A stretch of DNA of 64,000 nt. Source: Rhizobium bangladeshense. GTDB taxonomy: Bacteria; Pseudomonadota; Alphaproteobacteria; Rhizobiales; Rhizobiaceae. A model generated the notes under the pieces. That model was not told the origin of the DNA and ran no database searches. It worked only from the letters and a program-made list of their open reading frames with translations. The stretch lies in contig NZ_CP071615.1 in NCBI RefSeq assembly GCF_017357245.1, positions 1 to 64,000 of the forward strand. The letters run 5' to 3'. Every line of letters begins with the position of its first letter. The stretch's first letter is position 1. Made by a program: the position numbers and the translations under genes. Below are positions 1-64,000 of this stretch, in pieces.

Positions 1-642
1 AAGAGCCACGCCTTCGCGGGAAATCTGTCCGATCTGCGGTATGACGTTGAATGCAAGAGGGACAGGGAAGCTCTCCGCAGCGGGTCCGGTGCTCCCCTCG
101 AGCCAGGCTTTGACACCGTCTTCCAGCTCCTTAATCCCGCGCAGGCCAACTCCTGAGGCGGCTTGAAAGGTGGTCAAAAGAACCTGGCTAATGCCGAACG
201 TCGCTATCAACGGTCGCAGTGCCCGAACCAGCTGTATCGTGGAGCAATTTGGATTTGCTACTATTCCAGACGGTGGACGAACCGTAAGTGAACACGCGTT
301 AACTTGTGGTACGATGAGGGGTACGTCAGGCCTCATTCGAAAGGCATTCGAGTTATCAATCACCAAGGCTCCTTGGGATGCGAACCGAGGTATCCATACG
401 CCGCTTACGTCGCCGCCTGCAGAGAAGAATGCAATGTCGGTTTTGGTATCACCGATATCGTTAATGTCGCGGAGTGCCTCAACCTGGTATGTTTGGTCTC
501 GAAACTTGAATTGGCGCGCACCCGAACTGGAGGCGAACATCCGCAGTCGATTGACCTTAATCTCACTTTTTTCCAATAACTTGATCAGGGCCGTTCCGAC
601 CGCCCCGGTTGCTCCAACGATAGAAATATCTAATGGTCTCAT
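1..642 (-). CDS. asd: Aspartate-semialdehyde dehydrogenase, N-terminal part (runs off the window)
   Basis: Reads from ATG at 642 without a stop to base 1, giving 214 residues of a protein normally about 340 long. The N-terminus is a Rossmann NADP site (IVGATGAVG). The catalytic cysteine lies in the motif PNCSTIQ near residue 128. The enzyme reduces aspartyl phosphate to aspartate semialdehyde, the branch point to lysine, threonine, methionine and diaminobutyrate. It lies downstream of fdxB on the same strand after a gap of about 325 bases, so it may be read with the nif operon. As rhizobia carry a chromosomal asd, this is probably an extra symbiotic copy. It would supply the substrate of the EctB-like aminotransferase at 15598. 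Confidence 0.9.
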   Translation of the reverse strand, partial: MRPLDISIVGATGAVGTALIKLLEKSEIKVNRLRMFASSSGARQFKFRDQTYQVEALRDINDIGDTKTDIAFFSAGGDVSGVWIPRFASQGALVIDNSNAFRMRPDVPLIVPQVNACSLTVRPPSGIVANPNCSTIQLVRALRPLIATFGISQVLLTTFQAASGVGLRGIKELEDGVKAWLEGSTGPAAESFPVPLAFNVIPQIGQISREGVAL

Positions 643-968
643 GAGTACCTCATTTAGACGCTCGTGGTTGGATCTTGCTTTCAATATTCGAAGCTCGCTT
701 CGGCCGCCCAAGGATGTAACTGGAAGTCTGTCGTCGCGGCTTGATGCACAGTTCAATGCCTCCTCTCTTCAGATCGTTGGACTTTCGACCTGGTGTTTCC
801 TGCAATAATTGCCTCCGAATGGCAGATTGGACGCCTAGAAAGGTCTTCGCGTCGCCAGCCGGATTTGCTTTCAGGAAGCTGCCATGCGGCCTTCTCCACG
901 TCTTCGAACCGATGCGATAGTCTCGCAATTTGGACGGTGCCGGCGGCTTCTAGCGCTCGGAACGGAAT
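643..968. other. Gap between fdxB and asd, no recognised gene
   Basis: The minus strand has an open frame (650-928, TTG start) with no recognisable motif and a poor start. No clear promoter for asd was found. It may be an untranslated spacer of a nif-asd transcript. Confidence 0.5.
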
Positions 969-1292
969 TCAAGATTCGTGCGGTGAAAGATGAGCAACGG
1001 CGATATGAGTCTGGCAGTTCTTTGGACAGACGCGGGCGCACGCTCCGCAGCCGATACAGCGGCCGGGATAATCAATGACCATGATGACCCGACTGAGTTC
1101 ACCATTAAAGTCGTCCTCGCCATCGCAGGCACCGAGCATGTCGCCTGCTTCATCGATGCCGTAGAGATGCATGACCTCGCGTGAGCAGACCTTGAAGCAG
1201 CGACCGCAGCCAATGCAGGTCGCAGGGTTGATCGAATTCAAATATTCCGGCATCCATTGGGATCCGTCGCGAGTCACGCATGAGCTTGTCAT
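969..1292 (-). CDS. fdxB: Nif-specific ferredoxin III (2[4Fe-4S])
   Basis: 107 residues from ATG at 1292, chosen because GGAGG lies just upstream. Two cluster motifs are visible: CIGCGRCFKVC near residues 27-37 and CIGCGACARVC near residues 80-90. The stretch between them is longer than in simple 8Fe ferredoxins, as in the nif-associated ferredoxin III family. It probably passes electrons to the nitrogenase or cofactor assembly machinery. The gene follows the nifX remnant and belongs to the nifHDKENX-fdxB transcript. No defect is seen. Confidence 0.92.
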   Translation of the reverse strand: MTSSCVTRDGSQWMPEYLNSINPATCIGCGRCFKVCSREVMHLYGIDEAGDMLGACDGEDDFNGELSRVIMVIDYPGRCIGCGACARVCPKNCQTHIAVAHLSPHES

Positions 1293-1305
1293 AGATTCCT
1301 CCAAT

Positions 1306-1650
1306 TTAGCGAGTTCTGCCGATGGCAAATGTGACAGCCGAAGGCCCGCCGATTGCCAGACAAAAACGAGTTGGCAGCTGTCTACAATCTTTGCCCAGCG
1401 CAGCCTCACCTTCGCTTCGATGTCTTTCGATCTTGTCGGAGATATTCTCGATCCCGGCGGCTTCCACGAAGGTCCACGTGTCGCTTGTCTCGTCGTAGGT
1501 GGCAAATAGTCTGACCGATGCAAACCGCGCTGTCAGTCCCTTCATATCTTGCGTGACGATCGCAATTCGCAGAGCGCCTGCCGGCAGTTTCGGCCGCTGT
1601 TGCTGGAGTCTCCCATTGAAGAGTGGGAGGCGACGAATTGATCTCATTTG
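1306..1650 (-). pseudogene. nifX: NifX, frameshifted and shortened
   Basis: NifX carries FeMo-co precursors between NifB, NifEN and NifH. The start (ATG 1650) and about the first 80 residues are normal, including IAIVTQDMKG and the TEGE-like segment HRSEGE. Near 1390-1405 the frame slips: the expected KIVDSCQLVFV lies in a neighbouring frame, while the open frame reads an unrelated stretch before LAIGGPSA comes back into frame. After this the protein ends at 1306, lacking about 45 residues of the usual 155-165. Two compensating small indels plus loss of the C-terminus best explain this. NifX is dispensable in several diazotrophs, so fixation may still work. A sequencing error at the first slip would not explain the missing end. 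Confidence 0.75.
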
Positions 1651-1672
1651 CGATTCCCGCCTGTCGGTTGGG

Positions 1673-2992
1673 TCAACTGGACCGTGGGTTCGGAGGGTGG
1701 TTGGCCTGAATGATGTTTGCGAGGTCAAAGATCACATCGCGGGTTCCCCGGTATAATATTGTAAGCTTTTGCTGGCTGCCGACGCGGTCGAAAATTGGCA
1801 AACCAAGCCGCATCAGCGGAACGCCGAGGCGTTTGGCAGCTTCCCGGCCGTGCGAGTGTGTGGCGATAAGATCGGCCGTTGCGGCGAGACTCTCCAGATC
1901 GCTGAGATCACCGACTTTGACGGTGTTCGCCGGTACCATCTCGAGTGCCTTCGAAGTGCCGGTCGTGGCGACTGCGACCGCAATTTCCGCACCCATGGCA
2001 GTAAAAAGATTGGAGAACTGGAAAAGCTGATCCGGCTCGGAGGCGATTGCGATCTTCTTGCCTGCCATATGGAAATGTCCGTCGAGCATCGCATCCTGCA
2101 GCTGCATTCGATTGCGGCGGACGTTGAGCGGCGCCTGTTTCCGTGACAGAGCGGCAAGCACGCGAATAAAGCGATCGACGTTCTCTAGGCCCGTTAGCGA
2201 TCTAAACAGGACGTATGGGACGCCGGTCAGTCTCTGTAGCGCTTCAGCCGGTCGCCGCATATGCTCACCGATTGCGATACACTGCATCGCAGTACCAAGA
2301 TCGCGGATTTCCTGCACTTTCGTGCCGCCATATGTGGTCGGCATCCATTCTTCGGGGATGGACCCGTCGAGCGCTCCCGACACATCGGGAAGGATAACCG
2401 GATCGAGCCCGAAGCTTACGGCCGTCTCGCGCAAATGTTCAATATCAGCAACTGTTAAGTTGCAGCCAGGCAAGATCGCGATCTTGCCTGCATCTCGATA
2501 CTGCTTTTCAGGTCGTGTTATTGCCTCGATCATGGCGGTAACAGCTTTAGACCAACCTTCCTCTATGGCGCCGTCAAAGTCCGGCGTGTTGGCGAGTACC
2601 ACTTCGGTGCCCACAAGTTCTATCGCCCGCTTGCGTTTTATGTTTTCGACGTCACCGGCGACATCCTCGTCGCGGGCCTCTACCGATGCGGTCGTGCATA
2701 TCCCGATCAGTCGTGGTCTTGTGCGGGCTTTGAGGCTGAGAATTGCCTCTTCGAGACGATCCGCGCCGCCGACGATTATCGAGGTTTCGTTCATCGCCGT
2801 CGTTTGCAGCGGGATCGCTTCATTGAAATGCCTCACGAGCAGTGCGAGCGCGAAGCTCGTACATCCCTGGCTGCCATGGAGCAGAGGTATTGCGCCGTCG
2901 ACGCCGAGAAAGGCGAAGGCAGCACCAAGCGGCTGAGACGACTTCAGGGGGTTGACCGCCGCCGACTTATTTTGAGATACGACGCGTGCCAT
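1673..2992 (-). CDS. nifN: Nitrogenase cofactor scaffold subunit NifN
   Basis: 439 residues, a normal length. NifN pairs with NifE in the cytoplasmic scaffold on which the FeMo-cofactor precursor matures. Visible are the NPLKSSQPLGAA segment shared with NifK, HGSQGC near residue 40, a long central region with GGTKVQEIRDLG, and a C-terminal FDRVGSQQK block. The gene lies 77 bases after nifE and 22 bases before the nifX start. Nothing suggests damage. Confidence 0.96.
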   Translation of the reverse strand: MARVVSQNKSAAVNPLKSSQPLGAAFAFLGVDGAIPLLHGSQGCTSFALALLVRHFNEAIPLQTTAMNETSIIVGGADRLEEAILSLKARTRPRLIGICTTASVEARDEDVAGDVENIKRKRAIELVGTEVVLANTPDFDGAIEEGWSKAVTAMIEAITRPEKQYRDAGKIAILPGCNLTVADIEHLRETAVSFGLDPVILPDVSGALDGSIPEEWMPTTYGGTKVQEIRDLGTAMQCIAIGEHMRRPAEALQRLTGVPYVLFRSLTGLENVDRFIRVLAALSRKQAPLNVRRNRMQLQDAMLDGHFHMAGKKIAIASEPDQLFQFSNLFTAMGAEIAVAVATTGTSKALEMVPANTVKVGDLSDLESLAATADLIATHSHGREAAKRLGVPLMRLGLPIFDRVGSQQKLTILYRGTRDVIFDLANIIQANHPPNPRSS

Positions 2993-3069
2993 AGTACGAC
3001 CTCAACATTTTTTGCGAGTGATCTCGCGGTTTTGGTTCGACGCGCTTACGCTTCTCTTTTAGCTCGTTT

Positions 3070-4467
3070 TTAAACGACCAAGGCCGGCTCCCATGGCGCC
3101 GGCTCGCGCACCTGCGGCCACATCGGATTGTGGATTGCCAGGTCAATTTGTCGAGCAAGTTGCACCATTCCCTCATAGCCAGCGTAAGCGTGATGACGCT
3201 CCTGGTTGATGTCGAGCCAGGGCAGTTTTGCCTTTAGCGCTATATACTGGGTGCGTCCGCCCGACAGCATGATGTCAGCCTTTCTCTCGAGTAGAAGCGA
3301 GAAAAGTTCGCGCGGCGACATCGACTCGAACAGGAGGTTCTCCTCCTTCAGGGTCTGTTTCACTCGCTCTCTATCTTCGAGCGTCGATTTCTTGACTGAT
3401 GTGCCGACGATCTCCATGCCGATCTCCATCAAGGCATGGACGACCGACCATGATTTCACGCCGCCTGTATTTAGAAGCACGCGCTTGCCCTCAAGGCGAG
3501 GTCGGTAGGCTTCCAGCCTCTTCCACACTTTTTCCTCTTCTTCCGCTACAAGGATTTCCGTGCGACGCAAAAGCGAGGGGTCGGCACCTTTCCTTACAAG
3601 CAGATCGGCGATCCGCCGGAGCGCCTCCGAGGTGCCGGAAATGCCATAGAAGGAGCCCTCAAAAAATGGAATGTCCCAGCGTTCCTGCATCTTACGTGCC
3701 AAAGCAACGAACGCTGTCGAACACACCGTCATCGCTGCGCGTGAGCGGTGGGCGGAGGCGACGTGCAGGTATCGCGCGTCTCCCGGGATACAGGCGCGGA
3801 CGCGGATGCCGAGCTTATCCAAGAGCGGCTTCACCAGCCAGAACTCACCCGAGAGGTTAAATTCGCCGAGTATGTTGATATCGCAAACGCTTGGTTCATC
3901 GGCCTCCACGGTACCAATGACATGCTTTAGTAGCGCCTCGCCCGCTAGCTTGTTGCCGAGGTTCTTAGATCCGAGGAAGCCTGGCGCATTGACCGGCACC
4001 ACTGGTAACGCAAATTCGTCCGACGCTCGCTTGCAAACAACCTCGATGTCGTCGCCGATCATAGCCGTTATGCAGGTTGAATAGACGAAGATTGCCGCGG
4101 GCGCATACCCCTCCTTAATTTCCCGGATTGCTTTAAAGAGCTTCCGTTCACTGTGGCCCATTACGATGTCGATTTCCGTAAGATCAGTCGTGAAGCTCGT
4201 GCGCCAAAGTGTTGGACCTGACGAGGCAGTGCCACGGTTGTCCCAGGAATTTCCCTCGCAGGCGAGCGGTCCGTGAATCAGATGCGCGACATCGGTAATC
4301 GGCTGCAATGCGACCTTGGCGCCGTCGAAAGCGCAACCGCCGACAGCCGTTCCCGGGGCCATTGGCCTCGCGCAATTCTTTCGGCGCGCCTTAGGACCCT
4401 TGCCGCCGCTCCTTTCACTCGCTAGCTCGTGGAAGGCATCTTTGATGTTGGCGTTGGGCGAGGACAT
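3070..4467 (-). CDS. nifE: Nitrogenase cofactor scaffold subunit NifE
   Basis: 465 residues, homologous to NifD. Cluster-ligand cysteines are visible in GGCAFDGA (near 44), HGPLACEGNSWDNRG (near 71) and STCITAMIGDD (near 131). It forms the NifEN tetramer with NifN, which holds the [8Fe-9S-C] precursor while molybdenum and homocitrate are added. It is 55 bases downstream of nifK in the same operon. Confidence 0.97.
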   Translation of the reverse strand: MSSPNANIKDAFHELASERSGGKGPKARRKNCARPMAPGTAVGGCAFDGAKVALQPITDVAHLIHGPLACEGNSWDNRGTASSGPTLWRTSFTTDLTEIDIVMGHSERKLFKAIREIKEGYAPAAIFVYSTCITAMIGDDIEVVCKRASDEFALPVVPVNAPGFLGSKNLGNKLAGEALLKHVIGTVEADEPSVCDINILGEFNLSGEFWLVKPLLDKLGIRVRACIPGDARYLHVASAHRSRAAMTVCSTAFVALARKMQERWDIPFFEGSFYGISGTSEALRRIADLLVRKGADPSLLRRTEILVAEEEEKVWKRLEAYRPRLEGKRVLLNTGGVKSWSVVHALMEIGMEIVGTSVKKSTLEDRERVKQTLKEENLLFESMSPRELFSLLLERKADIMLSGGRTQYIALKAKLPWLDINQERHHAYAGYEGMVQLARQIDLAIHNPMWPQVREPAPWEPALVV

Positions 4468-4521
4468 TCGTCTGCCTTCATATCTGGTTTGAGAGATAGG
4501 CCGCCTGGCCGGCCGCCGCTC

Positions 4522-6063
4522 TTAGCGAGTGAGGTCATACGAATAGTCTGTCACACCGGCGTGCATTGTTTCGCGATCGAGGTTGTCGAAGATCTTGTCG
4601 AGGATCGCGGTCAAAAGACGCAGTCCGCCCTGGTAGCCCATGAGGGGGAATCGATGATGATGGTGCCGGTCAAAAATTGGAAAGGTTAGCCGAACCAGTG
4701 GGGTACCGGTGTCCCGTTCGAGATACTTCCCATAAGAATTGCCTATCAGGAGATCCACGGGCTCAGTGAAAAGTAGCGAGCGCAGTGCCCAGAGATCTTT
4801 GCCTGGCCAAACCTGTGCATTCTTCCCGAAGGGCGAGGATGCGAGGAGTTCCTTCATCTCGTCCTCCCAAGCTGAGGTGCCGTTAGTGGCAAGGCAGTGG
4901 GTTGGCTCGCCGCCGGTTTCCATGATGAAGCGCGCCATCCCATAGACGAAATCTGGATCGCCGTAGATCGCGTATTTTTTTCCATACAGCCAAGCTTGGC
5001 TGTCCGCCATCGCGTCGATGAGTCGCCCGCGCTCCAGACGGATCACCTCGGGAATTTCTCTCGTGGAAATGTCAGATATCGCCATCAGGAGTTCGTCGGT
5101 AGCTTCGACGCCAAGAGGATAGCGGAAGGAGGTCGTCGCTTGTCCAACGGCTCTGCAGTAATCCAGCGTCTTGCGAGTGTTGTAATATTGCAGGGACAAC
5201 GTCCCCTCCGCGTTCAACGCCGCCTTCACGTCATTGATTTTGGTCCCCCCGTCATACATACGAAAGTTACCATCGGAGGGGGTATCGAACTGATCTGATG
5301 CGTCCTGGATGAACATGTAAGTCACTTGCATCAAGTCGAGCAGGCGTTTTAATTCGCGATTGTTCCCAACGCAGAAGCCATCAAATCCAGGAATGATGTT
5401 AACAGAAGCGGTGGCTTCACTTCGCGCGGTGCCCTTCCAGAAATTCTCCAGCACACCTTTTACCATGCTGTCGTAGCCATCGACATGGCTGCCGACAAAG
5501 GCTGGTGTGTGGGCAAAGGGGACATCGAAATCGCGCGGGACCGAACCTTCACTTTTGGCATTTTCGATAAAACCATGCAGGTCATCTCCGATGACCTCTG
5601 CCATACATGTGGTCGACACCGCGATCATCTTCGGGTTATAGAGCTTGTACGTGTTGGCGAGACCGTCGACCATATTTTTCAGGCCACCAAAAACAGCCGC
5701 GTCTTCTGTCATCGATGACGAGACCACCGATGACGGCTCCTTGAAATGGCGCGATAGGTGCGATCTGTAGTAGGCAACGCAACCTTGGCTGCCATGGACG
5801 AACGACATCGTTCGCTCGAATCCCGCCGCTGCGAACACCGCACCGAGGGGCTGGCAGGCTTTGGCTGGATTGACGACAAGGGCTTGGCGGGCCAAGTTTT
5901 TCTCTCGGTATTCCCAGCTCTTCGTGAATTCGCGCTGGTCCGACACGACCTGATCCGGGTGTGGGCACTCGAATTTCAGCTTTTTTTTGGCCAACATCTT
6001 CCTGTATTCCGGCTCGCAGAATAGGGGCGCGTGGTCGAGAGTTTTCTCAGCTGACTGCGGCAT
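4522..6063 (-). CDS. nifK: Nitrogenase MoFe protein beta chain
   Basis: 513 residues from ATG at 6063. The start was chosen for its GAGGTGA ribosome site and because MPQSAEKTLDHAPLF is the usual rhizobial N-terminus. P-cluster cysteines appear in KACQPLGAVFAAAG, HGSQGCVAYYR and STTCMAEVIGDD. With NifD it forms the alpha2beta2 dinitrogenase. The gap to nifD is 94 bases. Intact. Confidence 0.98.
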   Translation of the reverse strand: MPQSAEKTLDHAPLFCEPEYRKMLAKKKLKFECPHPDQVVSDQREFTKSWEYREKNLARQALVVNPAKACQPLGAVFAAAGFERTMSFVHGSQGCVAYYRSHLSRHFKEPSSVVSSSMTEDAAVFGGLKNMVDGLANTYKLYNPKMIAVSTTCMAEVIGDDLHGFIENAKSEGSVPRDFDVPFAHTPAFVGSHVDGYDSMVKGVLENFWKGTARSEATASVNIIPGFDGFCVGNNRELKRLLDLMQVTYMFIQDASDQFDTPSDGNFRMYDGGTKINDVKAALNAEGTLSLQYYNTRKTLDYCRAVGQATTSFRYPLGVEATDELLMAISDISTREIPEVIRLERGRLIDAMADSQAWLYGKKYAIYGDPDFVYGMARFIMETGGEPTHCLATNGTSAWEDEMKELLASSPFGKNAQVWPGKDLWALRSLLFTEPVDLLIGNSYGKYLERDTGTPLVRLTFPIFDRHHHHRFPLMGYQGGLRLLTAILDKIFDNLDRETMHAGVTDYSYDLTR

Positions 6064-6157
6064 AGGGTCACCTCTTTCGATCTGGCCGCGGCTCAAGGGC
6101 GGTCCAGAAACATGCGTCGTTTAAGCCGTTGCGCGTTTACGCGCGAACGCTATGTTC

Positions 6158-7642
6158 TCACCCAGCAACCGCCGCCAAAATGCGGTCATTTTTCCAGGGC
6201 GCGTCGTAGAGACCCCAAACTGGATTGTTGATGGCCATGTCCATGTCCCGAGCGAAAATTGCGAAGCCGTCATAACCGTGATACGGACCAGAATAGTCCC
6301 AGGAGTGCATCTGACGGAATGGAATGCCCATTTTCTGCACCGGGTATTTTTCTTTAACGCCGGACCCGACGAGATCGGGCCGAATTCCCTCAATGAATTT
6401 CTCAAGTTCATAGCCAGTCACATCGTCGTAGATCAGCGTGCCATCTTTTACATAATGGCCAGTGCGCTGATAGTCGTCGCCGTGACCGAATTCGTAACCG
6501 GTTCCTACGATTTCCATCCCGAGGTCCTCATAGGCGGTGACGACGTGACGAGGACGCAATCCCCCGACGTAGAGCATCACCCGTTTGCCGGAAAGGCGCT
6601 GCCAGTATTTGTCGATTACGGCCCAAACGAGGGGTTGGTATTTGGCTATGACCTTTTCGGCTTTTTCTTGGATCTCCGGCCCGAAGTGTTCGGCAATGTT
6701 GCGCAGCGAGGCATCGATTTGGGAGTGTCCAAAGAAATTATATTCCATCCAAGGGATGCCATATTTTTCCTCCATGTGCCTGGAGATGTAATTCATCGAC
6801 CGATAGCAGTGAATGAGGTTGAGTGCCGCTCTCGGCGCGCGCTCCACTTCGGCGAGAGTTGCATCTCCGGACCAGTTGCCGACCACGCGCAATCCGATCT
6901 CCTCGAGCAGGATGCGTGAGGCCCATGCGTCGCCGCCAATGTTATAGTCGCCTATGACATTTACGTCGTAGGGACCTGGATCGAATTTTATGTCTTTCTT
7001 GTCGAAGACCCAATCTCGAATTGCGTCGTTGGCGATGTGGTGGCCAAGCGATTGCGACACGCCACGGAAGCCTTCGCAGCGTACTGGCACGACGGTCGTC
7101 GCGTGTTCTTTGGCCTTCTTTCGCGCTACGGCCTCAATATCGTCGCCAATCAGACCGATCGGACATTCCGATTGTAGGGTGATGCCATTGCTTAGCGGGA
7201 AAAGTTCAGCAATCTCATCGATGACCTTTTCCAGTTTCTTGTCACCACCGAAAACGATATCTTTTTCCTGAAAATCAGATGTAAATTGCATCGTCACGAA
7301 TGTGTCGATGCCTGTCAGACCGACGTAATAGTTGCGACGTTGCGACCAGGAATATTGACCGCAACCCACAGGCCCGTGTGAAATGTGAACCATATCCTTG
7401 ATTGGTCCCCAGACGACACCTTTTGAACCGGCGTAAGCGCAGCCGCGGATCGTCATCACGCCTGGAACAGACTTGATGTTCGACTTTACCTCGCATTCGC
7501 TGGTCGCGTTTCCGTCCTTTTCGCTCGTTGCAAGGCTAAGGTGCTTACTGCGGCGCTTTGCTGCTTTGTCCGGGTATTGGGAGAGCACATCCGCTATAAG
7601 CTTCGCATGGAAGTCACTGTCATTGTGGTATTTGAAGGTCAT
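6158..7642 (-). CDS. nifD: Nitrogenase MoFe protein alpha chain
   Basis: 494 residues. P-cluster ligands lie in [18 protein letters not shown] and [11 protein letters not shown]. The FeMo-cofactor cysteine lies in [10 protein letters not shown], and the cofactor histidine in [16 protein letters not shown] near the C-terminus. It reduces N2 at FeMo-co with electrons from NifH. It lies 103 bases after nifH. All key residues are present, so the enzyme should be active. Confidence 0.98.
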
Positions 7643-7745
7643 TGACGCTACCCCTTGAAAAAGTCTGGGTGAAGTCTCATTGGCGAAACCTCCCTCACGC
7701 GATGCCGGGCGCTTTGCGTGTCGCTGGTCGCACGTGTCAGTGTGA

Positions 7746-8783
<1,038 letters not shown>

Positions 8784-8823
8784 CTATGTGGGCGTAAAAT
8801 ACGGGATTGAGAACACAAACGCT

Positions 8824-8839
8824 TGTCAAGTAACCGACA
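8824..8839. promoter_or_regulatory. NifA upstream activator site of nifH
   Basis: Exact TGT-N10-ACA (TGTCAAGTAACCGACA), 86 bases from the -24 GG. This is a typical distance for looping of NifA to sigma54 polymerase. Confidence 0.88.
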
Positions 8840-9241
8840 AAGGTGATGACAATGTCGAAATAGATTGTCACCGTCTAAGGGCTAATGAATGGTGGCCCTT
8901 TGTGCAATATCTGACCAACCGACAGGATGTCTCTTTTTGGGTAGCTTCTAGAACTATTGTTAGAGCAGCTGCTATCCCATCACCAGACCGGCCGTAACGA
9001 ATTCTGATCGCCCCCGTAAAGAGTTGTCTTCGGTGAATATTGATGATGATCATGCCATCTAAGCTCGACTGCGCTACGGCGAGTGGGCTACTTGACAAGG
9101 AAGACGTCACTCGCGCCTCGACTGGTCCCCTACATAAGGCTAACTTCCTGCTCTGCTGTCGGTCATGATAGTGGCAGTGATGTCAATGAAGCTCTCGCCC
9201 CTGCTCACGCGGTCAGCAATCATGACCACTCGACGATGAAG
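8840..9241. other. Non-coding stretch upstream of nifH
   Basis: No convincing gene on either strand. A near match to a NifA site (TGT-N10-ACC) occurs in 8900-8920, which is weak. Probably spacer cut by the IS3 insertion at 9245. Confidence 0.5.
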
Positions 9242-9297
9242 AAGTGAACCGCGCCGGGTTTGCCGGAGGCTCCAACTTCTGAGAAAGTGGAGCCGAT

Positions 9298-9624
9298 ATG
9301 AGCAAGACAACGAACAAGTTTTCACCGGAAGTCCGCGCCCGAGCCGTGCGGATGGTTTTGGATCACGAAGGCGAGCATTCCTCGCGATGGGCGGCGGTGT
9401 CCTCAATCGCCGCCAAGATCGGCTGCACTGCGCAGACGCTCAATGAGTGGGTGAAGAAGGCCGAAGTGGACAATGGTTCCCGGCCTGGGCTCCCAAGCGA
9501 CGTCGCCGAGAGGATGAAGGCGCTGGAGCGAGAGAACCGTGAGCTTCGGCAGGCCAACGAGATTTTGCGCAAGGCGTCAGCATATTTCGCGATGGCGGAG
9601 CTCGACCGCCCATTGAAGCGATGA
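9298..9624 (+). CDS. IS3-family transposase OrfA
   Basis: 108 residues with a helix-turn-helix ([13 protein letters not shown] ... [12 protein letters not shown]) and a C-terminal leucine-rich coiled coil ([19 protein letters not shown]). This is the DNA-binding half of an IS3 transposase. The stop overlaps the orfB start (ATGA at 9621). Identical to the protein at 27918-28244. Confidence 0.95.
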
Positions 9625-10526
9625 TCTCGTTCATCGACGAACACCGCGCAGTGTTCGGGGTCGAGCCGATCTGCAGGCTGCTGCCGATTGCCCCATCAAC
9701 CTACTACGAGAACGTGGCCAAGCGTGTGGATGTGGATCGTCTATCGATCCGCGCCCGCAGGGATATAAGCCTGAAGATCGAGATACGTCGTGTCTTCGAG
9801 CAGAACTACCGCGTCTATGGCGTTCGGAAGGTCTGGCGGCAGTTGAAGCGAGAAGGCTTCGATGTCGCCCGCTGCACCGTCACTCGGCTTATGAGGTCGA
9901 TGAGCCTGCAAGGTATCATTCGGGGAAAGCCGATCCGCACGACGTTCCCCGACAGAACGGCTCCGAGCCCACTGGACCGCGTGAACCGACAGTTCAAGGC
10001 TCCTGCGCCCAACAGGCTGTGGGTTTCAGATTTCACCTATGTCGCTACCTGGCAAGGCTTCGTTTACGTGGCCTTCGTGATCGACGCTTTCGCTCGGCGC
10101 ATCGTCGGTTGGCGCGTAAGCCGAACGGCACATGCCGGGTTTGTCCTCGATGCTCTCGAACAGGCACTTCATGATCGGCGTCCCGTTCATGGCGGCGGCC
10201 TCGTGCATCACTCGGACAGGGGCGTTCAATACGTGTCGATCAGGTATTCGGAGCGGCTGGCGGAGGCAGGGATCGAGCCTTCCGTCGGAAGTGTGGGCGA
10301 CAGCTACGACAATGCGCTCGCCGAAACGATCAACGGTCTCTACAAGGCCGAGGTCATCCATCGGCGCGGACCATGGCGGAGCTTCGAAGCGGTGGAGTTC
10401 GCCACACTGGAATGGGTCGACTGGTTCAACCATCGAAGGCTTCTGGAACCCATCGGAAACATGCCGCCAGCCGAAGCTGAAGAGCAATATTACGCCATGC
10501 TAGACGAACCAGCCATGGCCGCATAA
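9621..10526 (+). CDS. IS3-family transposase OrfB (DDE integrase)
   Basis: 301 residues with the rve fold. Catalytic residues are recognisable in [10 protein letters not shown] (D), [11 protein letters not shown] (D) and [15 protein letters not shown] (E). An HTH_21-like segment precedes the core. It is intact, so the element may be active. Confidence 0.95.
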
Positions 10527-10785
10527 CTTAAACGCAATAGCCTCCGGCAAACCCGGCGCGGTTCAAAGGCACCACGTTCTGACAAACGTCGTGTGGTGCG
10601 GTCCTATTGAGCACCGATCTTCTCGAATGCGCTTCAATGACTGAAACGCGGAACATCTGAGCGATCTACATCCGGCTAGTGCCATCGTCGAATGATTGCT
10701 TCGCCCCGTTAGGGATCCTAATTGGCAAATTCTAAATGGCGTAAATAGTTGGAGTAGGCACGAGTTAAGGCATTGACGCCACCTT

Positions 10786-10801
10786 TGTCGCGTACGTGAC
10801 A
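10786..10801. promoter_or_regulatory. NifA upstream activator site of the redoxin gene
   Basis: Exact TGT-N10-ACA (TGTCGCGTACGTGACA), 88 bases upstream of the -24 GG at 10889. Same arrangement as for nifH. Confidence 0.85.
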
Positions 10802-10886
10802 TGCGTTGTTCTTCTCAATTCCGAATTTTCCGCCTAGCTAGCTGAAATGGCAGCGAAATTGTTGCTCGCTAGCTGAATCGGCCTGC

Positions 10887-10902
10887 TTGGCACGAATCTT
10901 GA
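10887..10902 (+). promoter_or_regulatory. Sigma54 promoter, duplicated nifH type
   Basis: TTGGCACGAATCTTGA, identical to the nifH promoter core, followed by the same GAGCTATTGCGAGG. The similarity extends from the activator site to the start codon (10786-10987 versus 8839-8637), so the whole control and leader region is a diverged copy of that of nifH. Confidence 0.85.
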
Positions 10903-10987
10903 GAGCTATTGCGAGGCGGCGGAATGGCCGACACCTCCGCAGTGGGGGGTAACCGCACTTGGTTGAACACGTGAAGGAACACCAAGC

Positions 10988-11440
10988 ATGGTTGATCTGA
11001 AAATAGGTGACCCAGCTCCTTCGATCATTGATGTGGGCTGGGTTCGTGGCAGGCCTCTCGAGACCTTCCAACCAGGCAATGTTTACATTCTCGCGTTTCT
11101 GACGGCCACCCGCGGAGGCTGCGCGGAAATAATGCCCCATCTCGTGCAGTTGCAGGAGAAATACCGGACTGATGGTCTTGAGGTCATCGGCATCGTGATC
11201 AAAAGGCCTACAACGGCGGCTGCGGCTCGTGTTTATGTGAATGCATGGCTAAACCAAACCTGCCCAAATCTCAATTTTCGAGTAGGGGTCGATTTCACAG
11301 GTCAAATCCACAGCCTCTGGATGGACCCGATCCATTCTGTTGTGCCGTACTCGTTCGTTCTCGACCGCGGCGGAAAGGTCGCCTCTGTCCACCCGATAGA
11401 CCTTGATGACGTTGTGTGGAAAGCGCTTGACGAAGGCTAA
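10988..11440 (+). CDS. Redoxin (TlpA/AhpC-like thioredoxin fold)
   Basis: 150 residues from ATG 10988, with AAGGAAC upstream. The N-terminus (IGDPAPSI) and the centre (GLEVIGIVI, FRVGVDFTG, YSFVLDRGGKV) are of the AhpC/TSA-TlpA superfamily. Where TlpA proteins have WCxxC, this one has ATRGGCAEIMPHL: the first cysteine is replaced by arginine and only the second remains. It is therefore unlikely to be an ordinary disulfide oxidoreductase, and a one-cysteine peroxidase or a binding role is possible. No signal peptide. It is driven by the nifH-like promoter at 10887, suggesting a role in nitrogen-fixing cells such as peroxide defence. The IS21 element follows 160 bases after the stop. Confidence 0.8.
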   Translation: MVDLKIGDPAPSIIDVGWVRGRPLETFQPGNVYILAFLTATRGGCAEIMPHLVQLQEKYRTDGLEVIGIVIKRPTTAAAARVYVNAWLNQTCPNLNFRVGVDFTGQIHSLWMDPIHSVVPYSFVLDRGGKVASVHPIDLDDVVWKALDEG

Positions 11441-11761
11441 CGCAAAGCCACGCCGCATAGGCGCTGCTGATGTTTCACGGGCATGATTGCAACGCCGCGC
11501 GACCTCATAGGTGCCAAGACCGTCCCCGTCATAGAGCACCAAGCGCCATAACGCAGTGGAGCGCAGATATGGTTGATTGCGGATTGGCTCCGTCTGCGCG
11601 GCGACAAACAAGGTGAGACTCAGCGTCAATCAGGATGAGACTCGGCGGCGGGGGTGTGACGAAGGGAGGGCGTAGCCCGACCGGAGTTACACCCCCGCCG
11701 CGGCGCAATTTTTCGGCGTCTGATGATCGCGGTTGGCCCGGTAGCGTGGGTGATTTTCTGA

Positions 11762-14184
<2,423 letters not shown>

Positions 14185-14237
14185 GAATCTCATCCAGATT
14201 GTCGCTCGCGTCTCATCCTGATCGTCGCGCTATACCG

Positions 14238-14488
14238 TCGGTTAAAACGAAGGACTGGCTGCGTGGCGATCTCTTTTCGACCTTCCAGCGCGGGAATATG
14301 CACGTCCCCGGATTCTTTCCTCATTCGGCCCGCATACCGGCACTCGCCCGCCTGGAGCAGGTCCCGGAGAAAGACGGAACATGGGTTGGAGGGTTATCGG
14401 CGTTGCAACAGATGAGGAAGCTGCGAAGGCCGAGGCTAGTCTAGAGCTCCACCTGTGCATGTGGCTCACGGCAAAGTTCCCTCATTAA
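14238..14488 (+). pseudogene. Remnant of a second redoxin
   Basis: The first 50 or so residues (KDWLRGDLFSTFQRGN ...) align with the start of the redoxin at 10988 (GWVRGRPLETFQPGN ...). A +1 shift near 14379 then continues the similarity as GWRVIGVATDEEAAKAEA, matching GLEVIGIVIKRPTTAAAA. It stops at 14486-14488. Upstream parts were lost at the IS21 junction. Originally there were two tandem redoxin genes or one two-domain gene. Confidence 0.65.
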
Positions 14489-14538
14489 CGCGGCTGGCGC
14501 ACCAGCAAGAAGCGAACGATCTGACAAAGGAGAACGAA

Positions 14539-15228
14539 ATGAATGCCGCTGGACAATCATTGATCGATCGCATCTGGGCGGCGATAGAGGCGAAGGATTG
14601 GAAGACGGCACTTTCGTTACTACAAGATGGCATCAGTGTTATGCCGGAGAGCCTCTACCTATTCCAGTTATATGCAGACATATTGATTGACGAATTGCAA
14701 GACATGGAGGCCGGCTGCCTGATGCTACGCAAATTTGTCCGCCTTGCAATTGAGAAGGACTCAAAAGACTGGCTTCTTGGAGCGATGCATCAACTCTTTG
14801 ACTCATCGCATGACTACTCGCGATTTCCATCTGGTGAACGGTTATCGATGGGCAAGGCGCTCTGCGAGCACATCCTGACACTGTGCCAGTGGCAAAATGC
14901 CCACTCAAGAGCGGAGTATTATCGGGCCATGGCCTACTTCTTCCATGAGGTCGGCAACAACATCGTTGCAGTGGAGTTGTTCGAAATGACTGTGACTTTG
15001 GTAAAGGGGTTGCCCATCCAAGACGAAGTGAAGAAGCTAGCCCGATTGCTGAAGACACTAGCCGAGTACAAGTGCCACGAGTTCGCGCGGAGCTGCTTCA
15101 ATAGGGTGGAAAGAGGCGATGCCATGCCGACCGGCCACCACGCCGATAGTTTTGACAGATTTTGGTGGCTGGCGAAGGCAAGCGTGGTGACTTCTGGTGA
15201 CGAACCGCGATCGATAAACAACGACTGA
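14539..15228 (+). CDS. TPR-like helical protein of unknown function
   Basis: 229 residues from ATG 14539, with AAAGGAGA upstream. Helical repeats with TPR spacing are visible (WKTALSLLQDGISVMPESLYLFQLYADIL; AEYYRAMAYFFHEVGNNIVAVELFEMTVTL). No signal peptide, membrane segment or catalytic motif. It follows the redoxin remnant, so before the IS21 insertion it was probably read from the nifH-like promoter at 10887. It may be a scaffold or partner protein. I do not recognise the family. Confidence 0.7.
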   Translation: MNAAGQSLIDRIWAAIEAKDWKTALSLLQDGISVMPESLYLFQLYADILIDELQDMEAGCLMLRKFVRLAIEKDSKDWLLGAMHQLFDSSHDYSRFPSGERLSMGKALCEHILTLCQWQNAHSRAEYYRAMAYFFHEVGNNIVAVELFEMTVTLVKGLPIQDEVKKLARLLKTLAEYKCHEFARSCFNRVERGDAMPTGHHADSFDRFWWLAKASVVTSGDEPRSINND

Positions 15229-15363
15229 ATGCTTTGGTAGCCCCTCCTTCGCCGATTCAAAGTGATCACGGCAAAAAGATAAACGACTCGCACATGAGTT
15301 CCACGCGCCGCAATCGGTTAACCGTTTATAGGAGCCACGATGTACGACATTGTCACGACAATT

Positions 15364-15379
15364 TGCCGGTTCAGCGACA
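15364..15379. promoter_or_regulatory. Variant NifA activator site
   Basis: TGC-N10-ACA (TGCCGGTTCAGCGACA), one base off consensus, 86 bases upstream of the -24 GG at 15465. The spacing equals that at nifH (86) and the redoxin gene (88), which supports it despite the mismatch. Confidence 0.6.
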
Positions 15380-15463
15380 TGCCTGCATTTCTCGGCCCAT
15401 ATTTGGGCGCCTAAATAGCTGGCATAGCAGTGAATAATATGGGTCGTCTATAAAGAAGCTGAC

Positions 15464-15478
15464 TGGCACGAAACTTGA
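15464..15478 (+). promoter_or_regulatory. Sigma54 promoter of the EctB-like gene cluster
   Basis: TGGCACGAAACTTGA followed by GAGA, the same -24 box and GA-type -12 box as nifH. It is 119 bases before the GTG start of the aminotransferase. Nothing else is recognisable in 15229-15597. Confidence 0.8.
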
Positions 15479-15597
15479 GAGAATTGGGCCGGACGACGAA
15501 GGTTGCAAGTCATCGCCGTTGAGCCGAGGCGGGATTCCGATCGGACCCTAGCTCGGACAGCAGACCGAAATTACAGCGTTTAAAAAGGAGTAAGATC

Positions 15598-16872
15598 GTG
15601 TTCGCTGACAACAACTCCAACTCGCTTTCTGTGTTCGAAAATCTCGAATCGAACGTGAGGTCGTATTCGCGATCCTTTCCTACCGTATTTAGGAGGGGCG
15701 TCGGAGCCATTATCGAGGACGAGAAGGGCTGCAAATACATCGACTTTCTCTCCGGCGCGGGTGCTCTCAACTACGGTCACAACGATCCCGAGTTGATAAA
15801 TGCCATGGTAGAATACACGAAATCGAGTGCAATAATCCATGGATTGGACATGGCTACGTCAGCTAAACGACAGTTTATGGAGTTTTTCAATGCCACTATT
15901 TTACGCCCGCGTGGTTTGAAATATAAGTTTCAATTCCCCGGCCCGACCGGCGCTAATGCCGTGGAGGCGGCCTTGAAGCTCGCACGCAAAGTCACTGGAC
16001 GGCATAACATAATTTCATTCACCAACGGCTTTCATGGAGTGAGCTTGGGCGCGCTTTCGGTGACGGGTAATCGTTACTACCGCGATGCGGCAGGCCTTCC
16101 TCCAGCCGGCGCCGTATTCATGCCCTATGACGGCTACTTCGGGCCTGAAACAGACACGTCGGAGTACCTGGACAAAGTGTTTTCGGATGCAAGCAGCGGC
16201 ATAGATCTCCCAGCAGCCATCATTTTGGAAACCGTTCAAGGCGAGGGGGGCATAAACGTCGCGAGCGAGAAGTGGCTGCGGTCGGTCGAGCGAATTTGCA
16301 GAAAGAACGACATTCTCCTCATCGTTGACGACATTCAAGCAGGATGTGGGAGAACCGGCGGTTTCTTCAGCTTTGAGTTCGCCGGTATATCGCCCGACAT
16401 AATCGTTCTCTCGAAGTCGCTGAGTGGCATTGGGCTGCCGCTGTCTCTTTTGCTGCTCAAGCCGGAGTTGGACGTATGGCAGCCGGCAGAACACATCGGA
16501 ACGTTCCGGGGCAACAACCTTGCGCTCGTGACAGCGACGGGCGCCTTGAGAAAGTTCTGGGCAAATGAAAATCTATCTGACGATGTCATGGAAAAAGGAA
16601 GTATCATGAGGGAGCGCCTGTGGCAGATCGCGCAAAGCACCCAAAATCACAATCTATCCGTCCGCGGAAGAGGCCTGATGCTGGCGCTCGACTGTGCTGT
16701 AGGCAATGTGGCCGAAAGGATCGTTCGCAAAGCCTTTGATGAGGGGCTTGTGGTAGAGAGATGCGGTGCAGAGGACCAAGTTATCAAGTTTCTTCCACCT
16801 CTGACGATCGATGCGCAAACGCTTCAACGTGGTCTGGACATTCTGGACCTGTCTGTCCACGCGAGCGTCTGA
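15598..16872 (+). CDS. EctB-like diaminobutyrate aminotransferase (class III, PLP)
   Basis: 424 residues from GTG 15598 (AAAAGGAG upstream), the length of EctB/Dat enzymes. Motifs: FLSGAGALNYGHNDP near 50, GPTGANAVEAALKLAR near 118, VDDIQAGCGRTG near 241, and the PLP lysine in VLSKSLSG near 268. The family turns aspartate semialdehyde plus glutamate into L-2,4-diaminobutyrate. EctA and EctC homologues are not seen here, so ectoine itself is probably not the product; instead a GNAT and an ATP-grasp ligase follow. First gene after a NifA/sigma54-type promoter, so expression in nodules is expected. Substrate assignment is by family and context only. Confidence 0.85.
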   Translation: MFADNNSNSLSVFENLESNVRSYSRSFPTVFRRGVGAIIEDEKGCKYIDFLSGAGALNYGHNDPELINAMVEYTKSSAIIHGLDMATSAKRQFMEFFNATILRPRGLKYKFQFPGPTGANAVEAALKLARKVTGRHNIISFTNGFHGVSLGALSVTGNRYYRDAAGLPPAGAVFMPYDGYFGPETDTSEYLDKVFSDASSGIDLPAAIILETVQGEGGINVASEKWLRSVERICRKNDILLIVDDIQAGCGRTGGFFSFEFAGISPDIIVLSKSLSGIGLPLSLLLLKPELDVWQPAEHIGTFRGNNLALVTATGALRKFWANENLSDDVMEKGSIMRERLWQIAQSTQNHNLSVRGRGLMLALDCAVGNVAERIVRKAFDEGLVVERCGAEDQVIKFLPPLTIDAQTLQRGLDILDLSVHASV

Positions 16873-16980
16873 CTCTAACAGCCGAAAATCGGACAGGCTC
16901 AATGCATGGTCAGCGACATGACTTCCTTCGAAAGCGCGTAGGCCTACGGTTGCGGAACTAATGTTACTGAGGGGCCGGAC

Positions 16981-17046
16981 TTGAAGCAGAAGATGCTCAT
17001 CGCCGGCGGCGGCGCCTGGCAGTTGGCTCGCAGGCCCCATGTTTAA
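16981..17046 (+). pseudogene. Possible start of a lost ATP-grasp gene
   Basis: A 22-codon reading, LKQKMLIAGGGAWQLARRP and so on, resembles the opening beta-strand and glycine loop of ATP-grasp ligases (KKILILGGGPWQ-like). It ends in a stop. Short and speculative. The rest of 16873-17153 shows nothing recognisable. Confidence 0.25.
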
Positions 17047-17153
17047 CCTAGAGGCCCAGGAAGGTCCTGCATCTCGCGCAAGGTTCATGAAGAGCTCCGA
17101 CCCGTGGCTTAGTCGAAGCCCCCTGGTACTTCACTCAAATTTAGGAGGTAACG

Positions 17154-17444
17154 ATGAGCGACCCTGTTGGCATTTATATTGATCATCAGATGACCGTTGC
17201 CAATCCCCCAAGTAAAGAAGCTCGAATATATTCGCCGTTGGCTGCGAAGAAGGTAGACAGCGCAGCGGAGATTGGACTGCCGGTGAGTATAGGCCGTAGA
17301 CGCCGGCGGCATGCGTGTCCGATTACGCCGCAACGCCGACGGGGTGACCAAACAGACGACTCATCTGTTGGGCGAAATGCCCCTCTAGCGATCTTCGCCG
17401 CAAACACTGGTGGAATAGGAGAAGTGACATGCACGGAAACGTGA
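17154..17444 (+). CDS. Small basic protein of unknown function, possibly frameshifted
   Basis: 96 residues after a strong ribosome site (TAGGAGGTAACG). The N-terminal half (MSDPVGIYIDHQMTVANPPS ...) looks protein-like. From about residue 48 the frame becomes arginine-rich (SIGRRRRRHACP), whereas a neighbouring frame from 17296 reads VDAGGMRVRLRRNADGV and ends at the TAG near 17388. A small indel may therefore have changed the C-terminus. It overlaps the GNAT start by 16 bases. No homologue is known to me; a short carrier or precursor peptide for the following ligase and acyltransferase is conceivable but unproven. Confidence 0.4.
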   Translation: MSDPVGIYIDHQMTVANPPSKEARIYSPLAAKKVDSAAEIGLPVSIGRRRRRHACPITPQRRRGDQTDDSSVGRNAPLAIFAANTGGIGEVTCTET

Positions 17445-18130
17445 CGACGCTCGATGTATCAAAATATATCTGCGCGACAAACGAGTTGGCACGCCGATCC
17501 GGTCTCAGCATTACGATGGGCGAAGACTTTGAGGAATATGTGGGGATCACCAGCAAAATTCCCGGAAAGCGGCCCACGTATCCTAACTTCCGTCCAGATT
17601 GTTCCGATCTTTTCCCTGGAAAAGCTTTTTGGATTGTCGGGCGAGACAGGGAAGGAACCGTCGCACATGTCCAAGCAATGCGCGTCGACGATCTACGTGA
17701 AACGAACCTAGCAGAGCACCTCGAGTCGCTAAAATCCTGCTTCAAGGATCCTGACTTGAAAGCGGGACAATACTCCTCGTGTCGCTGCTACGCACCGAGT
17801 GCTCGAGGAATAACCGGCGTTGTAGCATATCGTGGCGATCTGTGGCTGCGGGAAGACTTTAGGGGCCGCGGCCTCATGAGTTATATTGGTCACATCGCAT
17901 TCGGATTGGCATGGGCTAAATGGGCGCCCGATTTCATTTATTCGCTGGTTGCCGACTGGTATGTGGCAAAAGGGGTCCTTGGTCGTTCTGGTTACGTGAA
18001 CCGAGAGCAGCATGGGTCGGTCCTGCGCCTCGATGCTGAGGGCATCGATGATGATGATTGGCTCCTTTGGATGACGCGAGACCAAGTGCTGCAAATGATT
18101 TCGTCAACCTTGGAGACTGACAACCGCTAA
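17429..18130 (+). CDS. GNAT-family acyltransferase
   Basis: 233 residues from ATG 17429 (TAGGAGAAG upstream). The acyl-CoA loop is the Q/RxxGxG motif REDFRGRGLMSYIGHIAF near residues 145-165, followed by the usual strand and WYVAKGVLGRSGY. It transfers an acyl group, often acetyl, to an amine. Sequence and length differ from EctA (about 170-190 residues). Placed between the diaminobutyrate aminotransferase and the ATP-grasp ligase, it probably acylates a diamino acid or its conjugate. Cytoplasmic. Confidence 0.72.
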   Translation: MHGNVTTLDVSKYICATNELARRSGLSITMGEDFEEYVGITSKIPGKRPTYPNFRPDCSDLFPGKAFWIVGRDREGTVAHVQAMRVDDLRETNLAEHLESLKSCFKDPDLKAGQYSSCRCYAPSARGITGVVAYRGDLWLREDFRGRGLMSYIGHIAFGLAWAKWAPDFIYSLVADWYVAKGVLGRSGYVNREQHGSVLRLDAEGIDDDDWLLWMTRDQVLQMISSTLETDNR

Positions 18131-18587
18131 TTTGTCTGTGGTGCGTGGCCGCGCTCGGCGCTCGGTTTGCCCCCAAAGCGACAGACAGCTTAGTGATGTG
18201 CGTTCCCGGTCGTAAGGCATCGATCAAGACCAAGGCAATTCTTAGAGGGTCGAGGTTATCAAGCATGACCTTATCCCATGGTTTATCAGTCGGTGAAGGC
18301 AATTGTTGCCTGTTTGCTTGTGGCCCAGAGGGATCAGGCTTTCCTCCCGCCGATAATTGACTCCGGGCCAAACCATGCCGCGAGGTAGGCCTCCTGTAGA
18401 GTTTGTCTACTTCAAAACACAACGCTGTTGGCCTGCCTCCATGCTTTTATGCCCTAAACAGTTGATAAATAAATGGCAATTTCGTCTGAGGCGCGTTCGA
18501 CGCTGTTGGCACGATATTCGCAACGAAAGAAGCGGCGACGTCAACAGGCACTTCTGTGGCGTCCTTCAATCGGTGGAACGAATCGAT

Positions 18588-18811
18588 ATGGATAAGGGTG
18601 GCATAGAGTGTGTTCCTAGCCTCTCTGCACGCGAGAAAGAATCTCTCCTGTGGATAGCGCAGGGAAGACATCGTGGGAAACGGCGGTGATCATGGGGACT
18701 TCTGAAAATACGGTCGCTTTTCATGTGAAGAACTGCCTACGAAAACTGGATGTTCGAACTAGAACGGCCGCCGTCGCGACGGCAACGCGATTCGGACTCC
18801 TGGAGCTATAG
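18588..18811 (+). pseudogene. LuxR-type regulator remnant (frameshifted HTH)
   Basis: SLSAREKESLLWIAQG is the first half of a LuxR/FixJ HTH. The frame then ends, but a neighbouring frame continues with SENTVAFHVKNCLRKLDVRTRTAAVA and LLEL-stop, the recognition helix of the same domain. One lost base near 18665 explains the shift. The N-terminal (signal-binding) part is not convincing upstream, and 18131-18587 holds no intact gene. This was probably once a regulator of the neighbouring biosynthetic genes. Confidence 0.75.
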
Positions 18812-18915
18812 CGAGCACTACTTTTGCATGGCCTGGCACGTTCCTACCTCGTAGGCTTCGATACTCGCCAGAGCCTGTACATAGGGTGCAATCGAAACCG
18901 TGGAGGTCAACGCCA

Positions 18916-20151
18916 TTGGCCAAAAGAGCGCTTATTCTGGTTGAGGGCCATAGAACTATTGGCCATCTGTACGTGAAAGAAGCCCGGCGTTTGGGTCTTT
19001 ACCCAATCACGCTTTCTGCTGACCCAACTCAGTATGCCTATCTCGAGGCGGAAGGCACTGAGGTCATCCCAGTCGCCACAGACAATGTCCAGGCTCTGCT
19101 TCATGAATGTTCACTACTGCGTTCAACCCATGAAATCGCTGGCATAACGGGCTTCTCGGGACTTGACGAGTCGATTTATGTGACAGTCAGCGAACTCTGC
19201 CGGCATTTCCGTCTGCCGGGGCCGGACCCTGCTTCGATCGATCGATGCAACGACAAATTCAATCAACGTCAGTTGCTCAAAAAGGCAGGCATTCCAATGC
19301 CCGCTTATCGCTTAGCAATGGATGCAAAGGAGGTAGAATACGCAGCCGCAGAGATCGGCCTACCTGTAGTTCTAAAGCCTGCTGAAGGAAGCGGCAGCAG
19401 TGGCGTTCGATTGTGCCGCGATGTCGCCGAATTGGCCGCTCATACGAGCTATCTGCTGGGCGGGGAACACACATGGCGGTCCACGCCGAGGATACTAGTC
19501 GAGGAATTCGCAAGGGGAACTTTTTTCAGTGCTAACTTAATGGGGAGCGAAGTCGTAGCAATCGGTGCTTCAGAATTCGGCCCTCCACCGAACTTCGTCT
19601 TCCATGAGACTGTCTTTCCGGCCCCTATGACTGATGAGGAATTTAATCGCGTGGTCGATCTGTCCCTGCGCTGTTTGGAAGGTCTCGGGCTTGGCTGGGG
19701 ACCGACAAACGTTGAATTCCGATGGACAAAGCAGGGGCCCGTGGTGATTGAAGTCAATCCGCGTCTTGCCGGTGGCGCCAGTCCTCGGCTGGTTCAGCTC
19801 TCTTGCGGTACCGACCTCATACGCGAGCATATAAAGGTTGTTATCGGTCAGGAATGGGATTTGCGCAGCAGGCATTCGTGCACTGCAATTGTACGGCATC
19901 TAGTTCCCGTTAGCGATGGTACCTTAGATTGGATTAGGGGCGGCGCCCGGGCGGCTTCTATCCAGGGTGTAGCCGATGTGAAGTTCCATGTAAAACCTAA
20001 CGCCCGGATCATCAGGAGAGGCGATTATACAGATACTCTTGGACATGTCATCGCCGCGTCACCCAACCTCGCTTTGACGCAGGAGATCCTCCAGCGGGCC
20101 GTTGACGAAGTCACTTGGTCAATCACACCATTTCGAACAGACGTCGAATAG
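18916..20151 (+). CDS. ATP-grasp carboxylate-amine ligase
   Basis: 411 residues if read from TTG 18916, which has GGAGGT eight bases upstream; a GTG at 18886 is the alternative. A Rossmann-like pre-ATP-grasp domain (ALILVEGHRTIGHLYV) is followed by ATP-grasp motifs: VLKPAEGSGSSGV near 155, ILVEEFARGTFFSAN, and the Mg-binding VIEVNPRLAGGASPRL near 280. Closest in layout to L-amino-acid ligases and dapdiamide/bacilysin-type synthetases, which join amino acids through an acyl phosphate. With an EctB-like enzyme and a GNAT beside it, it likely makes an amide of diaminobutyrate. The substrate is unknown. Confidence 0.82.
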   Translation: MAKRALILVEGHRTIGHLYVKEARRLGLYPITLSADPTQYAYLEAEGTEVIPVATDNVQALLHECSLLRSTHEIAGITGFSGLDESIYVTVSELCRHFRLPGPDPASIDRCNDKFNQRQLLKKAGIPMPAYRLAMDAKEVEYAAAEIGLPVVLKPAEGSGSSGVRLCRDVAELAAHTSYLLGGEHTWRSTPRILVEEFARGTFFSANLMGSEVVAIGASEFGPPPNFVFHETVFPAPMTDEEFNRVVDLSLRCLEGLGLGWGPTNVEFRWTKQGPVVIEVNPRLAGGASPRLVQLSCGTDLIREHIKVVIGQEWDLRSRHSCTAIVRHLVPVSDGTLDWIRGGARAASIQGVADVKFHVKPNARIIRRGDYTDTLGHVIAASPNLALTQEILQRAVDEVTWSITPFRTDVE

Positions 20152-20667
20152 GGGGGCTCCTCCCGCCAGCGGCTGATGCGGGAGGAACTTGTATTGATGT
20201 GACTCATAACAGAGGGACTCGTTGATGACGCTGTCGTTAATCACCATCACGGAAGCTAAAGCATACGAACGGTGCCGGTTCCCCCATTTCCCTACTCGGC
20301 CACCCTGGCTGCGCGGCACCTCAAACTCCGCCGCTTGTGCGAGGGAACGTTTAATGGGTGCGAGCCATCTCGACTGCATGTGGCAACGCTTGGCCGGCGG
20401 CAAGGCTCTTAGCCGTATTGGCACTTTTGTGGGCCACAAGCGGATGCGTCCCTACCCAATCCTGTAGGTTTCGGCCTGCACTCGAGATTGATATTGCTGA
20501 ATTTAGGAAAGTAGATTTGCGTCGACAGCGCCAGCCGGCGCTGCACCGTCAAATCAATAATGTTGACCTTGCTGAAGCGTGTCGTCAGTCCGTCGACGGG
20601 AGATTGCCGCTGATATTCCTCGCCAACATCGCTGGTGGGGAAGAGGAGCAGAAGAGGGACCAAGTCA
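20152..20667. other. Gap before gltB, nothing recognised
   Basis: Several short open frames occur on both strands but none has a domain, good start or codon bias I can support. No sigma54 -24/-12 box was found. It may hold the gltB promoter or decayed DNA. Confidence 0.4.
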
Positions 20668-25326
<4,659 letters not shown>

Positions 25327-25361
25327 ATGGAACTGGCAGCGACAAAATCGTTTGGTTTTGT

Positions 25362-25374
25362 CCGACAATGTCGG
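25362..25374. promoter_or_regulatory. Inverted repeat upstream of the glnA promoter
   Basis: CCGACAATGTCGG, a perfect 6-base palindrome with a one-base centre, about 56 bases upstream of the -24 box at 25430. Position fits an activator site. It matches neither the NifA (TGT-N10-ACA) nor the NtrC consensus well. Confidence 0.35.
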
Positions 25375-25428
25375 CCAAAAATATTGCCACAGAAATGTTA
25401 TCTGCCTGTTTTATAACAGTTTTCGGTT

Positions 25429-25443
25429 TGGCATCGAACTTGC
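25429..25443 (+). promoter_or_regulatory. Canonical sigma54 promoter of glnA
   Basis: TGGCATCGAACTTGC with GG at 25430-25431, ten bases, then GC at 25442-25443. It lies 115 bases before the glnA ATG. Unlike the three nifH-type promoters here, the -12 GC is intact. Confidence 0.82.
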
Positions 25444-25557
25444 GAAATTGATTGGCACACGGCAACAGGAGAAATCGCCCTGACATTGAGCCTATTGAAA
25501 ATGCTCCCGCTCCAACGGGTTGAGCTGACTTCTGATCAACGCGGCGAAGGACCAAAC

Positions 25558-26961
25558 ATGGATCCCCTAAAAAGACTACTCAAGCTTATCAAAGACAACG
25601 ACGTCCAAGAAATCTACTTCCGCGTCACCGACATGGACGGCAACGTGAAACACATGACACACGACGTCAAAGTAATTGACTCGGACGCAATGACTGAAGG
25701 TTTCGACGGTTCGTCCTTTCCCGGCTGGAAAGAGATCAACGAGTCCGACATGGTCCTCATTCCAGATCTCACGACCGCCCAGATGGACCCGTTCCTTTCG
25801 GTGCCCACGCTGACGATCATCTGCAACGTTTTCGAACCTGTCACGGGTGAGCGCTACAACCGCGACCCACGCGGTATAGCCGAAAGGGCTGAGACTTACT
25901 CGCGGTCGACTGGAATTGCCGACACGGTGTATGTGGGTGCCGAGCCGGAATTCTTCGTCTTCGACGACGTCAAGTACCAGACCGACCCCTACAACACCGG
26001 CTTCAAGCTCGATTCCGTAGAGCTGCCGATCAACGGTGATAAGTCTTACGAAGAAGGTAATCTCGGCCACCGCATCCAAACCAAGGCCGGCTATATGTCA
26101 ACGCCGCCCCAGGATTCTGGTCAAGAAATGCGCAGCGACATGTCAGCACACATAAGAGCGATGGGCGTGACAGTGGAAAAGCACCATCACGAAGTGGCTC
26201 CTGCCCAGCACGAGATCAGCACGAAGTTCAACACCCTCGTTCGCAGCGCCGACGAGGTGCAGATCTTCAAATACTGCGTCCGCAATGTCGCTGATCGTTA
26301 CGGCAAGACGGCGACATTCATGCCGAAGCCGGTCATTGGCGTGAATGGCTCGGGCATGCACGTGCACATGTCGTTGTGGAATGGTGACAAGCCGACCTTT
26401 GCCGGCGACGAATATGCCGGTCTCTCCGAGAGCTGCCTCTACTACATCGGCGGCATCATCAAACATGCCAAGGCAATCAATGCCTTCACCAACCCGTCGA
26501 CAAATTCCTACAAGCGTCTTGTCCCGGGTTACGAAGCACCTGTGTTGCTTGCCTATTCGGCCCGCAATCGCTCGGCCGCGTGCCGCATTCCGTTCGGCTC
26601 CAACCCGAAGGCAAAGCGTGTGGAAGTCCGCTTCCCGGATCCTGCCGCCAACCCCTATCTCGCCTTCGCGGCCATCCAGATGGCCGGCCTCGATGGTATC
26701 CTGAACAAGATCGATCCCGGCCCAGCGATCGACAAAGACCTCTACGAACTGCCGCAGTGCGAAAAGGCAAAAATTCCAACCGTCTGCGGATCGCTGTCCG
26801 AGGCTCTTGAGAGTCTCAGCAACGACCGCGCCTTCCTCACGGCCGGTGGTGTCTTCGACGACGATTTCATCGACAACTATATCAAGATGAAAATGGACGA
26901 GGTCACTCTCTTAGAGACAACCCCGAACCCGGTTGAGTTCCAGATGTACTACTCCGTCTAA
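25558..26961 (+). CDS. glnA: Glutamine synthetase, type I
   Basis: 467 residues from ATG 25558, chosen for GCGAAGGA upstream and the conserved start. Motifs: EGFDGSSFPGW (N-terminal beta-Grasp), VGAEPEFFVFD with metal glutamates, NGSGMHVHMSLW (ammonium/ATP site), the NRSAACRIPF segment, and a C-terminal EFQMYYSV as in GSI. The sequence KDLYELP resembles the adenylylated tyrosine loop of GSI-beta, so covalent control is likely. Makes glutamine from glutamate and ammonium with ATP. It has its own sigma54 promoter, and an IS3 element sits 15 bases after the stop. Probably a symbiotic extra copy. Confidence 0.95.
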   Translation: MDPLKRLLKLIKDNDVQEIYFRVTDMDGNVKHMTHDVKVIDSDAMTEGFDGSSFPGWKEINESDMVLIPDLTTAQMDPFLSVPTLTIICNVFEPVTGERYNRDPRGIAERAETYSRSTGIADTVYVGAEPEFFVFDDVKYQTDPYNTGFKLDSVELPINGDKSYEEGNLGHRIQTKAGYMSTPPQDSGQEMRSDMSAHIRAMGVTVEKHHHEVAPAQHEISTKFNTLVRSADEVQIFKYCVRNVADRYGKTATFMPKPVIGVNGSGMHVHMSLWNGDKPTFAGDEYAGLSESCLYYIGGIIKHAKAINAFTNPSTNSYKRLVPGYEAPVLLAYSARNRSAACRIPFGSNPKAKRVEVRFPDPAANPYLAFAAIQMAGLDGILNKIDPGPAIDKDLYELPQCEKAKIPTVCGSLSEALESLSNDRAFLTAGGVFDDDFIDNYIKMKMDEVTLLETTPNPVEFQMYYSV

Positions 26962-27015
26962 CGTCAGAAAGGAGCGTGAACCGCGCCGGGTTTGCCGGAG
27001 GCTATTGCGTTTAAG

Positions 27016-27921
27016 TTATGCGGCCATGGCTGGTTCGTCTAGCATGGCGTAATATTGCTCTTCAGCTTCGGCTGGCGGCATGTTTCCGATGGGTTCCAGA
27101 AGCCTTCGATGGTTGAACCAGTCGACCCATTCCAGTGTGGCGAACTCCACCGCTTCGAAGCTCCGCCATGGTCCGCGCCGATGGATGACCTCGGCCTTGT
27201 AGAGACCGTTGATCGTTTCGGCGAGCGCATTGTCGTAGCTGTCGCCCACACTTCCGACGGAAGGCTCGATCCCTGCCTCCGCCAGCCGCTCCGAATACCT
27301 GATCGACACGTATTGAACGCCCCTGTCCGAGTGATGCACGAGGCCGCCGCCATGAACGGGACGCCGATCATGAAGTGCCTGTTCGAGAGCATCGAGGACA
27401 AACCCGGCATGTGCCGTTCGGCTTACGCGCCAACCGACGATGCGCCGAGCGAAAGCGTCGATCACGAAGGCCACGTAAACGAAGCCTTGCCAGGTAGCGA
27501 CATAGGTGAAATCTGAAACCCACAGCCTGTTGGGCGCAGGAGCCTTGAACTGTCGGTTCACGCGGTCCAGTGGGCTCGGAGCCGTTCTGTCGGGGAACGT
27601 CGTGCGGATCGGCTTTCCCCGAATGATACCTTGCAGGCTCATCGACCTCATAAGCCGAGTGACGGTGCAGCGGGCGACATCGAAGCCTTCTCGCTTCAAC
27701 TGCCGCCAGACCTTCCGAACGCCATAGACGCGGTAGTTCTGCTCGAAGACACGACGTATCTCGATCTTCAGGCTTATATCCCTGCGGGCGCGGATCGATA
27801 GACGATCCACATCCACACGCTTGGCCACGTTCTCGTAGTAGGTTGATGGGGCAATCGGCAGCAGCCTGCAGATCGGCTCGACCCCGAACACTGCGCGGTG
27901 TTCGTCGATGAACGAGATCAT
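27016..27921 (-). CDS. IS3-family transposase OrfB (copy B)
   Basis: 301 residues identical to the protein at 9621-10526, with the DDE residues present. Intact. Confidence 0.95.
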
Positions 27922-28244
27922 CGCTTCAATGGGCGGTCGAGCTCCGCCATCGCGAAATATGCTGACGCCTTGCGCAAAATCTCGTTGGCCTGCCGAAGCT
28001 CACGGTTCTCTCGCTCCAGCGCCTTCATCCTCTCGGCGACGTCGCTTGGGAGCCCAGGCCGGGAACCATTGTCCACTTCGGCCTTCTTCACCCACTCATT
28101 GAGCGTCTGCGCAGTGCAGCCGATCTTGGCGGCGATTGAGGACACCGCCGCCCATCGCGAGGAATGCTCGCCTTCGTGATCCAAAACCATCCGCACGGCT
28201 CGGGCGCGGACTTCCGGTGAAAACTTGTTCGTTGTCTTGCTCAT
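27918..28244 (-). CDS. IS3-family transposase OrfA (copy B)
   Basis: 108 residues identical to the protein at 9298-9624. HTH and leucine-rich coiled coil. Confidence 0.95.
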
Positions 28245-28368
28245 ATCGGCTCCACTTTCTCAGAAGTTGGAGCCTCCGGCAAACCCGGCGCGGTTCAGCG
28301 TAACATTCGGCGACTCATCAGATTGAGATTACACAATCACATGACAACCTAATTTAATGGAGCTGCCC

Positions 28369-28713
28369 ATGTTCGTCTCAAAAGTTGATAAAAAGAACTT
28401 TCAGTCAGAAGTTCTGGAATCCGAAAAACCTGTTCTGGTCGATTTCTGGGGCGATAGGTGCCCCCCCTGCAAGATAATCGCTCGCGTTCTCGAAGAACTC
28501 GCCGTCGAGCTCGAAGGAAAGGTCAAATTCGCCAAGCTGAATGTCATTCAGAACCAAGAACTCGCCGCTCAGTTGGGTGTGAGGGTTATTCCGACCCTTT
28601 GGATCTTCAAGCACGGCGAGGTTGCCGATAAGCTGGTCGGTGCAAGACAGAAGTCCGATATTTCTAACTGGAGTTGCCCCTTAAAAACCGGACAGGATCA
28701 GGTTTCTGTTTGA
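28369..28713 (+). pseudogene. Thioredoxin with its last codons replaced by an IS
   Basis: A thioredoxin fold is clear: VLVDFWGDRCPPCKI with active site CPPC (CGPC in ordinary thioredoxin), and the cis-proline loop VRVIPTLWIF. The present frame runs through SDISNW and then into the IS at 28669, ending at 28713 with 13 foreign residues. Past the IS, at 29991, the original end is still readable as ...NW-ILNAV-stop (TGA near 30009), so only the last five residues were exchanged. The protein may remain partly functional, because the core fold is complete. It is spaced like the next gene of a glnA transcript. Confidence 0.88.
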
Positions 28714-29528
28714 CGGTTTAAGAACTCACGAGGCGAGCGATACCCCAATGCCTTATGCGGGTGAAGGGTATTGTAGTGTTCGAACCATGAGGGCAGTTGC
28801 GCGATGACGGTTATAGCGTCCGGTAAGGGGTTCACCGAGACGTAATCGCGCTTAAAGGTTTTGACGAAGGCCTCGGCCATTCCGTTGGACTGAGGGCTGC
28901 GAACGGGCGTTGAACACGGCTCCATGCCGATATCGATGAGCAGCGATCTGGTGTCCTTTGCGATGAAGCAGGAGCCGTTGTCAGTCAGCCATTCGATTGG
29001 CTTTGGAAGGGTGTTGATGAGACCGAAGCGGTTCTCAACGGCGGTGATGACAAGGTCCTGGACGTCCTCGCTCTTAATGCCCTCGGTTGTCGCGACATGG
29101 GCAATGGCCTCGCGATCACAGCAGTCGAGAGCGAAGGCAACGCGGACCTTCTCCTTGTTGTCGCAGCCGATTTCGAAGCCGTCTGAACACCAACGCAGAT
29201 TGGATTGCTCGACGGCGACGCGGCCATCGTGGCGACGGGTGTCAATTGCACCGGTGTGGCGCTGAAGAAGCATGCCGTGAACCTTCATCACCCGGTAGAC
29301 GCGTTTGGCATTTGGCCATGTGCGGTTTTCGCTGCGGGCTTTACGGCAAAGGATCGCGTGAACCCGCCGATATCCGTAGGTCGGCATGTCGTCGATGATC
29401 GTCTTGATCTCATCCAGCAGTTCCTGATCGGCGAGCGGCGGCCGCCCTCGGGATTTTGAAGGGCGTTGCTTCACACGTTCGGCGATGTTGGATCGGGCGA
29501 CACCCAGGGTTTCGCACACCGCCGTCAT
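28698..29528 (-). CDS. IS3-family transposase OrfB
   Basis: 276 residues with integrase motifs RWCSDGFEIGC (D), WLTDNGSCFIA (D) and SNGMAEAFVKTFKRDYV (E). It lies in the -1 frame relative to orfA. A run of seven A on the coding strand near 29570 could be the slippery site for a fused OrfAB. Confidence 0.92.
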   Translation of the reverse strand: MTAVCETLGVARSNIAERVKQRPSKSRGRPPLADQELLDEIKTIIDDMPTYGYRRVHAILCRKARSENRTWPNAKRVYRVMKVHGMLLQRHTGAIDTRRHDGRVAVEQSNLRWCSDGFEIGCDNKEKVRVAFALDCCDREAIAHVATTEGIKSEDVQDLVITAVENRFGLINTLPKPIEWLTDNGSCFIAKDTRSLLIDIGMEPCSTPVRSPQSNGMAEAFVKTFKRDYVSVNPLPDAITVIAQLPSWFEHYNTLHPHKALGYRSPREFLNRQTET

Positions 29529-29947
29529 CGCGAACCGTCCTTCGGCAACGAGAGCGAGCGCAACAGGTGTTTTTTTGACCCTGATGCTATCTCAAGCGCT
29601 TCCTTGAGGATTTCGCCTTCCATCGTCTTTTTGCCGAGGAGGCGCTGCAGCTCTTTCACCTGGTTTTGAAGTGCCCTGTATTCGGATGCCGGGACGACCT
29701 CTTCCTGTGATGCCGTCGCCGTCAGCGCACCCTGCGCCGCTAGTTTGCGCCAGGCGAACAACTGGTTCGGCTGAATGCCATGCCGTCGGGCAACGATGCT
29801 GACCGTGACGTCAGGCTCGTAGGTCTCCTGGACTATCGCGAGCTTTTCCGCTGTCGACCAGCGACGGCGGCGCTCCGGGCCGGACAGCACTTCTATCTTA
29901 GGTATGTGACTGGTCATAATGGGCACATTACTCCTAACACTTAACAA
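29525..29947 (-). CDS. IS3-family transposase OrfA
   Basis: Up to 140 residues. A later ATG before the ERRRRWSTAEKLAIV segment is the likelier start. HTH of the IS2 type (SIVARRHGIQPNQLFAWRKL) and a coiled coil (LQNQVKELQRLLGKK). Confidence 0.9.
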   Translation of the reverse strand: MLSVRSNVPIMTSHIPKIEVLSGPERRRRWSTAEKLAIVQETYEPDVTVSIVARRHGIQPNQLFAWRKLAAQGALTATASQEEVVPASEYRALQNQVKELQRLLGKKTMEGEILKEALEIASGSKKHLLRSLSLPKDGSR

Positions 29948-29990
29948 GTGGGAGATCGTGTCCGGGGATTTAGGGGGCCACTACACTAAC

Positions 29991-30308
29991 TGGATTCTGA
30001 ACGCCGTCTGAGGTGAGTGATATCGACCAACTGCTATGAGAAAAGGGGCGGGGCGACCGGTCGTTTTTTATTGCGATCGCCATTTCGAAGGTGCCATTGT
30101 CGGCTAGCTGTAGGCTTTGAGGTTGTCCATCCTGAGTGAATATTAGGAGACTGGAGTTGCTACACCTCGATTTTCCAGGATCACTCCGAATGAACATCTG
30201 GACAATGACAGACAGACACGGCTGCATCGAGAGGAAATGGCTCTGGCCGTTGCCTCGGCGACCGCTACCATAGACGGCATCGTTAGGGGTTCATCCATTG
30301 AGGACATT
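29991..30308. other. Displaced thioredoxin end and spacer before dadA
   Basis: The first 19 bases are the original last codons of the thioredoxin gene. A GC-rich stretch ending in CGACCGGTCG and six T (near 30050-30067) might be a weak terminator. No promoter was recognised for the following genes. Confidence 0.45.
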
Positions 30309-31559
30309 ATGAGGGTCATCGTTCTAGGCGCCGGTATTGTTGGCGTCACCTCCGCATATCAGCTCGCAAAAGACGGTCACACAGTCACCGTTGTCGACCG
30401 GCAGAAAGGTCCGGGACTTGAGACAAGCTTTGCTAATGCAGGCGAAGTCTCGTTCGGATATTGCTCACCTTGGGCAGCGCCAGGAATTCCGATGAAGGCT
30501 TTGAAATGGCTGTTCATGGAACATGCGCTGCTGATCCTGCGGCCAAAGATCGATGGCGCCATACTGTCATGGCTCGTAAAGATGCTCGCAAACTGCACTA
30601 CCGAGCGCTATGCTATCAACAAGAGCCGCATGCTGCGTCTGGCTGACTACAGTCGTATCTCCCTTGCTGCCCTGCGCAACGAGACTGCCATCGAATACGA
30701 CCAACGTATGCAGGGCACGCTACAGCTCTTCCGCACGCAGGCACAGCTCGATGCCTCCGCCAAGGACGTCAAGGCGCTTGCAGCCGACGGCATTCCCTAC
30801 GAGGTACTCGATCGTGACGGGTGCGTTCGCACTGAGCCGGCGCTCGCGCATGTCCGCGATAAGATCACCGGCGGTCTGCTGACGCCAAAGGACGAAACTG
30901 GCGACTGCTTCAAGTTCACCGATGCGCTTGCTAACGAGGCCGAGCAGCTCGGCGTCCGGTTTTCCTGGAGTACGGAGATTAACGGCTTGGATGTCGAGGC
31001 CGGTCGTGTGCGTGGCGTTGTGACGAAATCGGGATCCCTGCCGGCAGATGCGGTTGTTGTGCCACTTGGCAGCTACTCTCCGTTGCTACTCAAGCGCCAC
31101 GGAATCAAGCTCCCAGTTCAACCGGTCAAGGGCTACTCACTGACTATCCCTATCACTGACTCCTCGCGGGCGCCGGAATCGACGATCATGGACGAAACTT
31201 ATAAGATCGCGATCACGCGTCTTGGCGACCGTATCCGCGTGGGGGGCATGGCAGAAATCTCCGGCTATTCGAACGACCTCGGCCTAGCCCGCCGGAGCAC
31301 CCTCGAGCATTCCGTCATGGATCTTTTTCCCGGTGGTGATGCAAAAGAGGCTACATTCTGGTCGGGTCTTCGCCCGATGACGCCGGATGGAACGCCGGTG
31401 ATTGGTCCCACCAAGATCGCGGGCCTCTTCCTCAACACCGGACACGGCACACTCGGCTGGACGATGAGTTCTGGCTCGGCCCGCGTCATCGCTGATCTCG
31501 TGTCCGGACGGAAGCCCGAAATCGATGCAACTGACCTGGCGATTTGCCGGTACGCCTAA
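30309..31559 (+). CDS. dadA: D-amino acid dehydrogenase (FAD, DadA-like)
   Basis: 416 residues from ATG 30309. The longer frame from 30237 adds an unlikely leader. FAD dinucleotide site [15 protein letters not shown] at residues 5-19, followed by the family's [19 protein letters not shown]. The C-terminal [16 protein letters not shown] and [10 protein letters not shown] contact FAD and substrate. The family oxidises D-amino acids to imino acids, passing electrons to the membrane quinone pool. The RidA gene next door fits, since RidA hydrolyses the imine product. Confidence 0.9.
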
Positions 31560-31592
31560 ACCACAGTCACAAACCTCATGGAGGATGAAACT

Positions 31593-31973
31593 TTGATCGA
31601 ACAAATTTCCACGACCAACGCTCCTGGAGCAGTTGGCCCATATTCACAAGCAATCAAGGTAGGCGATCTGCTCTTCGTTTCGGGCCAACTGCCAATTGAT
31701 CCGGCCACAGGCGAATTCAATTCCGCAAACGCCGTAGAGCAGGCCGAGCAGTGCCTGAGAAACCTTCAGGCAATCGGGAGGGCCGCCGGTACTGAACTGT
31801 CGAAGACAGTGAAGACGACTGTGTTGCTCACCGACCTTGGTGACTTCGCTGACGTCAATCGCATTTACGCGAGCTTCTTCTCACCCCCCTTTCCCGCTCG
31901 CGCATGCTACGAGGTAAAGGCCCTTCCGAAAGGCGCGAAGGTCGAGATCGAAGCTGTCATTTCCCTCATTTGA
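31593..31973 (+). CDS. RidA-family imine deaminase
   Basis: 126 residues from TTG 31593, which has GGAGG eight bases upstream; an ATG at 31578 overlaps that site. Family motifs: GPYSQAIKVGDLLFVSGQ near 15-30, RACYEV and LPKGAKVEIEAV at the end, the arginine being the ligand for the substrate carboxylate. It hydrolyses reactive enamines and imines from PLP- or FAD-enzymes to keto acids and ammonia. Works with the DadA-like enzyme 33 bases upstream. Confidence 0.9.
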   Translation: MIEQISTTNAPGAVGPYSQAIKVGDLLFVSGQLPIDPATGEFNSANAVEQAEQCLRNLQAIGRAAGTELSKTVKTTVLLTDLGDFADVNRIYASFFSPPFPARACYEVKALPKGAKVEIEAVISLI

Positions 31974-32089
31974 TCGAATGCGACAGCCAAGGCACGAACC
32001 GGAGCCATGATCGTCATCGCTCCGGTTTTGCTGTTCCGCACGAACGGACATACACAAGATCGGGTGCATACCCGGGAGGAGGAAGAGCA

Positions 32090-33519
32090 ATGACCCTAAC
32101 GACGGCATTGACGCGCTACCTGAAACGACCGGAGCTATTCCGTGATCTTGCCAATGACCTTGGTTCCTCGTCCGCCGATCTACGCAAGAGATTCCCGGTG
32201 CTCAACCCTTCCACCGGAGAATTGCTGGCCGAAGTACCGGACATGAGTGCCGATGATGCTCGGCTCGCCATTGAAAGAGCTCATGCCGCGCAAGAAGCGT
32301 GGGCCGAGCTGACTGCTCGGGCACGATCGGATGTGTTGTGGAACTGGCACCAATTAATGATTGAGCATAGCGACGATCTCGGAGCTATCCTGACCGCGGA
32401 GATGGGAAAACCGCTGGCAGAGGCCAAATCGGAGATCTCGCATGCGGCGGCCTATGTGCAATGGTATGCCGAGGAAGCTAGTCGCATTTACGGCGAAACC
32501 ATCCCGGGTCCGTCGATCGATCGCCGGATGCTGGTCATCAAGCAGCCGATCGGGGTGGTCGGCGCGATCACTCCCTGGAGCTTCCCAGCTTCGATGGTGA
32601 CGCGCAAGATTTCGCCGGCGCTTGCAGCCGGTTGTACCGTCGTCCTCAAACCCGCTGAGCAGACGCCATTGATTGCTGCGGCTATGTTCAACTTGGCAAA
32701 GCTGGCTGGCATCCCCGACGGCGTGTTGAACCTGGTCTATGCGTCAGAAGGTGATGCGATTGGTCGCGAACTATGCGTCAACCCTAAGGTGCGTAAAATT
32801 AGTTTTACCGGTTCGACAGAGGTCGGCCGGTTGCTCATGCGCCAGTGCTCTGACCTAATTAAGCGAATCAGCTTCGAACTCGGCGGCAATGCCCCTTTTA
32901 TTGTCTTCGATGACGCCGAGATCGATGCTGCGGTTGAGGGAGCGATCCAGTTGAGGGAGCGATCCAAGCGAAGTTTCGCAATGCTGGACAGACTTGCGTA
33001 TCCGCCAATCGGATTTACGTTCAGTCGCGGGTCTATGCTGAATTTGTCGAGAAGTTCACTGAGCGCGTGCGGTTGCTTAAGGTCGGACGGATTTGATCCT
33101 GATGTGACGATTGGTCCATTGATCAACGGGAACGCGCTCGAAAAGATCGAATTACACATCGCCGATGTGGTGCAGAAAGGGGGCAAGGGTTCGCTGCGGC
33201 GGACGTCGGCTTGGAACTTCAGGAACATTCTTCGAACCGACTGTGGTTACGGACGTTGCGAAATCGACGCTTGGGGCGCACGACGAGACGTTTGGTCCGC
33301 TTGCACCTCTTTTCCGCTTCGAGGACTCCGACGACGTGATCCGCGAAGCCAACGACATCATTACGGCCTGGCGGCCTACTTCTACGCTTCCAACCTCAAG
33401 CGGGTCTGGCGCGTCGCTGAAGCGTTGGAATATGGCATGGTTGGCATCAACACGGGTCGTATGTCCTCGAAGGCTGCGCCATTTGGCGGTATCAAGCAAT
33501 CCGGGATAGGACGCGAGGG
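32090..33519 (+). pseudogene. Succinate-semialdehyde dehydrogenase-type ALDH, dead; 5' part
   Basis: Starts with a good ribosome site (GGGAGGAGG) and reads a normal ALDH of the GabD type up to EGAIQ (residue about 288), with ITPWSFPASMV, FTGSTEVG and ELGGNAPFIVF. There a 17-base tandem duplication (GTTGAGGGAGCGATCCA twice, near 32935-32970) shifts the frame away from the catalytic [10 protein letters not shown]. At least three more shifts follow, near 33090, 33188 and 33370, each shown by ALDH sequence moving to another frame ([43 protein letters not shown]). An IS256-family element then cuts it after GIGREG. The final 22 codons lie at 37763. Non-functional. Confidence 0.93.
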
Positions 33520-33589
33520 GGTCGTGTCCATGTAGGTGGTGTAGCTGGCGGCTGAGTGCCGTGCTTTCCGCCCCAGGTCGGAGCGATTG

Positions 33590-34062
33590 TCAGCGGGCCA
33601 CAGCGGGCAAGCTGATTTGGGGATCATCGCTCATTTGTGCTATGGTCTCAAGGGTCAGGTATCTGCCTCGCTGGACGGTCCACTCATCGTTCGCCTCCAT
33701 GAGCAATGCGCCAACGAGACGGACGATGGCTTCATCGTTGGGAAAGATGCCGACAACCTCGGTGCGGCGTTTGATTTCGCCGTTGAGACGCTCAATTGGA
33801 TTCGTCGAGTGTAACTTCGCCCGATGCTCTTTCGGGAAGGTCATATAGGCGAGCACATCGTCTTCAGCTTCATCCATGATGGTGGCAAGCTTCGGGACTT
33901 TCGGTCTGATCTGATCGGCAACACTGCGCCATTGAGCGCTGGCCGCCGCCGGCGTCTCCTGGGCAAAGGCCGTTGCGATGAAGGCGGATACGACCCGCCT
34001 CCCGCTCTTGCCGGCATGCGCCAGCACATTCCTCATGAAGTGAACGCGGCACCGCTGCCATG
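33590..34062 (-). pseudogene. IS256-family transposase, C-terminal part
   Basis: Continues the N-terminal part at 36870-37604 across the IS66 insertion (…NATWQ then RCRVHFMRNVLAHAG). Contains the third catalytic residue in STNPIERLNGEIKRR (E). Not expressed as a whole protein. Confidence 0.9.
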
Positions 34063-34161
34063 GTAACCGCCCGATTGGAACCGCCTGCCGCCTAGCGCCC
34101 TGATGGCCTAAGACACGTGTTTAACGACGTCGTTAGCGACGTGTCTTAGGCGAGGATTGCG

Positions 34162-34530
34162 ATGCGCGTTGAAATTCTTGGGCAGGAACGTCGACGGCGG
34201 TGGCGCGAAGAAGACAAGCTTGCAATTGTCATGTCGGTTGGGGTTTCTGGAGCCACGATCACAGAGATTGCTCATCGTCATGATGTAACGCGGCAGCAGA
34301 TATACGCCTGGCGTAGCGAGCTCAAGAAGAAGGGGCTGCTCCCGGTGTCTTCGAATGCATTGTTCATTCCCGTCGATCTGAATGCCGTGCAGAACGATGC
34401 CCCTGAATTGAGGGAGAGCTGCTCCGGGATGATTGAGCTACGATTGATCTGCGGCCGCACGCTTCGTTTCGAGAGTTCTATGGCTCCCGATGTCCTGACG
34501 CAGATTATCCGGGCAGTGGAAGCAGCATGA
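34162..34530 (+). CDS. tnpA: IS66 protein TnpA
   Basis: 122 residues. HTH (ATITEIAHRHDVTRQQIYAWR) of the TnpA/OrfA type in IS66. The stop overlaps the tnpB start (ATGA at 34527). Confidence 0.92.
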   Translation: MRVEILGQERRRRWREEDKLAIVMSVGVSGATITEIAHRHDVTRQQIYAWRSELKKKGLLPVSSNALFIPVDLNAVQNDAPELRESCSGMIELRLICGRTLRFESSMAPDVLTQIIRAVEAA

Positions 34531-34874
34531 TTGGGCCTGGGACCGGCGTTCGGGTGTATCTTGCGTGCGGGATCACGGATATGCGCAAGGGAGTAGAAGG
34601 CCTTGCCGCGCTTGCGCAGGATGTTTTGCGTCAGAAGCCGACTGGCGGCGCGGTCTTCGCCTTTCGCGGCAAGCGTGGCGATCGTTTGAAGCTGCTGTAT
34701 TTTGATGGCCAGGGCTTCTGCCTGTATTACAAGATCTTGCAGAAGGGGCGGTTTCCTTGGCCTTCGGCATCCGACGGGACTGCCCGGCTGACGTCGGCCC
34801 AACTGGCGATGTTGTGGGAAGGGATCGATTGGCGTCGTCCTGATTGGGGTGCGCCACCGGCCCGTGTCGGGTGA
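34527..34874 (+). CDS. tnpB: IS66 protein TnpB
   Basis: 115 residues with the typical start VRVYLACGITDMRKG and RGDRLKLLYFDGQGFCLYYK. Needed for IS66 transposition, with unknown biochemical function. Intact. Confidence 0.94.
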   Translation: MIGPGTGVRVYLACGITDMRKGVEGLAALAQDVLRQKPTGGAVFAFRGKRGDRLKLLYFDGQGFCLYYKILQKGRFPWPSASDGTARLTSAQLAMLWEGIDWRRPDWGAPPARVG

Positions 34875-34937
34875 TTTTATCCCACTGAAACCACTGGTTT
34901 TTATGAAAATTTATCCTGGCTCGTGGTAGTCAGGATC

Positions 34938-36558
34938 ATGTCTAGCGCGACGACAAATCTTCCGGACGATCCAGCCTTTCTCAAGGCAATGATTGCCGCT
35001 TTGCAGGCGGAAAACGCGAAGATGTCGGCCACATTGCAGGCGCATGATCAGTTAATCCAAACGCTGCGGCTGCGCATTGCCAAGCTGAAGAAACAGGTCT
35101 TCGGCAAGTCGTCTGAAAAGATTGAGCGTGAAAGAGCAGTTGGAACTGGCGCTTGAGGATCTGTTGATCGCCGCCGCTGAAGGCAGTACGGCGCCAATCG
35201 ATGAACCTGATGAGGCGGCGTCTGCTGTTCCCTTGGCGGATACGGCTGAAAAGATCATGCGCCGGCGCCCACGCGTCTCGGACAAGGCGGTTCGCGAGCG
35301 CCGAGAGCTCGATCCTGGCTCCTGCTGCCCGGAATGCGGAGGTGAATTGCGTCTTGTCGGTGAGGACGTCAGCGAAATCCTCGACATGATCGCCGCGCAG
35401 ATGAAAGTCATCGAAGTTTCTCGACTGAAGAAGTCCTGCCGCTGCTGCGAGAAAATGGTGCAGGTGGCAGCACCCAGCCGCCCGATACCGGGCAGCATGG
35501 CCGGCGCTGGCCTCTTGGCGTACATTCTGGTCTCGAAGTTCGACGACCATTTGCCACTGTACCGTCTGAACGAGATCTTCGCCCGCATGGGCGCCGACAT
35601 TCCCGACAGCACGATGGTTGATTGGTGTGGTCGCGCCATGCAGGTGCTTCAGCCTCTCATCGAGCGGATCGAAACGGCGGTCATGGCAAGTGACCTGCTT
35701 CATGCGGACGACACCCCGATCAGGGTGCTGGATCGCTCGCTGCGAGACAAGGGGTTGGGCAAGGGTGTGAAGAAGGGCAGGATCTGGACGTATGTCCGCG
35801 ATCAGCGTCCATGGGCAGGCAGTTCCCCGCCCGGTGCAGTCTACTATTTTGCTCCTGACTGGAAAGAAGAGCACGTCCACCGCCACCTCAAGCAATCAAG
35901 CGGCATCCTTCAGGCTGACGGCTACAAAGGATATGGCAAGCTATACGCGCCTGGAGAAAAGGGAGAATCTCGCTTCAAGGAAGCCGCCTGCTGGGCTCAT
36001 TGGCGACGAGACTTCCACGATATCTGGACATCAAACAAGTCCGAGATCGCGCGAGAGGCTCTCGATCGCATCGGAGCGCTTTACGACATCGAGCGAGGCA
36101 TCAACGGCCAGCCTCCTGAGATCCGGCTTGCCGCGCGTCAGACCCAGAGCAAGCCTAAGGTCGATGCATTCCGCCACTGGGCTGAAGCTCAACTAACGCG
36201 CATTCCGGGCAAAAGCGATCTGGCGACAGCTTTCCGCTACGGATTGAGCCGATGGTCTTCACTCTGTCTGTTCCTCGACGACGGCCGCGTCGCGATCGAC
36301 AACAATTCCGCCGAGCGGGCACTGCGTCCGATAGGCGTGGGAAGACGGAACTGGCTCTTCGCGGGAGCCGATACGGGAGCGGAGACCTTGGCACGCGCCA
36401 TGACGATCATCGAGACGGCAAAGATGAATGGTCTTGATCCGCAGGCCTATCTGGCAGACGTGCTCGATCGCATCCACGATCACAAGATCAATCGGTTAGA
36501 CGAATTGCTTCCGTGGAACTGGTCGGCGATCACCACAATCGACGCGAAGGCAGCCTGA
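34938..36558 (+). pseudogene. tnpC: IS66 transposase TnpC, frameshifted
   Basis: The first 68 or so residues (coiled coil, [15 protein letters not shown]) read from ATG 34938, then the frame is lost near 35133. The rest continues in another frame from [11 protein letters not shown] to the end. Comparison with the expected REIEQLEL suggests loss of two bases. Later parts are normal, with the zinc-finger-like [10 protein letters not shown] and the DDE-type core ([11 protein letters not shown] ... [13 protein letters not shown]). Transposition is probably abolished unless frameshifting rescues it. Confidence 0.85.
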
Positions 36559-36854
36559 TGGCGACAGTCACCTACGTCCGTACGATCAAATTTGTTGCCG
36601 AAATCCTCGAAGAGGACCCGGAGCTTCTTCAGGCAATTGTCTCCAACGATGATAATCTGAGCTACGGCAGCATCATCTCCGTGTACACCGGAGACGACGA
36701 ATCGGTGACCGCACTGACAGACGACGGCATGGACGAATTGGAGCAGACGCTCAAAGATGCCCGCCGCTCACCCCAAGAATGGAACGACTTCCTCGACAGC
36801 TTTGTTGACGACGAGCTGCTCGTCGCTCGCATCAAAGCAAAATCTCGGCGGTAG
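36558..36854 (+). CDS. IS66 accessory small protein
   Basis: 98 residues, start overlapping the tnpC stop (TGATG). Acidic ([16 protein letters not shown] ...). Small proteins of this kind sit at the 3' end of many rhizobial IS66 elements; function unknown. Confidence 0.75.
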
Positions 36855-36869
36855 CAATCGGGCGGTTAC

Positions 36870-37604
36870 CTGCCATGTGGCGTTGAGAACCTTTGAAACG
36901 GCAGCTTTGATGCCCTCATGCGCATCGGAGACAACCAGCTTCACCCCGCGTAGACCTCGGCGGGTCAGCCGACGCAAAAACTCCGTCCAGATTGGCTCAG
37001 CTTCCGATGTGCCGACTTCCATACCCAGGACTTCGCGCCGACTGTCGCTGTTGACGTCGACCGCGATAATGACGGCGACTGAGACGATGCGGCAGCCACG
37101 CCGGACCTTGAGATAGGTCGCGTCGACCCAGACATATGGCCATTCGCCTTCAATGGTTCGGTCAAGGAACGCCTTCACCTTAACGTCGATCTCTTCGCAC
37201 AGCCGCGACACCTGGCTTTTGGAGATGCCACTCATCCCCATGGCTTTGACCAGGTCGTCGACAGAGCGTATCGATATCCCTTGGATATACGCCTCCTGGA
37301 TAACAGCCGTCAGAGCCTTCTCCGCCATCCGGCGCGGTTCGAGGAAGCTCGGAAAGTAGCTGCCCTTGCGCAGCTTCGGAATGCGAAGCTCGACTGTGCC
37401 AGCTCGCGTCTCCCAATCGCGGTCACGATAGCCATTGCGCTGCGCAAGCCGCATAGGGTTCTTCTCCCCGAACCCTGCACCCGTAGCTGAGCCGACCTCC
37501 AGTTCCATCAGCCGTTCAGCGGCAAAGCCGATCATCTCGCGCAACAAATCTGCATCAGCGCTCTTCTCAACGAGCGAACGCACGTTCATCATGTCAGTGG
37601 TCAT
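36870..37604 (-). pseudogene. IS256-family transposase, N-terminal part
   Basis: Starts at ATG 37604 ([14 protein letters not shown]) and shows [13 protein letters not shown] and the first two catalytic aspartates in [14 protein letters not shown] and [12 protein letters not shown]. It breaks at the IS66 junction (36869/36870) and continues at 34062. Confidence 0.92.
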
Positions 37605-37762
37605 CAGTGATCTTTCCGTCAGGTTGTGTCTTGAACAACCCGATCCTAGCGGAAAACACTGATGGCCGCCCGCACAGCCCCTCACTCGCTACAGCGCAAT
37701 TGGGGACGCGCTCGCGAGAGGCTGTGCTACCGCCGAGCTACACCACTCGGTGGGACACGATC

Positions 37763-37831
37763 CGCGAGGGCTCGCGGCATGGCTTAGAAGACTACCTCGA
37801 AATGAAATATCTTTGCATGGGAGGGCTCTAA
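37763..37831 (+). pseudogene. Last 22 codons of the interrupted ALDH gene
   Basis: Reads REG-SRHGLEDYLEMKYLCMGGL-stop, the standard C-terminus of GabD-type dehydrogenases and the direct continuation of the frame at 33519. Confidence 0.92.
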
Positions 37832-38131
37832 AAGTCGCAGGAGTGCCCGCTGTGCATGGCACGGAATTCCCTGCGCCCGAACGACGCTGTGCCCGCGTCC
37901 GTCCATATTAGAGTATCCGTCTGAACGAGAGGCGTTTCTCCCAGACAGCCTATGCTCCAGTCGGATTCCGTGGCTCTCCGAACGGCCCGATGCGGTCCTT
38001 CATCACCATTGGCGCTGTGATGTGGCCCAGTGCCTTACATGCGCCACGCCGCATCTGGCGAGCAGGGAAAAAAGCCTTGATGAGTGCGGCGCAAGAGAAG
38101 ACGATACCTTGGCCTGGTCGACCAAACACTC
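37832..38131. other. Spacer between the dead ALDH and the Lrp gene
   Basis: No gene, repeat or RNA recognised. Confidence 0.5.
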
Positions 38132-38596
38132 TCAGTCTTCGATCGGAAAGGCAAATCCAGCCTTCACGCGGTCCATGACAACCATTGTTTTAAACCCTTT
38201 AATATCATTGTTCTCGTAGAAGAAACGACGCGTGAACTGCTCGTAATCCTCCATATCTTTTGCCGTAACGACGAGCAGGAAGTCGGCGTCCCCGGTTACA
38301 TAGTAGCCGATCATGACTTCGCGCGTGTTTTTGATTGCTGCCTTAAAGCGATCGATGATGTCAGCCCTCTCTCGCTCGAGGGATACCAGGACGACGACCG
38401 TCACATGCCTGCCGACTGCCTTCGGCGACACGATTGAAACGTCAGCCTCGATGACGCCCTCGGCCCGCAAGCGTTTGAGCCGGCGCTGGCAGGCTGTCGG
38501 TGAAAGATGTGCTCGTTCTGCCAGTTCCTCGGACGTGAGCTTGTTATTCTTTTGAACGGCGTTGAGAAGCGCGATGTCCGCGCGGTCGAGTTCCAT
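38132..38596 (-). CDS. Lrp/AsnC-family regulator
   Basis: 154 residues from ATG 38596; a GTG at 38614 would add six. N-terminal HTH (KLTSEELAERAHLSPTACQRRLKRL) and a C-terminal RAM domain with GYYVTGDADFLLVV, which binds amino acids. Divergent from the aminotransferase operon at 38783, the classical layout of a local regulator that senses the substrate or product. Ectoine-degradation clusters also often carry an AsnC-type regulator. Confidence 0.9.
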   Translation of the reverse strand: MELDRADIALLNAVQKNNKLTSEELAERAHLSPTACQRRLKRLRAEGVIEADVSIVSPKAVGRHVTVVVLVSLERERADIIDRFKAAIKNTREVMIGYYVTGDADFLLVVTAKDMEDYEQFTRRFFYENNDIKGFKTMVVMDRVKAGFAFPIED

Positions 38597-38782
38597 GGTC
38601 GTGAAATCCTGCACCTAGCTTTGAAATTCGCAGAATTCCTGCATAGGCGGCATTATATTGGCCGTCAATCTGCATCAGTTTGGCGCACATTGCGACCATC
38701 GAAGATAGATGCGGGAAATCAGCGGAGCATATCACGCTGGCCTTCAGCCGCTTCACTCCATCGCGCTACGGAAGGGCTCACA

Positions 38783-40186
38783 ATGACCATCAACATCAAG
38801 GACATCGCCGAGAAGGATCGCAACTCGGTACTGCATCCGTTCACTCAGCTGAAGGACTTCGCCAGCGGCAAGCTTGGCGAGCCGACGATTGTTGAAACGG
38901 GCAAGGGTATCCGCATCCAGGACGCCTACGGCAATCAGCTCATCGATGGCTTTGCCGGCCTTTACTGCGTCAATGTCGGCTATGGCCGAACCGAGGTGGC
39001 CGAGGCGATCTCGCGCCAAGCCTACCGGCTTGCCTATTACCACTCCTATGCTGCCCACACGACCGACGAACTGGCGATCCTGTCAGACCGTCTGGTAAAG
39101 ATGGCGCCGGGCAAGATGAGCAAGGTGTTCTACGGCATGTCCGGCTCGGACGCCAATGAGACCCAGGCCAAACTCGTCTGGTACTACAACAACCTGCGCG
39201 GTAAGCCCACGAAGAAGAAGATCATCTCACGCGAGCGCGGCTACCACGGCTGCAGCGTTGTCTCCGGTTCGATGACCGGCATGAGCTTCTACCATGATCA
39301 CATGGACCTTCCCCTGCCGCAGATCACCCATACCGGCGTGCCGCATCACTACTGGGGCGCCAATCCTGGCGAGACCGAGCGGGAATTCTCCGCCCGCCGA
39401 GCCCTTGAGCTCGACCGCCTCATCGAACAGCTTGGGCCTGACAATGTCGGTGGTTTCATTGCTGAACCCGTGCTTGGTACCGGCGGTATCACGCCGCCCC
39501 CGGAAGGCTATTGGGAGGCTATCCAGGCCGTGCTTAAGAAGCACGACGTGTTGCTGATCGCTGATGAAGTCATTACCGGTTTTGGCCGCACCGGCTCGAT
39601 GTTCGGCTCGCAGCATTATGGCATCGAACCGGACCTGATCACGGTTGCCAAGGGCTTGACCTCTGCCTATTTCCCGCTCTCGGCTGCGATCGTCGGCGAA
39701 AAGGTCTATCAGGTGCTGGAAGACGGAGCCGACAAAGTCGGCGCCTTCTCGCATGGCTATACCTATTCCGGCCACCCGATCGGTGCGGCCGCGGCCAACG
39801 CCGTACTTGATATTGTCGATAAGGAAGATCTGCCGGGGAACGCTCGCGACGTTGGCGCCTATTTCCAGGCGCAGCTCAAGGAGAAGTTTGCTCAGCTGCC
39901 GATCGTCGGCGAGGTGCGTGGTGTTGGCCTTATGGGTGCCATCGAGTTCGTCGGTGACCGCGAGAACAAGACCCGTTTCGATCCGTCGCTGAAGGTGGGC
40001 GCGCGCGTCTCGAAGGCAGCTCGCGACGGCGGTCTGATCGCCCGTGCAATGCCGCATGGCGACATCCTCGGCTTTGCCCCGCCGCTTGTCACGACAAAGG
40101 CAGAGATCGACGAGATTGTCTCGATTGCCGAAAAGGCCGTGCGCTCGGTCATGGACGACCTGGTGCGCGACGGCCAGAAGATCTGA
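38783..40186 (+). CDS. Class III omega-aminotransferase (y4uB-like)
   Basis: 467 residues from ATG 38783. Motifs: [14 protein letters not shown] near 53, [16 protein letters not shown] near 118, [16 protein letters not shown] near 259, and the PLP lysine in [14 protein letters not shown] near 290. The family moves the terminal amino group of diamines, beta-alanine or GABA-like compounds to pyruvate or 2-oxoglutarate, giving a semialdehyde. The aldehyde dehydrogenase next downstream fits. From memory, length and sequence style match y4uB of the NGR234 symbiotic plasmid. GC-rich compared with neighbours. Confidence 0.88.
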
Positions 40187-40353
40187 CCGTTAGCGACTTG
40201 CGCTTTCCGGGCCATCGCGGAACGGCCAGTCGCAATCAGATGGTCGCCGCCGACCCAACAAGCGGGCAAAGGCTGAGGGATGAGACCTCACCCTGCTCGA
40301 AGACCATACCCGCCGCTCTTGCAGGCATTTCATCAGGGAAGGGAAGTTGGCCT

Positions 40354-41763
40354 ATGACCGCTGCCAAACTTCATATTACTACGGGTCTACAGCCCGTATC
40401 CGTTCACAGCCCCTTTGACGGCTCTCTGATCGGATCAATCGACATAACGGACGCATCTGACGTCAGCGAGCTCATCATCCGTGCTCGCCGCGGGGCCAAG
40501 CTCGCGCGCGACCTGCCGCGGCACAAGCGGGCAAGTATCCTCGAGGGAGCTGCGCAACTTATCGAGCGCCGTCTCGATGCCTTCGCCGAGACCATCGTGC
40601 GCGAAGCTGGGAAGACAATCGTTCAGGCGCGCAAGGAAGTCAGCCGTTGCGTTAACACGCTGAAACTTTCTGCCGAAGAAGCAAAGCGCAATGCAGGCGA
40701 GATCGTGCCGTTTGATGCGTTTGCCGGATCAGAGCAAAGACAAGGTTGGTTTACGCGGGAGCCGCTCGGAATCATCGCCGCCATAACGCCTTACAACGAT
40801 CCGCTAAACCTGGTCGCCCACAAGCTCGGTCCAGCAATCGCAGGCGGCAACGCCGTGCTTTTGAAGCCGTCCAATTTGACGCCGTTCTCCGCTATCAACT
40901 TGGTGGACGCACTGATCGAAGCCGGCCTGCCGCGCGATGTCATCACAATCGCTCATGGTGACAGGGAACTTGTCACGGCCTTGATCACATCCCGCGATGT
41001 CCGCATGGTGTCGTTTACGGGTGGATTTGCAACGGGCGAAGCTATCAGCCGCGCGGCGGGGCTGAAGAAACTGGCGATGGAACTGGGCGGCAACGCCCCT
41101 GTCATCGTGATGAATGACTGTGACTTCAGTAAAGCGGTCGATGGTTGTGTTTCGGGCGCCTTCTGGGCAGCCGGTCAAAATTGCATCGGCGCCCAGCGCA
41201 TTCTCGTTCAGGCAGGAATTTATGAGAGGTTCCGCGATGCCTTCGTCGCCGGCACGAAGAAGCTAAAGTCCGGCGATCCATTGCGCAACGATACGGATAT
41301 CGGGCCGATGATTTCCACCCAGTCTGCCGAGCGAACTGAAGCGGCCGTCAATGACGCGATCGCTGCTGGAGCTAAACTGCTGTGCGGACACCGACGTGAA
41401 GCCTCCCTCTACCACCCGACAGTGCTCGAAGGAACGCCGGTGACGTGCAAGCTGTGGCATGAAGAGGTATTCGCGCCCGTCGTCATGTTGGCACCGTTCG
41501 ACACCATCGATCAGGCGATCGAGATGGCCAACGATCCGGACTACAGCCTGCATGCGGGCATCTTTACCAGCAATATTAACGTTGCTCTCGACGCCGCCAA
41601 CCGCATCGAAGCAGGCGGTGTGATGATCAATGACAGCTCCGACTACCGCTTCGATGCCATGCCGTTCGGTGGTTTCAAATACGGCAGCATGGGTCGCGAA
41701 GGCGTTCGTTTCGCTTACGAAGAAATGACCCAGCCAAAAGTCGTTTGCATCAACCGGGGATGA
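40354..41763 (+). CDS. NAD(P)-dependent aldehyde dehydrogenase (y4uC-like)
   Basis: 469 residues from ATG 40354. Cofactor and catalytic motifs: [19 protein letters not shown], catalytic Glu in [11 protein letters not shown] and Cys in [11 protein letters not shown] near residue 275; the C-terminus is complete ([13 protein letters not shown]). Probably oxidises the semialdehyde made by the aminotransferase upstream (167-base gap). It may cover for the dead GabD-type gene at 32090. Confidence 0.88.
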
Positions 41764-41843
41764 AAGTCTGGCTGGAACTGATGCTGGGTTATCCATGATC
41801 CTGGGCTGCGCGAAGAAACGCAGTTTGACCAATCGAGGCAATA

Positions 41844-43145
41844 ATGTCTAACACGACTCGTATTGAACACGATCCCCTCGGCCCGGTGAGTGTGCCGGCA
41901 GATCGGTATTATGGCGCGCAGACGGCCAGAGCCCTCGCAAACTTTCCAATCTCCGGCATTCCGGTTAAGAGCATGCCGTCCGTCATACACGCACTCGCCC
42001 ACGTAAAGATGGCTGCTGCACAAGCAAATTGTGACGAGGGTTTGCTTTCGAGCGAAAAACGAGACGCGATCGTGCTGGCTTGCCAGGAAGTGCTGGCGGG
42101 TAAACACCACGACGAATTTCTGGTCGACGTCTTCCAAGGTGGGGCGGGCACTTCCACCAATATGAACATGAACGAGGTACTGGCCAATCGCGCGAGCGAA
42201 CTGCTGGGCGGAGTCAGGGGCGAGGGGCGTTTGGTTCATCCAAATGACGACGTCAACCGATCTCAATCAACAAACGATGCCTACGCGACTGCCGTACGAC
42301 TTTCCGTGATCCCGGCAAGCCGCCAACTGCGCGATGCCCTTGCGGATCTCGCCGCCGCCCTTAAATGCAAAGCGGAGGAGTTTGCAGACATCCGCAAACT
42401 CGGGCGAACACAATTGCAGGACGCTGTTCCGATGACGCTGGGACAGGAGTTTGCAGCGTTCGCGACGACGCTTCTGGAAGACTGTGACCGTCTCGATGAG
42501 ACAGAGCGATTGTTCCTGGAGGTCAACCTCGGCGGTACAGCAATCGGCACAGGGATCGCAGCCACGCCATCCTACCGATTGCGCGCGATCGAGAACCTAT
42601 CCCGCAACATGCAACTCCCAGTCGTCGGATCAACAGACCTGCTGGAGGCAAGTTGGGACATGGGTGCATTCATGCTCCACATGGGGCTATTGAAGCGAAC
42701 TGCGGCGAAGCTTTCGAAGATCGCGAATGATTTTCGGCTGCTATCAAGCGGGCCGCGAGGGGGTATCGGCGAAATTGTGCTTCCATCCCTTCAACCGGGT
42801 TCTTCGTTGATGCCTGGGAAGGTCAACCCGGTTGCGGCAGAAGCACTGAATCAGGTCTGCTTCTGTGTGTATGGCATGGATACGACGGTCGGCATGGCTG
42901 CCGAAGCAGGGCAGCTTCAGCTGAACGCCATGGAGCCGGTGATCATTTTCAGTATCCACAATGCCATGGAGCTCCTTAAACGATCGATCGGGACATTCGC
43001 GAGAACATGCGTCGAAGGGGTTCAGGCCAACGCCGCGCAGTGCGAAGCCAACCTGAAGAATAGCACGGCGTTTGCAACAGAACTTGTGACATCGATTGGC
43101 TACGAGGCAGCGGCCGAAATCGTGAAAGCACGATTGGCGAGTTGA
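41844..43145 (+). CDS. Aspartase/fumarase-superfamily lyase, short C-terminus
   Basis: 433 residues. The family signature GSSLMPGKVNPV is near residue 314. Also seen: STNMNMNEVLANRA, SQSTNDAYATAVR and GRTQLQDAVPMTLGQE. By sequence it is closest to aspartate ammonia-lyase AspA, which turns aspartate into fumarate and ammonia. AspA is usually 465-480 residues; this one stops soon after YEAAAEIVKARL, so about 35-40 residues of the C-terminal domain are missing. The active site is complete, so it may still work. Operon position after the ALDH suggests use of aspartate released by the pathway. Confidence 0.8.
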   Translation: MSNTTRIEHDPLGPVSVPADRYYGAQTARALANFPISGIPVKSMPSVIHALAHVKMAAAQANCDEGLLSSEKRDAIVLACQEVLAGKHHDEFLVDVFQGGAGTSTNMNMNEVLANRASELLGGVRGEGRLVHPNDDVNRSQSTNDAYATAVRLSVIPASRQLRDALADLAAALKCKAEEFADIRKLGRTQLQDAVPMTLGQEFAAFATTLLEDCDRLDETERLFLEVNLGGTAIGTGIAATPSYRLRAIENLSRNMQLPVVGSTDLLEASWDMGAFMLHMGLLKRTAAKLSKIANDFRLLSSGPRGGIGEIVLPSLQPGSSLMPGKVNPVAAEALNQVCFCVYGMDTTVGMAAEAGQLQLNAMEPVIIFSIHNAMELLKRSIGTFARTCVEGVQANAAQCEANLKNSTAFATELVTSIGYEAAAEIVKARLAS

Positions 43146-43787
43146 TTTTTCCGCGGGGAATACGCTGGAGTTTCCCCGCCCTCCGGGGCGAACTGGCTGT
43201 CGTCGAATCCGCTTCGACGGCAGCCTCTTTTTAGGATGGGCTGCAACTTGGCAAGGCCGGAGATTGCTCAACCTTTGGTCTGCGTCGTTTGCATATGGGG
43301 GCATAAGTGAAAAGGGGACTTCGTGAGCGTTGATTTTGATTTTTATCTGGCACTGCGAGCCGCTCGGGATTGCACAGCATCTGGCGCGAGCGGGATGTTC
43401 CCTTCTGCAGAGCGAGGGCAGGCAACTGCAACGGCGTCGCGTGGGTTCAGTTGAGCTCGAAGGAAACCGAGCACAGCTATAGTGAAGTAGGCTTCCAGGT
43501 CGGTCTTCAGATATCTGGTCAATTTGGCGGCAAGAAATCTCCGTCCGAGTAGAAGGAGATACCGAAGAGGCTAAGCTATGGAGCAACCGACGCGCCGAGA
43601 CCCTTGGTGGACAGCTGGCGATGTGTGCCAGAATTTGGCTCTGCAGCCAATTACGCATTGCTTTCTGAGGACTGGTCCGGACCTCCGACTACGGAGCGTA
43701 CAGGCCGCATGTTCAGCATGCAAAGCAGGATGAGTGATAGTTCATTGAGTTTATAATTCAACGACGAACGACATTGAGGATAGATCC
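43146..43787. other. 642-base stretch without a recognised gene
   Basis: Only short frames without domains. A 51-codon frame from ATG near 43578 has no known motif. Possibly decayed coding DNA. No promoter could be assigned to capA. Confidence 0.45.
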
Positions 43788-45170
43788 ATGACCGAAAAGC
43801 TGGCGGTTAATTCTGGGCATGATGACAATGGGCCGGTTCAGCCAGGCCGCTACGATGTCGTTGGCAGCGTTGAGACAAACGTCGCAGATGGTTTCACGCT
43901 GGCGGCAGTTGGCGACCTGATCGTCACGCGACCGCTCACAAAGGGCTACCATCCGGGATTTAGTGAGATCGTCGAGATCTTGCGCGACGCCGATGCTACT
44001 TTCGCAAATATGGAAACCAACATCCTCGACATTCGGTCGTTCAAGGGAAGTCCACAGGCGGAGCACGGTGGTGCCTATCACGTCAGCCTGCCAGATCTCG
44101 GCCCAGATCTGAAGTCCATGGGCTTCAACTTGGTGAGCTATGCCAACAATCATACCTTCGAGTGGGGAGTTGAGGGCATGCGCGAGACATGCCGGGCTCT
44201 CGATCAGAATGGAATTGTCTACGCTGGAGTTGGCGAAAACCTGGCACAAGCTGGTGCTGCCCGTTTCCTGGAGACCCCGCGCGGTCGGGTGGCGCTTGTA
44301 TCATGTGCCTCAACGTTTACGCCAATGTCGCGCGCATGCGATCCGGCCGGTGAGGCCCCGGGCAGACCTGGGCTTAACCCCCTTCGTCTCGAAGAACGGA
44401 TCGTCGTTCCTCCGTCAATGTTTGAAAGTCTAAGACAAGTGCGTGACGCGCTGCCGAACTATCGGCCCGGTGACAGCAGTTCAACTTCCCTTAAGCTTGC
44501 TGGAGCGACGTACACGACTGGCGAGAACGCAGGCTACAGCTACCGACCCAACCCAACCGATGTCGCCGACATCCTGCGCAACACTCGGCAGGGAAAGCAG
44601 TTCGCCGATTTCTGCATCGTCACCAATCATGGCCATGAGCCTGGAAATTGGAGCCAGCAGCCTCCCGATTACGAACAAGCGTTTGCACGTCAGATGATCG
44701 ACGCGGGGGCCGACGCATACATCGTTCATGGGCCGCACCAATTGAGGGGCATCGAGATCTACAAGGGCCGGCCGATCTTCTACAGCGTTGGCAACTTCAT
44801 AATGGACGACCTCCGGACGCCGGTCGGCGCCGACATGTTCGCAGCATACGGCAAGGATCCGCGAACTGACACCGATGCGGAAGTGACGCTGGCAGAAATG
44901 GCAGAAGGATATGAGACGGACGCGGGTTTCACTGATCCGATATTCTACGAGAGCGTCATTGCAGTGAGCCGGTTTGCAAATAATCAGCTCGCGGAAATGC
45001 GGTTGTATCCTATCGAACTTGGCCACTCCAAAAGGTTTGCCAATCGCGGTGTCCCACAGCTTGCCTGCGGACAGCAAGGCCGGGCCATTTTGCTACGGAT
45101 CCAGGAGCTATCGAAGCCATTTGAAACTGAGATCGCAATTGAGGACGGCGTTGGAGTGATCGCTCTGTGA
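43788..45170 (+). CDS. CapA/PgsA-family protein
   Basis: 460 residues. Metallophosphoesterase-like CapA fold: AVGDLIVTRPL near 43, ANMETNILD, YANNHTFEWGVEGM near 118, TNHGHEPG near 283, and HGPHQLRGIEIYKGRPIFYSVGNF near 318. The family is linked to poly-gamma-glutamate synthesis, but CapB and CapC partners are absent and there is no signal peptide or membrane anchor as in PgsA. A soluble hydrolase acting on a glutamyl or similar conjugate is equally possible. Last gene of the plus-strand run 38783-45170. Confidence 0.75.
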   Translation: MTEKLAVNSGHDDNGPVQPGRYDVVGSVETNVADGFTLAAVGDLIVTRPLTKGYHPGFSEIVEILRDADATFANMETNILDIRSFKGSPQAEHGGAYHVSLPDLGPDLKSMGFNLVSYANNHTFEWGVEGMRETCRALDQNGIVYAGVGENLAQAGAARFLETPRGRVALVSCASTFTPMSRACDPAGEAPGRPGLNPLRLEERIVVPPSMFESLRQVRDALPNYRPGDSSSTSLKLAGATYTTGENAGYSYRPNPTDVADILRNTRQGKQFADFCIVTNHGHEPGNWSQQPPDYEQAFARQMIDAGADAYIVHGPHQLRGIEIYKGRPIFYSVGNFIMDDLRTPVGADMFAAYGKDPRTDTDAEVTLAEMAEGYETDAGFTDPIFYESVIAVSRFANNQLAEMRLYPIELGHSKRFANRGVPQLACGQQGRAILLRIQELSKPFETEIAIEDGVGVIAL

Positions 45171-45254
45171 ACCCTGAACCGCGCCGAACAGATGGCAGGA
45201 GAGGATATTTCTGGCAGACGGGAGTCGCGGAGCTACAGCATGAGAAGCCCGCTA

Positions 45255-46424
45255 TCACAAGGGGGCTGGTAGGACTGTCTTTACAAGGTTCGCCCAGTAT
45301 CCAATCCCGTATGGAAGAGCCTCATCGTTGAAGTCGTATGTTGGGTTATGGAGCGAAGCTGTTGAACCGTTGCCAATGAAAATCATAGCACCGGGTCGAG
45401 CTTCGAGCATGAACGCGAAGTCTTCCGATCCCATGACGGGCTCGAACTGGTCATCTACGCAGATCGGACCCACCAGATTGCGAGCGGCGCTGATGGCGAG
45501 GTTCGTCTCCTCAGGAGAGTTGGTCATGATTGGATCAAGCCTGCGGTACTTAAATTCGATCTCCGCGCCATATCCGCTTGCTATCCCGCGCGCTACGGCA
45601 GGTATTCGCGTCTCAGCCAAGCCTCGAAGCTCATGCTTCAATGTTCTGACTGTCCCGGACAAAGTCGCGGTTTCGGGTATCACGTTGTAGGACTCCCCCG
45701 CGTGCATCTTGGTAATCGAGACGACCAAGGATTCGAGCGGGCTCGTCGACCGAGAGACCAACGGCTGGAGGCCCACGATAATTTGGCCTGCAATCACTAT
45801 GGGATCGATGTTGCGATGAGGGCTGGCAGCATGTCCTCCTTGGCCCTTGATCACGATATCAAATTCGTCCAGCGCCGCCATAAAAGGACCGTCGCAAATT
45901 GCGAACCGCCCAACATCAAGGCCTGGCGAGTTATCCATAGCAAAAACGCGAGATATTCCGAATCTATCCATGATGCCTTCTTGGACCATCCGCTGCCCGC
46001 CAAGCGCGTTTTCCTCAGCTGGCTGAAAGATCAAGGCAACGGTGCCGCCAAAATTTGGGGCTTCGGCGAGAAATTTCGCGGCACCGAGCAGCATTGCCAT
46101 GTGGCCATCGTGTCCACATGCGTGCATTCTTCCAGACATTTTGGAGGACCACGGTTTGTTCGACCTTTCCTCGATGCGGACAGCATCCATCTCCGCCCTC
46201 AAGCCAATTGTCGGGCCACCACGATGATTTCCTTCAATCAGTGCAACCAAACCGGTCTCCGCAAGACCAGTCTCGATATGATTTACGCCGAACGATCGGA
46301 GTGTTCCTTCCAGGTAAGCTGCGGTTGAGTGCAAATCATAATCAAGCTCTGGATGCTGATGAAGGTGACGGCGCCACTTTGTCGCCTCCTTCACCAAGGG
46401 CCTGAAGGTTTTAAGATCGTGCAT
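45255..46424 (-). CDS. M20D-family amidohydrolase (hippurate/IAA-amino acid hydrolase type), altered metal site
   Basis: 389 residues from ATG 46424 (AAAGGAAAG upstream). Family motifs HACGHDGH (near 107), FQPAEEN (metal Glu) and MGSEDFAFMLE. The usual ligand histidine in GMHN is replaced: here the segment reads FAMDNSPG, whereas the paralogue at 58851 has FGMHNYPG. Asp can bind metal, but activity may differ. The family cleaves N-acyl amino acids. Close paralogue of the gene at 58851, suggesting two related substrates. Confidence 0.85.
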   Translation of the reverse strand: MHDLKTFRPLVKEATKWRRHLHQHPELDYDLHSTAAYLEGTLRSFGVNHIETGLAETGLVALIEGNHRGGPTIGLRAEMDAVRIEERSNKPWSSKMSGRMHACGHDGHMAMLLGAAKFLAEAPNFGGTVALIFQPAEENALGGQRMVQEGIMDRFGISRVFAMDNSPGLDVGRFAICDGPFMAALDEFDIVIKGQGGHAASPHRNIDPIVIAGQIIVGLQPLVSRSTSPLESLVVSITKMHAGESYNVIPETATLSGTVRTLKHELRGLAETRIPAVARGIASGYGAEIEFKYRRLDPIMTNSPEETNLAISAARNLVGPICVDDQFEPVMGSEDFAFMLEARPGAMIFIGNGSTASLHNPTYDFNDEALPYGIGYWANLVKTVLPAPL

Positions 46425-46639
46425 GGTGCTTTCCTTTGACTTGCGTCCCTGCCGGACCATGGTTCGGTTAAACCAAGCAGGGCGTCAAATTCAGTGTTTC
46501 TATACAATAAATCTTGATACGCTATGGATGACATAATGATTATTAGCGGTGCCTCGCTGGCTTTGAAGGGCGAGGCGTTTCGCGGCCACGAACGATGACT
46601 TCACAGATGACCAGCTCTTATACTTCGTCTAAGCCAACA

Positions 46640-47566
46640 TTAGGGTGATTGCGGCAATCTCGCCTGCCATCTTCCATCCTTTATCAACTGGCGCACTACC
46701 TTCGGAAGCAGCCCCCGGATGGCGGCAACTTCAGCCGAACGCTCATCTCGCGCATTCACCGCAAGAATTACCGACCTCGATATTGATGGGTTTATGATCT
46801 TTGCCATTCGTACAAGACCGAGTGACGTTTCCCGCTGGACCGCGGAGGGTGTCAATATGGAGTGAGCTTTACCATCTGCGACCATGTCTATGATCGTTGA
46901 GAGCGAATCTATCTCGTACCGGACGTCTAAGAAGACATTGTGCATTTTTGCTGCGTCAGTCACGGCTCTCTGAACACTTGTAACATTCATGGGAACAGCC
47001 AGGGGGAAAGCGCTTAGCTGATCAAGAGAAATAACATTTTCAAAAGGGGGGCTGCCCGGAGGGATGATCAGACAGAATTCCTCTTCAGCGAGGACGTCAT
47101 AATACGAACCGTCATCTTTCATGGTGTAGAAAACAGCGAGGTTGAATCGGCCCGCAACCATCATTTCCTCAATCGAACCGCTCATCCCCTCGACGATCTT
47201 TAGCGAGACTTTCGGAAAGCGCTCGTTCGCCATATTGAGTAACTCTGGTGCCATAAAGCGCGCCGGACCGGAGGGCAGTGCGATGGACACTTCACCCACT
47301 GGTATCTTCGGCTTGCTGGTAAGCTCTTCCTCGGCAATACTCACCTGATTCAAAATAATGCGCGCATGGTGCAGCAATCGCGAGCCAGCCGGTGTCAGAG
47401 TGACGCCGCTACGCTCACGGACGAGTAGCTTGGTTCCTAAGCCGTCTTCCATCTCTCGGACATGAAGACTAAGCGCGCTTTGCGCGACATTCATATACTG
47501 CGCGGCTCGGGTAAATCCGCCTGCCTCGGCTATGCCAACGAAATATTTTAACTTCTTAAGATCCAC
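46640..47566 (-). CDS. LysR-family transcriptional regulator
   Basis: 308 residues if started at GTG 47566 (VDLKKLKYFVGIAEAGG); longer frames to 47656 have no better start. N-terminal winged HTH (FTRAAQYMNVAQSALSLHVREME) and a C-terminal ligand-binding domain. Located among the amidohydrolase genes on the same strand, it probably controls them. Inducer unknown. Confidence 0.9.
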   Translation of the reverse strand: MDLKKLKYFVGIAEAGGFTRAAQYMNVAQSALSLHVREMEDGLGTKLLVRERSGVTLTPAGSRLLHHARIILNQVSIAEEELTSKPKIPVGEVSIALPSGPARFMAPELLNMANERFPKVSLKIVEGMSGSIEEMMVAGRFNLAVFYTMKDDGSYYDVLAEEEFCLIIPPGSPPFENVISLDQLSAFPLAVPMNVTSVQRAVTDAAKMHNVFLDVRYEIDSLSTIIDMVADGKAHSILTPSAVQRETSLGLVRMAKIINPSISRSVILAVNARDERSAEVAAIRGLLPKVVRQLIKDGRWQARLPQSP

Positions 47567-47797
47567 TCTGGTCGTCCGCAACTCGATGAACTTCCAGTAG
47601 TATCGCAAATCGAGATGGATAGAAAGGTTTCCGCGAAATTTTGACTGCGGTCGCACTATAAGCGAGTACCGTGTCGTTATTCTCTGCCTATTGGGCTTCC
47701 GACGGGCGACCTAGCAACCGATCATCTGAAAAAACGATAATACGGTTTCGGGTTACCGATTCTTTCTCGGTGGCACATAAGCGACGAAACACCGGTC

Positions 47798-49231
47798 TCA
47801 GTCATCGAGCCCGTAAACAGTACGGTTGTTCTTGTAGAGTATCATCCGTGCGGCATCGATGGCTTCCTCCCTCGACAGGCTTCCACCAATGACATGATCC
47901 GTCAGGGCCTTTGCCAAGTATCGTTTCCCCCACCGACCTGCGAGCCAATACAACTCCGGAATATGGTATGCATCGCTCGCAAAAAGGATTTTTGAGAGCG
48001 GTACCACCTCCATCACCTGCATATATCGCTGATACAAATTCTGATGCACATGAGGCGTCATAATCGAGAGTTCGAGGTAGCAGTTGGGGTAAAGGTGACT
48101 GAGCCACGCTGCCTTACCGACCGAGGGATAGCCAGCATGCAGCGGAATAATTTTGGGCATCCGCATCATGTTGTCGCGGTCAAACCGGACAACCTCTTCC
48201 AAGTAAAATGGGTCCTGATTTCGTAGGACCACGTCGGGAGCTTCACCGTCACCTGCGTGGATCTGCATGGGCATGTCTCGCTTGAGACACTCCTCGAGGG
48301 CGAGGGTGAACGTGTAGCGGCGTAAATCCTTGGTAATTTCCGCGGCAGACTCGCGGTCCATATCAGGCAACTTGTTGAAAGAACTTCTCAGCGCCTCCCA
48401 GGAAACTCTTGCAGGAACTCGGTCGTGCAGAGGCCGGATAAGACCAATGAACGGCAGGAGGTAAGATTTCATTCCATATGATTTCTTCCCGAAATTGCCG
48501 TTGCCATCTAAAGTCTCGTGCAGCCTTTTGATGTAGCGCTGCTCGAACTCGTCAAAGGAAATGTCGAGATGGAAAAACTCTCTCTGGATCTCTTCAATGC
48601 GGCTGATGCGGTTTGACCGGCATGGTAAGATCGCCTCCTCGAAGCGCGCAATCGCTTCGCCACCCCGATCCTCGTGGTAGCCGGTTTCGAGCATGATGTT
48701 TTCGTAGTTGACGTCGCGAAACAGGCTGTTCACGTACGTCCAGTAATTCTTGCCGCGCTCATTGCGGGCCTCGATAACCGCGTCCAGTGTCGCCTCGCAG
48801 CCAAGAAACTGGGCCAGTTCCTTCACCAGGAACTTGATGAAAATCCCTTGAGAAATGTCACCCGTTACCGCATCTACCTTGCCCTGAATGTCATACATTC
48901 TGTTCAGATCATGCCTCCGGGCTTCGTCCCCGGTGAGCCACTCGGTGTAAACGCCCTTTGGAAAGTAAGCCGCCATTGGCATTCCCGCCAAAGAGATGCG
49001 CTCCAGGTAGCGCTTTGGCGTAGTAATCGCGTCCTGATCGGTGATAACGTGGCAATGCGTGTCGTCGATCGGTAGTGCATCGACTGCCTCGAATATTGCC
49101 GCGAACTCCGGTTCCTGCCTCGAGAGGAATAGCGCTAGGTGCTCCAGGTGATACAAGCCGCTTCGGTTTGAGCTAGTCATCTGAACACTGGCCGTTGAGC
49201 CAGTGTGCGAGCCTTTTGGATAATCTGTCAT
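47798..49231 (-). CDS. Amidohydrolase-superfamily protein (FluG N-domain/uronate isomerase-like)
   Basis: 477 residues from ATG 49231 (ATAGGAGG upstream). A TIM-barrel metal hydrolase: the HxH motif in DDTHCHVI near 57-59, QIHAGDGEAP near 320, PLHAGYP near 362, and the catalytic Asp in FASDAYHIPELYW near 427. It resembles the amidohydrolase_2 domain found at the N-terminus of fungal FluG and in plant nodulin-6-like proteins, as well as uronate isomerase. Substrate unknown. It lies 36 bases before the M24 gene stop, on the same strand. Confidence 0.75.
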   Translation of the reverse strand: MTDYPKGSHTGSTASVQMTSSNRSGLYHLEHLALFLSRQEPEFAAIFEAVDALPIDDTHCHVITDQDAITTPKRYLERISLAGMPMAAYFPKGVYTEWLTGDEARRHDLNRMYDIQGKVDAVTGDISQGIFIKFLVKELAQFLGCEATLDAVIEARNERGKNYWTYVNSLFRDVNYENIMLETGYHEDRGGEAIARFEEAILPCRSNRISRIEEIQREFFHLDISFDEFEQRYIKRLHETLDGNGNFGKKSYGMKSYLLPFIGLIRPLHDRVPARVSWEALRSSFNKLPDMDRESAAEITKDLRRYTFTLALEECLKRDMPMQIHAGDGEAPDVVLRNQDPFYLEEVVRFDRDNMMRMPKIIPLHAGYPSVGKAAWLSHLYPNCYLELSIMTPHVHQNLYQRYMQVMEVVPLSKILFASDAYHIPELYWLAGRWGKRYLAKALTDHVIGGSLSREEAIDAARMILYKNNRTVYGLDD

Positions 49232-49267
49232 TTGCGGCCTCCTATCGGTTACACCATGACTTTCAGG

Positions 49268-50440
49268 TCACAAGATTTCGAATATCTCTCTTGGAGCGGT
49301 GGTGAGGACATCGACGCCGGTGCGGGTGACCCGAAAGGTCTCGCTGATTACATAGCCGAACTCTTCATCGATCCAGTTTCCAAGCATTAAATGGAAGGTC
49401 ATGTTTGGTTGCAGCACGGTCATATCGCCGTCACGCAGGCTCGCTGTGGGTTCGGTCCAGCCAATCCCGTGGGCGTAGCCGCAACGGGATTCCTTTGTCA
49501 GTCCCTTCTTCTCGATTGTCCGATAAAACGCGTTCGCAACGTCGCTGCAGGTCGCTCCTGGTTGAACGGCCGCGAGCGCAGCATCCAACCCCTCCAGCTG
49601 GATATCATGGACTTTGCGGAGACGATCTGACGGAGCCCCGATTGAGTAGGTGCGCATGAGCGCAGCACAGTAGCCATGGCGGGATCCGGCAAGCTCGATG
49701 TTGATTTGCGAACCTTGACGGAAAGTGTCTTCGGTCCAGGGGATATGGCATGTTCCCGTTCGCGGCGTCGCGCAGATCGCTATTTCTTCGAGCCGCGTGC
49801 CCGGCTTTCCGTTGACGCCTCGGATCAAGACCGAGGCAATCTCAGCGCAGGCATCGGCTTCGCGCACTCCAGACCGAATGACCTCTGCGGCGCGGGCAAT
49901 CGCAGCATCAGAAATGGCCGCTGCTTCCCGCATAATTTCGATCTCAAGATCGGATTTGATGAGACGAATCCAGGTGACTGCCTTCGTGCAGTCGACGACG
50001 TTGGATGCCTGCAACCGTCTTTTGAATTTGTCGGCGGTGAGGGTGGCGAGGCTGAATTCCTCAATACCGATCCGCTTGTCTGCAACGCCCGCTTCCAGGA
50101 GGTAGTCGATAATAGCATTGTATCCGTCCTTATTCGGGTGAGCGATCAACTGCTCTGGATAGGCAAATATTTTGTCCCTCTCCATAAAGCACTGGTGCAT
50201 AGCAGCCGGGGCATCCATGCGGCGCAGAATAAAGACTGGCTCTTCCTCCGTCGCAAGAACCACCAAGGCTTGAGGTACATAGGCTGATCGAGCAGTGTAA
50301 CCGGTGAGATAAGTGATGTTGTGCTGATCGGACACAACGAGCGCCTCGACATCTCGGCGCGCCATTTCAGACTTAACCAATGTAAGACGCCGCAGATATT
50401 CGCTCCGAGGGAACGCGGGTGGTGCCTTGCTTATCGTCAT
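49268..50440 (-). CDS. M24-family creatinase/ectoine-hydrolase-like protein (y4tL/y4tM type)
   Basis: 390 residues from ATG 50440; an ATG at 50449 directly abuts the AAAGG site and so is less likely. N-terminal creatinase domain (LVVSDQHNITYLTGY) and C-terminal pita-bread domain (INIELAGSRHGYCAALMRTYSIG, GYAHGIGWTEP, FRVTRTGVDVLTT). The two aspartates that bind metal in aminopeptidases of this fold are Glu and Ala here. Creatinase and ectoine hydrolase also lack the metal site, so C-N hydrolysis of a ring or amidine without metal is the better guess. Paralogue at 53280. Confidence 0.82.
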   Translation of the reverse strand: MTISKAPPAFPRSEYLRRLTLVKSEMARRDVEALVVSDQHNITYLTGYTARSAYVPQALVVLATEEEPVFILRRMDAPAAMHQCFMERDKIFAYPEQLIAHPNKDGYNAIIDYLLEAGVADKRIGIEEFSLATLTADKFKRRLQASNVVDCTKAVTWIRLIKSDLEIEIMREAAAISDAAIARAAEVIRSGVREADACAEIASVLIRGVNGKPGTRLEEIAICATPRTGTCHIPWTEDTFRQGSQINIELAGSRHGYCAALMRTYSIGAPSDRLRKVHDIQLEGLDAALAAVQPGATCSDVANAFYRTIEKKGLTKESRCGYAHGIGWTEPTASLRDGDMTVLQPNMTFHLMLGNWIDEEFGYVISETFRVTRTGVDVLTTAPREIFEIL

Positions 50441-50524
50441 GTCGGTCATCCTTTATATGAACTTTTTGCTGACAGACCAGTCGCGCGTTAAGAGCAGCGT
50501 TTCGAGCCACACCCGAGCGTAGGA

Positions 50525-51238
50525 TCACGGGGTGACGGACTCCATGAGCATTCTGCTCAGGGTCGTGATGTCGTAGACCGGCAGTCCGGTGGATTGGCGA
50601 AGTGGCTGTGCAATTCGGGGGAACATGGTACACTCGAGCAACAATGCCCGGATTTCAGGATGTTTCTCCCGCAACCGATCTAAGCACGAGCAGACATCCT
50701 CTCGCAGGACACTTAGGTCTGTTCGCACCGGCGGTCGTGCCATTTCGTTTTCCCAAGTTGGCGTGTTTTCAATTCCGCCAACAACCACCCGTGAAATGTC
50801 ATGTGGATCTGACAAGCCGAGCAGTTCGGGCCCACAGTGAGTGGAATCGAAGGTGAGGACCGCAAGCTTTGCTTCGCCGGACAACTGTCGAACGATCATT
50901 GGTATCAGCAAAAGGGCTGACAGAGCAACCCGAACGCGGACAGCAGCTGCAATTGCGGCCTGGTGCCGAATGGCAAAGCCACAGTCTGCTATAATCGCTG
51001 TAGCTCCACGGCTGGCAAGGTGCTGCGCTGCTACGATGTAAGGTCCTTCCAGGTATGGATCACCGCGAACGACAACATCCGCCCATGCCCCGGGAACGGT
51101 CTCTCGAATGGTCGGGAACGCGAATATCGATGCGTCATGCAAGGACCCAGGTAAAGGTGAGCCGTTTGGGTCAGATCCTGGCTCGAGATCCAGAATTCCA
51201 AGGATGCCGTTGCTAACTGAGAATCGTTCTTGACACAT
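50525..51238 (-). CDS. Asp/Glu racemase-superfamily protein, second copy
   Basis: 237 residues from ATG 51238, overlapping the end of the paralogue by 26 bases. The two catalytic cysteines of the fold are present in IIADCGFAIRHQ near 100 and LLLECTMFPRIA near 205. Members racemise or epimerise amino acids, or decarboxylate or isomerise diacids; EutA of ectoine utilisation belongs to the same superfamily. Role unknown. Confidence 0.78.
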   Translation of the reverse strand: MCQERFSVSNGILGILDLEPGSDPNGSPLPGSLHDASIFAFPTIRETVPGAWADVVVRGDPYLEGPYIVAAQHLASRGATAIIADCGFAIRHQAAIAAAVRVRVALSALLLIPMIVRQLSGEAKLAVLTFDSTHCGPELLGLSDPHDISRVVVGGIENTPTWENEMARPPVRTDLSVLREDVCSCLDRLREKHPEIRALLLECTMFPRIAQPLRQSTGLPVYDITTLSRMLMESVTP

Positions 51239-51986
51239 GTTCGCACCAGTGGCTTGTGAGGGATAGAAAACCCGGGATGTCACGGGGACTGATCGCCGCC
51301 GTGTCGAACCTGACTGGGCTGACTTCAATGAGCATTTTCGCCAGACCGACATAGTCGGCAATCATCAAGCCGGTCTCACAGCGCACGGCGTCGGCCGCGA
51401 GCGGGAAGGCAGCGCATTCGAACACAAGTGCGGCAACGTCAGGCTCACGCTTAAGCAGCGATCGTGTGGCTATCATCACATCTTCGACGATGGCCGACGC
51501 GGGTAGGTCGGGAATCTGCGCGGCCAATCGCGTCCACGTCTCAGACCCTTCGATGCCGGCTACGGCGACATCGATCTGAGCCGATGACCATCCGGCTGCC
51601 GCAAAGTGTTTTTCTCCCATCCGCGTCGCATCATAGGTAAGGATGCCGACTTTCTTGCCCTTGGGAACAGTCGTCGCAGCGAACGGCACCAAGGAGAGGC
51701 TCGACAAGGCGACCGGGACCTTTACGGCTGCTGCAAGCTGCCTTTGGAATAGCGACGTAAATCCGCAATTCGAGGTGATCGCCGAAACGCCGTCGTTCTC
51801 CAATTGCCGGGCGCAACGGATATAGGCGTCAAGAATATCCTCGTCCCCGTCCATAACAGTTCTGACCGTGGCCCCTGGGACCGCATTTTGTAGGGTTGGA
51901 AACGAAAATGTATTGGGATTGCAAAGCGACCCGGCATGAGTGATTGGCAGGTTTTCCAAAAGAAGGAGACCCAGGGTCTTTTCCAC
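51213..51986 (-). CDS. Asp/Glu racemase-superfamily protein, first copy
   Basis: 257 residues from GTG 51986 with GGAGGTGG upstream. Cysteines in ITSNCGFTSLFQ near 74 and LVFECAAFPLAA near 191 give the usual pair of acid/base residues. About a third identical by eye to the gene that follows. Tandem duplicates that overlap are probably translated together and may form a heteromeric enzyme. Confidence 0.8.
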   Translation of the reverse strand: MEKTLGLLLLENLPITHAGSLCNPNTFSFPTLQNAVPGATVRTVMDGDEDILDAYIRCARQLENDGVSAITSNCGFTSLFQRQLAAAVKVPVALSSLSLVPFAATTVPKGKKVGILTYDATRMGEKHFAAAGWSSAQIDVAVAGIEGSETWTRLAAQIPDLPASAIVEDVMIATRSLLKREPDVAALVFECAAFPLAADAVRCETGLMIADYVGLAKMLIEVSPVRFDTAAISPRDIPGFLSLTSHWCEHVSRTILS

Positions 51987-52077
51987 TTTCCACCTCCAAA
52001 ACTGAGAACTTCGTTCTGCCTAGAGCGAGATCAATTTTCGCGGGCAACAGGCGGCTAAACCTACGAATTCAGTGGCA

Positions 52078-53151
52078 TCATTTCGCCTGCGTCAGCGCTG
52101 CAAGAGCCTGGCGATGGACCTGGTCGCAGCGAGGCTGGACCATTTCCTGCCAGTCTGGCCGTGCGGGGTTGTAGTGTTCCCGCGTGGCGTTTCGTATACG
52201 CTTCCCAATCTCGGTGTTGGCTTGGTCGGGGCGGTATGCGAAAAGCCAATGATCGTTGCGCAGGACTTCGCGGCCTTTGTCCGGGCTGAAGGTGCCAAAC
52301 TCCAGGCACACATAGGTGTGCCGGCTGCCCAGTGCACCCTGCCAGAACTCGTCTTGCGTACCCGTGATGGCGACTGACGATGAGGTTCCAAGATCGGGCG
52401 ACGTCACAGATGGTCCAAAGATCTCCAAGGCTCGATGATACCCGTCAAGACCCGAGGAGGTTTCGGTTTGAAGCTCGCCATAGCCATAGGGGCCAAGCCC
52501 GGTGTGATAATCAACAATGATCACGTTTTGTCGCTCTGCAATCCTGTAATCCATGCAGATTTTCTCCAAGACTAGCCGCGGCTCAGACGGGCGCTTGCCT
52601 CCGAAAAACATGCCTTCGGGTCGGGAATATTGCCCTTTCTTCCGTGCCGTCTGAAACGCGGCCTCGCCATGGGTCGCCCGGAATTCGGCGATCGCGTGCT
52701 CTGCGACTGCCAAACTTTCGACTGAGAGGTCCGATGGAACAAGATGATCTGCCAACTCGTCATAGCCCGGATTTTCTGGTAGCGGCTTGGAGAAATCGAC
52801 GAAATTCCGATTGAGGTCGCATCCCTCGGCAGTGACGCGCCGGTCCCAGGCAAAGCCATATGCGTTCAAGGCGTGAATTAAGAGAATGCCAACAGATTCC
52901 CCGAGGCTATTTCCCAACTGCGACTGAAGAAGGGACAACTGCGCTGCGGATCCGCAATAGCCCTCCACACCATGCGTGCCTGCGATAGAAACAAGCACGT
53001 TGTCTGCATCGGGGTCTCCGAGATAGGCGACATCCGTAGAGAGTGGCTGGCCTTCAGGTCCACTGTGGCTCGATCGGTAAGATTGGACCTTCGTCGCGTC
53101 TAGAAAACGCGTGCGGGCTTCGAAATAGGTAACCGAAAACAGGTTCTTCAT
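52078..53151 (-). CDS. DUF2817 (M14-like) hydrolase
   Basis: 357 residues. Zinc-carboxypeptidase-like signatures: GTHGVEGYCGS (His and Glu ligands) near 58-68, CDLNRNFVDF near 110, and the third ligand in IIVDYHTGLGPYG near 218. Related to the M14/AstE group, which includes the N-acetyl-diaminobutyrate deacetylase DoeB/EutE of ectoine degradation. Deacylation of an N-acyl diamino acid is therefore plausible but not shown. No signal peptide. Confidence 0.78.
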   Translation of the reverse strand: MKNLFSVTYFEARTRFLDATKVQSYRSSHSGPEGQPLSTDVAYLGDPDADNVLVSIAGTHGVEGYCGSAAQLSLLQSQLGNSLGESVGILLIHALNAYGFAWDRRVTAEGCDLNRNFVDFSKPLPENPGYDELADHLVPSDLSVESLAVAEHAIAEFRATHGEAAFQTARKKGQYSRPEGMFFGGKRPSEPRLVLEKICMDYRIAERQNVIIVDYHTGLGPYGYGELQTETSSGLDGYHRALEIFGPSVTSPDLGTSSSVAITGTQDEFWQGALGSRHTYVCLEFGTFSPDKGREVLRNDHWLFAYRPDQANTEIGKRIRNATREHYNPARPDWQEMVQPRCDQVHRQALAALTQAK

Positions 53152-53181
53152 GGCGTCTTTATCGCTATGGGGTGGGCGTGC

Positions 53182-53208
53182 GCTGGCGCCACAGGATGTG
53201 GCGCCAGC
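53182..53208. promoter_or_regulatory. Perfect 12-bp hairpin between two catabolic genes
   Basis: GCTGGCGCCACA-GGA-TGTGGCGCCAGC: twelve paired bases with a 3-base loop, 31 bases upstream of the DUF2817 start. No T-run follows on either strand, so not a classical terminator. It could be an mRNA processing or stabilising hairpin, or a dimeric operator. Confidence 0.6.
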
Positions 53209-53279
53209 TCAGAAATCCGCGACTATGGCGCAGGCGAAGCATTCTATTTCCGGCTGGACAAGAAGCTCACTGCACGAGG

Positions 53280-54458
53280 CTACGAGATGGAAACTAACTC
53301 TCGCTCGAACTGCGTCAGAGGCTCATTTCCTTCCTCAGTCACCAGGAAGGATTGCGTGATCGCGATGCCAGTGTCATCGAGCCAAAGACCGGACATGCAA
53401 TGAAATGCCATGCCCGGCTGCAAGACCGTCGTGTCTCCCGGACGCAAGCTGACCGTACGCTCACCCCATGTCGGCGGGAAACCAAGGCCTATCGAATAGC
53501 CGAGGCGTGCTTCCTTCTCGAAACCATGTTTGGCGATCGAGCCGCGCCATACCAGCTCGACCTCTTCGGCCGCCATGCCTGGACGGATGCTGCCCATCGT
53601 TGTGTTCAATCCCTCGACCACCGCCGCAGCAAGCCGGCGGTAACTATCCGGCGGCTGGCCCAGAAATACTGTGCGCGTCATCGGGCAATGGTAGTGAAGG
53701 CGCGATCCTGCGATCTCTATGTTGAGTGGCGCATCTTTCTTCAAAGGGCGATCGGTCCACAGGCCATGTGGTGTTCGCACGCGTTCATCGGCACAAAAAT
53801 GCGGAGGGCTTGTCGTATAGACGCCACCGGCGTCAGTTAGCCCAGAAATCTGCGCCTTGTATATCTCTGCAACCACGTCGCACTCGCGCACACCTGGGGC
53901 GCATTTTGCGACTGCCGCCGACATCGCGGCATCAACGATTTGACCGGCTTGGCGCATATAGGTCTGCTCTGCGCTGCTCTTCACCAACCGTACGCGGTTG
54001 ACCAAAAGTTCGGCATCCTCGAACCGTACGTTCGGCAGGGAGCTGACAAACTCGGCGTGGATCCGGGCAGTATAATAATACGCCCCCATCTCGACGCCGA
54101 TTACACCTTTGTCGAGGCGCCGTTCCTTCAATATCTCAGATACCGGTTGAACGGGATGTGAGGTGGTCGATTGAACGAAACTGTCTGGATACGCGCGGAT
54201 GTTCTCCTCGCGCAAATAGGTCGTATCGCGCGCCGAAACGGCGTCCATGAACCGGCCGATCCAGATCGGTTGATCCTCGTTGGCGGCGACGACAAGAAAC
54301 AGTGGAGCATAAAACGCCCATGCGTCGAAGCCCGTCAGATAGAAGATGTTGGCCGGATCAGAAAGAATGAGAGCATCAAATCCTGACGCCTGCATTTCCA
54401 CTTTTGTAGCGGCAAGGCGCGCCTGGTACTCAGTTTCGGTGAAATAAAGGGCTGGCAT
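53280..54458 (-). CDS. M24-family creatinase/ectoine-hydrolase-like protein, paralogue
   Basis: 392 residues from ATG 54458, chosen for AGGAG six bases upstream; frames to 54545 are longer. Creatinase domain (LILSDPANIFYLTGFDAW) then pita-bread domain (LNIEIAGSRLHYHCPMTRTVFLG, LGYSIGLGFPP). As in its paralogue at 49268 the aminopeptidase metal ligands are not conserved, and the HGIG histidine has become Ser (YSIG). Paralogues sharing this loss suggest a pair acting on related substrates, or as a complex. Confidence 0.82.
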   Translation of the reverse strand: MPALYFTETEYQARLAATKVEMQASGFDALILSDPANIFYLTGFDAWAFYAPLFLVVAANEDQPIWIGRFMDAVSARDTTYLREENIRAYPDSFVQSTTSHPVQPVSEILKERRLDKGVIGVEMGAYYYTARIHAEFVSSLPNVRFEDAELLVNRVRLVKSSAEQTYMRQAGQIVDAAMSAAVAKCAPGVRECDVVAEIYKAQISGLTDAGGVYTTSPPHFCADERVRTPHGLWTDRPLKKDAPLNIEIAGSRLHYHCPMTRTVFLGQPPDSYRRLAAAVVEGLNTTMGSIRPGMAAEEVELVWRGSIAKHGFEKEARLGYSIGLGFPPTWGERTVSLRPGDTTVLQPGMAFHCMSGLWLDDTGIAITQSFLVTEEGNEPLTQFERELVSIS

Positions 54459-54670
54459 AGCGGCTCCTGTTGGCTCGGACTTGGAAACAGTCATGCGCTT
54501 CTCGCAGCAAGAGACCTGCTCCATGGGATCTAAATTTGCTTCCACTCTCTGGAGGAAAGCTTCGAATTTATCGGCTGCTCGAGAGGCTTGGCGAATACGC
54601 CAAACAATACGAGCGAGAGGTTGGTGGCGGGAATTCGAGAGTATGTCCCGCCACGGAAGGCCCTTGTTTA

Positions 54671-56446
54671 TTAGGCGGTTGCCTCAAGGACCGTATTCTG
54701 AGAGCTGCTCCTGGCGCGCCACCAAGTGACGTAAAGCGCGATCATCCACAGGATCGGAAGAAGGGTCAGGAGAGACGCCACGGCGGCCACGGTGGGATCG
54801 ATCTCGTTGCGAATGTTTTCCCACATTTTCAGTGGCAACGTGCGGACCGAATATCCGCTGACCAAAGATGTCACGACCACCTCGTCAAACGAATGGATGA
54901 ATGCGAAGAGCGCGCCGCCAATGATCCCCGGTCGGATCAGTGGGAATGTCACCCGCATAAAAGCGGTAAAAGGTCTAGCGCCCATGCTTTTCGCCGCCTG
55001 CTCCAAGCGCCTGTCGAAATTGGCGAGAGTCGCGGAAACAATAACGACGACGTAGCTGATTGCGCCAATCGTATGGGCAAGCACGATGCCCGTCTCAGTT
55101 CCAATAAACCCTAGATTGACCAGGCCGAAGTAGCTCGCCACGCCGACGACAATGACGGGGATCGTGATCGGAGCAAGAATCACCATTGTCAGCCAGCCTC
55201 GAATATCTGATGCGATCCGGCTAAGGCCATAAGCTGCCAAGGTCCCGAGGACGGTCGACAGAGCCGCAACGGCCAAACCAATCTTGATGCTGGTCCAGGC
55301 TGCGCCATACCAGGCTTCGTCACCGAAGAAGCTGCCATACCACTGAAACGAGAATCCGGAGGGAGGAAACTGTAGCGTCGCATCGCTGCTGAACGACATG
55401 ATGATCACGACGACTTCGGGAAACAGCAGGAAGAAAATGACAAGCGTCAAGGTGAGAATGCCGGCAAAACGCGACCATCCGCCACCAACCCGAGCCTGAT
55501 AAAGTGCCTTGGACCATTGTTTGGATCTTGAAGCGACCGAAAGCTCATTCAGATACTGCTTCACCGCTCGGAGCAGGCTGAACCGTTCCATGAAACCCTT
55601 GCGTAGTTTCGGTGCGCTGTCTTGTGTCCCCGAGAGGTTCAGCCCGAACACAGAGAGCATCACCACGGCAATCGCCAGAAGGACGAATGAAGAGGCGCTG
55701 ACTGAGCCCATATTGAACCCGGTCGATACTTGGGAGGCAATAAAGGTTGAGAGCATCGCGTCTCCTAATCCACCCAACGCCGCTGGCGTGATGTAAAAGC
55801 CCAGGCAGATGACGAAGACCAGCAGTGTTCCGCTTCGAACACCAGGCATGCTCAAAGGGAAGTAAACCCGCCAAAAGGCTGTCGATGGCTTCGCGCCCAT
55901 GCTTTTGGCGGCCGCAATTAAGGATGTGTTGATGCCGAGCATGACACTCACAAGCGGCAGTATCATCATCGGCAGCATGATGTGAACCATGCCGACATAG
56001 ACAGCGGCGCGATTGTAAATGAGAGGTAGAGGGCTGGAAATAAGGCCCCAATTCATGAGGGCGCTGTTGATCAAACCATTGTCCCCGAGGATCACGACCC
56101 AGGAATAGGTGCGCGCCAAACCGCTTGTGAGATAGGGAATAACGACGGGAACGATCAGGACCATGCGCGCGCGCTTAGACGCTGTCGAAATTAGATATGC
56201 CGTAGGATATCCGACCAACAAGCAGATGACCGTCGCTATTGCGCTGATCTCCAGAGTCTGTAGCAAGACCCGGATGTTGGCATACTGCCCCAAGAACGAA
56301 GAATAGTTCTGAATGCTGAAATTAGGTGCGTTCAGACTTTCGAGAAAAAGCTGGACGGTTGGTACGCCGAATACAACGAGCAGAACCGCCATAGCCGGTA
56401 GTACGAGGATTATAGGAGCACGGCCAATTCTTTGAAATACTTGCAT
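54671..56446 (-). CDS. ABC transporter permease, two permeases fused (y4fN type)
   Basis: 591 residues from ATG 56446 (GGGAGG seven bases upstream). The first half is PotB-like (about six membrane segments, EAA loop AAKSMGAKPSTAFWRVYFPLS) and the second half PotC-like (EAA loop AAKSMGARPFTAFMRVTFPLI). The halves are joined by a soluble linker of about 60 residues (LRKGFMERF ... SKQWSKALYQ). Inner membrane. Imports a polyamine- or thiamine-like cation or amino-acid derivative with the ATPase and binding protein upstream. Fused permeases like this occur in FbpB/y4fN-type systems. Confidence 0.88.
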   Translation of the reverse strand: MQVFQRIGRAPIILVLPAMAVLLVVFGVPTVQLFLESLNAPNFSIQNYSSFLGQYANIRVLLQTLEISAIATVICLLVGYPTAYLISTASKRARMVLIVPVVIPYLTSGLARTYSWVVILGDNGLINSALMNWGLISSPLPLIYNRAAVYVGMVHIMLPMMILPLVSVMLGINTSLIAAAKSMGAKPSTAFWRVYFPLSMPGVRSGTLLVFVICLGFYITPAALGGLGDAMLSTFIASQVSTGFNMGSVSASSFVLLAIAVVMLSVFGLNLSGTQDSAPKLRKGFMERFSLLRAVKQYLNELSVASRSKQWSKALYQARVGGGWSRFAGILTLTLVIFFLLFPEVVVIIMSFSSDATLQFPPSGFSFQWYGSFFGDEAWYGAAWTSIKIGLAVAALSTVLGTLAAYGLSRIASDIRGWLTMVILAPITIPVIVVGVASYFGLVNLGFIGTETGIVLAHTIGAISYVVVIVSATLANFDRRLEQAAKSMGARPFTAFMRVTFPLIRPGIIGGALFAFIHSFDEVVVTSLVSGYSVRTLPLKMWENIRNEIDPTVAAVASLLTLLPILWMIALYVTWWRARSSSQNTVLEATA

Positions 56447-56463
56447 CTGTGTGCCTCCCCGGT

Positions 56464-57585
56464 TCATTCATCGAGCAGACGGACGTCCGCCCGAAGCCAG
56501 TCGAGACGCACCGATCCACCGGGGGCAAAAACCTCTTGGCCAGACGCCACGTGTTGACGCACTATTAAGGATTTGTCTCCGACACGGACCTGATATTTCC
56601 TCAGGGGTCCGGCGTAGATCATTTCTTCTACAATTCCGGTGACGATCTGGCTCTGACCGAGTTCAGCCGGTGCAGGGGAATTTACCGCAGAGATCCGGAC
56701 GCGCTCAGGTCGAACCATCGGCACTTTCCCGCGGAAGTTCTGATCGTTGAAGCCAAGCTCCGGTGAATCCAGAACATTTGCTTCTCCCAAGAAGTTGGCA
56801 ACGAAGCGAGTAGCTGGCCGGTCATAGAGTGCTTCAGGCGTGTCCAGCTGTTCGATTTTGCCGTTCCTCATAACCACGATGCGGTCCGAGAGCGTGAGCG
56901 CCTCTTCCTGGTCATGCGTGACGCAAATTGTGGTTTTCCCAAATTCGCGGTGGAGCCCCTTGATCTCCCCCTGCATCTGTTCTCTGAGGTTCCTATCCAG
57001 AGCGCCAAGTGGCTCATCCAAGAGAAGGATCGGAGGATCAGCAATAAGGGCGCGCGCAAGAGCGACACGCTGCTGCTGACCGCCGCTGAGTTGCGATGGC
57101 ATGCGCTCACCAAACGAGTCCAGATGAACTCGCTTGAGCATTCGTTCAACCAAAGGAGCCCGCTCGTTCGCCTTCATGCCCCGCATTTCAAGCGGGAACT
57201 CAAGATTTCGTCGGACCGTCAGGTGCGGAAATAGTGCGTAACTTTGAAAGACGATCCCCTGGTCTCGGCCGTATGAAGGCACAGCTGCGACAGACTTGCC
57301 TGAGATCAGGATGTCGCCCTTCGTCGGGGATTCAAATCCTGCCAGCATCATCAGCGCCGTGGTTTTACCTGAGCCGCTCGGACCCAGGATGGTCAAAAAT
57401 TCCCCGCGCCGAACGGTGAGTGAAAGCTCGGTGACAGCTGCGACCGGGCCATACATTTTGGTGACATCGCGAAATTCGATTTGGGCGGGGACGCGGTCTT
57501 CCAATTTCTGATCCTCGGTATTTGCCTGTTTTGGCAGTTTCGCGACGGGGTGTTCATCCGACCGCAGGTGAGCAGACTGAGACAT
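56464..57585 (-). CDS. ABC transporter ATPase (PotA-like, y4fO type)
   Basis: 373 residues from ATG 57585 (GGAGGAC upstream). Walker A GPSGSGKTT near 67, signature LSGGQQQR near 165, Walker B LLLDEPLGALD near 187, then a C-terminal TOBE regulatory domain. Its stop is 17 bases from the permease start. Drives uptake by the fused permease. Confidence 0.93.
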   Translation of the reverse strand: MSQSAHLRSDEHPVAKLPKQANTEDQKLEDRVPAQIEFRDVTKMYGPVAAVTELSLTVRRGEFLTILGPSGSGKTTALMMLAGFESPTKGDILISGKSVAAVPSYGRDQGIVFQSYALFPHLTVRRNLEFPLEMRGMKANERAPLVERMLKRVHLDSFGERMPSQLSGGQQQRVALARALIADPPILLLDEPLGALDRNLREQMQGEIKGLHREFGKTTICVTHDQEEALTLSDRIVVMRNGKIEQLDTPEALYDRPATRFVANFLGEANVLDSPELGFNDQNFRGKVPMVRPERVRISAVNSPAPAELGQSQIVTGIVEEMIYAGPLRKYQVRVGDKSLIVRQHVASGQEVFAPGGSVRLDWLRADVRLLDE

Positions 57586-57675
57586 GCTGCTGTCCTCCAT
57601 CCATGGCGCCCAAAGCGCCTGTGTTAGGTTGCCAATGTGCCGACTGGCGACACATTGGCTTCGAGCGTCCGCTGC

Positions 57676-58779
57676 TTACCGGATGACCCAGTCGCTCCAG
57701 CGCTGCACAAGGCGCTGGATATTTGAAAGGCCATCGGGGCCGACTTCGGAATACCAAGCGCCATTCAGAAGGATCGCCTTCTCAAGATACTTGGGATGGC
57801 TGGGCAGCGTAAGGCCAAGCTCTTCAGGGATAAGCTTAAATGCGTTCCGGTTGGTGGGGCCTTCCGGATAGAGCTTGGCAAAGGCTGCCTGGTTCTCGGC
57901 ACGGCTTACGAATTCAACGAACTTCTGGGCATTTTCGGCATTGGGGCTGTTTTTTGGGATGACCCAGTAGTCCCAGGTCATCTTTGCCTGGTTTCGATTG
58001 AGCTCCAACGCAGCGCCCTTGGCAATCGCGGAGGCCGCGCGGCCGTCATAAGACATCATGACGTCGCCGGCTCCGCTCAGCATCAGCTGTTGGATTTCGG
58101 ATCCAGCCGTCCACCACTTGCGGACGTGAGGCTTGATCTTGTCAAGGCTGGCGAAGATCCGGTCGATGTCCATTGGATAGATCTTGTCCGGAGCGACGCC
58201 GTCAGCCAAGAGTGCTTCTTCCCAAGGACCTTCCGAGCCGTATTGACCTGAAACCAGGTATCGGACGCCCGGGAATTTCTCGGTATCCCAAAACTCCGCC
58301 CAGTTAGTGGGCCTCGCTTTGTCCGCGGGATATTTCTTCGTGTTGTAAACCAGATTGTACGTGTAGAAGAAAAAGCCGACGCCAAAGTCTTGTTTCACAT
58401 TCGGGACAAGTCCCTCGATATCGTCCTTTCTGAATTTCGAATAATCAATCTTCTCCAGATAGCCTTTCTCGGCAGCTTGCAGGGCCGCACCTTGGCTCAT
58501 AGGGCCGACATCGATGGTTACGCTATTCGTCTTCTGCATCAGCTCGAGCTGTGCAAACTCGAAGTCTTGAGTCACCGGGATAACCTTGATGCCCGTTTCA
58601 GCTTCAAATGGTTTGGCGTAGGCTTCGATCACGTATTTGCCGAGCTGCCCACCGTAGGTTAGTACTCGGACCTCGCCGGCTGTCTGTGCCGAGGCGTTGA
58701 CAACAGGCGTTGCCAAAGTAGCGACGGCAATGGCGAAGGACGCCTGCATGATTCGTCTGCGGTTGATCAAAATGCTCAT
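57676..58779 (-). CDS. Periplasmic solute-binding protein (PotD-like, y4fP type)
   Basis: 367 residues. The N-terminus (NRRRIMQASFAIAVATLA ... ASA) is a signal peptide, with twin arginines that could make it a Tat signal. The mature part (VRVLTYGGQLGKYVIEAYAKPFEAETGIKV) is a family 1 extracellular binding protein of the polyamine/thiamine type. First gene of the minus-strand set PBP-ATPase-permease. Ligand unknown. Confidence 0.9.
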   Translation of the reverse strand: MSILINRRRIMQASFAIAVATLATPVVNASAQTAGEVRVLTYGGQLGKYVIEAYAKPFEAETGIKVIPVTQDFEFAQLELMQKTNSVTIDVGPMSQGAALQAAEKGYLEKIDYSKFRKDDIEGLVPNVKQDFGVGFFFYTYNLVYNTKKYPADKARPTNWAEFWDTEKFPGVRYLVSGQYGSEGPWEEALLADGVAPDKIYPMDIDRIFASLDKIKPHVRKWWTAGSEIQQLMLSGAGDVMMSYDGRAASAIAKGAALELNRNQAKMTWDYWVIPKNSPNAENAQKFVEFVSRAENQAAFAKLYPEGPTNRNAFKLIPEELGLTLPSHPKYLEKAILLNGAWYSEVGPDGLSNIQRLVQRWSDWVIR

Positions 58780-58850
58780 CTTCGTTCACCCTCTATTTTT
58801 CCCCGCCACTATTGACGAGGTTCTGAAGTTCTGCGGCAAGTAGCGTCTGG

Positions 58851-60014
58851 CTAAGGCGCCAGGACCCTTTCAACCAAGTTCACCCAGTAGCCAACGCCGA
58901 AAGGCAAAGCATCGTCGTTGAAGTCGTATTCGGGGTTGTGGACGGAGGCCGTCGGACCGTTGCCAAGAAAGATGTAAGAACCTGGCCGCGCCTCAAGCAT
59001 GTATGCGAAATCTTCCGATCCCATACCTGGCTTGATGAGATCGTTGACTGATGCGTGCCCAACCAGATCGCGTGCTGCGTCAACCGCTATCTTCGTCTCG
59101 GCCTCGTGGTTCACAGTGACTGGTTCGAGACGGCGATACGCAAAATCGATATCCGCGCCAAACCCGCCGGCGATGCCCTGGGCGGCTTCGAAAATCCCTT
59201 TTTCTGCAAAGTCGCGGAGGGCGGGGGAAAGCGTCCGGACAGTCCCGCAAATAACCGCATGCTGCGGGATGATATTATAGGCTTCTCCGGCATGGATCTT
59301 GGTCACGGAGATGACCAAAGCCTCTTGAGGATCGGTGTTCCTCGAAACCAAAGTCTGGAGGCCGAGAACGATTTGGGCGCCGATGACAATGGGGTCAATA
59401 TTCTTGTGAGGCGTCGCGGCGTGACCGCCTCTACCCCGAACAGTAATGTCAAATTCATCGAGCCCCGCCTGAATTGGGCCGCTGCAAATGCTGAATTTGC
59501 CGACCTCCAGTCCCGGGTAGTTGTGCATTCCGAAAATCTTGGAGATGCCAAATCGATCCATGATGCCTTCCTGCACCATCTTCTCTGCACCCCGGCCGTC
59601 TTCCTCGGCTGGCTGAAATATGAGGGCGACAGCGCCCTTGAAATTGCGCGTCTCCGCCAGATACTTCGCTGCCGCTAGAAGCATTGCAGTATGGCCGTCA
59701 TGACCACATGCATGCATTTTTCCAGGAGTTTTCGATGCCCACGGTTTTCCGGAGGCTTCCAATATTGGTAGCGCGTCCATGTCGGCACGCAGCCCGATTG
59801 TCGGACCGTCACCAAGGTTGCCCTGAATTACGGCAACCAAGCCGGTCTGCGCTATTCCGGTTTCTATGTGGTTGATGCCGAACGAAGCCAATTTTTCGGC
59901 GACGAAATTTGCCGTGTCGTGGACGTCATAGTCCAGCTCAGGATTCTCGTGAAGATACCGGCGCCATACCGTCGCTTCGTCTCTAAGCTTTTCGAAGTTT
60001 TCAATGCCGCGCAT
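58851..60014 (-). CDS. M20D-family amidohydrolase, complete metal site
   Basis: 387 residues from ATG 60014 (AAAAAGGAT upstream). Metal ligands appear complete: HACGHDGH near 101, FQPAEEDGRGAEKM near 135, FGMHNYPG near 160 and MGSEDFAYM near 345. Members cleave N-acyl amino acids (hippurate, IAA-amino acids, N-acetyl diamino acids). Lies between the polyamine-type importer and the oligopeptide importer, so it may cleave imported conjugates. Paralogue at 45255. Confidence 0.9.
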   Translation of the reverse strand: MRGIENFEKLRDEATVWRRYLHENPELDYDVHDTANFVAEKLASFGINHIETGIAQTGLVAVIQGNLGDGPTIGLRADMDALPILEASGKPWASKTPGKMHACGHDGHTAMLLAAAKYLAETRNFKGAVALIFQPAEEDGRGAEKMVQEGIMDRFGISKIFGMHNYPGLEVGKFSICSGPIQAGLDEFDITVRGRGGHAATPHKNIDPIVIGAQIVLGLQTLVSRNTDPQEALVISVTKIHAGEAYNIIPQHAVICGTVRTLSPALRDFAEKGIFEAAQGIAGGFGADIDFAYRRLEPVTVNHEAETKIAVDAARDLVGHASVNDLIKPGMGSEDFAYMLEARPGSYIFLGNGPTASVHNPEYDFNDDALPFGVGYWVNLVERVLAP

Positions 60015-60475
60015 CGTTTATCCTTTTTGATCTTGGATCGCTAAACGAAAAATCCCTCGGCTGCGGATCCGCCACCATCTTCACTGAACTCTCAGGTCCA
60101 GGCGACATGTGGGCTTGGGCAGATCATATACCCGCAATTTTGGTTCCCTTTTTTTACCAACGTGCCTTCGCGGGCTGTCCTAGGCAAATAGAGACTCAAT
60201 ATAAGCGCCATCTGGAAACGAGATGGCATACTAGTGGAGGGGGTCAGTTGGGCTTGCCTGAGGGCGTGACGCACTCTTCCCGAGGAGCCACCAGTTTTAC
60301 GAGGTCGAAGACAAGCTCCGCCCGGACTGGCTCTGTGCGCCATCGCTACACAACCGGCAGCACTGTGCCGGGCAGTGTCGACCAAACGTCCTTGGGATTC
60401 TTCCGGCTGCTAGTTCTGATTGGGCAAGGTGCGAAGACCTCGTCGAAACGACGCTACGCAAAGCCCCCCAACTGG
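60015..60475. other. Spacer between oppF and the M20 gene
   Basis: No supported gene on either strand; long frames here are without motifs. A promoter for the downstream M20 gene may lie here, but none could be pinned down. Confidence 0.45.
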
Positions 60476-61483
60476 TTAAGGGGTACCAGGCTCATTGTGC
60501 TCGATTTTGCCCCCTGGAGCGCGGACGTGACACGCGACAGCGCGGCCATCGGGCATTGACACCAGCGGGGGCACGTCAATGCGACAGCGGTCTTGTACGA
60601 GCGGGCAGCGCGGGTGGAATGCACACCCGCTCGGTGGGTTGACCGGGCTCGGCACTTCACCCTCGACCAGCGCCTCCAACTGAACCCTTGTGGGATCTGG
60701 TATAGGGGCGGCCGCTATGAGCGCCTCGGTGTAAGGATGTATTGGGTTGGCAAATAGCGCTTCGCAAGTTGCCAATTCGACAATCCGCCCGAGATACATG
60801 ACCGCTACTCGATGACCAATATGCTCCACAACACCAAGATCGTGCGAGATAAACACGAAGGCGATCCCCGTTTCCTCCTGGAGGTCCATGAGAAGATTGA
60901 GGATTTGTGCCTGCACGGAGACGTCGAGAGCGGAAACTGCCTCGTCGGCGATGATGATTGAGGGTTTCAGCGACAATGCGCGCGCAATTCCGAGCCGCTG
61001 GCGCTGACCGCCCGACAATTCCGAGGGGAGCCTGTGCATGATCTCGGGCGCAAGGCCCACCTTTCGCAGGAGCTCCGCCGCAAGGTCTTCGCGCTTTCTG
61101 CGGTTCAGACGCTCAAAATTCTCGACCGGTTCTGTGATAATCTGACCGGCCGTTAGCCGTGGGTTCAGCGACGAGTAGGGATCCTGGAAGACCATCTGCA
61201 TGCGTCGGCGCCAGTCCCGAAGTTCGTTCTTGTTGAGACTGGCAATATCGTTTCCCTCCAGCAGGACGCGGCCACCTGTCGGGTCAACAAGCCGCATCAA
61301 GAGCCGTGCGATTGTCGACTTTCCGCATCCTGATTCGCCAACAATGCAAAGTGTCTCGCCTGCGTTGACAGTAAAGGACACATCCTCGACCGCCCGCACG
61401 ACTGGTGGAACTTTATTGAAGATTCCGCCACCGACCGGATAGTGTTTGACCAGTTTTTCGACTTGCAACAAAGGGCCACTCAT
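60476..61483 (-). CDS. Oligopeptide ABC transporter ATPase OppF
   Basis: 335 residues from ATG 61483, overlapping the oppD stop by four bases (ATGA). Walker [10 protein letters not shown], signature LSGGQRQR, Walker B IIADEAVSALD. The C-terminal extension CAFHPRCPLVQDRC is typical of Opp/Dpp ATPases, where it can bind an iron-sulfur cluster. Confidence 0.93.
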   Translation of the reverse strand: MSGPLLQVEKLVKHYPVGGGIFNKVPPVVRAVEDVSFTVNAGETLCIVGESGCGKSTIARLLMRLVDPTGGRVLLEGNDIASLNKNELRDWRRRMQMVFQDPYSSLNPRLTAGQIITEPVENFERLNRRKREDLAAELLRKVGLAPEIMHRLPSELSGGQRQRLGIARALSLKPSIIIADEAVSALDVSVQAQILNLLMDLQEETGIAFVFISHDLGVVEHIGHRVAVMYLGRIVELATCEALFANPIHPYTEALIAAAPIPDPTRVQLEALVEGEVPSPVNPPSGCAFHPRCPLVQDRCRIDVPPLVSMPDGRAVACHVRAPGGKIEHNEPGTP

Positions 61484-62487
61484 GCGCTCAATACCTCTTC
61501 TGCATGCCAGCAGGCGGCCGCGTGATCCACGCCGTATTCTTTGACAGCTGGCGTTTTCTCCCGGCAGACCTCGGTCGCGAACGGACAACGCGGCGCAAAG
61601 CTGCACCCGACGATAGGCTCCCGCAGGCTCGGCACAATGCCTGGGATTTCCGGCAGACGGCGCTCTTTCCCCCGCCGCCTATCTGGGACCGAGCGCATGA
61701 GAGCTTTTGTGTACGGATGCATCGGCCGCGCGAAGAGATCCGTGACCGTTGCCTGCTCGACGATACGGCCGGCATACATCACTATGACGCGCTGGCAGGT
61801 CTCGGCCACGACGCCTAGGTCATGGGTGATGAACATAACCGAGGTTCCCATGCGCTCTTTCAGATCGACGATCAGCCGCAGGATCTGCGCCTGAATGGTG
61901 ACGTCGAGCGCCGTCGTCGGCTCGTCGGCAATCAAGAGTTCAGGTGAGCACGCAAGTGCCATGGCAATCATGGCACGCTGGCGCATGCCGCCGGACATCT
62001 CGTGGGGATAATTGCTTACCCGCCGTTCGGGGTCCGCAATGCGGACGAGGCGCAGCATATCGACGGCCTTTGCCAAGGCCTTAGAACGGGTGGCACCAGT
62101 GTGAATTTCGACCGCCTCTGCAATCTGGCGACCGACAGTGTAGACCGGATTAAGGCTCGTCATAGGATCCTGGAAGATCATCGCGATTTTATCCCCCCGG
62201 ATCTTACGCATCTCTCGGTCGGGCAGATCCAAGAGATTGCGACCGTGAAAGAGGACCTCACCGCCCATCGTTTTGGCGGAGAGCTTCGGCAGTAGCCGCA
62301 TAATCGAAAGCGCCGTCACGCTCTTGCCACAACCGGACTCGCCGACTACGCCGAGCGTTTCGCCCTTCTTTACTTTAAAGCTAACGCCGCCGAGAGCGTG
62401 CGTGACGATCTCCTCTCCGAAAAAGTGGGTCTCGAGATCCCGGACATCAAGGAGGATGTCCCGACCAGAATTTTTCTGAATACCCAT
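61480..62487 (-). CDS. Oligopeptide ABC transporter ATPase OppD
   Basis: 335 residues from ATG 62487. Walker [10 protein letters not shown] near 47, signature MSGGMRQR near 163, Walker [13 protein letters not shown], and the C-terminal [14 protein letters not shown]. Starts one base after the oppC stop. Confidence 0.93.
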
Positions 62488-62488
62488 G

Positions 62489-63370
62489 TCATCTCCGCCT
62501 TTTCGCACGAGGGTCGAACAAGTCGCGGAGACCGTCCCCAAACAGATTTACCGCCAGAACCGTGATCGCAAGAAAGATTCCCGGTGCGAATATGGTGAAA
62601 GGAGCAATTGACAGGTACAGCCGAGAGCTGGAGATCATATTCCCCCAACTTGAGATTTCGGGGGGCACGCCAACGCCTAAGAAGCTCAGCCCGGCTTCGG
62701 TCATGATCGCGTCCGCACAAACAACCGCAGTTTGGACCATGAGTGGCGGTAGAGTGCTCGGAAGAATATGGCGCCACAGAATCTTCGGCAGTCGTGCTCC
62801 GCCGCAAACAGCGGCCTCGACATATGCGCGTTCACGCACACTTAGGACCACTGACCTTACCATTCTCGTCACGCTCGGAATTTGTGGGATGGCGATCGCT
62901 ATAATCAGAATGCCAATTCCCGTCCCCGTGAGCGAGATGAGCGCGATTGCAAGCAAGAACGTCGGGATCGACATCAAAGCGTCCATCACGCGCATGATGA
63001 CATTGTCGAAGCTTCGAATGTAGCCGGCGAGTACACCGATCAGAAGCCCGGCGGAGGCGGCCAGTAGCGCCGATACCAATCCGACCGTGAGAGAGATCCG
63101 CGCGCCGCAAACGGTCCGAGCGAACACATCCCGACCCAGGTTATCTGTCCCCAACCAATATTCGGCGGAGGGGGGTTGCAGGCGGACAAACGGATCCATT
63201 TTCAACGGATCACCCGCATAAAGTGGAGCTGCGAGCGTCAGAGCGATCAGGATCACCAGGAGACCACCGCCGATCAGAACCAGCGGGTGTCTTCGAGCAT
63301 GGCGGGCGAGGTATGAGACTCGAAAGCGACCCCGTTGCCCGGGGTTTGGTAACGAAATAGCAAAAGACAT
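62489..63370 (-). CDS. Oligopeptide ABC transporter permease OppC
   Basis: 293 residues. A cytoplasmic N-terminus is followed by a membrane segment (LVLIGGGLLVILIALTLAAPLYAGDP), the periplasmic YWLGTDNLGRDVF motif of DppC/OppC, and a binding-protein-dependent transport domain of five more segments with the EAA loop AAVCGGARLPKILWRHILPS. Inner membrane; pairs with OppB. Confidence 0.93.
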   Translation of the reverse strand: MSFAISLPNPGQRGRFRVSYLARHARRHPLVLIGGGLLVILIALTLAAPLYAGDPLKMDPFVRLQPPSAEYWLGTDNLGRDVFARTVCGARISLTVGLVSALLAASAGLLIGVLAGYIRSFDNVIMRVMDALMSIPTFLLAIALISLTGTGIGILIIAIAIPQIPSVTRMVRSVVLSVRERAYVEAAVCGGARLPKILWRHILPSTLPPLMVQTAVVCADAIMTEAGLSFLGVGVPPEISSWGNMISSSRLYLSIAPFTIFAPGIFLAITVLAVNLFGDGLRDLFDPRAKRRR

Positions 63371-63371
63371 A

Positions 63372-64000
63372 TCAGTACCGAATCCGGGGATCGATCAGCG
63401 TGTACGCAAGATCGACCGCCAAGTTGATCAGGACGTATATTCCTGAGATGACGATGAGTACGCTTTGAATGACCGGGTAATCTCGATTGTTGATCGCATC
63501 GACTACGAGACGGCCAATTCCGGGGATATTGAACACCGTTTCGGTGAGTACGACCCCGCCAATCATATAGGCGAAACTAAGACCGATCACAGTGACGATA
63601 GGTGCGCCCGCATTTTTCAAAGCATGACGAAAAAGCATCGAGTATGGCGATGCCCCCTTCGCAGCGGCCGTGCGCATGTAATCCTCCGACAACACCTCCA
63701 GCATGCTGGCCCGCGCGATCCGAGCGATGAAGGCGATATAGGGAAGACTTAGCGCAACAGTCGGGAGGATGAGATGAGCGAACCATGGCCCGAGGCCCTG
63801 GCCGATCGGCACGTAGCCTTGAACCGGGAGCAGTCGCGTCTGGATAGCAAACACATAAATGAGGAAATAACCGACCACGAAAACCGGAAGAGAGTAACCG
63901 AGTGCCGAAAATACGGTTAGCGCGCGATCGACGAAACCTCCCGCGCGCCAAGCAGCAAAAATGCCAAACGTCACTCCGCCGACTACTGAAACGAACAATG
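63372..64000 (-). CDS. Oligopeptide ABC transporter permease OppB, C-terminal part (runs off the window)
   Basis: About 209 residues up to the window edge; the start lies beyond it. Membrane segments and the EAA loop (TAAAKGASPYSMLFRHALKNAG) are typical of DppB/OppB, and the end is LIDPRIRY. One base separates it from oppC. A binding-protein gene is expected further upstream, outside the window. Confidence 0.93.
   Translation of the reverse strand, partial: LFVSVVGGVTFGIFAAWRAGGFVDRALTVFSALGYSLPVFVVGYFLIYVFAIQTRLLPVQGYVPIGQGLGPWFAHLILPTVALSLPYIAFIARIARASMLEVLSEDYMRTAAAKGASPYSMLFRHALKNAGAPIVTVIGLSFAYMIGGVVLTETVFNIPGIGRLVVDAINNRDYPVIQSVLIVISGIYVLINLAVDLAYTLIDPRIRY

Follow-up and report, generated by a model that had tools for sequence, protein, structure and literature searches.

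The rhizopine genes mos and moc are among the described systems closest to the locus studied here, and mos is driven by a duplicated nifH promoter. According to the accessible part of PMC10107442, which also cites a title on the close linkage of mos and moc on a Sym plasmid, rhizopines are nodule-made under NifA, and strains that produce them usually have the genes for their catabolism too. We liken this arrangement to the set in our window (the whole 64,000-nucleotide stretch of Rhizobium bangladeshense DNA analysed), although mos/moc involves inosamine chemistry, whereas the window encodes amino acid enzymes and ATP-grasp ligases, with catabolism of the product predicted from genes. The ectABC/doeABCD pathways have in common with the window EctB and, nearby, hydrolases related to DoeA and DoeB2 together with aminotransferase and aldehyde dehydrogenase genes; however, the window has no EctA match or intact EctC, and its hydrolases score below the Doe cut-offs. 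The window ligase, which carries LAL_C2, has the ATP-grasp fold in common with L-amino acid ligases such as BL00235, BacD and RizA and with dapdiamide synthase DdaF. The dat locus of Rlv UPM791 (C189, RLV_1844) resembles the window in its EctB ortholog (86% identity), its place beside nifH and TlpA and its box, but no GNAT match was found there; it has two LAL_C2 ligases, a Ddl-like ligase, a GlutR_N-like protein and an MFS gene, and the available text of its paper treats dat as a homoserine/pantothenate gene.

Enzymes encoded beside nif

Our best reading, which we consider reasonably probable, is that the window carries a symbiosis-linked biosynthetic module beside nif with which bacteroids make an amide or peptide derived from diaminobutyrate (DAB), an amino acid that is not common. 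The original prediction was largely confirmed as a whole, and the cluster is larger than it had seen: an aspartate kinase (AspK) and an aspartate-semialdehyde dehydrogenase (ASADH) belong to it as well, as do further ligases, gltB/glnA and a set of hydrolases and importers. The genes are as follows.

1..650 (ORF to 756), minus strand: ASADH, cut by the contig start; Pfam Semialdhyde_dh and _dhC
1673..8639, minus strand: nifNEKDH, between ASADH and the EctB side; PF00142 match at 7812-8627, others by order as annotated in L010
15598..16872, plus strand: EctB/Dat, diaminobutyrate-2-oxoglutarate aminotransferase; curated models, PDB match, ortholog purified by others
17154..17444, plus strand: 96-aa ORF, probably not a gene; no family, frame not kept in relatives
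17429..18130, plus strand: putative GNAT-fold acyltransferase; structure model against PDB
18886..20151, plus strand: ATP-grasp ligase with LAL_C2 domain; Pfam, motifs KPAEGSGSSGV and EVNPR intact
20635..25326, plus strand: glutamate synthase large subunit (gltB), possible amino-donor supply; NF008730, 1703 bits
25486..26961, plus strand: glutamine synthetase (glnA); Pfam

The results showed that EctB passes two curated models, TIGR02407 (652 bits, cut-off 552.2) and NF006733 (657, cut-off 438), and matches PDB 6rl5 (519.5 bits); the gene is thus predicted to encode a DAB aminotransferase, as the original prediction had held. Its call of an amino-acid-ligase-like ATP-grasp gene was likewise borne out by PF18603 (LAL_C2, 47.9 bits, cut-off 29.4) and ATP-grasp_3 (50.7, cut-off 23.2), the best PDB sequence matches being the L-amino acid ligases 30vh and 3vot; no NCBIfam cut-off was reached among the 25 models listed of 43 matched. 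The protein is a LAL_C2-type ligase and a predicted amide former. The GNAT call stood as to fold, by model comparison with PDB, but not as to family, since no Pfam family and no NCBIfam model at E 0.001, EctA included, was matched; the gene product is modelled as a GNAT-fold protein and putative acyltransferase. Bphy_7268, annotated 'GNAT', was rejected as its ortholog (BLASTP E 0.07). The small ORF had been counted as a component, and this did not hold: indels fall inside 17154-17444 in L006 and L007, and it has no family.

That the Dat ortholog makes DAB in pea nodules was already known (published 2023). Ballesteros-Gutierrez et al. reported DAB aminotransferase activity of the purified protein and no detected DAB in pea nodules of a dat mutant. 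In the accessible part of that work, 14 metabolites, dipeptides among them, rise with Dat in pea nodules, while the untargeted profile did not include DAB among its identified compounds; in lentil, DAB was detected solely in the dat mutant and seven compounds, tripeptides included, rise without Dat, which speaks against the module. CIAT 899 was reported to have ectB and to lack the other ectoine genes (PMC3557214, in part).

Promoters and bacteroid expression

The upstream regions were searched by pattern for sigma54-type boxes and NifA upstream sites (UAS).

15364..15379, plus strand: NifA-UAS-like site TGC-N10-ACA with one mismatched base; its start lies 100 bases before that of the dat box
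15464..15478, plus strand: sigma54-type box TGGCACGAAACTTGA of dat; identical in 7/7 close loci
18404..18419, plus strand: TGT-N10-ACA of NifA-UAS type without mismatch, before the ATP-grasp gene; same in L006 and L007
18507..18521, plus strand: sigma54-type box TGGCACGATATTCGC upstream of the ATP-grasp gene; 103 bases from the UAS
25429-25443: box TGGCATCGAACTTGC before glnA; no perfect UAS accompanies it at nif spacing

The consensus used was -24 GG/-12 GC for sigma54 and TGT-N10-ACA for the NifA UAS. At dat, the TGGCACG-type box named in the original prediction was found with -24 GG present, but its -12 element reads GA rather than GC, as the nifH and TlpA boxes of the lineage also depart. 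The near-consensus NifA site claimed with it proved weaker: a UAS-like site lies at nif spacing (100-102 bases from the box where kept, against 100-103 at nifH and TlpA), but one half-site reads TGC, and the site is kept in five of the seven close loci, the window counted, and lost in two. Because UAS sites with one mismatch do not exceed chance expectation (166 in the sequence against a shuffle mean of 189), the promoter claim at dat rests on this kept spacing and on alignment of the upstream region to the nifH/TlpA promoter, which exceeded all 200 shuffles in 6/6 R. leguminosarum-type loci tested. The dat promoter therefore appears to be a diverged copy of the nifH promoter. Three results count against the module here: the dat box pattern and the nifH-promoter homology are both missing in 6/6 more distant loci, UPM791 has the box with no UAS found, and the GNAT and gltB upstreams have no sigma54 box by the pattern used. 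Ballesteros-Gutierrez et al., in the text available, noted that dat is not preceded by an evident NifA site and is not induced by microaerobiosis or homoserine.

The ATP-grasp gene has a promoter of its own, with -24 GG and -12 GC kept and a perfect UAS at nif spacing; UAS and box are identical in L006 and L007 and absent in L008. Perfect UAS and box pairs occur in the window only at nifH, TlpA and the ATP-grasp gene (0 in 60 shuffles). The original prediction had missed the last of these pairs. As a further nifH-promoter copy this promoter was rejected (alignment score 20 against a shuffle maximum of 30).

The published work drawn on throughout comprises accessible parts of PMC10228743, PMC7950203, PMC8305402, PMC3538637, PMC8416774, PMC10107442 and PMC3557214. 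In proteomics, with RLV tags assigned to genes by order and name, Dat (RLV_1844), the ATP-grasps 1845 and 1849, the Ddl-like 1846 and 1848 were all higher in pea than in lentil bacteroids, and Dat stands high among abundant pea-bacteroid proteins on the published list. For msi260 of M. loti R7A, a putative counterpart of the window EctB gene, lacZ fusion activity was 1339 units and dropped to 5.1 when nifA2 was mutated; the authors considered direct NifA activation unlikely and found the msi260 mutant fully effective, which weighs against the module. A P. phymatum nifA mutant showed ectB at log2FC -7.58 with ASA and DAB down, and the ATP-grasp gene Bphy_7724 up at +2.26, the latter again against the module. 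NifA dependence of EctB homologs is published for two other rhizobia and is predicted for the window lineage. The NGR234 bacteroid RNA-seq text gave no match to the terms searched. The predicted DAB-derived molecule made in bacteroids is supported by this NifA dependence, the ATP-grasp promoter, the co-induction of neighbouring ligases with Dat, the published DAB in pea nodules and the co-occurrence described below.

Proposed precursor supply and co-occurrence across genomes

The AspK of the same plasmid (C4:368264-369340) adjoins ASADH if the 369,739-base contig is circular, and BLR195 has the same gene pair. This AspK has no ACT domain match, whereas the chromosomal LysC has one. AspK and/or ASADH lie beside or near EctB in L006-L009, L115, L119, L126 and L127, and the best AspK place is within 25 kb of EctB on 19/29 shared plasmids among the best PLSDB matches listed (AspK: 56 of the best 60 listed of 170, four fragmentary ones dropped; EctB: best 60 listed of 1853 records, 50 at ≥59.5% used, 10 below dropped, best place per record). 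The best 80 loci from a separate EctB-based search for related loci were for the most part chromosomal EctB genes from Achromobacter and Bordetella and were not used further.

In the proposed pathway, AspK without ACT domains and ASADH would convert aspartate to aspartate semialdehyde (ASA), and EctB/Dat would transaminate ASA with glutamate to DAB, a step shown for the ortholog. At least one LAL_C2 ATP-grasp ligase would next use ATP to activate a carboxylate and couple it to an amine, so that an amide or short peptide containing DAB results, and in the GNAT-bearing variant an amine may be acylated, both steps being suggested by family and co-expression. Since dat would be read in this lineage from the captured nifH-promoter copy and the ATP-grasp gene from its own NifA-type promoter, the product would be made in nitrogen-fixing bacteroids.

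Across 148 Rhizobium genomes, EctB and ATP-grasp co-occurred (Fisher P = 4.7e-16; 2.8e-6 within 57 nif+ genomes), P values that overstate independence because species genomes share plasmids. The E-value limits of the genome searches were of our choosing (1e-150, 1e-100, 1e-110, 1e-120 and 1e-120). AspK was missing from 12/24 and ATP-grasp from 2/24 EctB+ genomes, and in S. meliloti ml46 the stretch read contains AspK, ASADH and ATP-grasps but no EctB (a class III aminotransferase close by shares only 28% identity); both results argue against the module. It had been proposed that EctB, GNAT and ATP-grasp failing to be co-conserved would speak against the idea, and half of this applies: EctB and ATP-grasp are co-conserved, but GNAT matches occur in 17/297 family genomes, only two of them full-length at ≥58%, with one 34-residue piece at 62%. 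The GNAT is a lineage-limited option of the cluster. Some plasmids, e.g. pHRC017 and M270 accessoryA, have the module with no nif in the stretches read.

The published alternative is homoserine use with pantothenate supply, in which homoserine-derived ASA gives DAB as a beta-alanine precursor in homoserine-rich hosts and the ligases are unrelated neighbours. The accessible reports that a dat mutant grows more poorly on homoserine, that beta-alanine is down and that DAB relieves pantothenate auxotrophy favour it, as does the finding of no PanD in the window's own genome by a search positive in 8/14 control genomes. However, a dedicated AspK/ASADH pair would give ASA without homoserine, ligases co-induced and co-occurring with Dat are left unexplained, and plasmids of isolates whose listed hosts are Lotus, Phaseolus and Medicago carry the EctB gene too; we regard this alternative as unlikely. 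Less likely still is that DAB or a conjugate stays inside the cell as a nitrogen store or compatible solute, with plasmid gltB/glnA as its supply. EctB is an ectoine-route enzyme, and the window, L006, L115, L119 and L127 have both gltB and glnA close to the cluster (L007 has gltB without annotated glnA), but in UPM791 the stretches read show no gltB/glnA annotation and do include the MFS gene, possibly an exporter, and DAB was not seen in the untargeted profile.

Predicted uptake genes and a proposed role

Genes further along look fit for uptake and breakdown of such a molecule, judging from their predicted families.

38132..38614, minus strand: Lrp/AsnC regulator; domain search
38507..40186, plus strand: class III aminotransferase, possible DAB-to-ASA step; NF005684, 805.6 bits, cut-off 687
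40198..41763, plus strand: aldehyde dehydrogenase, possible ASA-to-Asp step; domain search
45255..46460, minus strand: M20 amidohydrolase, DoeB2-related, below cut-off (299 of 550 bits)
49268..50449, minus strand: M24 hydrolase, DoeA-related, below cut-off (259 of 613 bits)
53280..54545, minus strand: M24 hydrolase, DoeA-related, below cut-off (400 of 613 bits)
54671..58779, minus strand: ABC importer with permease, ATPase and PotD-like binding protein; domain search
58851..60014, minus strand: another M20 amidohydrolase, scoring 330 bits against DoeB2 (cut-off 550)
60476..63998, minus strand: dipeptide-type ABC importer, two ATPases with oligo_HPY and a permease by domain search; the last ORF, 63372-63998, is a putative permease

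M24, a predicted hydrolase, co-occurred with EctB (P = 1.9e-8 over the 148 genomes; 2.2e-4 within nif+) and lay nearer to it than random in 21 PLSDB records, then 17 after removal of four near-duplicates (M24 set: 30 matches at ≥59%, the next at 44%, from the best 60 listed of 1152).

The same genes could serve ordinary ectoine use if the GNAT took the part of EctA and a cyclase resembling EctC, encoded elsewhere, gave ectoine or a relative. EctC-like genes occur in 48/148 Rhizobium genomes, some of them 1-7 kb from ATP-grasp by coordinates (G344, a G339 fragment, G404, G029), and the NGR234 M24 pair adjoins genes annotated eutB, eutC and ehuABCD. However, EctB-EctC co-occurrence was not significant (11/24 vs 37/124, P = 0.10), the GNAT has no NCBIfam match, the hydrolases miss the Doe cut-offs, no EctA lies beside EctB, and UPM791 is reported, in the text available, to be without ectoine clusters. 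The statement that EctC is not present was true for the window ORFs, but the plasmid has an EctC-like gene, the sole copy found in the genome, in two pieces (C4:113831-114022 and 114941-115135, i.e. C4:113.8-115.1 kb) with an IS4/5-type transposase between them. We consider this explanation very improbable. DAB is a constituent of several siderophores. Nevertheless, a metallophore or siderophore, for which rhizobactin and pyoverdine routes are named in the accessible literature, is the least probable explanation, with no IucA/IucC match in the genome (the same search was positive in 2/14 controls) and no NRPS among the window ORFs searched.

Within our favoured reading of a DAB-derived amide or peptide, we tentatively suggest, as a doubtful but specific extension, a second, widespread kind of rhizopine, a DAB- (or beta-amino-acid-) peptide serving as a private nutrient for kin with the same plasmid. 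Fixed nitrogen would be spent via plasmid GS/GOGAT, the kinase without feedback domains, Dat and ATP-grasp ligases, and the peptide exported; undifferentiated kin would import it by the ABC importers, and M24/M20/M81 hydrolases would return DAB, ASA and aspartate. Ligases and diamino-acid modules (EctB, KamA-like) would be swapped between plasmids, so that each plasmid family would have its own private currency, with further spread of the module by plasmids like pHRC017 and M270 accessoryA.

New here are the AspK without ACT domains and the ASADH that complete an Asp-to-DAB route across nif, the co-occurrence of EctB, AspK and ATP-grasps over 148 Rhizobium genomes and inside the nif+ subset, the reading of published proteomics as ligases increasing together with Dat in pea bacteroids, and an uptake/hydrolysis gene set near the cluster and co-occurring with it. 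In titles and abstract openings of the openly accessible literature, no description of the AspK-ASADH-EctB-ATP-grasp set as a pathway was found. A homoserine-metabolism gene thereby becomes one step of a pathway with named genes, and a nodule metabolite is predicted, one that could explain the host specificity of Dat, abundant in pea bacteroids. The finding addresses the old question of what bacteroids make besides ammonia, and for whom; if the product is made from fixed nitrogen by genes travelling with nif and accessory plasmids, it would matter for how cooperation and cheating between the partners are understood.

The module and its replicon

The nif-linked biosynthetic module is real, and it is bigger than the original prediction described (EctB-like, GNAT and ATP-grasp genes under a nifH-type promoter, making a small molecule derived from diaminobutyrate, DAB). 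One of its enzymes is proven via an ortholog. The features discussed are:

8639-1673, minus strand: nifHDKEN
10786-10902 and 10988-11440: TlpA/redoxin-like gene with a perfect NifA-type site (UAS) and nifH-like sigma54-type promoter element (box)
15598-16872, plus strand: dat, EctB-type DAB aminotransferase
17429-18130, plus strand: GNAT
18886-20151, plus strand: ATP-grasp ligase
20635-25326, plus strand: gltB
25429-25443: box TGGCATCGAACTTGC, with GG and GC kept, just ahead of glnA
25486-26961, plus strand: glnA

The window covers bases 1-64000 of contig C4 (369,739 bases) in a 6.3 Mb genome, and its span 15300-20200 was 100.0% identical to plasmid p4 of Rhizobium binae BLR195. Two inverted IS3-type copies (9245-10565 and 26977-28297; identical at 1321/1321 bases) bound a segment that contains dat, GNAT, ATP-grasp, gltB and glnA. 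R. johnstonii 3841 has a near-identical NifH (99.7%), yet its nif genes have no annotated cluster alongside; therefore, the module is accessory.

Among 148 Rhizobium genomes, 57 carried nifH. EctB was found in 24 (23 with nifH), ATP-grasp in 33 (31), aspartate kinase (AspK) in 16 (15) and M24 in 11 (all 11), and 6/6 pairs of these four were associated, including inside the 57 nif+ genomes (p 0.0032 to 2.8e-6). EctC-like genes, present in 48/148, showed no significant association with EctB. On C4 itself (113831-115135), an EctC-like gene lies in two pieces, with an IS4/5-type transposase in the middle.

The aminotransferase is indeed EctB: it passes curated cut-offs, and a sequence comparison with solved structures places it nearest to DABA transaminases. 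The ligase call also held, with an LAL_C2 domain present; 10 further LAL_C2 ligases (six replicons, the window's included) were 55-62% identical to it, and all ten kept K164, E289, N291 and R293. The structural model of the GNAT is of GNAT fold, but no family model matched the protein. Its 98 homologs, where the source is named, come from Rhizobium, Sinorhizobium/Ensifer, Mesorhizobium, Bradyrhizobium and Microvirga, with remoter matches (28-33%) in Azospirillum and Roseibium. The 96-aa ORF (17154-17444, plus strand) lacks conservation and was dropped as a cluster gene.

Promoters and published expression

Thirteen dat upstream regions were scanned, 7 close (window counted) and 6 distant. The box was identical across all 7 close regions and, by the pattern applied, occurred in 0/6 distant ones. 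In the same lineage, nifH (6 loci) and TlpA (4 loci) have a like box and a perfect TGT-N10-ACA 100-103 bases upstream. The dat upstream region aligned with the nifH/TlpA promoter above all 200 shuffles in 6/6 close loci tested and in 0/6 distant loci (M270 equalled its own shuffle maximum), and three other upstream regions, taken from the window as controls, gave no alignment beyond shuffles. The predicted nifH-type promoter is therefore right by descent; NifA binding to it is inferred, with a weaker case in R. leguminosarum UPM791, which has lost the site.

A second NifA-type UAS/box pair lies 380-480 bases ahead of ATP-grasp in the window and two related loci (L006, L007), and is absent there from a third (L008). 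A LuxR-type ORF remnant separates this pair from the ligase gene; 18.65-18.82 kb has no long ORF, and its BLR195 counterpart is annotated as a LuxR C-terminal regulator. Annotated LuxR-family regulators also lie close to EctB in pHRC017, NGR234, S. medicae and CIAT 899. The glnA box is not accompanied by a perfect UAS at the nif distance.

Published proteomics recorded higher levels of Dat and of four neighbouring products, among them three ligases, in pea than in lentil bacteroids. Vegetative cells gave no detectable Dat, and RLV_1843A, the UPM791 counterpart of the TlpA/redoxin-like gene, was found in pea, not lentil, bacteroids (PMC7950203). Dat produced DAB in pea bacteroids and dat mutants were less competitive; lentil was the reverse, with DAB in the mutant only, and the authors favoured a homoserine/pantothenate role and saw no NifA site (PMC10228743). 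M. loti msi260 was expressed in nodules in a nifA2-dependent manner, direct activation being considered unlikely by the authors, and the mutant was effective (PMC3538637). In a P. phymatum nifA mutant, ectB, a GNAT, a D-Ala-D-Ala ligase and MatE were strongly down and one ATP-grasp gene was up (PMC8305402). P. phymatum ectB and the window EctB share 51% identity.

The hydrolase/importer set

Between 38 and 64 kb, the window holds ectoine-degradation-related hydrolases (all under cut-offs), an aminotransferase, an aldehyde dehydrogenase, an Lrp regulator and two importers. The comparable UPM791 set (ABC, M20, M24, two M81, dipeptide ABC, Lrp, aminotransferase, aldehyde dehydrogenase) follows an MFS gene, then hisD and a cupin gene, and similar sets occur in NGR234, with annotated ectoine-use genes, and M270. 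Among the best-matching plasmid records listed, M24 and EctB were together on 21 of M24's 30 plasmids, at distances shorter than random (median 0.205 of maximum, KS p 4e-6; 7e-5 minus four near-duplicates). This shows linkage to EctB. Three CapA-like (PGA_cap) proteins are encoded on this plasmid (window 43788-45170; C4:90645-92060 and 107661-109070), close to hydrolase and ligase sets.

Pathway supply and the building block

AspK and aspartate-semialdehyde dehydrogenase (ASADH) are paired on the far side of nif from dat at several loci, and at one locus without nif between. AspK scored above the general aspartate-kinase model TIGR00657 (211.9/208.7) and reached no equivalog cut-off among the models listed. 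Its only domain is AA_kinase, the chromosomal LysC carrying ACT domains too, and AspK may have lost feedback control. In S. meliloti, plasmid pHRC017 has EctB, gltB-glnA and an isocitrate dehydrogenase along with a pair of ASADH genes and three LAL-type ligases, and tblastn puts AspK at two places on it. Next to the AspK/ATP-grasp set of S. meliloti ml46 pSymA lie dapA and a DegT/DnrJ aminotransferase gene that is split (L155, 25111-27413), an arrangement that may resemble the rhizopine mos locus.

C4 itself carries two additional LAL ligases and a KamA-like aminomutase at 84.7-90.4 kb (TIGR03822, 552.6/396), the latter 93% identical to its ml46 pSymA counterpart. On pSymA, AspK, ASADH and ATP-grasps stand together with KamA-like genes, and EctB is absent from the stretch read. 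UPM791 RLV_1884, named lysine 2,3-aminomutase, was likewise abundant in pea bacteroids (PMC7950203). The building block thus appears to vary.
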